32,147 bases of DNA, taken from positions 1 to 32,147 of the forward strand of contig JAUNPV010000019.1 of NCBI GenBank assembly GCA_030536515.1. Reading direction: 5' to 3'. The stretch's first letter is position 1. Each line of letters opens with the position of its first letter. Below are positions 1 through 32,147 of this stretch, piece by piece. A model generated the notes under the pieces. The model made no database searches. It was not told the DNA's origin and saw only the letters and a program-made list of their open reading frames with translations. This stretch comes from Eubacteriales bacterium. GTDB lineage: Bacteria; Bacillota; Clostridia; Oscillospirales; Oscillospiraceae. A program made the position numbers and the translations under genes.

Positions 1-86
1 TTGTCCAAGGTGTTAATAGTTTGTCTTTACGTTATTCAATTTACAAGGTACAGTTTTCGCTTCCCAGTCTCCCGGTTAGCTTGCTC
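1..86 (-). other. Putative rRNA-operon leader (operon off the left edge)
   Basis: Read on the minus strand, this stretch follows three tandem strong promoters and contains a segment reading CTGTACCTTGTAAATTGAAT. That resembles the conserved leader found just upstream of 16S or 23S rRNA genes in Firmicutes (the CTTTGAAAACTGAA-type motif). No ORF is present. The inference is that a rRNA operon, transcribed leftwards, begins before position 1. No rRNA sequence itself is visible, so a tRNA cluster or another highly expressed stable RNA remains possible. Confidence 0.5.
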
Positions 87-115
87 ATTCTATCACATCC
101 GAACTAGTTTGTCAA
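87..115 (-). promoter_or_regulatory. Tandem strong promoter P3 (promoter nearest the left edge)
   Basis: On the minus strand the -35 is TTGACA (110-115), the spacer is 17 bp and the -10 is TAGAAT (87-92). An A-tract plus GTTC lies directly upstream of the -35, shared with P1 and P2. It matches the vegetative sigma-A consensus at all six -35 positions. Confidence 0.75.
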
Positions 116-188
116 GAACTTTTTTCAGGTTTTTGAAACCTTTTTCGAAGTTTTAGAAGATTTGGTTGGCTGCCTCAGCAGCTGGGCT

Positions 189-217
189 ATCATACCATAT
201 TGTGTTCCGTTTGTCAA
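189..217 (-). promoter_or_regulatory. Tandem strong promoter P2
   Basis: On the minus strand the -35 is TTGACA (212-217), the spacer is 17 bp and the -10 is TATGAT (189-194). The upstream A-tract and GTTC are the same as in P3, which makes an exact direct repeat across the -35 regions. The -35 lies 102 bp upstream of that of P3. Confidence 0.75.
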
Positions 218-278
218 GAACTTTTTTCTTGAATTTTGAAACTTTTTGGTGTTGCCTCGCCTGGCGGACAGCTTGCAT

Positions 279-307
279 ATATTACCACTTTCGCCTTTAT
301 TTGTCAA
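279..307 (-). promoter_or_regulatory. Tandem strong promoter P1 (most upstream)
   Basis: On the minus strand the -35 is TTGACA (302-307), the spacer is 17 bp and the -10 is TAATAT (279-284). The A-tract is conserved, followed by GCTC in place of GTTC. It lies 90 bp upstream of P2 and starts right after the stop codon of the gerA-like gene, so read-through from that gene would enter this promoter array. Confidence 0.7.
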
Positions 308-329
308 GAGCTTTTTTCCTGGAATTTTC

Positions 330-1754
330 CTATTTTTGATTTTTTCTGTCCTGGGGGTCCAGGGCCGGATTCCGGTACTTCTGATTCTTCAGCCGAGGCC
401 TTGTGGGCTTATTGTGGCGCAGCAGCAGATAGGGCACGCCCAGGCTTTTCAGCGTCAGCATCCGTCCAATCAGCAGCGCCGCCCCCAGGGCAATGCCCGG
501 GAAGCCCAGGGCCGCCGCCAGCAGGGCGATGCCGAAGCGCCAGACCCGTATGCCGTTGGCCAAATCCCGGTTTGGCAGGACGAAGCCGCAGACCCCCGCA
601 ATGCTCACCGTCACCAGGGCCACCGGGGAAACCAGGCCAGCCTCCACTGCCGCCGTGCCGATGATGATGCCGCCGATGGTGGACACCGACTGGCCGATGG
701 CCTGGGGCAGATGGATGCCCGACTCCTGGAGCATTTCCAGGGCGATGAGCAGGCTGATGACCTCCCCCGCCGCCGTAAAGGGGCTGGCCTGCATATTCTC
801 CAGCAGGGCCTCGCGGATATCCGGCGGTATCCAGCCGGAATGGTGCATGGTCAGAGCCACATAGGCTCCGGGCAGCAGCAGCCCCGCCACCAGGGCCCCG
901 TAGCGCAGTATCCTGACCACCGTGGCCGAGATATAGTCCCGGCTCCGGTCCTCGGGGCTGACCATCAGATAGCCCAGGTCCACCGGGGCCAGATACCCCA
1001 GGGGCAGCCCGTCCACCAGCAGCCCCACCCGGCCGTCCAGCAGCCCCCGGCAGAAGGTGTCCGCCCGCTCGGTGTATTGCAGCAGCGGAAAGGCCGTGGC
1101 CCGGGAGCCGGTGATATACTCCTCCACCGCCGCCGGGGAGATGAGCCCGTCGATGCAGATGCTGTCCAGGCGCTGCTTCATCCGCTCCACCAGCTCCGGG
1201 TTGGTCAGACCCTGGATGGACACCACCGTCACATTGGTCAGGCTCCGCTGGCCCACCCTGGTTTCGTACAGCCGCAGGTCCGGGGTTCGCAGATGGCGGC
1301 GGACCAGGCTGGTGTTGGAGCGGACTGTCTCCACGAAGGCATCCTTGGGGCCTTTGACGGTGTTCTCCACCTCCGGCGGGGAGGGGTTCCGCTTTTCCCC
1401 GGTTTTGACCTCGAAGGCAATGGCCCCGGCCCCGGGGAACAGCACCACGCAGAAGCCGTTGACCAGGTCCAACGCCACCTCGTTTAAGTCCTTGCAGGCC
1501 ACGGCCACACTGTTGTAAATACCGCCCTCCAAGGCCTTCCGGTACAGCTCCCGGACGGTGTCCCCCCGCAGGGTCTCCACCACAGGCCGGATGACGTACT
1601 CCGATGCGTCGCTGCCGGAAATCAGGCCGTCGATGGCGTAGGCATAGAGGATGGTCCCGCCGCAGCGCAGCCGCCGGACGGTGAAGTCCGCCGCCCCGCT
1701 GAAGATTCCCCGGATATTGTCATCCGTCACCGGTCCCTGGTAATAGCGTTCCAT
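330..1754 (-). CDS. GerA-family spore germination protein (GerXA/SpoVAF-like)
   Basis: Integral membrane protein of 474 aa, close to the family length. The N-terminal half is soluble and contains the family-typical stretch [14 protein letters not shown] and a substrate-pocket-like region. The C-terminal half (about residues 285-440) holds several hydrophobic membrane segments, followed by a basic tail. GerA-type A subunits combine with B and C subunits into germinant receptors in the inner spore membrane; SpoVAF is a related protein of the dipicolinate channel locus. No gerB, gerC or spoVA gene is next to it here, so it is an orphan. The start is supported by AGAGGT (1761-1766) upstream of the ATG. 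It points towards the tandem promoters at the left edge. Whether it is a receptor subunit or a SpoVAF homologue cannot be settled from sequence alone. Confidence 0.9.
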
Positions 1755-1770
1755 TTCGTCACCTCTAGTG

Positions 1771-1800
1771 TAGATTGCCCGGATTTTGCTGGGTTATTCA
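1771..1800 (-). promoter_or_regulatory. Possible forespore (sigma-G/F type) promoter of the gerA-like gene
   Basis: On the minus strand TGAATA (1795-1800), a 17 bp spacer and CAATCTA (1771-1777) resemble the known sigma-G pattern TGMATA / CATACTA; the -10 matches only 5 of 7. The predicted transcript start would fall close to or inside the ribosome binding site at 1761-1766, which weakens the call. Confidence 0.3.
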
Positions 1801-1829
1801 TTGCAATCCGGGGGAATCGGTGTTATAGT
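1801..1829 (+). promoter_or_regulatory. Promoter of the Nudix operon
   Basis: TTGCAA (1801-1806), 17 bp, then TATAGT (1824-1829). The predicted start near 1836 leaves a short leader containing GGAGG at 1848-1852 ahead of the ATG at 1861. Confidence 0.55.
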
Positions 1830-1860
1830 TACATTATTATGATATTTGGAGGACACTGCC

Positions 1861-2475
1861 ATGACCCGCATCAACGATATCCAAAAGCTGACGGACAACC
1901 GTTTTCTGAATCTGTACCGGCTGGATGCCCAGTTCCGGGACGGCTCCCGGAACCCCTACTACGCCGCCTCCCGGCGCAGAACCGTGGACACAATCAAGGC
2001 CCGGACCCACGACAATAACCCCGACGGGGTGGTGATGTTCGGCGTTTACGGACCGCAGAAGGACCGGGTTGTGCTGATTCGCCAGTTCCGCTACCCCATC
2101 GACGGCTATGTCTACGAATTTCCCGCCGGGCTGGTGGAGCCTGGGGAGAACGCCCGGGAGGCGGGCATCCGGGAGATGTTCGAGGAGACGGGCCTGACCT
2201 TCACCCCCCGGGAGGGGAACGCCTTCTGCCGCCCCTTCTTCACCAGCGTGGGCATGACCGACGAAAGCTGCGCCATGGTCTACGGCTACTGCCAGGGCGT
2301 CCCCACCAGCGCCAACCAGGAGGGCACCGAGGACATCCAGGTGGTGCTGGCCGACCGGGCGGAGTGCCGCCGCATTTTGAAGGAGGAAAACGTGGCGATT
2401 ATGTGCGCCTATCATCTGATGCACTTCCTGGCCAGCGCCGGGGACCCGCTGGACTTTTTGGAGGAGGGGAAATGA
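1861..2475 (+). CDS. Nudix hydrolase, ADP-ribose pyrophosphatase-like
   Basis: A 204-aa cytoplasmic hydrolase. A complete Nudix box runs from about residue 90 to 112: G, five residues, E, seven residues, REM, F, EE, T, GL, exactly the G-x5-E-x7-REUxEExGU pattern that binds the catalytic metal. The sequence EFPAGLVEPGE just before and within the box is typical of the ADP-ribose pyrophosphatase branch, which hydrolyses ADP-ribose to AMP and ribose 5-phosphate. A TTG at 1846 would extend the frame by five codons, but GGAGG at 1848-1852 sits at ideal distance from the ATG at 1861, so that start is chosen. Its stop overlaps the next start as ATGA, which implies translational coupling. Substrate specificity is inferred, not shown. 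Confidence 0.88.
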   Translation: MTRINDIQKLTDNRFLNLYRLDAQFRDGSRNPYYAASRRRTVDTIKARTHDNNPDGVVMFGVYGPQKDRVVLIRQFRYPIDGYVYEFPAGLVEPGENAREAGIREMFEETGLTFTPREGNAFCRPFFTSVGMTDESCAMVYGYCQGVPTSANQEGTEDIQVVLADRAECRRILKEENVAIMCAYHLMHFLASAGDPLDFLEEGK

Positions 2476-2897
2476 AAAAGCTGGACAGCTATCATGTGGT
2501 TATGGCCCGGTATTTCTTCTGGGCCGGGGCGGTGCTGCTGCTGCTCGGCTCCGTGCTTTCTGAGGGCCAGATGCTGCGGTTTTTGGGAGCCTGCATGGCT
2601 CTGGCGGGGGCGGTGGTGGACTGCGGCGCTCTGCTGCGGGAACTGCGGTTCAAGCATCACGCTGCCGCCCGGACCCCGGAGCAGGTGACCGTCCGCATTC
2701 CCGCCCCCTCCGCCGTCCATATCCGGGGGCTGTTCTTCTTCACCCTGGAGTGCACCTGCGGCGGTCAGACCGTCACCGGGCCGCTGATGGCCCTGCCCCG
2801 GTGGAGCCGGTTCGTCCGCAGCAACGCCCTGTCCGCCCAGCCGAAGGTCACGGTGTATACCCGGGGCGGGAAAACCCTGATTGAGGCCTACATTTAA
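2472..2897 (+). CDS. Small hypothetical membrane protein
   Basis: A 141-aa protein of no family I recognise. Residues about 12-50 form two adjacent hydrophobic segments, which predicts a short membrane hairpin; the remaining ~90 residues are polar, with a CTCGG stretch and several arginines. The ATG overlaps the Nudix stop codon (ATGA) and GAGGAGGGGA lies just upstream, so this start is preferred over an in-frame ATG further upstream inside the Nudix gene. It is cotranscribed with the Nudix gene; no functional link is evident. Confidence 0.7.
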   Translation: MKKLDSYHVVMARYFFWAGAVLLLLGSVLSEGQMLRFLGACMALAGAVVDCGALLRELRFKHHAAARTPEQVTVRIPAPSAVHIRGLFFFTLECTCGGQTVTGPLMALPRWSRFVRSNALSAQPKVTVYTRGGKTLIEAYI

Positions 2898-3000
2898 TCA
2901 GCTCCGGGAGGGGACAGCCCCTCCCGGCGGCATTCTTTCTTCGGAAGAATGCCCGGACAGCCCCAAGGGCTGTCCCTACGGAATTTCTATATTATAGGAG
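2898..3000. repeat. Three consecutive perfect hairpins between the Nudix operon and mnmE
   Basis: Three inverted repeats lie side by side: a 10-bp stem at 2904-2913/2918-2927, a 9-bp stem at 2929-2937/2945-2953 and a 9-bp stem at 2955-2963/2967-2975. The last is followed by CCCTACGG, an end motif shared with other intergenic repeats of this window. They may act as a terminator or RNA-stability element for the upstream operon, but none has a T-tract. Confidence 0.75.
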
Positions 3001-3006
3001 GAACCT

Positions 3007-4368
3007 ATGTCTCACACCATTGCTGCTGTTTCCACCGGCGCGCAGGTCAGCGCCATTGGCATCATCCGGCTCACCGGCGACGACTGCATTGACGTTGCCG
3101 GCCGGGTCTTTACCTTAAATCATGAAAAGCCCCTGGCCCAGGCTCCCGACCGGAAGCTCATGCTGGGTGCTCTGCGGGATAAGCAGGGCCGGGTCATCGA
3201 CCAGTGCATGGTCGTGGTGTCCCGGGGGCCTCACAGCTACACCGGGGAGGACACCGTGGAATTTCACTGTCACGGGTCCCCGGCTGTGCTGGCGGCGGGG
3301 CTGGAAAGCCTGTACGCCGCCGGGGCCAGACCTGCCCGCCGGGGGGAGTACACCAAGCGGGCCTTCTTAAACGGCAAACTGGACCTGACCCAGGCGGAGG
3401 CGGTCATTGACCTCATCGAGGCGGACACCGCCGACGCTGCCGCCAACGCCGCCGGGCAGGTGGGGGGCGTGCTGCAAAAGAAACTGGCCCCCATTTACGA
3501 CGACCTGACCAACCTGTGCAGCCATTTTCACGCCGTGCTGGACTACCCCGACGAGGATATTGAGGACTTTGGCCTGGAAAATTATGGCGGGCTTCTGCGC
3601 GCCAACGCCAAAAAGCTCTACGCATTGCTTGGAACCTACGGCCAGGGCCGCATCCTGCGCCAGGGGGTGGCCGCCGCCATTGTAGGCCGGCCCAACGTGG
3701 GCAAAAGCAGCCTGCTCAACGCCCTGGCGGGCTACGACCGGGTCATTGTCACCGACGTTCCCGGCACCACCCGGGACACGGTGGAGGAGACCGTCATGCT
3801 GGGGTCCACCCGGCTGCGGCTCATCGACACGGCGGGCATCCGGGAGACTGAGGACGTGGTGGAGGCCATGGGCGTACGCCGCTCCCGGGAGGCGGTGGAC
3901 AGTGCCGATCTGGTGCTGTTCGTCTGCGACGGCTCCCAGAAACTAACCGCCGAGGACGAGGCCATTATGGACCTGTGCTGCGAGCATGAGCACGCCATTG
4001 CCCTCATCAACAAAACGGACCTGGGCTGCCGGGTAGAGCCCAGCGACCTGCCCTTTATGACGGTCATCACCGTCTGCGCCCAGACCGGCGAGGGCCTTGA
4101 CCAGCTGGCGGCGGCGGTGGACGAGATGTTTGCCGGGGAAAGCCCCTGCGACGGCTCCATCCTCACCAACGCCCGCCAGTATGACGCCTGCCGCCGGGCC
4201 TACGAGGCCATGCTCCGGTCCCTGCAGGGCCTGAAGCTGGGCCTGACCCCCGACGCGGTGCTGACGGACGTGGAGGAGGCCATGGAGGCCATGGGCGAAG
4301 TAACCGGCGCCACCGTCCGGGAGGATATCACATCAAGAATTTTCGAACGGTTCTGCGTTGGAAAGTAA
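3007..4368 (+). CDS. mnmE: tRNA uridine-5-carboxymethylaminomethyl(34) synthesis GTPase MnmE
   Basis: MnmE (TrmE) works with MnmG to install the cmnm5 group on wobble uridine 34 of certain tRNAs, using a folate-derived carbon; it is a cytoplasmic, K+-stimulated GTPase. The 453-aa length is usual for the family. In order: an N-terminal folate-binding domain (about 1-118) with PHSYTGEDTVEFHCHGS, a helical domain, and an inserted GTPase domain with G1 GRPNVGKS (from about 227), switch I GTTRDT, DTAG, and NKTD (from about 335). The C-terminus ends in FCVGK, where the conserved family end is C-[IV]-GK with the essential cysteine. AGGAGG directly precedes the ATG. mnmG, its usual partner, is not adjacent here. 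Confidence 0.97.
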   Translation: MSHTIAAVSTGAQVSAIGIIRLTGDDCIDVAGRVFTLNHEKPLAQAPDRKLMLGALRDKQGRVIDQCMVVVSRGPHSYTGEDTVEFHCHGSPAVLAAGLESLYAAGARPARRGEYTKRAFLNGKLDLTQAEAVIDLIEADTADAAANAAGQVGGVLQKKLAPIYDDLTNLCSHFHAVLDYPDEDIEDFGLENYGGLLRANAKKLYALLGTYGQGRILRQGVAAAIVGRPNVGKSSLLNALAGYDRVIVTDVPGTTRDTVEETVMLGSTRLRLIDTAGIRETEDVVEAMGVRRSREAVDSADLVLFVCDGSQKLTAEDEAIMDLCCEHEHAIALINKTDLGCRVEPSDLPFMTVITVCAQTGEGLDQLAAAVDEMFAGESPCDGSILTNARQYDACRRAYEAMLRSLQGLKLGLTPDAVLTDVEEAMEAMGEVTGATVREDITSRIFERFCVGK

Positions 4369-4376
4369 TTGACGCA

Positions 4377-4606
4377 CCAAAATACCTTCCCCCGGGGGGA
4401 AGGTGGCAAAGGCCGACGTAAGTCGGACTTTGACGGATGAGGAATGCGGGCGGGGAGGCTGGATGTTGTAGCCGTCAGTGCTTGCTGAATGGTAAATGAA
4501 CCTGCCAGCAAGCACGAACCGATACCACAGTTAAGGTTACTTCCCGCATTCCTCATCCGCCCCAGTGTGCGCACTGGGGCACCTTCCCCCCGGGGGAAGG
4601 TTTTGG
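4377..4606. repeat. Family A palindromic repeat element, copy 1
   Basis: Both ends read CCAAAA...CCTTCCCCC followed by the reverse complement of the G/C run, which makes terminal palindromes within terminal inverted repeats of about 26 bp. Inside each end sits a variable hairpin, then the constant box CGGATGAGGAATGCGGG (left) and its complement (right), then an unrelated centre. Left hairpin arms are CCGAC/GTCGG; the right hairpin is CCCCAGT/ACTGGGG. There is no coding capacity. It fills most of the space between mnmE and the sigma operon. Confidence 0.85.
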
Positions 4607-4661
4607 GGTGCGGTGCTATTTTTAGAATAAACAAAAATTTTTCCTTTTTTTCAAAAATCCA

Positions 4662-4686
4662 TGCAACCAACTCCTGATTCTTCCGT
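4662..4686 (+). promoter_or_regulatory. ECF-type promoter of the sigma/anti-sigma operon
   Basis: TGCAACC (4662-4668), then CGTG from 4684, gives AAC-N16-CGT, the pattern known for ECF sigma autoregulated promoters. The predicted start near 4694 leaves a leader with AAGGAGGGG before the ATG at 4722. This suggests autoregulation by a sigma factor of the operon; no vegetative promoter is evident at this position. Confidence 0.45.
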
Positions 4687-4721
4687 GTATATAGATATAG
4701 AAGAAAAAAGGAGGGGACTTG

Positions 4722-5123
4722 ATGAATCAGTGTCGGTATCCGGGCGTCGAAGGCGGCGACCGGTGTTTTACCATCGTCTATAACATTTTGTCCAACAAGG
4801 AAAATACCCGCCAGGGTGTCAGCGGCACCTGGCTTGCCGCCTGGAACGCCGTGCCGCCGTGGCATTTGGGGAGCCTTCTGAAACGGCCCGCCCACCGGTC
4901 GGTTCCGGCGGACCGGCAGGCGGCCCTTTGCCTGAGCCTTCGCCGGTTTGTGGACGGCCTGTCGGAGAACGAGCGGCAGGCGTTTCTGCGGCGGTACTGG
5001 TATCTGGACTCCACCGCCGAGATGGCGGCGCAGATGGGGGCCTCCGAACGGAAAATCAAAACAATGCTCATGCGCACCCGGGGCAAGCTCCGGGCGGAGC
5101 TGGAAAAGGAGGGTCTGCTATGA
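4722..5123 (+). CDS. Truncated sigma-70-family factor (region 4 intact, region 2 degenerate)
   Basis: A 133-aa paralogue of the 185-aa sigma factor encoded downstream at 7057. The C-terminal region 4 (about residues 80-133, including RRYWYLDS and the shared end RAELEKEGLL) is well preserved. The N-terminus lacks roughly 20 residues. In the region-2 segment the conserved acidic residues of the full paralogue are replaced (DAEESVSD becomes NTRQGVSG), and the linker is shortened by about 30 residues. The start is the ATG at 4722, preceded by AAGGAGGGG; a TTG at 4719 is less likely. Its stop overlaps the next start as ATGA. It may be a decaying copy, or a shortened regulator able to bind DNA or the anti-sigma but poorly able to bind core polymerase; the second is inference. 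Confidence 0.75.
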   Translation: MNQCRYPGVEGGDRCFTIVYNILSNKENTRQGVSGTWLAAWNAVPPWHLGSLLKRPAHRSVPADRQAALCLSLRRFVDGLSENERQAFLRRYWYLDSTAEMAAQMGASERKIKTMLMRTRGKLRAELEKEGLL

Positions 5124-7036
5124 CAGCGCTGGAACTGCTGGAAGCCATTGGCGACGTAAACGGAGCCTACATTCTGGAGGCCCAGTCCGTCCGGGAGCCC
5201 CGGCCCCGCCGCCGAACTTCAAAATGGAAAATCCTCATTTTAGCGGCTGCCATGGCCCTGCTGCTGTCGGGCTGCGCCTATGCGGTGCTGAAGCTCCAGG
5301 ATTTGCAGCTGGGTCAATGGACCCCCAACCCGGTGTTTATGGACGAAACCGAGCGGGACAAGCCCCATCCCAGCCGGGATGTGATTTCCCTCCACGGCTT
5401 TGCCGGGTCCCCCGGGTTCCAGGCTCTCCAGGAATGGCTGGAATTCAAAAACACCTATGACACCGACGAGAGCGGGCAGAACAATTATTCATCCCCGGAG
5501 GCCTACCGCTCATTTTTCTGCTTCAATCAGGAAATGCAGGACAAGGTAGATGAACTCTGCCAGAAATACGGTCTCAATCTCCCCGGTCGCAGCATAATCT
5601 CCTATGATGCCGAGGGCGATTTGTTCCCCTCTGTGGGCATTTCCAGCATTCTCCGGGAGGATGCCGCCGTTATCTACACGTTTGAGGGTGCCGGGACTTA
5701 CTTCCAGAGCGGCAACTTCCACTTGCCCGGGAAGCTGACCCTTACAGATTCTGCCTGGACCAGCCCCTTTGTCTATTTCTTCTCCTATACCAGCAAGGAC
5801 TGCTTTGACGGCAACTTCATGTCCGTCGGCAGCATTGACAGCTTCCAGCAATGGACGTACACCGCTTCCGATGGCACGCCCCTGCTGCTGGCTGTAAGCC
5901 CAGAATCCTGCCTGGTGCTGGCGGACCGGGGCAACGCCGTGATTTCCATTACCGTCTGCTATCCAATCTGCGGTGAGACCGTATTAGGTGACGAACCCAT
6001 GACCCATGCGGCTCTGGAAGCCTTTGCAGACTGCTTTGATTACAGCATAAAGCCCCTGGGCATTGGCCGGACTTACCCCGGCTATGCAGAATTTTTGACC
6101 GGGCTGTGCCCCGCCCCCACGGAAAACGACCTCTATCTTCTCAGGGACCTGGACGGGGACGGCAGCGACGAGCTGCTGGTGACCCACAACGGCAGCTTCA
6201 GCCTGGTGCTGACCATGGAAAATGACCGGGCGAAGATTGTCTACTTCGCCCCGGACCTGTGGCTGTCCGGCGATGTGATTCTGGACAACACCTACGTCCA
6301 GGAGGGCCAGGAAATCTACCGGATGCTTGCCTTCCGGGAGGGCCGGTTCGAATACGAGAATTACATCGAAAACAGTGTCCTCAAGGAGGGCTGGGGCAAA
6401 AGCGCCGCCCTGGGGGACAAGCCCTATTGGGAGGTCCCCATCACCGCCGACGAGGCCTGGGGCATCATCAACAGCTATGAGCTCCGCCAGCCCCGGTGGT
6501 TCCCGGTGGCAGACTTCCCCGGCTTTGCCGGTGCACCAATTGCGGTGACGGAGGAACCAACCTTCCCGGAGGCCCTCACCCCGGAGGAGCTGGGCCGTGC
6601 GGCGGAAACGGACCTGGAATTCTATCTGGAGGGCCAGCCCACCGCCACCGCCGCCCAGCTGTTCATCGGCCAGGGCTACTCCCTGTACGTCAACCACACC
6701 GACTGGTTCCTGGAGCAGTCCGAGAACACCGACCTGTGGACCAGCGAGTATAACCCCGATGTGCAGCTGGCCGTCACCTTCTACCCCGGCCTGGATGCCG
6801 AGGACACCCACCGGGCAATCAGGGACCGGGAATCCGACTACCAGCTGGGTGCGGACAAGCGGGGCGGCCTGAACGGTCTGAGTCAGGACCGGGTGATGCA
6901 GCTGAGCATCGCCATTTATGAAACCGACAGCGGCACCTTCGCCGTGTCCTGCCGCTACCCCATGGCAGCAGCCGAGGGCTTTGGAACCCGGCTGTCGGTG
7001 ATGGCCGACACCTTCGAGCTTTGGCCGGAATCGTAA
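5120..7036 (+). CDS. Predicted membrane-anchored anti-sigma factor with large extracellular region (anti-sigma A)
   Basis: A 638-aa protein coupled by ATGA overlap to the truncated sigma gene. Residues 1-35 are a short cytoplasmic segment rich in L, E and R (LLEAIGDVNGAYILEAQ), followed by a hydrophobic stretch at 38-51 ending in LLSGC with Cys52, a perfect lipobox. The extracellular part opens with VISLHGFAGSPGF, a motif shared with the second anti-sigma here. Residues 343-352 (DLDGDGSDEL) resemble a calcium-binding Asp-rich loop of FG-GAP/VCBS type. The remaining ~280 residues match no domain I recognise. The anti-sigma role is inferred from position after a sigma gene, the N-in topology and the shared N-terminus; no zinc-finger motif is present. 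The frame is open upstream, but the ATG at 5120 fits the coupling. Confidence 0.75.
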   Translation: MTALELLEAIGDVNGAYILEAQSVREPRPRRRTSKWKILILAAAMALLLSGCAYAVLKLQDLQLGQWTPNPVFMDETERDKPHPSRDVISLHGFAGSPGFQALQEWLEFKNTYDTDESGQNNYSSPEAYRSFFCFNQEMQDKVDELCQKYGLNLPGRSIISYDAEGDLFPSVGISSILREDAAVIYTFEGAGTYFQSGNFHLPGKLTLTDSAWTSPFVYFFSYTSKDCFDGNFMSVGSIDSFQQWTYTASDGTPLLLAVSPESCLVLADRGNAVISITVCYPICGETVLGDEPMTHAALEAFADCFDYSIKPLGIGRTYPGYAEFLTGLCPAPTENDLYLLRDLDGDGSDELLVTHNGSFSLVLTMENDRAKIVYFAPDLWLSGDVILDNTYVQEGQEIYRMLAFREGRFEYENYIENSVLKEGWGKSAALGDKPYWEVPITADEAWGIINSYELRQPRWFPVADFPGFAGAPIAVTEEPTFPEALTPEELGRAAETDLEFYLEGQPTATAAQLFIGQGYSLYVNHTDWFLEQSENTDLWTSEYNPDVQLAVTFYPGLDAEDTHRAIRDRESDYQLGADKRGGLNGLSQDRVMQLSIAIYETDSGTFAVSCRYPMAAAEGFGTRLSVMADTFELWPES

Positions 7037-7056
7037 GATAGAAAGGAGAGAGAACC

Positions 7057-7614
7057 ATGGAAGACAACGCCATTGTGGATTTATACTGGGACCGCAGCGA
7101 GGAAGCCATTTCCCAGTCGGCCGTGAAATACGGCGGCTACTGCTATTCCATCGCCTATAACATTCTGACCAGCAACGAGGATGCCGAGGAAAGCGTCAGT
7201 GACACGTGGCTGGCCGCCTGGAACGCCATGCCGCCGAGGCGGCCCTCCGTCCTCGCCACCTTTTTAGGGAAGCTCACCCGCCACCTGTCCATCGACCGCT
7301 GGCGGGAGCGCCACGCCGCCAAGCGGGGCGGCGGGGAGATGGTTTTGGCTCTGGAGGAGCTGGCGGGCTGCGTGTCCGGCAGCGGCACCCCCGAGGATGC
7401 CCTGCGCCAAAAGGAGCTGCGCCGGTGCTTAAACCGGTTTCTGGCAGCCCTGCCCGATGCCGAACGCCAGGTGTTTCTGGGCCGGTACTGGTACTTAGAC
7501 TCCGTGTCCCAGGTTGCCGAGCACATGGACTTTTCCGAAAGCAAGGTCAAGTCCATGCTCCTGCGCATCCGGGGCCGCCTGAGGGCCGAGCTGGAAAAGG
7601 AGGGTCTGCTGTGA
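7057..7614 (+). CDS. Sigma-70-family RNA polymerase sigma factor (ECF-like)
   Basis: A 185-aa two-domain sigma factor. Region 2 covers about residues 20-90, with YCYSIAYNIL and the acidic DAEESVSDTWLAAWNAMPP segment, then LTRHLSIDRWRERHA (regions 2.3-2.4). Region 4 covers about 125-180, with LPDAERQVFLGRYWYLDS and the helix-turn-helix DFSESKVKSMLLRIRGRL. This type is common in gut Clostridia and is normally followed by a membrane anti-sigma gene, as here: the stop overlaps the next start (GTGA). AAAGGAGAG precedes the ATG. It lies 20 bp after anti-sigma A, so the whole block 4722-10297 is probably one transcript. Which genes it controls cannot be seen; its own operon promoter is a candidate. 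Confidence 0.92.
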   Translation: MEDNAIVDLYWDRSEEAISQSAVKYGGYCYSIAYNILTSNEDAEESVSDTWLAAWNAMPPRRPSVLATFLGKLTRHLSIDRWRERHAAKRGGGEMVLALEELAGCVSGSGTPEDALRQKELRRCLNRFLAALPDAERQVFLGRYWYLDSVSQVAEHMDFSESKVKSMLLRIRGRLRAELEKEGLL

Positions 7615-9353
7615 CTTCCCTGCAACTGCTGAACGCCATCGGCGATATTGAAAGCAAATACATCCTGGAGGCCCAGGCCGTCCGGGTCCCCCGGCCCCGC
7701 CGCCGGGCATCCAAATGGAAGGTGCTGCTCATCGCCGCCGCCATGGCCGTCCTGCTGGCGGGCTGCACCTATGCGGTGCTGAAGCTCCAGGACCTGAAAA
7801 TTGACGAATACACCCCCACCGTCCCCAATCGGGAAAATGCTGCCCACGATGTCATCTCCCTCCAGGGCTACGCCGGGTCCCCGGGGTATCTGGCCGCCAA
7901 GGAGTGGCGGGCATTTAAGGCGGGCCTGGACCCGGAGGGTCAGCCCGGCTTCCAGGCAGCGGACGAATACTACGCCTACAGCTGCACCAGCCAGGAAATG
8001 GTGGACAAGGTGGACGTGCTCTGCGAAAAATACGGTTTACAGCTGCTGGGCCAGTCGGTCCACCGGGAGCTGAGCCATTATGAGCTTTTCCCGGCCCTGG
8101 GCATTGAGGACATTTTCCGCCCCGGCAGCACTCTGGAAACCGCCCTCACCGGGGGCTACTACTACACCGACGGCAGCTTCCAGCTCAGCGGCACCGCCAA
8201 ATTTACCGAAGAAGCCGCCGACTGGCCCTACCCCATGGACTTCCGGCTGCGCTGTGTGAAAAAGCAATCCTTCGACGCCGCCTGCCTGGACATCGGCCAA
8301 ATTGCGGACTACGACCAGTGGGAATATACCGCCGCCTCCGGCCAGAACGCCCTGCTGGCCCTGGGACCTGCCTACGGCCTGATTCTGGTGGACAACGGGG
8401 ACAGCTTTCTCACCGTGGCCATTCTCAACGCCCACGTGGAGGACGGTCTCAACGGGGCGCAGCAGATGACCCGGGAGAATCTCCAGGCTCTGGCGGATGA
8501 TTTTGACCTGCGCTTAAAAACCTCCCCCGTCCCGGACCTTCCCCGGAAAACCCAGGAAAGCGACCGGTACATGACGGTTCTGGGCTTGGACCCCCAGGAA
8601 TTTGAGGGCACCCGCCTGGTCTGCGGCGGCAGGACCTACGTCTTCCGGGCCCCCACCGCCGGCATTGGCTTTGAATCCAGCGAATATCTGGGGGTGCTCA
8701 GCTATGACCCGGAGTATCCTGCCAACGACCTGACCACCGACAGCACCGTCATCCACGGAGCCCAGGTGACCCGCCTGACCGGCGGCAGCCTGGGGGACGC
8801 CCTGCTGGTTGGCCCGGAGATTGGGCGGAAGCTGCTCTACGTCCCGGAGGATGTCCGGTATTCCAGCGACTTTGAATATCTGGAAAACGGCGACGGCACC
8901 ATCACCCTCACCAAATACCGGGGCGACGCCTCCTATCTGGAGCTGCCCAGCCAGATTGACGGCAAGGCCGTCACCCGCATCGGCCACATCGGCCAGACCG
9001 GGGACGGTGCCTTTAGCTGCAATCCCCATCTGGTAGAGCTGGTGATTCCCGAGGGGGTGACATTGGTGGACGACTGCACCTTCTGGGGCTGCTACCGTCT
9101 GCGAACCGTCCGCTTCCCCGCCAGCCTCACGGGGCTGGGCCACTCGGTTTTCAACGAGTGCCCCATGCTCACGGACCTGTGGTTTGAGGGCAGCGCCCCG
9201 GCCCACGGCAATTACCTGTTCGATTTCTACCCCCAGGACCTGGGCCTGCCCAAGGTGAAGCTCCACTATTACCAGGGAACCGCCGGCTGGGAGGGCGACA
9301 GCCTGTGGAGCAATTTTGAGCACAACGTCACCGAAAAAGGAGAAACGGAATGA
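7611..9353 (+). CDS. Predicted membrane anti-sigma factor fused to a BspA-type leucine-rich-repeat module (anti-sigma B)
   Basis: A 580-aa protein starting at GTG, overlapping the sigma stop codon. The first ~310 residues parallel anti-sigma A: LLNAIGDIESKYILEAQ, a basic patch (R25-K37), a hydrophobic stretch ending in LLAGC with Cys52, then VISLQGYAGSPGY. From about residue 321 it differs from A and carries a module also found in the adjacent lipoprotein: a domain with GGRTYVF and NDLTTD, then ENGDGTITLTKY and BspA-type (LRR_5) repeats such as LVELVIPEGV and LRTVRFPASL, ending in APAHGN. BspA-type repeats usually serve in binding at the cell surface. The protein therefore looks like a chimera of an anti-sigma and its neighbour. 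Sensing by the repeat module is inference. Confidence 0.8.
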   Translation: MTSLQLLNAIGDIESKYILEAQAVRVPRPRRRASKWKVLLIAAAMAVLLAGCTYAVLKLQDLKIDEYTPTVPNRENAAHDVISLQGYAGSPGYLAAKEWRAFKAGLDPEGQPGFQAADEYYAYSCTSQEMVDKVDVLCEKYGLQLLGQSVHRELSHYELFPALGIEDIFRPGSTLETALTGGYYYTDGSFQLSGTAKFTEEAADWPYPMDFRLRCVKKQSFDAACLDIGQIADYDQWEYTAASGQNALLALGPAYGLILVDNGDSFLTVAILNAHVEDGLNGAQQMTRENLQALADDFDLRLKTSPVPDLPRKTQESDRYMTVLGLDPQEFEGTRLVCGGRTYVFRAPTAGIGFESSEYLGVLSYDPEYPANDLTTDSTVIHGAQVTRLTGGSLGDALLVGPEIGRKLLYVPEDVRYSSDFEYLENGDGTITLTKYRGDASYLELPSQIDGKAVTRIGHIGQTGDGAFSCNPHLVELVIPEGVTLVDDCTFWGCYRLRTVRFPASLTGLGHSVFNECPMLTDLWFEGSAPAHGNYLFDFYPQDLGLPKVKLHYYQGTAGWEGDSLWSNFEHNVTEKGETE

Positions 9354-10297
9354 AAAAGCTGAGTTTACTCTTGATTTTTGCCTTGTTTTTAACCGGCTGC
9401 GGTCAAAAGGAGGCCCCCGTCACCGACCCGCCCGCCCCCACGGTGGAGATTGTGGCCAGCCGGTTTTCAGCCCAGGAGACACGCCAGCGCTATTTGGGCG
9501 ACTGGGGCGTGGACATTGGCCAGTATCAGGACGCCGTTTTGCACTATGACGGCAGGACCTACCGCTTCTTCTCCCCCACCGGTGCCCTGGGGTACACCGC
9601 CCGTGACCCGGAAAACAGCCTGGGCCGCCTGGTCTACGACCCCTCCGCTGTTGCCGACGACCTGACCACCGACCGGCCCGAGTGGGACGATGCCTACGTC
9701 TGGCACGTCACCGGCGGGGCCTGCGAGGATGGGCTGCTCCTGGACGCCGGGCTGTACTGCACCTTCCTGTTCACCGCCGGGGAGCCGGAGGAGGGTCCTC
9801 GGTACGACTACACCGAAAACGGCGACGGCACCATCACCATCACCCGGTACTACGGGACCCAGGCCCATCTGGCGGTTCCCTCGGAAATCGACGGCAAAAA
9901 GGTCACCGCCATCGGGGATGTGGAGGACCTGGGGGCCTTCTCCTACCGGCCCTCCCTGGTCACCGTCACCCTGCCGGAGGGGGTGGAGACGCTCAGCTCC
10001 TTCACCTTCGATTCCAGCTACCGGCTGGAAACCGTGTACTTCCCCTCCACCTTAAAGGAAGTGGGCCACGCCGTGTTCAACAACTGCCCGGTGCTGACGG
10101 CCCTCTACTTTGAAGGCCCCGCCCCGGCCCACGGCAACCGGGTGGTGGACCAAAGCGTAGACGGCCTGGACCTGGAAAACCCCAGGCAGTGGTACCCCAA
10201 GGGCCTGGACCCCAAGGACGTGAAGCTATACTACCACGAAAACACCCTGGGCTGGGCCCCCCAGGACTGGGAATTCTGCACCAAAATCCCCTATTGA
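9350..10297 (+). CDS. Lipoprotein with BspA-type leucine-rich repeats
   Basis: A 315-aa secreted lipoprotein: MKKLSLLLIFALFLTGC is a classic lipoprotein signal with lipobox LTGC. The mature part repeats the C-terminal module of the preceding anti-sigma B almost end to end: GRTYRFF, a DDLTTD segment, ENGDGTITITRYYG, VPSEIDGKKVTAIGD, LEGV/LPEGV-type repeats, and EGPAPAHGNR. The ATG overlaps the stop of anti-sigma B (ATGA), so it is the last gene of the operon. Its membrane-surface location next to a membrane anti-sigma carrying the same module suggests that both contact the same ligand or each other; that is inference. Confidence 0.85.
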   Translation: MKKLSLLLIFALFLTGCGQKEAPVTDPPAPTVEIVASRFSAQETRQRYLGDWGVDIGQYQDAVLHYDGRTYRFFSPTGALGYTARDPENSLGRLVYDPSAVADDLTTDRPEWDDAYVWHVTGGACEDGLLLDAGLYCTFLFTAGEPEEGPRYDYTENGDGTITITRYYGTQAHLAVPSEIDGKKVTAIGDVEDLGAFSYRPSLVTVTLPEGVETLSSFTFDSSYRLETVYFPSTLKEVGHAVFNNCPVLTALYFEGPAPAHGNRVVDQSVDGLDLENPRQWYPKGLDPKDVKLYYHENTLGWAPQDWEFCTKIPY

Positions 10298-10369
10298 AAG
10301 CCGGGGAGTTATTCGGTACAATATCACTGCACCCCGTAGGGCCTTGCCTGGAAAACTTTTAGCCGCTCT

Positions 10370-10545
10370 GTCATGGTTCGTATCGGCAAAAACTACAGAT
10401 TGTCATTGCGAACCAGCTCTCAAGCTGGTGTGGCAATCCGTTCTTTTTTCATTTTTCCAAAGGAAAAATGAACTGCTTGGTGCTATGCACCAAGCAGAGG
10501 GGATGCGGATTGCCACGCCAGTGTGAGCACTGGCTCGCAATGACA
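10370..10545. repeat. Family D inverted-repeat element, copy 1
   Basis: The core 10401-10545 begins TGTCATTGCGA and ends with its complement. Each end contains a hairpin (CCAGCTCTCAAGCTGG on the left, CCAGTGTGAGCACTGG on the right), then GGCAATCCG and its complement. Central hairpins include TTCATTTTTCC/GGAAAAATGAA and CTTGGTGC/GCACCAAG. The left flank from about 10370 is shared with the right flank of copy 2 at 16999-17030, so the repeat unit reaches beyond the core. There is no coding capacity. Confidence 0.85.
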
Positions 10546-10576
10546 ATACAGAGTTTTCGGCATTACACCCCAGTAG

Positions 10577-10688
10577 GGGAGGGTCACTGACCCTCCCGCC
10601 GAAAATCCGCCCAGGATTTTCGGATAACCCCAATGGGACTGAGCGTTTCAAAGGAACGCACCCAGCGGCGGCGTGAGGGCACGCCGCC
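10577..10688. repeat. Cluster of three hairpins
   Basis: GGGAGGGTCACTGACCCTCCC (10577-10597, transcribed as a perfect palindrome around its centre), an inverted repeat with arms CCGAAAATCC/GGATTTTCGG (10599-10623) and one with arms GGCGGCGTG/CACGCCGCC (10667-10688). The first also occurs at 14766, 18190, 21331 and 21481. Position downstream of the sigma operon would suit a transcript-end function, but there is no T-tract. Confidence 0.75.
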
Positions 10689-10705
10689 CTACAGTGTTTC
10701 CGCCC

Positions 10706-10745
10706 GCATTCCTCATCCGTCAGCTTCGCTGGCACCTTCCCCCCC
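10706..10745. repeat. Family A half element
   Basis: Only the right half of the family A layout is present: the box CCTCATCCG, a variable hairpin with arms CAGC/GCTG, and CCTTCCCCC. The left half and the closing G run are missing. Confidence 0.7.
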
Positions 10746-10768
10746 GTATGGTTTTTTGTGGGAATCGA

Positions 10769-10796
10769 TTGACTTTTCCCCGGATCGTGGTATGAT
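10769..10796 (+). promoter_or_regulatory. Promoter of the cysteine desulfurase gene
   Basis: TTGACT (10769-10774), 16 bp, TATGAT (10791-10796). The predicted start near 10803 puts the whole family E palindrome inside the mRNA leader. Confidence 0.65.
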
Positions 10797-10800
10797 TCTG

Positions 10801-10870
10801 TAGGGAACGGATTTATCCGTTCCGTTTGCGAACTGCGATAGATTCGGAACGGATGAATCCGTTCCCTACG
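10801..10870. repeat. Family E palindrome in the cysteine desulfurase leader
   Basis: The outer arms are TAGGGAACGGATT and its complement, ending CCCTACGGG. Each arm is itself a hairpin (GGAACGGAT/ATCCGTTCC), so the DNA or RNA can fold as one long stem or as two separate hairpins. It lies between the promoter and the start codon. Confidence 0.8.
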
Positions 10871-10901
10871 GGTTCATCAAAGTTTTGAAAGCGAGCAAAT
10901 T

Positions 10902-12029
10902 ATGATTTATTTAGACAATTCCGCCACCACCAAGCCCTGCCGGGAGGCGGTGGAGGCAGTAAATCTGGCCATGACCGATTCCTGGGGCAACCCCAGCGCG
11001 CTCTATGGCTTCGGCATTGATACCGCCCGGGCTCTGCGCACCGCCCGGGCGCAGGTGGCCGCCGCTCTGGGGGCCGAGCCGGACCGGGTGTTTTTCACCT
11101 CCGGCGGCACCGAGGCGGACAACTGGGCCGTTTTCGGCTCCGTCAAGCGTCTGGGCAAGCGGGGAAAGCACATCGTCACCACCGCCATGGAGCATCACGC
11201 CATTTTAAACTGCATGAAGGACCTGGAGGAACGGGGCTTTTCCGTCACCTATCTGCAGCCCGACGAGACCGGCACGGTGACCCTGGCCGCCCTCCGGGAG
11301 GCATTGCGGGAGGATACCATTCTGGTGTCCGTGATGATGGTCAACAACGAGGTAGGCTCCGTCCAGCCCATCGCCCAGATGGCCAAGCTCACCCACCGCC
11401 TCTGCCCCGACGCCATTTTCCACACCGATGCCGTCCAGGGCTTTTTGAAGGTGCCCTTCGCCGCCCGAACCCTGGGGGCGGACCTGATTTCCGTGTCCAG
11501 CCACAAGGTCCACGGCCCCAAGGGCTGCGGGGCGCTGTACGTCAGCCCCCGGCTCAAGTCCTTCCCGCCCCTGCTCTTAGGCGGCGGCCAGGAGGGGGGC
11601 TACCGCAGCGGCACCGAGGGGACCCCCGCCATTTTCGGCTTCGCCGCCGCCTGCGCCGCCGTGTCCGCCACCTTCCGGGCCGACGCCGCCCGGGAAAAGG
11701 CCATGGTGGAGGCCCTGGCGCAGAGGCTGGAAGCCCTGCCCGGCGTTGCCGTCAACGGCTGCCACGCCGCCCCCCACATTCTCTCCGTGGCGGTCCCCGG
11801 GGTTCCCACCCAGAATTCCATCAACCTTTTGCAGGACGCCGGCATCTGTGTCTCCGCCGGCAGTGCCTGCGCCAAGGGCCACCGCAGCCACGTCCTCACC
11901 GCCATGGGCCTGCCCCCGGAAACCATCGACGCCACCTTCCGCATCTCCCTGAGCCGGGACACCACACAAGAGGAGCTGGATAAGCTATGTGAAGTCATCC
12001 GGGACGATATTCTACCAAGGGCAAGATAA
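10902..12029 (+). CDS. Cysteine desulfurase (NifS/IscS family)
   Basis: A PLP enzyme of 375 aa that takes sulfur from cysteine, leaving alanine, and passes it as a persulfide to iron-sulfur cluster or tRNA thiolation machinery in the cytoplasm. The PLP lysine is K202 in SSHKVHGPKG; the cofactor-binding TDAVQ region precedes it. The sulfur-carrying cysteine is C323 in SAGSACAKG. The N-terminus MIYLDNSATTKP is typical of the family, as is TSGGTEADNWAV. The ribosome binding site (GAAAGCGAG) is weak. No iscU, thiI or mnmA gene is adjacent, so the pathway it serves cannot be told from context. It stands as a single gene between repeat-filled spacers. Confidence 0.95.
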   Translation: MIYLDNSATTKPCREAVEAVNLAMTDSWGNPSALYGFGIDTARALRTARAQVAAALGAEPDRVFFTSGGTEADNWAVFGSVKRLGKRGKHIVTTAMEHHAILNCMKDLEERGFSVTYLQPDETGTVTLAALREALREDTILVSVMMVNNEVGSVQPIAQMAKLTHRLCPDAIFHTDAVQGFLKVPFAARTLGADLISVSSHKVHGPKGCGALYVSPRLKSFPPLLLGGGQEGGYRSGTEGTPAIFGFAAACAAVSATFRADAAREKAMVEALAQRLEALPGVAVNGCHAAPHILSVAVPGVPTQNSINLLQDAGICVSAGSACAKGHRSHVLTAMGLPPETIDATFRISLSRDTTQEELDKLCEVIRDDILPRAR

Positions 12030-12038
12030 CCGCTGTAC

Positions 12039-12281
12039 CAATACCTTCCCCCGGGGGGGAAGGTGGCAGGGCGTAAGCCCTGACGGATGAGGGATGGCGT
12101 GCATTTATTGCTTGAAGCATCTGACGGTAGTGCATACAGGACCCGACCTGTCGCCATCCCTCATCAGTCACCAGTCTGCGGACTGGTGACAGCTAATGAA
12201 TTAAGGAACGATTGCCACCGGCAATCGTTCTATTTTTATCTGCTGCGCAGAGCACCGCCCCCGGGGGAAGCTATTGGGCTG
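12039..12281. repeat. Family A element, copy 2, interrupted by a family B unit
   Basis: It starts with CCTTCCCCC and the G run, a hairpin with arms CAGGGC/GCCCTG, and GACGGATGAGGGATGGCG. The right side has the complement GCCATCCCTCATC, the hairpin CACCAGT/ACTGGTG, then a family B unit at 12193-12256 where CTTC would be expected, and the final CCCCCGGGGGAAG. Confidence 0.8.
12193..12256 (-). mobile_element. Family B double-hairpin unit, copy 1
   Basis: A 64-bp unit from CTAA to GAGCACC with a hairpin CGATTGCC/GGCAATCG, an AT-rich link, and the self-complementary CTGCGCAG. It sits inside family A copy 2 next to the terminal G/C run. Same ends and layout as the copies at 12338 and 21166. Strand was assigned arbitrarily relative to the copy at 21166. 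Confidence 0.7.
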
Positions 12282-12320
12282 GTGGATGGTTTTGGATAGC
12301 GGAAAGATTTTTACCGTCAC

Positions 12321-12459
12321 CGTAGGGGAGGGTCACTCTAAATTTAGGTGCGATTGCCACTGGCAATCGCATATTTTTAATCTGCTGCGCAGAGCACCAC
12401 CCTCCCGTCGGCCCCCGGCGAGGGGGCCGCAATCGGCTTTCCTTATTGGAAAGCCGATT
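12321..12459. repeat. Family C element, copy 1, interrupted by a family B unit
   Basis: It reads CCGTAGGGGAGGGTCACT, then an insert, then ACCCTCCCGTCGGCCCCC, a GGCCCCC/GGGGGCC hairpin, and AATCGGCTTTCC/GGAAAGCCGATT. Uninterrupted copies lie at 14759 and 21324. The insert splits the first hairpin precisely. Confidence 0.85.
12338..12398 (-). mobile_element. Family B double-hairpin unit, copy 2, inserted in family C
   Basis: A 61-bp unit with the same ends (CTAA...GAGCACC), the hairpin GCGATTGCCA/TGGCAATCGC and CTGCGCAG. Comparison with the intact family C copies shows clean interruption of the first palindrome, with only one base of the target replaced. Confidence 0.75.
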
Positions 12460-12468
12460 CAGCCAACT

Positions 12469-12498
12469 AGGCACGTCCGGGAGGCCGTGCCCTACGGG
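12469..12498. repeat. Family F hairpin, copy 1
   Basis: GGCACGTCCGGGAGGCCGTG followed by CCCTACGGGG. Other copies lie at 14653-14720 and 19779-19843, each also ending in CCCTACGGG. Confidence 0.7.
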
Positions 12499-12518
12499 GT
12501 GGTGCAAAATTTGCAGCG

Positions 12519-12800
12519 CACCCCAATACCTTCCCCCGGGGGGAAGGTGGATTGCCCGAAGGGCAAGACGGATGAGGAATGCGGGCGGTATGGCTGGACG
12601 ATGGAAACGTTCGTGCTTGCTGAATGGTATATTCTACCTGCCAGCAGGCACGGACCTGTACTGCACGTTAAGTTACTGCCCGCATTCCTCATCCGCCCCA
12701 GTGTGCGCACTGGGGCACCTTCCCCCCGGGGCTGCGCAGCCGTTGCAGCTTTAGCTGCTTACGGATGCGGCGTCCCCCTTGCGGGGGGAAGGTTTTGGGG
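12519..12800. repeat. Family A element, copy 3, with a foreign insert in its right palindrome
   Basis: Left end CCTTCCCCC plus G run, hairpin TTGCCC/GGGCAA, box ACGGATGAGGAATGCGGGCGG. Its centre (GTGCTTGCTGAATGGTA...CCAGCA) resembles the centre of copy 1. The right box and the CCCCAGT/ACTGGGG hairpin follow. The right palindrome is split at about 12731-12784 by a different short hairpin-rich segment containing CTGCGCAG and GCAGCTTTAGCTGC. Confidence 0.8.
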
Positions 12801-12817
12801 CTGGTCTGACATGATAC

Positions 12818-12845
12818 AAAAAAGCAGCCGTTTCCGGCTGCTTTT
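12818..12845 (-). terminator. Intrinsic terminator after the DUF2812 gene
   Basis: A hairpin with arms AAAAGCAGCCG/CGGCTGCTTTT and loop TTTC; read on the minus strand it ends in a run of six T, directly after the stop codon at 12848. Confidence 0.85.
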
Positions 12846-12847
12846 CT

Positions 12848-14248
12848 TTATTTCCCCAACTTTTCCCCCACAATTCCCATCTGCTCTGCCGTTGGCTCCC
12901 AGTCTAGGGTAAGCTCCACCAGGGTGCGGTTGTAGCACAGGAGGTATTTGTCCAGATAGCCGCTGCTCCAGTAGACCCGGTAGGCCTCCTCTGCGCCCCA
13001 GGGGGCGGGGTCCACCGGCTCGTAGCGGTCCACCAGAATGCCGCCGTCGTATACCTGGTCCTTCCGCTCGGACAGCAGCTGCTCCCGGCAGAAGCCGTAG
13101 AGCCAGGGCAGCTTCACCTCGGTGACGGTGTAGCTGAGGCTGGGCAGCTCCTGAAAATGGGGCGCATCCAGCCGGGGCCGCTGCTGCATGGTCAACCGGG
13201 CCAGCAGCGGGGATTCGTCCCCGGTTTTCCGGCGGTTATATTCCTCCGGATGCTGCACCGCCGTCAGGTCCTCCACCGTCAGGGGCAGCTTGTCCCGGTA
13301 GACCGAGAAGGTGCTGCCCCGGTATTCGTAGGTCTCCCGTTCCCCCTCAAAGAGCCCTGCATTGCTGGCGTGAATCAGGGTGAAGATCCCTCCCGCCACC
13401 AGGGCGAAGGCGATGACGAAGGACAGGCCCAGGGTCAAGGCCCTGTTCCAGTTTGCGCTGACCTTCCTCTTTTTGAGATAGGTTTTGAGGCCGAACACCG
13501 TGGCGAAGATCAGCCCATGCACCCCCACTATCACCGCCGTTACCCACAGGGCCATAGACGGGGCCTTTCTCAGAAAGCTCCCCAGCCAGAGGGCCATCCC
13601 CACCAGCAAAACCCACAAAATCCACCGTTGCAGCCGGGAGGTCCCCCGTGTTTCCAGGAAAATTCCCTCCCGGGCCTCCCTTCTCGCCCGATAAAGCCAG
13701 TGATAGTAGCAGCCCAGCTCCCCGGCGCACAAAATCAGCAGCAGCCCCCAGGCGAAAAGGGGGAACATATCTGTCACGCTGGACAGCAGCTCCAGAGGCT
13801 TGTCAAACAGGCTGGATACCCCCAGGGCCAGATTCATGGCAGACACCGCCAGCAGAACGAAATAGGAGGTCAAGAAGCTCTTTTTCGCCGTTTTGTGGAG
13901 GTTCTCCACCTCCAGCTCCGGGTCGGTCTCGATGGGCACCGGGTTTTCCCGGACGTTGCTGAAGATTTGCAGCTGGCCGGAGCAGGCGGCCAGCTCCCAG
14001 CCGGTGTGGCGGCAGAAATCCTGAAATTCCCGCTGCTCCTCGGTCATATCCGGGTCATACTCCGAGGCGCTGGGAAAATAGCTGACTGCGAAACGGACCC
14101 GCCGGGGCTGGATTTTCCGGTAGACCCAGCCGAAGGCCCCCATTTTTTCCAGCATCCAGCCCTTTTCCGCCATGCGCTCCAAATGCCGCTCCATGCCGGT
14201 GCGGTCGTAAAAGGAAAATACCTCAAATCTGCGTTTTTTGTCTTTCAT
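12848..14248 (-). CDS. DUF2812 domain-containing membrane protein
   Basis: A 466-aa protein. The N-terminal ~110 residues form the DUF2812 domain (MKDKKRRFEVFSFYDRTGME, EKGWMLEKMGAFGWVYRK, EFQDFCRHTGWE), which is typically encoded next to a PadR regulator. It is followed by four or five hydrophobic segments between about 135 and 305 and a soluble C-terminal domain with STFSVYRDKLPLTVEDL and YNRTLVELTL. The ATG at 14248 overlaps the PadR stop (ATGA), so the in-frame extension upstream is rejected. The biochemical role of the family is unknown to me; such pairs are often induced by envelope stress or drugs, but that is not shown here. Confidence 0.88.
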   Translation of the reverse strand: MKDKKRRFEVFSFYDRTGMERHLERMAEKGWMLEKMGAFGWVYRKIQPRRVRFAVSYFPSASEYDPDMTEEQREFQDFCRHTGWELAACSGQLQIFSNVRENPVPIETDPELEVENLHKTAKKSFLTSYFVLLAVSAMNLALGVSSLFDKPLELLSSVTDMFPLFAWGLLLILCAGELGCYYHWLYRARREAREGIFLETRGTSRLQRWILWVLLVGMALWLGSFLRKAPSMALWVTAVIVGVHGLIFATVFGLKTYLKKRKVSANWNRALTLGLSFVIAFALVAGGIFTLIHASNAGLFEGERETYEYRGSTFSVYRDKLPLTVEDLTAVQHPEEYNRRKTGDESPLLARLTMQQRPRLDAPHFQELPSLSYTVTEVKLPWLYGFCREQLLSERKDQVYDGGILVDRYEPVDPAPWGAEEAYRVYWSSGYLDKYLLCYNRTLVELTLDWEPTAEQMGIVGEKLGK

Positions 14249-14565
14249 AGTCCGTCCTCCCCAAAAATCGCCCGGTAGTCCCGGGCCTGGGCGTTGAGCC
14301 GGGCGTATTCCCGATCCAGCATCGCCCGTCCCCTGTCCGTCAGGACATAGCTGCGCTTTCGGCCCTCCACCCGGGTCTCCCGGATAAAGCCCTCCTGGGT
14401 AAACTGCTCCAGCAGGTTGTACAGCGTCCCGGAGCCAACGCTGACCCGCCCGCCGGTCATGTCCGGCACCCGGTCCAGAATATCCATGCCGCAGCACTCC
14501 TGCCGCAGACACAGCAGAATGTAAAACATCTGCTCCGTCAGCGTCTGAAATTTCACCCTGGCCAT
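14245..14565 (-). CDS. PadR-family transcriptional regulator
   Basis: A 106-aa winged-helix repressor. The first 75 residues show the PadR pattern: LTEQMFYILLCLRQECCGMDIL, then VGSGTLYNLLEQFTQEGFI with the recognition helix, and a wing TRVEGRKRSYVLTDRG. The family uses a C-terminal helix for dimer formation; here it is short. The start is the ATG at 14565, with AGGAGG (14573-14578) upstream; the frame is open further but would run into the operator. It is the first gene of a two-gene operon with DUF2812 and almost certainly represses itself through the palindromes just upstream. Confidence 0.93.
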   Translation of the reverse strand: MARVKFQTLTEQMFYILLCLRQECCGMDILDRVPDMTGGRVSVGSGTLYNLLEQFTQEGFIRETRVEGRKRSYVLTDRGRAMLDREYARLNAQARDYRAIFGEDGL

Positions 14566-14581
14566 GGCATCGCCTCCTATT

Positions 14582-14634
14582 CTCGATAATCGAGATTGTG
14601 CCTTTATTTTAATCTCGATTATCGAGTTTGTCAA
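14582..14634 (-). promoter_or_regulatory. Promoter with two PadR operator palindromes
   Basis: On the minus strand TTGACA (14629-14634), 17 bp, TAAAAT (14606-14611). The palindrome CTCGATTATCGAG (14614-14626 as written on +) fills the spacer between -35 and -10. A second one, CTCGATAATCGAG (14582-14594), lies just after the transcript start. Binding at the first would block RNA polymerase directly, which indicates autorepression of the padR-DUF2812 operon. Confidence 0.8.
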
Positions 14635-14652
14635 GAATTTTTTTAGGTGCCC

Positions 14653-14720
14653 ACGTAGGGCCCTGCATCCTTGACGGGCCGCAGCCAGAAAGGCACGTCT
14701 AGGAGGCCGTGCCCTACGGG
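14653..14720. repeat. Family F element, copy 2
   Basis: Begins ACGTAGGGCC, contains TTGACGGGCCGC and the hairpin GGCACG...CGTGCC, and ends CCCTACGGG. The same order is found at 19779-19843. Confidence 0.7.
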
Positions 14721-14758
14721 TGGTGCAAATTGGGGGGCGGGGGAAAGTTTTCGCCGCA

Positions 14759-14841
14759 CCCGTAGGGGAGGGTCAGTGACCCTCCCGTCGGCCCCCGGCG
14801 AGGGGGCCGCAATCGGCTTTCCTTATTGGAAAGCCGATTCA
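14759..14841. repeat. Family C element, copy 2 (intact)
   Basis: Three hairpins in series: GGGAGGGTCAGTGACCCTCCC (14766-14786), GGCCCCC/GGGGGCC, and AATCGGCTTTCC/GGAAAGCCGATT. It starts with CCCGTAGG, the complement of the CCTACGGG end of families E and F. Confidence 0.85.
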
Positions 14842-14891
14842 GTATCGTTTACCGTTCAGCAGGTACGGACGTTTCTATCATCCGACGTTTC

Positions 14892-14948
14892 CGCCCGCAT
14901 TCCTCATCCGTCACGGCTACGCCGTGCCACCTTCCCCCCGGGGGAAGG
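14892..14948. repeat. Family A half element
   Basis: Right half only: CGCCCGCATTCCTCATCCG, hairpin CACGGC/GCCGTG, and the complete terminal palindrome CCTTCCCCCCGGGGGAAGG. Confidence 0.75.
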
Positions 14949-14961
14949 CTTTTTCCGCACC

Positions 14962-15087
14962 TGTAGGGGAGGGATATCATCCCTCCCGCTGATTTGCCCT
15001 GGGCAAATCAGGCGGCGCAAGCCACAGCACCGTGAAGCGGCCCCCTCGCCGGGGGCCGACGGGCGGGTTCATAACCCGCCCCTACAG
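14962..15087. repeat. String of hairpins upstream of gdhA, with an inverted piece of family C
   Basis: From TGTAGGGGAGGG to CCCCTACAG: hairpins GGGAGGGATATCATCCCTCCC-like, CTGATTTGCCC/GGGCAAATCAG, and GGCGGGTT/AACCCGCC. The segment GCGGCCCCCTCGCCGGGGGC (from about 15038) is the exact complement of the middle hairpin of family C copy 2, so part of C is present here in reverse. Nothing coding is visible in 14635-15130. Confidence 0.7.
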
Positions 15088-15130
15088 AGCCGTTTTTTCA
15101 AAGGACGCTCAAAAAATTTTTCATACCCTC

Positions 15131-15159
15131 TTGTATTCTCCCGCGCATTCTGCTACAAT
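15131..15159 (+). promoter_or_regulatory. gdhA promoter
   Basis: TTGTAT (15131-15136), 17 bp, TACAAT (15154-15159) with a TG extension one base before the -10. Confidence 0.65.
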
Positions 15160-15170
15160 ACGCCTATTGA

Positions 15171-16532
<1,362 letters not shown>

Positions 16533-16551
16533 CGTTTGATTCGCACTGCAG

Positions 16552-16573
16552 GGCGGCCTGCCCTCAGGCCGCC
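16552..16573 (+). terminator. Hairpin after gdhA
   Basis: Perfect 9-bp stem GGCGGCCTG/CAGGCCGCC with loop CCCT, 20 bp past the stop codon. There is no T-tract, so terminator function is uncertain. Confidence 0.45.
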
Positions 16574-16618
16574 GCAGCGCCAGGTGATACAAGCAGCTGA
16601 AATTGACGCAAAAAATAA

Positions 16619-17030
16619 TGTCATTGCGAGATAAGTCCTCAGACTGGCGTGGCAATCCGCATCCCCTCTGGCTGGCCCGTTGGGCCAGCCAGTTCATTTT
16701 TCCAAAGGAAAAATGAACTGTGCTTATCGGCTTAACGCAGCAAGAGCGCAATTCAAAGGCTTCTCCTTGAGGAGAAGCTGTCATAGACCCCGTCAGGGGG
16801 CTATGACTGATGAGGTGTTTTCCCAGTATGAACAACTGAAGTGGCGCAGTATATGCAGCGTGTACACACCTCATCCGTCACGGCTTCGCCGTGCCACCTT
16901 CCCCTCAAGGGGAAGGCTTTGCTGAGCTAACCCGATAAGCACAAAATGAAAAAGAGAACGGATTGCCACACCAGCTTGAGAGCTGGTTCGCAATGACAAT
17001 CTTTAGTTTTAGCCGATACGAACCACTACG
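16619..17030. repeat. Family D element, copy 2, carrying a nested family A element
   Basis: It starts TGTCATTGCGAGA and the matching end CGCAATGACA is at 16998; the flank to about 17030 equals the left flank of copy 1 in reverse. Compared with copy 1, which is inverted relative to this one, an extra segment at 16719-16943 separates the two halves. The remaining spacer to 17039 holds nothing else. Confidence 0.8.
16719..16943. repeat. Family A element, copy 5, nested in family D
   Basis: Outer 12-bp inverted repeats TGTGCTTATCGG (16719-16730) and its complement (16932-16943). Inside are the terminal palindromes GCTTCTCCTTGAGGAGAAGC and CCTTCCCCTCAAGGGGAAGG, which differ from other copies yet stay self-complementary. 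The variable hairpins have arms GTCATAG/CTATGAC and CACGGC/GCCGTG next to the constant TGATGAGGTGT and ACACCTCATCCG boxes. Confidence 0.8.
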
Positions 17031-17039
17031 GGCGTTCTG

Positions 17040-17453
17040 TCAGTCTTTTGCCCGCTCGTTTGTATCGATGCTGCCACGGAATACCACGTATTTATCGTAC
17101 AGGAACTCGGTGACGAAGTTCAGCACCATGTTCAGGACAGTCACCAGGTACTCGTTCCAGTAAAGGGTCCCCGTCAGATAATTGCCGCCGAAGGTGGTCA
17201 CCGGGGTGAACACCAGGTAGTATAGCCCCACCAGGGCCATGGCCTTGGGCACGTTGTTGGCCGACCGGAAGGTGTAGCAACGGTTCAGGGTGAAGTTCCA
17301 CAGCACCGACAGCACCAGGGCCGTCAGATAGTTGAACCAGTAGGGCAGGGCCGTCAGCTCCGTCAGCAGGGTGAAGGACAGAATTTGAATCACCCCTGCG
17401 CTGATGGAGAACAGGGTGAATTTCACCGCCCGAAAAAATTCCTTGTTTTTCAT
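17040..17453 (-). CDS. GtrA-family membrane protein
   Basis: A 137-aa protein with four predicted membrane segments, the usual GtrA size. Typical features are FSISAGVIQILSFTLLTEL in the first segment, ALVLSVLWNFTLNRCYTFR (the WNF-x-NRxxTF signature), and a last segment ending FLYDKYVVFR. GtrA proteins are thought to help flip or transfer lipid-linked sugars for cell-wall or glycan decoration. The ATG at 17453 has AGAGG upstream; a longer in-frame extension overlaps the kinase gene in another frame and is rejected. It starts 14 bp after the P-loop kinase gene and is probably cotranscribed with it, though no functional link is apparent. No glycosyltransferase is adjacent. Confidence 0.9.
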   Translation of the reverse strand: MKNKEFFRAVKFTLFSISAGVIQILSFTLLTELTALPYWFNYLTALVLSVLWNFTLNRCYTFRSANNVPKAMALVGLYYLVFTPVTTFGGNYLTGTLYWNEYLVTVLNMVLNFVTEFLYDKYVVFRGSIDTNERAKD

Positions 17454-17467
17454 AAGTACCTCTTTCC

Positions 17468-17971
17468 TCATCTCAACGTGTTTAGAAATGCCGCCACCTG
17501 GCGGCGGTTTTTCAGGATGATGACCCGGACGTGTTCCGCTTTTTTTAGCAGCTCCAGCAGTTCGGGCCGGTTGTCCCGGTTGAAATTCCAGACCCACTGA
17601 AAAAACTCCCAGTCGATTTGCTCCGGGCAGTTGGGGGACATATCCGGCCTGGTTTTGCCCCGGTTGGTCAGGAATCGTTTGAAAATCCCGGCCAGGCACT
17701 GCCGCCGGGGGAAGTCCAGGTAAATGGCCGTGTCGCACGCTTCCAGCCGCTTTGGGATGGTGCGGCTGTAGTTGCCGTCGATAATCCACCGGGGCTTCTG
17801 GACCTCCGCCTGCACAGTAGCGTCGAATTCCTCCCGGGAGATATGCTGCCAATTATCCCGCCACCAGATTTTATCCAGATGCACCACCGGGATGCCGGTC
17901 CGCTCCCCCATCGCCCGGGCCAGAGTGGACTTCCCCGCCCCGCCGCAGCCTAAAATAATAATCCGCTCCAT
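17468..17971 (-). CDS. P-loop nucleotide kinase-like protein (FlaR/topology-modulation type)
   Basis: A 167-aa cytoplasmic protein with Walker A motif GCGGAGKST (residues 8-16), followed by the adenylate-kinase-like VVHLDKIWW and WIIDGNYSRTIPKRLEACD. The LDFPRRQCLAGIFKRFL segment and the aromatic EFFQWVWNF are characteristic of the group often annotated as DNA topology modulation protein FlaR. That name comes from old genetics; the true substrate is unknown, and a nucleoside or small-molecule kinase is more likely. First gene of a two-gene unit with gtrA. GAGGGAGAT precedes the ATG. Confidence 0.85.
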   Translation of the reverse strand: MERIIILGCGGAGKSTLARAMGERTGIPVVHLDKIWWRDNWQHISREEFDATVQAEVQKPRWIIDGNYSRTIPKRLEACDTAIYLDFPRRQCLAGIFKRFLTNRGKTRPDMSPNCPEQIDWEFFQWVWNFNRDNRPELLELLKKAEHVRVIILKNRRQVAAFLNTLR

Positions 17972-18008
17972 ATCTCCCTCCCTGTCGAATCCGTAATCTC
18001 ACCGTCAT

Positions 18009-18173
18009 AAAACCTTCCCCCGGGGGGAAGGTGTCAGTGAAGCTGACGGATGAGGAACGGCGATATCTGAATCACTGTATGCACCACACGAAATGCGTAC
18101 TTTGTCCAACATTTCGCCATTCCTCTTCCGACCTCGCTATCGCTCGGCCACCTTCCCCCCGGGGGAAGGTTTT
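18009..18173. repeat. Family A element, copy 6
   Basis: Ends AAAACCTTCCCCC and GGGGGAAGGTTTT. Left hairpin arms are CAG/CTG in GTCAGTGAAGCTGAC, followed by GGATGAGGAACGGCG. On the right CGCCATTCCTCTTCCG is followed by an imperfect hairpin (CCGA...TCGG) and the terminal palindrome. It lies between the kinase operon and proS. Confidence 0.8.
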
Positions 18174-18189
18174 CCGCCCTGTGGGCGGC

Positions 18190-18210
18190 GGGAGGGTCAG
18201 TGACCCTCCC
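18190..18210 (-). terminator. Hairpin downstream of proS
   Basis: GGGAGGGTCAGTGACCCTCCC, 17 bp past the proS stop codon. It is identical to the first hairpin of family C copy 2. There is no T-tract; a terminator role is possible only. Confidence 0.4.
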
Positions 18211-18226
18211 CTACTGCATTCTGTTA

Positions 18227-19663
18227 TCAGTAGGCAATGCCCCAGTAAATCATCTTATCCGCAGGCTTGCCGCAGCAGGCGCAGGTGTCGCCCAGGTGCT
18301 CCTGGTGGAAGGGGATGCAGCGAGAAGACATTCCCGCCTGCTCCTTCATCTTCATTTCGCATTCCAGGCTGCCGCACCACATGGTCTTGACGAAGCCGCC
18401 GTTCTGCTCCTGGAGGGCCTTGGCCTCCTCCACGCTGTGGGCCTCGTAGATGTGCTCGTCCAGGTTCTTCTTGGCCTTGTCGAACATCTGCTGATGGACA
18501 ATGTCCAGCTGCTGGGCAACGGCGGTTTCCAGGTCCTCCAGCTTGCAGACAATTTTCTCCCGGTCGGTCCGGCGGACCAGCACGCACTGGCCGTTTTCCA
18601 GGTCCCGGGGGCCGCACTCCACCCGCAGAGGCACGCCCTTCATCTCGTACTCGGCGCACTTCCAGCCCATGGAGTTGTCGCTGTCGTCCAGCTTGGTGCG
18701 GAAGTCAGCGGCAAGCAGCCGATCTTTCAGCCCATTGGCAGCCTCCAGAACGCCGGGCTTGTGCTGGGCCACAGGCAGAATCACCACCTGGACGGGAGCC
18801 ACCTTGGGAGGCAGCACCAGGCCGTTGTTATCGCCGTGGGTCATAATGATGCCGCCGATGAGCCGGGTGGACACGCCCCAGGAGGTCTCGTGGGGATTGG
18901 TCCGCTGGTTATTCTTGTCGGTGAACTCGATGTTAAATGCCTTGGCAAAGCCGTCGCCAAAGTAGTGGGAGGTGCCGGCCTGCAATGCCTTCCGGTCGTG
19001 CATCATGCACTCGATGGTGTAGGTAGCCTCGGCACCGTTGAACTTCTCCTTCTCGGTCTTCTGGCCCCGGGTGACGGGCATAGCCAGCACGTTCTCGCAG
19101 AAGTCGGCGTAGACGTTCAGCATGGTCTCGGTGAAAGCCCGGGCCTCCTCGGCGGTGGCGTGGATGGTGTGGCCCTCCTGCCACAAAAATTCCCGGTGGC
19201 GCAGGAAGGGCCGGGAGGTCTTCTCCCAGCGCAGGACGCTGCACCACTGGTTGTACTTCATAGGCAGGTCCCGGTGGGACTGGAGCACGTTTGCAAAATG
19301 CTCGCAGAACAGGGTCTCGGAGGTGGGCCGGATGGCGTAGCGCTCCTCCAGCTTCTCAAGGCCCCCGTAGGTGACCCAGGCGCACTCCGGGGCGAAGCCC
19401 TCCACGTGGTCCTTCTCCTTTTGCAGCAGGCTCTCGGGAATCAGCAGGGGCATATAGACATTCTCCACCCCCTGCTTCTTGAACTCCTTGTCCAGGATAT
19501 GCTGGATATTCTCCCAGATGGCGTAGCCGTAGGGACGGTAGATGAACACGCCCTTAATGGAAGAATAGTCGATGAGCTGGGCCTTCTTGCACACATCGGT
19601 GAACCACTGGGCAAAGTCCACCTCCATGTCGGTAATCTGCTCAACCTTTTTATCTTTCGCCAT
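18227..19663 (-). CDS. proS: Prolyl-tRNA synthetase, type 3 (archaeal/eukaryal-like)
   Basis: Charges tRNA-Pro in the cytoplasm. The 478-aa length and lack of an editing insertion identify the short ProS type. Class II motifs are visible: [17 protein letters not shown] (motif 1 area), [21 protein letters not shown], then [22 protein letters not shown] (motif 2), and [17 protein letters not shown] (motif 3 area). An anticodon-binding domain follows from about residue 285, and a C-terminal zinc domain uses C430-x4-C435 and C461/C463/C464, ending in WGIAY, the tyrosine end typical of this type. GAGAGG precedes the ATG. It is a single-gene unit. No T-box motif is visible upstream. Confidence 0.97.
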
Positions 19664-19701
19664 AGCTTTTTACTTCCTCTCAGGTTTTTGTAATTCAGTA
19701 T

Positions 19702-19730
19702 ATTGTAGCACATCTGTCAAGAGATTTGAA
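19702..19730 (-). promoter_or_regulatory. proS promoter
   Basis: On the minus strand TTCAAA (19725-19730), 17 bp, TACAAT (19702-19707) with a TGC extension before the -10. A TTGACA also lies in the spacer but at a wrong distance. Confidence 0.45.
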
Positions 19731-19778
19731 TGGGTTTTGCAAGATTTTTTCTACTTTTCCCCGGGCACAGGAAAGCCG

Positions 19779-19843
19779 CAGGGCCCGGCATCCCTGACGG
19801 GCCGCTGGCAGCATGGCACGTCCGGGAGGCCGTGCCCTACGGG
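19779..19843. repeat. Family F element, copy 3
   Basis: GCAGGGCCCGGCATCC, TGACGGGCCGC, the hairpin GGCACGTCCGGGAGGCCGTG and the end CCCTACGGG. It lies in the 304-bp space between proS and the sigma gene, which otherwise holds only their divergent promoters. Confidence 0.7.
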
Positions 19844-19889
19844 CGCAGGTCCCTGCGAACCGGCCAGCCGGACAGCAGCCGTCCTCTGC

Positions 19890-19918
19890 TTGCCCATTTC
19901 GCAAAATTTTGTTATAAT
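19890..19918 (+). promoter_or_regulatory. Promoter of the sigma/zinc-finger anti-sigma pair
   Basis: TTGCCC (19890-19895), 17 bp, TATAAT (19913-19918). This is a vegetative-type promoter with a perfect -10; no AAC-N16-CGT pattern is seen. Confidence 0.6.
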
Positions 19919-19967
19919 TTCTGTAACGAATGGGAAGGCACTTCTATATATAAGCGAAAGGACGGTG

Positions 19968-20483
19968 ATGGAGCCAGTGAAAGACGATGCGGCGCTGTAT
20001 CAGGAGTATGCAGACCAGGTGATGAAATTTCTTCTGTGTCTGACCGGCAGCTATGACCTGGCAGAGGAGCTGACCCAGGAGACCTTCTACCAGGCCTACA
20101 AATCCATCCACCGCTACGACGGCAGCTGCAAGCTGTCGGTGTGGCTGTGCCAGATTGCCAAGCACCTGTACTACGACCATTTGAAAAAGCAGAAGCACGC
20201 CGCCCCCGTCCCCTTTGAGGATGCGGCGGAGGGGGCCGCCGCCGACGGCACGCCGGAGGAAGACCTGCTGGCCCGGGAGAAAATGCGGAGCCTGTACCGG
20301 GCAGTCCACCGTCTCCGGGAGCCCTACCGGGAGGTGCTGATTCTCAGGCTGTACATGGGGCTGCCCTTCCGGGAAATCGGGGAGGTTTTCGGTGGAAAAA
20401 CCGAAAGCTGGGCAAGAACCACCTTTTATCGGGGAAAACTTCAAGTCAAGGAGGATATGATGCAATATGAAAATTCCGTGTAG
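19968..20483 (+). CDS. ECF-type RNA polymerase sigma factor
   Basis: A 171-aa sigma factor. Region 2 (about 10-78) contains VMKFLLCLTGSYDLAEELTQETFYQAYKS and WLCQIAKHLYYDHLKK (regions 2.1-2.4). An acidic linker follows. Region 4 (about 110-165) has LREPYREVLILRLYMGLPFREIGEVFG, then a recognition helix. The frame is open far upstream through proS antisense sequence, but AAAGGA sits 5 bp before the ATG at 19968. Its end overlaps the anti-sigma gene by 17 bp. Together they form a standard sigma/anti-sigma module; regulated genes are unknown. Confidence 0.93.
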   Translation: MEPVKDDAALYQEYADQVMKFLLCLTGSYDLAEELTQETFYQAYKSIHRYDGSCKLSVWLCQIAKHLYYDHLKKQKHAAPVPFEDAAEGAAADGTPEEDLLAREKMRSLYRAVHRLREPYREVLILRLYMGLPFREIGEVFGGKTESWARTTFYRGKLQVKEDMMQYENSV

Positions 20484-21090
20484 CATGATTTTGGACCTGC
20501 TGCCCACATACATCGACGACCTCTGCGCCGAGGAAACGGCAGCACTGGTGGAGGAGCACCTGCGCAGCTGCGACAGCTGCCGGGCGGCCTGTGAGGCGCT
20601 GAAAACCCCGGTGGAGGTGGACGGCGTTCAGAAGCAGAAAAATATCAAGTCCGCCAATCCCCTGAAAAAAATCCGAAAGGACCAGTTCTACCGGGTGGGC
20701 TTTTCGGTTCTGCTGACGTTTATCCTGGTGGTTTCCGCCATGTTTGCGGTACAGGAGGTTGGATTTCTCCACGATTTCTTCTTCCCCAAGAGAACCGTCG
20801 GCATTCGGAGCCACCAGGAGGAAGCAGCCTGGCAGCAGCCTTTTTATACCTTTACCGATGACGATTTTGTGATGTTTGACTCCATTTTCTGGGAGAAGGC
20901 AGTGACCAACGACGCCGGTGTCAGCGCCGGGGATGTGACCATCCGCATCAAGGATGCCGACGGGAACATTGTGCTAGACAATGTGTATCTTCCTCTGGGT
21001 GTAAAGGTTCCCCTGGACCTAAAGCGGTTTGAGCCCTATAGGGTGGAAATATTGGCCGCCGAAGGAGAATACTATCTGAATTTCTATTAA
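20467..21090 (+). CDS. Zinc-finger anti-sigma factor, membrane protein
   Basis: A 207-aa partner of the upstream sigma factor. The N-terminal zinc-binding anti-sigma domain has C5 and H31-x3-C35-x2-C38, the ZAS/zf-HC2 pattern that wraps around a sigma factor. One membrane segment covers about 77-95. The extracellular C-terminus (~110 aa) is an all-beta-looking domain containing IRIKDADGNIVLDNVYLPLG and ends LNFY. AAGGAGG (20448-20454) precedes the ATG; two earlier ATGs are out of frame. In this class a signal outside the cell releases the sigma factor, either by proteolysis or by a change in the zinc site; which applies here is unknown. Confidence 0.9.
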   Translation: MKIPCSMILDLLPTYIDDLCAEETAALVEEHLRSCDSCRAACEALKTPVEVDGVQKQKNIKSANPLKKIRKDQFYRVGFSVLLTFILVVSAMFAVQEVGFLHDFFFPKRTVGIRSHQEEAAWQQPFYTFTDDDFVMFDSIFWEKAVTNDAGVSAGDVTIRIKDADGNIVLDNVYLPLGVKVPLDLKRFEPYRVEILAAEGEYYLNFY

Positions 21091-21095
21091 ATCTG

Positions 21096-21126
21096 CATCC
21101 CCGGCGGCCCAAAACCGCCGGGGATG
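21096..21126 (+). terminator. Terminator after the anti-sigma gene
   Basis: Perfect 12-bp stem CATCCCCGGCGG/CCGCCGGGGATG with a 7-nt loop, followed by TTTC, 5 bp past the stop codon. Confidence 0.7.
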
Positions 21127-21150
21127 TTTCCATATCCGCCGCCCCCAATA

Positions 21151-21270
21151 CCTTCCCCCGGGGGTGGTGCTCTGCGCAGCAGATTAAAATAGAACGATTG
21201 CCGGTGGCAATCGCTCCTTGATTCGTTAGGTGCCCCAGTGCGCACACTGGGGCGGATGAGGGATACGGGC
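21151..21270. repeat. Family A half element interrupted by a family B unit
   Basis: CCTTCCCCCGGGGG, then family B at 21166-21229, then the hairpin CCCCAGTGCGCACACTGGGG and the box CGGATGAGGGATACGGGC. The opposite half is missing. Confidence 0.75.
21166..21229 (+). mobile_element. Family B double-hairpin unit, copy 3
   Basis: 64 bp from GGTGCTC to TTAG, in the reverse orientation to copies 1 and 2. It contains CTGCGCAG, the AT link and CGATTGCCGGTGGCAATCG. It again abuts the terminal G run of a family A element. Confidence 0.7.
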
Positions 21271-21323
21271 AATAGCGTCATGTGCGGTACAAGTCCGTGC
21301 TTCCACCAGGCTCTGGCAAATGC

Positions 21324-21406
21324 GCCGTAGGGGAGGGTCACTGACCCTCCCGTCGGCCCCCAACCAGGGGGCCGCAACCGGCTTTCCTTATTGGAAAGCC
21401 GGTTCA
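21324..21406. repeat. Family C element, copy 3 (intact)
   Basis: Same three hairpins as copy 2. The last stem reads AACCGGCTTTCC/GGAAAGCCGGTT, a paired change from the AATCGG/CCGATT of copies 1 and 2; the middle hairpin changes only in its loop. Confidence 0.85.
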
Positions 21407-21454
21407 TTGCACCCCGTTTCATTATGGGGACACGCTCAGTTCAATCGGGTTTAT

Positions 21455-21506
21455 CCGAAAATCCTGGACGGATTTTCGGCGGGAGGGTCAGTGACCCTCC
21501 CCTACA
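21455..21506. repeat. Hairpin pair upstream of sdaA
   Basis: Arms CCGAAAATCC/GGATTTTCGG, then GGGAGGGTCAGTGACCCTCCC (21481-21501) and CCTAC. The same two hairpins appear in the opposite order at 10577-10623. Confidence 0.75.
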
Positions 21507-21555
21507 GAGCTCTCCAAAATCTATACCTCCACCCCACATTTCCCCCAAATACCCA

Positions 21556-21584
21556 TTGTAATTTCCCGGCGGTTCTGGTATACT
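21556..21584 (+). promoter_or_regulatory. sdaA promoter
   Basis: TTGTAA (21556-21561), 17 bp, TATACT (21579-21584); 35 bp ahead of the start codon. Confidence 0.6.
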
Positions 21585-21618
21585 AAATAGCGAAAACCAA
21601 CGAAAGGCCGGAAAAAAC

Positions 21619-22836
21619 ATGAAATCCATTCGTGATATTTATAAAATCGGCAAAGGTCCCTCCTCCTCCCACACCATGGGGCCCGAGCGGGCGGCGCGGC
21701 TGTTTATGGGCCGGTATCCCCAGGCGGAGGCCTTCCGGGTGACCCTCTACGGCTCCCTCAGCAAAACCGGCGTGGGCCACGGCACCGACCGGGTCCTGCG
21801 GGACACCCTGGGGGCGGACCGGACGGAAATCTGCTTCTCCCAGGACAGCTGGGAGGGAATGCACCCCAACACCCTGGACCTTGCCGCCCTGGCCCAGGGC
21901 CGGGAGCTGGGGAGCCTCCGGGTGGAGTCCATCGGCGGCGGCGACATCCGCACCCCCGGCCAGGCCAGCCAGGACCCGGCGGAGGAGGTCTACATTGAGC
22001 ATTCCTTCGCCGAAATCGCCGACTTCTGCAAATGGCGCTACATCCCCACCCTGTCCGGGTACGTGGAGCTGAACGAGGGCCCCGAAATCTGGCCCTTCCT
22101 CATGGAGGTCTGGCAGACCATGAAGGCCGCCATTGACGAGGGCCTGGCCGCCACCGGCATCCTGCCGGGGGGGCTGAATGTGGAGCGAAAGGCGAAATTT
22201 CTCATGGAGCAGTCCACCGAGGGCCACTCCCCTGCCCTGAAGGAATTCAAGCTCATCGCCGCTTACGCCTACGCCGTGGCAGAGCAGAACGCCAGCAACG
22301 GCACCATCGTCACCGCCCCCACCTGCGGGGCCTGCGGGGTGCTGCCCGCCGTGCTGAAATACGCCCAGGTCACCCGGGGCTTTTCCGACGAGGAAATCTG
22401 CCGGGGCCTGGCCACCGCCGGTATCATCGGCAACCTGACCAAGACCAACGCCTCCATCTCCGGTGCCGAGTGCGGCTGCCAGGCGGAGATAGGCACCGCC
22501 TGCTCCATGGCCGCCGCCGCCCTGGCGGAGCTGTACAGCCAGGACCTGGACCAGGTGGAATACGCCGCCGAGGTGGCCATGGAGCACCACCTGGGCCTGA
22601 CCTGCGACCCCATCTGCGGCCTGGTGCAGATTCCCTGCATCGAGCGCAACGCCGTGGCCGCCATGCGGGCCATGAACGCCTGCAACTTAAGCTACTTCCT
22701 CACCGGCTCCCGGAACATCAGCTACGACATGGTCTGCCGCGCCATGAAGGAAACCGGCGTCAACCTGGACCACCGCTTCCGCGAAACCAGCGAAGGCGGT
22801 TTGGCGAAGATATACAACCGGAAAAAGTCAAAATAA
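21619..22836 (+). CDS. sdaA: L-serine ammonia-lyase (L-serine dehydratase), single-chain
   Basis: A 4Fe-4S enzyme that turns L-serine into pyruvate and ammonia in the cytoplasm. The 405-aa chain joins the beta-type N-terminal domain (IYKIGKGPSSSHTMGPERAA) to the alpha-type catalytic domain, as in one-chain bacterial enzymes; many Firmicutes instead use separate SdaAA and SdaAB subunits. Candidate cluster or catalytic cysteines are C236 and C239 in TAPTCGACG, C329 and C333 in CDPICG, and C340 in IPCIERN. The conserved GSRNISYDMVCRAMKETG and the end SEGGLAKIY are also present. AAAGG precedes the ATG. A lipoprotein gene follows 12 bp later, probably in the same transcript. Oxygen sensitivity is expected from the cluster and fits an anaerobe. 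Confidence 0.95.
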   Translation: MKSIRDIYKIGKGPSSSHTMGPERAARLFMGRYPQAEAFRVTLYGSLSKTGVGHGTDRVLRDTLGADRTEICFSQDSWEGMHPNTLDLAALAQGRELGSLRVESIGGGDIRTPGQASQDPAEEVYIEHSFAEIADFCKWRYIPTLSGYVELNEGPEIWPFLMEVWQTMKAAIDEGLAATGILPGGLNVERKAKFLMEQSTEGHSPALKEFKLIAAYAYAVAEQNASNGTIVTAPTCGACGVLPAVLKYAQVTRGFSDEEICRGLATAGIIGNLTKTNASISGAECGCQAEIGTACSMAAAALAELYSQDLDQVEYAAEVAMEHHLGLTCDPICGLVQIPCIERNAVAAMRAMNACNLSYFLTGSRNISYDMVCRAMKETGVNLDHRFRETSEGGLAKIYNRKKSK

Positions 22837-22848
22837 CGAGGTGACGAT

Positions 22849-24213
22849 ATGAAAAGAACCATTTTGATTCTGCTCTCGCTTCTTCTTGCTGTGAACCTTA
22901 CCGGGTGTGCCGCCCCGGAACCGCCGTCCACCGCTCCCGAAACGGAGACTGCACCGGCTCCGGCAGATTTTCTTGGATACATCCGGGACGTCCTCGTTCC
23001 CCGGGAGGGTCTTGCCTCCACCGATGCGCATACCTTCCACCTGAGCTCCGACGGCTCCCTGCCCGAGGCCATGGGACAGGCACAGCTTGGTCTGCTCAGT
23101 GCCTGTGTCCGGGACTTTGACGCAGACGGGGCCCAGGAGCTGGTGACCTTCTCCCTGGCCTCCGGCGATGGGCTGGACACCTATCTGGGTGAAATCTACT
23201 ACACGGATCCCCTTCCCTGCCTGCTGCTGGAAATGAAGCTCTACACCGCAGACGAAAACGGCCAAATCTCCCTCTCCGATTCCGTTCCGGCTGTCGCCCA
23301 TCTGGAAAATCGCAGCTGGGGCCCCATGCTTGTCCGGCTGGACAATCTGGATGGGGTGCTTTACATAATCTCCCGTGCCGCCATGGAGGACATGACTACC
23401 TATGGACCCAGGCCCGTCACCATTTTCCACATTGAGCAGGGAAAATTCGTATTTGATTACGCCGGAAAAGTATCCTGGGGGCAATCGACCATGAAGGAGG
23501 ACCCCAACGAGCTTCTGGGGACACGGAACTTTTACCTTCCCAAGCCCGACAGTTCCACGCATTTTGAACGTGGCAGCGAGCTTCCGGACCCAGAGCTGAG
23601 TCTCGACACCCTGGATGCCAGTCTGGAAGCCGGAGCCCCCTGGCTGGTCTGTGGATTTCTCCTGGAAACCCACAACAGCGCCGAAACAAGCATGGACATG
23701 ACCTGCAAGGCCGGCGATGCGACCGCCCTGCGGCAGGCATTGGAAACAGGCATCCTTCCCACCAGTGAAATACCTGACGGACACCTGGCAGAGGACCCCG
23801 TCCCCGAGGCCGCCGCTCTTGACTATGCCGCCGCTCTGAGCGACCAGGTGGAGGCTCTGAGCGGAATCCGCATGGAGGTTGTCGATGCAGACACCTCCGA
23901 CGAGCAAGACACCGTAAACTTCACCGCCCCCGACGGGACCACCTGCCGCCTGGTTCTGAGCAGCCAGTCCCATGAGCTTCTTTCCCTTCGCCTGACCTCC
24001 ACCACCTGGACACCGGATTCCGAGTGGATTGCACTGAAGGACGCCATTCTCTCCTGCGAATCCCTGGGCCTTTCCGAAGACGATACCGCCTCTATGCTGG
24101 GCGATATCAGCCTGTCTACCTTCTCCGGCGGTGTCGAGCTGGGAAACAAGCGCATCGTCATAGCAGCCGTGAGTCAATGCTTTTTGATTATTGATGCAGT
24201 CGACCAGCCATAA
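22849..24213 (+). CDS. Hypothetical lipoprotein
   Basis: A 454-aa protein with a lipoprotein signal MKRTILILLSLLLAVNLTGC (lipobox LTGC, Cys20), then a Pro/Thr/Glu linker. Residues 89-98 (DFDADGAQEL) are an Asp-rich loop like those of FG-GAP/VCBS repeats, similar to the loop in anti-sigma A at 343-352. The rest is rich in acidic and Ser/Thr residues and matches no family I know. GAGGTGA precedes the ATG. It follows sdaA closely, but a link to serine metabolism is not evident. The gene ends at a very strong convergent terminator. Confidence 0.8.
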   Translation: MKRTILILLSLLLAVNLTGCAAPEPPSTAPETETAPAPADFLGYIRDVLVPREGLASTDAHTFHLSSDGSLPEAMGQAQLGLLSACVRDFDADGAQELVTFSLASGDGLDTYLGEIYYTDPLPCLLLEMKLYTADENGQISLSDSVPAVAHLENRSWGPMLVRLDNLDGVLYIISRAAMEDMTTYGPRPVTIFHIEQGKFVFDYAGKVSWGQSTMKEDPNELLGTRNFYLPKPDSSTHFERGSELPDPELSLDTLDASLEAGAPWLVCGFLLETHNSAETSMDMTCKAGDATALRQALETGILPTSEIPDGHLAEDPVPEAAALDYAAALSDQVEALSGIRMEVVDADTSDEQDTVNFTAPDGTTCRLVLSSQSHELLSLRLTSTTWTPDSEWIALKDAILSCESLGLSEDDTASMLGDISLSTFSGGVELGNKRIVIAAVSQCFLIIDAVDQP

Positions 24214-24225
24214 ACAAAGATTAAC

Positions 24226-24263
24226 GCAGCACCCCCCGGTCCTTTCGGACCGGGGGGTGCTGC
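24226..24263. terminator. Strong bidirectional terminator between the lipoprotein and citrate transporter genes
   Basis: A perfect 17-bp stem (arms starting GCAGCACCCCCC and ending GGGGGGTGCTGC) closed by loop TTTC. It sits between two converging genes and starts 12 bp past one stop and ends 11 bp before the other. Confidence 0.85.
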
Positions 24264-24274
24264 TTTGCAGAATA

Positions 24275-25639
24275 TTACAGAGGCATAATGCCCAGGAGCA
24301 CGGCGAATACCAGGCACAGGATGCTGAAGCCCCACACCCACAGGAAGGAATTCTTGATGTGGTCCTTGATGTCCACATCGGCCAGGCCCACGCCCAGCAG
24401 GGTGGCAGGCACCATGGGGCTGATGAAGGTGGCGCAGTTGCGGCACACCACCATGGACACTGCAATGGGCAGAGCGGAAATGCCGAAGCCCTCGCCAATG
24501 CCAATCATCACAGGCAGCATTCCATAGAAGTAGGAGTCGGTATCGAAGCACAGCGCCAGCGGCACAGACAGAGCACCGATGACCAGAGGCAGGTGGCGGC
24601 CCAGGAAGGCAGGCAGAATCATCTGAATCAGGTCGGCCATGCAGGTGACCACACTGGGGATGGTCGCCTCGCCAACGGTGACGCTCTTGACCAGCACGCC
24701 CATCAGAACGGCGGCACCCATCAGGGTGGAGCACATCATCAGCGCAGGACCGGCATGGGAGTTGATGATCTTCTTCTGCATCTTGGCGCCGGGGTAGTTG
24801 ACCAGGATGGCGGCGGCCACGCCCAGCATAAAGGGCACATAGCTGGGGAACACGTCCCAAATCAGCAGGCCGATGACGGCCACGGTGAGCACCAGGTTGA
24901 ACACGAACAGCTTGGGACGGGCCAGCTCGTTGTGGGCGGCAGCCTCAGCCTCGTTCAGCTCCACGCTGCCCTCAATCTGGGCAAGCCTTCCGTCGAGGCC
25001 AGCGCCCCGCTTCTTCTCCAGCAGGCCCACCACCACAGCGTGGACCAGGGCCAGCACAACGCCGAAAATCTGAATGGGAATCAGGGTGCCCCAAAGCTGG
25101 CCGGCTTCCATGCCCAGCACGGAGGCGGCACGCATGGTGGGTCCGGCCCAGGGCATCAGGTTCAGAACGCCCATGGCCAGCACGGCCACCTGCAGCAGGC
25201 TGGTGGGCTTCATGTGCATCTTCTTGTACACAGGCAGCATGGCCGGCACCACAATGCAGAAGGTGGAGGCGCCGCCGCCGTCCAGGTGGCCGATGAGGGC
25301 GATGATGCAGGTCATCACGGACACGCCGATGACATTGCCGCCCACCAGTTTCATCAGCTTGCCGATGATGACGTCGAACATACCGGCGTCGGTCATAATG
25401 CCGAAGTACAGCACGCTGAACACAAACAGCGCAGCGGTGGGACCGGTGCTGCCGAAGCCTGCTTTAATCAGGGCGGCAATGTTGTCAAAGCTGTAGTAGC
25501 CGCCCACCACCAGCACAACGGCCAGGATGGAGGGGAAGACGATGAAGGCGATGCTGGGCAGGGTCTTGCTCTTGAACAGGGTCAGCACAATGGCCGCCAT
25601 GGTCACAAAGCCAAGAATGCCGACAATGATTTCATTCAT
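24275..25639 (-). CDS. Citrate transporter, CitMHS family
   Basis: A 454-aa inner-membrane carrier with about 11-12 hydrophobic segments. The start IIVGILGFVTMAAIVLTLF, the GIMTDAGMFDVI segment, the IALIGHLDGGGASTF loop and the repeated VVCRNCATFISPMVPATLL near the end are typical of CitMHS proteins, which import citrate complexed with a divalent metal together with protons. It lies 27 bp after citF and is the last gene of the cit operon, which supports citrate as substrate. AGAGGA precedes the ATG. The metal preferred cannot be told from sequence. Confidence 0.93.
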   Translation of the reverse strand: MNEIIVGILGFVTMAAIVLTLFKSKTLPSIAFIVFPSILAVVLVVGGYYSFDNIAALIKAGFGSTGPTAALFVFSVLYFGIMTDAGMFDVIIGKLMKLVGGNVIGVSVMTCIIALIGHLDGGGASTFCIVVPAMLPVYKKMHMKPTSLLQVAVLAMGVLNLMPWAGPTMRAASVLGMEAGQLWGTLIPIQIFGVVLALVHAVVVGLLEKKRGAGLDGRLAQIEGSVELNEAEAAAHNELARPKLFVFNLVLTVAVIGLLIWDVFPSYVPFMLGVAAAILVNYPGAKMQKKIINSHAGPALMMCSTLMGAAVLMGVLVKSVTVGEATIPSVVTCMADLIQMILPAFLGRHLPLVIGALSVPLALCFDTDSYFYGMLPVMIGIGEGFGISALPIAVSMVVCRNCATFISPMVPATLLGVGLADVDIKDHIKNSFLWVWGFSILCLVFAVLLGIMPL

Positions 25640-25666
25640 GGTTAAATCCTCTTTCTTTTTTTATTT

Positions 25667-27226
25667 TTAAGCCAGCTCCACCGGCTTGATTTTCCGAACC
25701 ACGTCCAGAATGGTGCCGTCACGGGCTTCCAGGATGGCCACCACCTTGTCCTCCCACTGGAGGTCGTCCGGGGTGCCCACCAGGGAGTAGGCCTTTTCCT
25801 GGAGGCTTTCGATGCTCACGTGGGGGATGCCCGCCTTGTCCAGGCAGTCAATCAGGTCCGGCCGCAGGGGGTTGACGGCGATGCCGTAGTCCGTGACCAG
25901 CACGTCCACGCAGTCGCCGGGGGTGGTGACGGTGACCACATCCTTGCACACCGTTGCCATCCGGCCCCGGGTCAGGGGGGTGACGATGATGCACACCTTG
26001 CTGCCTGCGGCAGTGTCCGGGTGGCCGCCAGGAGCGCCCCGGAGAACGCCGTCGGAGCCGGTGAGAACGTTGACGTTGAACTTGGTGTCAATTTCCAGGG
26101 CCGCCAGCACCACAAAGTCCAGCTTGTTCACAAAGGCTCCCTTGTTGGCGGGGTTTGCATACTGGGAAGCGGACATTTCGTAGTGGCCGGGGGTCTGGTT
26201 GATGGAGGCGACTGCATCCAGGTCGAAGTCCTGAACGTCGATGACCTTGCCCACCTTTCCCTTTTTCAGCAGCTCCACCATGGGGCCGCAGATGCCGCCG
26301 ATGGCCCAGCCCATTTTGATATTCCGCTCGTCCATATACTTTTCCAAAAACAGGTTGGCCGCCAGGGAGGGGCCGCCCACACCGGTCTGGAAGGAGAAGC
26401 CGTCCCGGAACCAGGGAGTGGCGGCGATGACCTTGGCCACGTTCTCCGCCATCATCAAATCCCGGGGGTTCTGGCTGATCCGGGCGGCGGCGGAGGCGAT
26501 TTTCTTGGGGTTGCCGATGGAATCCACCACCACCACGGCATCCACGTCAATGGCCTCCACCGAGGCGGGGAAGTTGGGGAAATCCACCAGGCAGTCGGTG
26601 ACCACCACCACATGGTCGGCGTATTTTGCGTCGGTCATGGCATAGCCCAGGGAGCCGCAGTTAGACTTGCCGCCGATGCCCCGGCAGTTGCCCATGCAGT
26701 CTGCGGTGGGGGCGGCCACGAAGGCGATGTCGATGTGGACCTCGCCTGCCTCAATGGCCCGGGGGCGGCCGCCATGGCTGCGGATAATGGCGGGGGTCTT
26801 CAGCTTGCCGTGGGACACCACCTCGCCCACCCGGCCCCGGATGCCGGAGGTCTGGATGCCGATGACCTTGCCCTCCTCGATGTAGGCGGCAATGGGGTCA
26901 TGGGCCCCGCCCAGGGAGGTGGCCGCAATGGTCAAATCCTTCAGCCCCAGCTCCTCGATGGCGGCCTTCATCACCAGGTTGGCCACATAGTCGCCGTCAC
27001 GCAGGTGGTGGTGGAAGGAGAAGGTCATGCCGTCGCAGGCGCCGCAGCTGCGCAGAGCCTGGGCCAGGCTCTCCACGATTTTGGATTCCTGGTTATTTTC
27101 ATACCGGCGGGTCCTGGGGGCGGCCTTCTGGAGGTATTTGCCGTCCATATAGCCCTTGCCCTGATAGCCCTCCCGGCCGCCCGCCAGAACGGACTCGGGA
27201 ATTTCACGTCCTACTGCATTTTTCAT
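25667..27226 (-). CDS. citF: Citrate lyase alpha subunit (citrate CoA-transferase)
   Basis: The 519-aa subunit moves the acetyl-ACP thioester onto citrate, releasing acetate and forming citryl-ACP. Family features include MTFSFHHHLRDGDYVANLVM near the start, GIQTSGIRGRVGEVVSHGKL, GKSNCGSLGYAMTDAKYAD and VLTGSDGVLRGAPGGHPDTA. Length is standard. The ATG overlaps the citE stop (ATGA) and GAGGGGG lies just ahead. Acts in the cytoplasm within the CitDEF complex. Confidence 0.97.
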   Translation of the reverse strand: MKNAVGREIPESVLAGGREGYQGKGYMDGKYLQKAAPRTRRYENNQESKIVESLAQALRSCGACDGMTFSFHHHLRDGDYVANLVMKAAIEELGLKDLTIAATSLGGAHDPIAAYIEEGKVIGIQTSGIRGRVGEVVSHGKLKTPAIIRSHGGRPRAIEAGEVHIDIAFVAAPTADCMGNCRGIGGKSNCGSLGYAMTDAKYADHVVVVTDCLVDFPNFPASVEAIDVDAVVVVDSIGNPKKIASAAARISQNPRDLMMAENVAKVIAATPWFRDGFSFQTGVGGPSLAANLFLEKYMDERNIKMGWAIGGICGPMVELLKKGKVGKVIDVQDFDLDAVASINQTPGHYEMSASQYANPANKGAFVNKLDFVVLAALEIDTKFNVNVLTGSDGVLRGAPGGHPDTAAGSKVCIIVTPLTRGRMATVCKDVVTVTTPGDCVDVLVTDYGIAVNPLRPDLIDCLDKAGIPHVSIESLQEKAYSLVGTPDDLQWEDKVVAILEARDGTILDVVRKIKPVELA

Positions 27227-28137
27227 ACCAGATCCCCCTCATACATACCGCAGGCCTTGGCCAGTCTCAGGGTGCGCTCGGCACCGGGGATGAAGGCCGC
27301 GTCTACCATTTTTCCGTTCACCGTGAACACACCTACACCGGCGGCGGCTGCCTCCCGGAAGGCGCTGACCATGGCCTCGGCCTGGCGGACCTCCTTCGCC
27401 GTGGGGGCGAACAGCTCATGGACCAGGCGAATCTGCTTGGGGTTGATGAGGCTCTTGCCGTCAAAGCCCATGGCCTTGTTCTGGCGGACCTCGGCCTCAA
27501 AGCCCTCGTTATCGTCCAGGTCCGTGAACACCGTGTCAAAGCACTGGATGCCGGCGGCCCGGGCGGCCAGCAGCATCTGGCCTCTGGCGGCCAGCATATC
27601 CACCCCGTCCGGCTGGAATCTGGTCTGCATACACTTTCTGAAATCGCCGCCGGAAATGGCCACGCCGAACATCCGCTCCGAGGCGGAGCAGATTTCGTAG
27701 GCGTTCAGAATGCCCTTGGGGCTTTCCAGGGCGGCCATCAGCAGAGTGCGGCCCACCTCCACGCCGAATTCCCGCTCAGCCGCCTCCACGGCTGCCTCCA
27801 CGGTCTGCACGTCCCGGGCACTTTCGCACTTGGCAATCCGGATGCCGTCGGCGCCGCCGGCCACGCACACCCGGATATCCTCCTGCCAGTGGGGGGTGTC
27901 CAGGCCGTTGATGCGGACGATGACCTCGGTTTCGCCGTAGTCGATGGTGGTCAGGGCGTGGTAAAGGGAGAAGCGGGCGGCGTCCTTCTGGTTCTCCGCC
28001 ACGGCGTCCTCCAGGTCCAGCATGATGCTGTCACAGCCGTAGATATAGGCATCCTTGATGAGGCCCGGCTTCTGGGCGTTCATAAACATCATGGTCCTTC
28101 TCAGCCGGAACCGCTGGGGTCTTGGTCTTTGAATCAT
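27223..28137 (-). CDS. citE: Citrate lyase beta subunit (citryl-ACP lyase)
   Basis: A 304-aa TIM-barrel protein of the HpcH/HpaI-CitE type that cleaves citryl-ACP to oxaloacetate and acetyl-ACP. Seen: RRTMMFMNAQKPGLIKDAY, the acidic metal-binding DSIMLDLEDAV, EVIVRINGLDT, LESPKGILNAYEIC with the second metal-binding Glu, and KSLINPKQIRLVHELF. The open frame extends upstream to 28200, but GGGGAGG and the ATGA overlap with citD fix the start at 28137. Confidence 0.97.
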   Translation of the reverse strand: MIQRPRPQRFRLRRTMMFMNAQKPGLIKDAYIYGCDSIMLDLEDAVAENQKDAARFSLYHALTTIDYGETEVIVRINGLDTPHWQEDIRVCVAGGADGIRIAKCESARDVQTVEAAVEAAEREFGVEVGRTLLMAALESPKGILNAYEICSASERMFGVAISGGDFRKCMQTRFQPDGVDMLAARGQMLLAARAAGIQCFDTVFTDLDDNEGFEAEVRQNKAMGFDGKSLINPKQIRLVHELFAPTAKEVRQAEAMVSAFREAAAAGVGVFTVNGKMVDAAFIPGAERTLRLAKACGMYEGDLV

Positions 28138-28433
28138 CTCACAGCACCTCCCCAGGGAATATTCCGGTCCGACGCGCCGCAGCTGCGGTAGACGGCGCAC
28201 TCCACTCTGGCCTTCAGGGTGCAGTCCAGGGCCCCCTTGTCCACCACGGTGACCTTGGCATCGGACACCTTCAGCCGCTCCAGGGTCTCCTGGACGGTGG
28301 CCTTAATCTGGCGGCCGTACTGGTTCATAACCGAGCTGGTAATGCTCAGTTGAATCCCCTCGCCAGGCTCAACCGTAACCATCGCATCACTGGATTCCAA
28401 CGTGCCTGCCACGGCAGCCTTTTCAATCTGCAT
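28134..28433 (-). CDS. citD: Citrate lyase gamma subunit (acyl carrier protein)
   Basis: A 99-aa ACP that carries the phosphoribosyl-dephospho-CoA arm on which citrate is processed. The prosthetic group serine is S14 in GTLESSDAMV. EGIQLSITSSVMNQYG and the C-terminal RVECAVYRSCG follow the family pattern. First gene of the minus-strand cit operon; GGAGGA precedes the ATG. Confidence 0.96.
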   Translation of the reverse strand: MQIEKAAVAGTLESSDAMVTVEPGEGIQLSITSSVMNQYGRQIKATVQETLERLKVSDAKVTVVDKGALDCTLKARVECAVYRSCGASDRNIPWGGAVR

Positions 28434-28472
28434 ATCGGGTTCCTCCGTTCGTTTTTTGTTTTGTTCACTTAA

Positions 28473-28501
28473 ATTTTATCAAAGGGTGTCGATAATATCA
28501 A
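28473..28501 (-). promoter_or_regulatory. Promoter of the citDEF-transporter operon
   Basis: On the minus strand TTGATA (28496-28501), 17 bp, TAAAAT (28473-28478), about 40 bp ahead of citD. Confidence 0.6.
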
Positions 28502-28505
28502 ATAC

Positions 28506-28534
28506 ATAATATTTTACATTCTCATAATATTTTC
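28506..28534. promoter_or_regulatory. Candidate LysR-protein binding region between the divergent cit units
   Basis: Two direct copies of CATAATATTTT (28506-28516 and 28524-28534), 18 bp apart, with a third ATAATAT at about 28493. They lie just upstream of the citD -35 and about 40 bp upstream of a TATAAT (28577-28582) that probably serves lysR. The position suits a LysR-type activator for both directions. No canonical T-N11-A box was proven. Confidence 0.4.
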
Positions 28535-28640
28535 ATTATAATTAAAGAAAATAGTGGACTTTTATAAGGCTTATGTTATAATATGGATAAGACATCATAA
28601 GGTAACTGTCAGTTTTTCACAAAAAAGGGGTTGCATTTTC

Positions 28641-29564
28641 GTGAATTTGAAACAAGCCCATTACGTCCGCACCATTTCCGAGTGCGGCTCCCTGACCGCT
28701 GCGGCCAAAAAGCTGTACGTCAGCCAGCCCTCCCTGAGCCAGATGCTCCGGCAGATTGAGTCGGAGATTGGCCTGACCATCTTCGACCGCAGCGTCTCCC
28801 CCTTCCGCCTGACCTACGCCGGGGAAAAATACCTGGAGGCCGCCGACGCCATGCTCAAGGCCGCCGAGCAGCTGGAGCAGCAGCTGCTGGAAATCCGCAA
28901 CGAGCACTCCGGCCGCCTGCGGCTGGGCATCAGCGTCACCAGGGCCATGCAGGTACTGCCCAGGGTTCTGCCGATTTTTACGGAAAAGTACCCGAATGTG
29001 GCCTTTGAGCTCACGGAATGCGGGTCCGCCACCCTGGAAAAGCTGCTGGAAACAGGGCAGATTGACCTGGCCCTTGCCGCCATTGAGTCCTCCTCCACCA
29101 ACATGGCCTTTGAGCTGATTGAGAAGGAGACCGTGGGCATTCTGGCGGGCCGGGACAGCAACCTGGCCCGCCAGCACCGGGACGGAGCCCGGGTGACCCT
29201 GGCCGACGCCGCCCAGGACCGGTTCGTCATCCTGACCCCCACCCACTCCGTCCGGCTCATTCAGGACAAGCTGTTCCGGCGCAGCAATTTTTCCCCGCCG
29301 GTTCTGCTGGAGACCAATTCCCTGGAGGTGGGCCGCCGGGTGACCCTGGAGGCCGGGGCCTGTATGCTGCTGCCCAACATCTACGCCGACGAGTATGTGA
29401 CCCAGCGGCGGGGGGAATTCTTCCCCCTGCGGGATTTTGACAACAACCGGCACTTTTACGCCTGCTACCGGAAAAACGAATTTCTCCCCAGCTACACCCG
29501 GGATTTCATCCGGATTGTCACCCAGGTGCTGAGTCAGGCCCGGGGTCCATTCCCGGGAAAATAA
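28641..29564 (+). CDS. LysR-family transcriptional regulator of the citrate genes
   Basis: A 307-aa regulator with an N-terminal winged helix (about 1-60: ISECGSLTAAAKKLYVSQPSLSQMLRQIE) and a two-lobed effector domain from about 90 (SGRLRLGISVTRAMQVLPRVLP). The start is the GTG at 28641, giving the usual NLKQ... beginning; AGGGG lies upstream. The longer reading from 28554 would run through the promoter and is rejected. Divergent from citDEF and followed 33 bp later by citXG, so control of the citrate genes is likely, with citrate or a related acid as a possible effector; both are inference. Confidence 0.9.
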   Translation: MNLKQAHYVRTISECGSLTAAAKKLYVSQPSLSQMLRQIESEIGLTIFDRSVSPFRLTYAGEKYLEAADAMLKAAEQLEQQLLEIRNEHSGRLRLGISVTRAMQVLPRVLPIFTEKYPNVAFELTECGSATLEKLLETGQIDLALAAIESSSTNMAFELIEKETVGILAGRDSNLARQHRDGARVTLADAAQDRFVILTPTHSVRLIQDKLFRRSNFSPPVLLETNSLEVGRRVTLEAGACMLLPNIYADEYVTQRRGEFFPLRDFDNNRHFYACYRKNEFLPSYTRDFIRIVTQVLSQARGPFPGK

Positions 29565-29597
29565 TCCGATTTCTCATAAAAAACGAGGAAAACGCCT

Positions 29598-30953
29598 ATG
29601 AATCAAAGTGTGGAATTATATCAGATGCTGGAGGCCCGGGAGCGGCGGGCCTTTGCGCAGCAGCGGCTGCTGGCCCAGTTTCACCGGCCGGTCCTCTGCT
29701 TTACCATGAACATCCCCGGCCCGGTGAAGGACACGCCGCTGATTCGCCGAGCCTTCCTCTGGGGCCGGGAGGCCCTGGAGCACCGGCTGCCCAAAGGCAG
29801 CGTCCTTTTCTCCCAGGTCCTGACCCAGGTCACCGGCTGCGAGGCAGTCTACGCCGTTGATATGGAGCCTGTTTCCCTGAAACGGTTGACCACGTCCATC
29901 GAGGACGAAACGCCTCTGGGACGGCTGTTTGACATGGATGTGCTGGATATCTCCGGTGTTAAGCTGGACCGGGCGCTGGTGGCGGGGAAAAGCCGGGACT
30001 GCATTGTCTGCGGTGCACCCGGCCGGGGCTGTGCGTCCCGGCGCAGCCACAGCATTGCCGAGCTTCAGCGCTCCTCCAACCGTCTGATGCGCCAGCACTT
30101 TGCCCAGGCCGATGCAGAGCGAATCGGCGCTCTGGCCACCCAGAGTCTGCTGGACGAGGTCTGCACCACTCCAAAGCCGGGCCTGGTGGACCGCCGGAAC
30201 AGCGGGAGCCACCGGGATATGGATATTTTCACCTTCATGGCCAGTGCGGCGGCCCTGTCTCCCTATTTCACCCGTTGCGCCCAAATTGGCATGGACACCG
30301 GGTCGCTGCCGCCGGAGGAGACCTTCCGCCGGCTTCGGGCGGCGGGTCTGCGGGCCGAGCAGGAGATGTACGCCGCCACAGGAGGGGTCAACACCCACAA
30401 GGGGGCCATTTTTACCATGGGCATCCTCTGCGGCGCAGCAGGACGCCTCTGGGACCCGGCGGCGGCCTGGGCCGAAGGGGCCCTTTTTGACGAGGTCTCC
30501 GCCATGACGAAGGCCGCCATGGCGGCGGACCTGTCCCAGAAGGGCAGCGATACCGTGGGCCGGCGGCTGTATGCCAAGCAGGGCATCTGCGGCATCCGGG
30601 GCGAGGTAGCCCGGGGGCTGCCCTCGGTGCGCACCATTGGCCTTCCGGCGTTCCGGGCATACCGGGAGGCCGGGCAGGACCCCAACATGGCCGGGGCCCT
30701 GACCCTGCTGCATCTGATTGCCCAGGTGGAGGACACCAACATGATCGCCCGGGGCGGCCGGGAGGGCGCAGCCCAGGGCGCCGCCTGGGCCGGGGCACTG
30801 CTTCGCCACGACCGCCTGCCCACTCCGGCGGAGCTGGAGGAATTGGACAGCCGCTTTATCCGGCAGAACCTCTCCCCCGGCGGCTGCGCCGACCTGCTGG
30901 CGGCGGTGTACTTCGTGGACCGGCTCAGCTCTGAAAAAACAGCAAACCCATAA
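29598..30953 (+). CDS. citXG: CitX-CitG fusion: citrate lyase holo-ACP synthase and triphosphoribosyl-dephospho-CoA synthase
   Basis: A 451-aa bifunctional enzyme. Residues 1-~170 are CitX, with GRLFDMDV (108-115) and CIVCGAPGRGCASRRSHS; it attaches the prosthetic group to CitD. Residues ~180-451 are CitG, with TPKPGLVDRRNSGSH (from ~191) and GGVNTHKGAIF (262-272); it makes 2'-(5''-triphosphoribosyl)-3'-dephospho-CoA from ATP and dephospho-CoA. In several bacteria these are separate genes; fused forms are also known. GAGGA precedes the ATG. It lies between lysR and citC in one transcript. Confidence 0.95.
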   Translation: MNQSVELYQMLEARERRAFAQQRLLAQFHRPVLCFTMNIPGPVKDTPLIRRAFLWGREALEHRLPKGSVLFSQVLTQVTGCEAVYAVDMEPVSLKRLTTSIEDETPLGRLFDMDVLDISGVKLDRALVAGKSRDCIVCGAPGRGCASRRSHSIAELQRSSNRLMRQHFAQADAERIGALATQSLLDEVCTTPKPGLVDRRNSGSHRDMDIFTFMASAAALSPYFTRCAQIGMDTGSLPPEETFRRLRAAGLRAEQEMYAATGGVNTHKGAIFTMGILCGAAGRLWDPAAAWAEGALFDEVSAMTKAAMAADLSQKGSDTVGRRLYAKQGICGIRGEVARGLPSVRTIGLPAFRAYREAGQDPNMAGALTLLHLIAQVEDTNMIARGGREGAAQGAAWAGALLRHDRLPTPAELEELDSRFIRQNLSPGGCADLLAAVYFVDRLSSEKTANP

Positions 30954-30965
30954 GGAGGAACGCAA

Positions 30966-32009
30966 ATGTCCGACTATTCCATTTCCCAGGTGTCTCCCAC
31001 CGACCGCCGGTCTCTGGCCCAGATTGACGACCTGCTCTGCCGGGAGGGAATCTCACGGGACGGCAACCTGGATTACATCTGCGCCATGTACGACGAAGAC
31101 GACCGGATTATCGCCACCGGAAGCTGCTTTGGCCCCACCCTGCGCTGCTTTGCCGTCAGCCGCGAGCACCAGGGGGAGGGGCTGCTCAATGAGATTATCT
31201 CCCACCTGATTGACGTGCAGTACAGCCGGGGCCGGGTGCACCTGTTTCTCTATACAAAGGTGTCCTCCGCCCGGTTCTTTGGGGACCTGGGCTTCTACGA
31301 AATCGCCCGGGTGGATGGGACTCTGGTGTTTATGGAAAACCGCAGGACCGGCTTTTCCAGCTATTTGCAGGCCCTGGCGCAGACAAAGCGCAGCGGCACC
31401 TCCGCCGCACTGGTGATGAATGCGAACCCCTTCACCCTGGGGCACCAGTATCTGGCGGAGACTGCGGCAGCCCAGTGCGACACCCTGCACCTGTTCGTTC
31501 TCAGCGAGGACGCCAGCCTGGTCCCCTTTGCGGTGCGCAGGCGGCTGGTCCGGGAGGGGGTTGCCCATCTTCACAATGTGGTGCTCCATGATTCCGGGCC
31601 CTATATGATCAGCAACGCCACCTTCCCCAGCTATTTTCTGAAGGACGAGGCGGCCGTCATCGACGGCCACGCACGGCTGGACCTGGCGGTGTTCACGCTG
31701 ATTGCCCGGGCCCTGAACGTCACCGTGCGGTATGTAGGCCAGGAGCCCACCAGCCAGGTGACCGGGGCCTACAACCGCATCATGGCCCAGGAGCTGCCCA
31801 AGGCCGGAATTCAGTGCCGCATCATCCCCAGGAAGGAGGCCGCCGGAATCCCCATCAGCGCATCCACCGTGCGCCAGGCATTGCAAAGCGGACACTGGGA
31901 GCAGCTAAAATATCTGGTACCGGCAACAACCCTTCAATACTTCACCAGCAGCGAAGCCGCCCCGGTGCTGGAAAAGCTCCGCAACGCCAAAAACGTGGTG
32001 CATTACTAA
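30966..32009 (+). CDS. citC: Citrate lyase ligase ([citrate (pro-3S)-lyase] ligase)
   Basis: The 347-aa CitC activates the lyase by acetylating its prosthetic group with acetate and ATP. An N-terminal GNAT-like domain covers about 1-130 (FAVSREHQGEGLLNEIISHL). The nucleotidyl-transferase-like domain follows with MNANPFTLGHQYL (151-163), which holds the HIGH-like site, and ISASTVRQAL near the end. AAGGAGG precedes the ATG; 12 bp gap to citXG. Completes the set of maturation genes for citrate lyase. Confidence 0.96.
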   Translation: MSDYSISQVSPTDRRSLAQIDDLLCREGISRDGNLDYICAMYDEDDRIIATGSCFGPTLRCFAVSREHQGEGLLNEIISHLIDVQYSRGRVHLFLYTKVSSARFFGDLGFYEIARVDGTLVFMENRRTGFSSYLQALAQTKRSGTSAALVMNANPFTLGHQYLAETAAAQCDTLHLFVLSEDASLVPFAVRRRLVREGVAHLHNVVLHDSGPYMISNATFPSYFLKDEAAVIDGHARLDLAVFTLIARALNVTVRYVGQEPTSQVTGAYNRIMAQELPKAGIQCRIIPRKEAAGIPISASTVRQALQSGHWEQLKYLVPATTLQYFTSSEAAPVLEKLRNAKNVVHY

Positions 32010-32097
32010 CCCGGTGCATCGGCAAAAGCGAAATTATGTTTGAATTGATTTGCCACGCAATTATTACATTGAGAAGAAATGACAAATGAGGTATATT

Positions 32098-32147
32098 ATG
32101 CAGTATTCAAAGGAAGAAAGTAAAGCAATATGGAATCAAAACGCTGA
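32098..32147 (+). CDS. Start of a gene cut by the right edge
   Basis: GAGG, then ATG at 32098, opens a frame of 16 complete codons (MQYSKEESKAIWNQNA) to the end of the window. The composition from about 32030 is AT-rich, unlike the neighbours. Such beginnings occur in some class I SAM-dependent methyltransferases, but too little is visible to name it. Confidence 0.45.
   Translation, partial: MQYSKEESKAIWNQNA

Follow-up and report, generated by a model that had tools for sequence, protein, structure and literature searches.

A high-copy family of inverted palindromic repeats with unlike hairpins, resembling REPINs, in a gut bacterium and in other phyla

Known palindromic repeats and the plan of family A

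REPINs are described, in the available text of PMC3116915, as extragenic inverted doublets with predicted single-stranded DNA hairpins, compensated base changes and excision of the doublet. The REPs tagged by CGTC (dRS3, RPE-4 and RPE-6) have, according to the available text of PMC3733652, no dedicated transposase and form head-to-head dimers, among which heterodimers are common and go unexplained; the word "Firmicutes" occurs 0 times in that text. Intergenic palindromic repeats of Rhizobiales include RIME in Rhizobium and Bru-RS in Brucella (available texts of PMC2573895, PMC2267715 and PMC2266754). The family treated here, which we call family A, is likewise palindromic in Rhizobiales, and the Rhizobium genomes searched hold its unit, a likeness to RIME and Bru-RS drawn by description only. 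These two repeats presumably have a CCTCATCCGG/ACCTTCTCC look. In integron attC sites, a folded single strand is recognised and the stem sequence is free. Family A may share this mode of recognition; by eye, no GTTRRRY-type attC box was noticed in it.

Family A was studied in a window (the whole stretch of DNA analysed) that is an entire contig of 32,147 bases, from the 2.63 Mb draft genome (98% complete) of a gut bacterium. It is an inverted dimer of one unit, which is made up, in order, of a terminal palindrome (CCTTCCCC-GGGGAAGG), a variable self-complementary hairpin and a GGATGAGG box, the boxes facing each other across a centre. The five complete copies and three halves listed by the first-pass annotation are all present, with coordinates and ends corrected (Table 1). 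The copy placed at 16719 exists, with a true span of 16759-16917 inside a GTCATTGCGA-type element. The arm pairs quoted for the variable hairpins were correct, and the figure of seven unrelated arms proved too low once the strings of relatives were included. The flank consensus CGCACCCCAATA was rejected as the true end of the element, as it is missing from many copies. Palindromic inserts of ~50-65 bases lie repeatedly inside the terminal palindromes (~12195-12256, 12732-12782 and 21165-21228, and 16015-16074 in locus L444), and are perhaps a site-specific element that targets this palindrome.

Table 1. Copies of family A in the window
Feature	Position	Strand	Description
Complete copy 1	4385..4600	.	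palindrome to palindrome
Copy 1, left half			palindrome 4385-4404; hairpin GGCAAAGGCCGAC-GTAA-GTCGGACTTTGAC 4405-4434; box GGATGAGG 4435-4442
Copy 1, right half			minus-strand box 4551-4558; hairpin GCCCCAGT..ACTGGGGC 4559-4580; palindrome 4581-4600
Complete copy 2	12044..12272	.	short-centre class, box to box 79 bases
Copy 2, hairpins			CAGGGC-GTAA-GCCCTG and GTCACCAGT..ACTGGTGAC
Copy 2, insert	~12195 to 12256		interrupts right terminal palindrome
Complete copy 3	12529..12792	.	hairpins TTGCCC-GAA-GGGCAA and CCCCAGT..ACTGGGG
Copy 3, insert	~12732-12782		~50 bases, within right terminal palindrome
Complete copy 4	16759..16917	.	left terminal palindrome differs: CTTCTCC..GGAGAAG
Copy 4, hairpins			GTCATAG..CTATGAC and CACGGC-GAA-GCCGTG (minus strand)
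Copy 4, setting	16620-16997		centre of a different, GTCATTGCGA-type element
Complete copy 5	18013..18169	.	left hairpin GTCAGTGAAGCTGAC
Copy 5, right side			hairpin GGCCGAGC-GATA-GCGAGGTC (minus strand), tandem G.A mismatch; variant box GGAAGAGG (minus strand)
Half copy	10700..10749	-	box, hairpin CAGC-GAA-GCTG, truncated terminal palindrome
Half copy	14892..14948	-	box, hairpin CACGGC-GTA-GCCGTG, terminal palindrome
Half copy	21151..21261	+	truncated palindrome, insert, hairpin CCCCAGTG..CACTGGGG, box GGATGAGG

BLAST of the copy at 4377 against its own genome gave 83 matching pieces. In the window and 30 stretches round the BLAST matches, anchors identified 107 half-units, a few of them truncated or chance coding matches, and 43 inward pairs. 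Once pairs more than 200 bases apart or with a truncated hairpin were excluded, there remained 39 inward dimers with two intact hairpins and boxes less than 200 bases apart. The box-to-box spacing is 115-126 bases in 30 of these 39, with a second class at 78-79. Family A is thus a short, high-copy palindromic unit in inverted doublets that are mostly extragenic, yet 12 of the 39 lie inside a call of our crude ORF caller.

By analogy, it is REPINs that family A works most like: both are short extragenic inverted doublets with predicted single-stranded hairpins, compensated changes and excision of the doublet, this last being putative for family A (available text of PMC3116915). The first-pass remark that no described system was known to have this plan went too far, since palindromes in inverted doublets that vary in a compensated way are of the REP/BIME/REPIN kind (available texts of PMC3116915 and PMC3733652). 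Unlike REPINs, family A is without GTAG, has two palindromes per half, bears different stems in its two halves and occurs in several carriers without a RAYT. At the hairpin foot GTAG is absent, the hairpins lying between AAGGT or AAGCT and (G/T)GATGAGG, and a cognate RAYT gene flanked by a family A repeat was not found in 38 PF01797 neighbourhoods; because this tag and a flanking RAYT were looked for without success, we do not class family A as a GTAG REP. Family A is like the CGTC-tagged REPs in its head-to-head heterodimers and in that no dedicated transposase was found for it; some of its stems are preceded by CGTC and end in CCA on the CCTCATCC strand. The pattern of CGTC (or TGTC/CCTC) by the stem with a CCA tail was seen at the CACGGC and TTGCCC stems, but not at the CCCCAGT and CCGAGC stems. 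CGCC or CGAC replaces CGTC at other stems, unlike in those REPs, and their feature of A and T as the first two stem pairs is absent from the family A strings.

Pairing, folding strand and loops of the hairpins

Units were identified by anchors (GGGAAG[GC]T, 10-46 bases of any kind, GATGAGG, plus an upstream CTTC arm) that require no hairpin structure, and the 39 of 309 units without the upstream arm were excluded from the pairing, loop and mismatch counts. Of the 78 own-genome units, 74 form a stem with 5 or more contiguous pairs; a single shuffle of every unit leaves 6 such stems, and a single arm swap leaves 18. Of the 192 units elsewhere, 144 form such a stem, and the two controls leave 13 and 15 respectively. 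When the limit is relaxed to 4 pairs, more of the control units pass (25 and 28 of 78; 50 and 45 of 192). The hairpins are paired far above arm-swapped controls, which supports the first-pass suggestion that selection acts on the structure or that a copying mechanism generates it, and the folding strand can moreover be named (see below). Unpaired copies, which would have spoken against it, are few: 4 of the 78 own units fail the 4-pair test, as do 29 of 175 distinct hairpin strings, about half of these 29 with a tandem G.A mismatch (CGAG..CGAG). The predicted DNA fold of 4372-4612 has an energy of -95.9 kcal/mol (z -15.6). A presumed resemblance of CTGATGAGG to a hammerhead was dropped, since most copies read CGGATGAGG and Rfam gives no match.

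A double-stranded palindrome has no preferred strand. On the GGATGAGG strand of distinct hairpins, stem mismatches are nevertheless G.A/A.G in 117 cases versus C.T/T.C in 5, and G.T/T.G in 32 versus A.C/C.A in 4, in a census that excluded hairpins less than 60% paired in register (7 of 152 other and 0 of 27 own). Among the matches listed, Bifidobacterium shows the same bias (G.A versus C.T 34 to 2, G.T versus A.C 38 to 1), and the few mismatches of Rhizobiales are 4 to 0 for the first comparison and 7 to 7, without bias, for the second.

Most loops, when read on the GGATGAGG strand, take the form C-GNA-G or C-GNNA-G. These are unusually stable DNA loops; RNA prefers GNRA. Counted over strings whose stem has 3 or more pairs (main sets) or 4 or more (viral-contig set), the ratio of GNA to TNC loops is 7:1 in the own genome, which is not significant alone (P 0.07), 55:0 at other loci, mostly Firmicutes with a few Rhizobiales and Bifidobacterium strings, and 28:0 in viral-contig dimers. 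Among the matches listed it is 20:1 in Rhizobiales and 33:4 in Bifidobacterium, as distinct strings, with chance-looking coding strings kept, one overlapping row excluded and a few perhaps missed. Pooled four-base loops are GNNA in 54 and TNNC in 1, with GNYA in 37 and GNRA in 17 (P 0.009; the summed sets may share strings); the 7 GNNA loops of the own genome comprise 5 GNRA and 2 GNYA. As the hairpin strings are related, these figures are counts and not independent events, and loops may be inherited. The GGATGAGG strand is the strand kept foldable. Counting by strand in this way shows which strand, and perhaps which nucleic acid, folds: the pooled excess of GNYA over GNRA suits single-stranded DNA, the own genome (2 of 7) excepted, where the proportions fit RNA as well.

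The hairpins could instead be RNA-level elements, bidirectional terminators or stabilisers of mRNA 3' ends, selected in the transcript. The setting of the 39 own dimers, as far as our crude ORF caller resolves it, is compatible with this, 9 lying between convergent, 16 between tandem and 1 between divergent genes (with 12 inside an ORF call and 1 at an edge), and in some copies the terminal palindrome is followed by a run of Ts; RNA would equally accommodate G.A and G.T mismatches and the GNRA loops of the own genome. However, both halves were counted on their own box strand, and since one half is the complement in any transcript, a rule acting on transcripts should not follow the box. The predominance of GNYA in the pooled loops, the weakness of the divergent-gene depletion (P 0.077) and the lack of an Rfam match at the gathering score anywhere in the window (0 matches) also speak against this explanation, which we consider unlikely.

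Unlike hairpins in the two halves of a dimer

The two hairpins of a dimer differ. Identical hairpins occur in none of 147 inward pairs less than 200 bases apart with no unit between (all loci), 4 of which share the innermost 3-4 stem pairs, in none of the 72 dimers (23 own, 49 others) that have both their palindromes and in none of 38 viral-contig dimers, 2 of which share 9 bases; these three sets overlap. None of the 20 outward pairs of the all-loci set has identical hairpins either. Among the own-genome pairs, 0 of 39 are homotypic; random pairing predicts 10.3, and never gave fewer than 2 in 20,000 shuffles. Side-preserving permutation, with the side set by the centre, gave 0 of 30 against 4.7 expected (P 0.00065). 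The rule of unlike partners is not absolute. Among the matches listed, three outward-facing pairs of Rhizobium croatiense (C35, C44 and C52) carry identical hairpins, and two of its inward pairs have the CCC/GGG stem in common. The own genome holds a CCCCAGT/CCCCAGT pair (L016), 334 bases apart with another unit between, and so outside the 200-base limit.

In predicted DNA folds of 60 of the 72 dimers, 0.60 and 0.61 of the hairpin bases lie in local pairs and both hairpins form in 49 of the 60. When a matching hairpin was substituted in these 60 dimers, predicted local pairing fell to 0.00 and cross pairing was 0.998, i.e. one cross-stem.

A mutational origin would have template switching in quasi-palindromes keep the arms complementary without selection, while recombination between copies shuffles hairpin types. 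Some arms indeed differ over the entire stem and others by the swap of one pair (CACGGC, CACGCC, CAGGGC, CCCGGC), and of 30 pairs, 22 have the CCCCAGT type on one side of the centre and 4 have it on the opposite side. Such a process predicts perfect palindromes, however, and not G.A and G.T mismatches kept on one strand, nor does it predict unlike stems in the two halves; we find it improbable.

The explanation that we favour, with a probability of roughly one half, is that family A is a non-autonomous mobile repeat of the REP/REPIN kind acting via single-stranded hairpins, its unlike stems being kept by selection against cross-pairing. When the locus becomes single-stranded, as during replication, each half would fold into its own local hairpin. 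The hairpin would be recognised by its shape, loop and flanking box and not by its stem sequence, and the stems could therefore drift while staying paired. A dimer with matching stems would form one long cross-stem and be either unrecognised or destroyed by hairpin nucleases, and by such loss or non-recognition the stems would stay different. For REP dimers, a preference for heterodimers has been noted with "no obvious explanation", and protection from SbcCD-type enzymes proposed (available text of PMC3733652). Our reading of the unlike stems is a sharper form of that suggestion, and offers a testable answer to the question, left open in the available text of PMC3733652, of why heterodimers are preferred. 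A literature word search, in which some queries were unspecific and subscription papers lay outside the scope, returned no paper describing the family A unit; within the literature searched, the strand-and-loop rule and the unlike-partner rule were not found in print in this form.

Probable movement, spread and the search for an enzyme

Two Gemmiger genomes, ATCC 27749 and MCC627, align over long regions at 78-93% identity. At site 1, the only site with both junctions readable (region identity 80-93%), MCC627 lacks an entire dimer, from terminal palindrome to terminal palindrome, and at this one clean empty site no target-site duplication, a feature of MITEs of DDE transposons, is visible. At site 3 a unit is missing in one genome together with flanking sequence. 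At sites 2 and 4 one genome retains a solo palindrome, and its arms correspond to the two outer arms of the dimer in the other genome. The arms of the solo palindrome at site 4 mismatch (GCCTTC/GAAGCC), as do the left and right ends of the dimer, and because of this parallel we read the palindrome as a scar and not as a target. In a second region, a dimer stands opposite a different repeat in one intergenic slot, and a 60-base insert lies within a terminal palindrome. Movement is suggested by this comparison of two genomes.

In the studied genome mnmE occupies 3007-4368. A full mnmE was present in 21 of the 22 congeners searched; judged by eye, the slot after it holds no element in 17 of the 21, a GTCATTGCGA element in 1, other sequence in 2 and, in G008 (1 of 21), a dimer like those of family A whose hairpins are different and whose boxes read GGAAGAGG. 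The copies are therefore not always at orthologous positions without sign of movement, the case that had been named as evidence against mobility: Gemmiger dimers are present or absent, and the mnmE slot varies. By eye, a cysteine desulfurase gene comes directly after mnmE in 17 of the 21 congeners. In the own genome a NifS-like gene lies at 10902-12029, 6.5 kb from mnmE, with three long ORFs between (4369-10901); the ORFs at 4859-7036 and 7206-9353 match no NCBIfam model. At another locus downstream of mnmE (L197), a cousin of the same plan has other constant boxes (GAGGGAGCT, hairpin GCCGAGCGAAGCGAGGC, TGAGGGAG).

Beyond the own genome, the unit is present in further Clostridia and in Selenomonadaceae, Bifidobacterium and Rhizobiales. 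In ten genomes, which are carriers by choice since they were picked from earlier matches, GAAGGT N10-40 GGATGAGG has 51 and 62 matches in two Rhizobium, 36 in a Rhizobiales MAG, 40 in a Bradyrhizobium MAG, 96 in B. simiarum, 64 in B. callimiconis, 37 in a Selenomonas, 70 in a Selenomonadaceae MAG, 107 in Gemmiger formicilis and 37 in Pseudoflavonifractor phocaeensis, a few of them chance coding strings; the reversed pattern has 0-2 matches per genome. The copy at 4377 has DNA matches in 22 of 60 relatives, and among 391 genomes of the class a strict dimer pattern matched 15, a count that includes the own genome and one probable chance match. The dimer pattern also occurs in 57 stretches of viral contigs, which could be genuine phage or host flank.

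The own genome, 60 relatives and the 10 named carriers were searched for PF01797 (Y1/RAYT). Family A could consist of REPINs of the ordinary kind, driven by a RAYT that has since been lost or that escaped notice in this draft genome, and the doublet plan, extragenic position and compensated variation are as in REPINs (available text of PMC3116915). RAYT-like proteins are present in the genus, where Y1-type genes occur in 14 of 19 genomes with the element versus 4 of 17 without (P 0.007), an association that favours RAYTs there. On the other hand, PF01797 was found neither in the own genome, which is 98% complete, nor in 5 of the 10 named carriers, those with 51-96 anchor matches each, nor in 5 of the 19 carrier congeners (58-85% complete drafts). 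Neighbourhoods were read for 38 of the 48 + 8 listed PF01797 matches; only 2 of the 38 contain a stem-bearing unit (L229 and L219), neither unit flanking the gene, and the hairpin foot is without GTAG. We judge this alternative quite unlikely, and Y1/RAYT was dropped as the general partner, the genus association remaining; RAYTs may help in some genera and not be needed everywhere, unless the copies are relics. At L232 a PF01797 gene is followed, 8 bases on, by a bare GGATGAGG that has neither the palindrome nor the hairpin of the unit.

The earlier proposal of a transposase carrying the same ends found no candidate among PF01797 genes or between inward units. An autonomous parent might show up as an ORF enclosed by inward units; with 300-2500 bases between the units and an ORF of at least 100 residues, six such spans emerged, including one in the window, and none of these ORFs, judged from their first 70 residues without a family search, was recognised as a transposase. 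Coming back to the hairpin-based reading, one might speculate, more tentatively, that family A belongs to a cross-phylum superfamily of single-stranded DNA hairpin elements, recognised by their shape and GNA-type loop and not by stem sequence, with two hairpins kept mutually orthogonal, which would be moved by an enzyme other than Y1/RAYT or by a hairpin-processing activity of the host; we hold this broader idea to be doubtful. Defined substrates could serve to hunt for the enzyme that acts on this widespread bacterial repeat.

Two further repeats share the window. The first, GTCATTGCGA..hairpin..TGGCAATC, forms inverted pairs (10402-10544 and 16620-16997) and is much like the CGTC-tagged REPs; at 10402-10544 its paired hairpins differ (CCAGCT/AGCTGG versus CCAGTG/CACTGG). 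The second has GTAGGG at its foot and a long palindrome of the GGGAGGGTCACTGACCCTCCC type (10573, 12322, 14762, 14963, 21327 and others). It may be the partner of a RAYT, since a palindrome around GGCGGGGTCATGACCCCGCCCTACGG stands at the end of the RAYT-like gene at L232.
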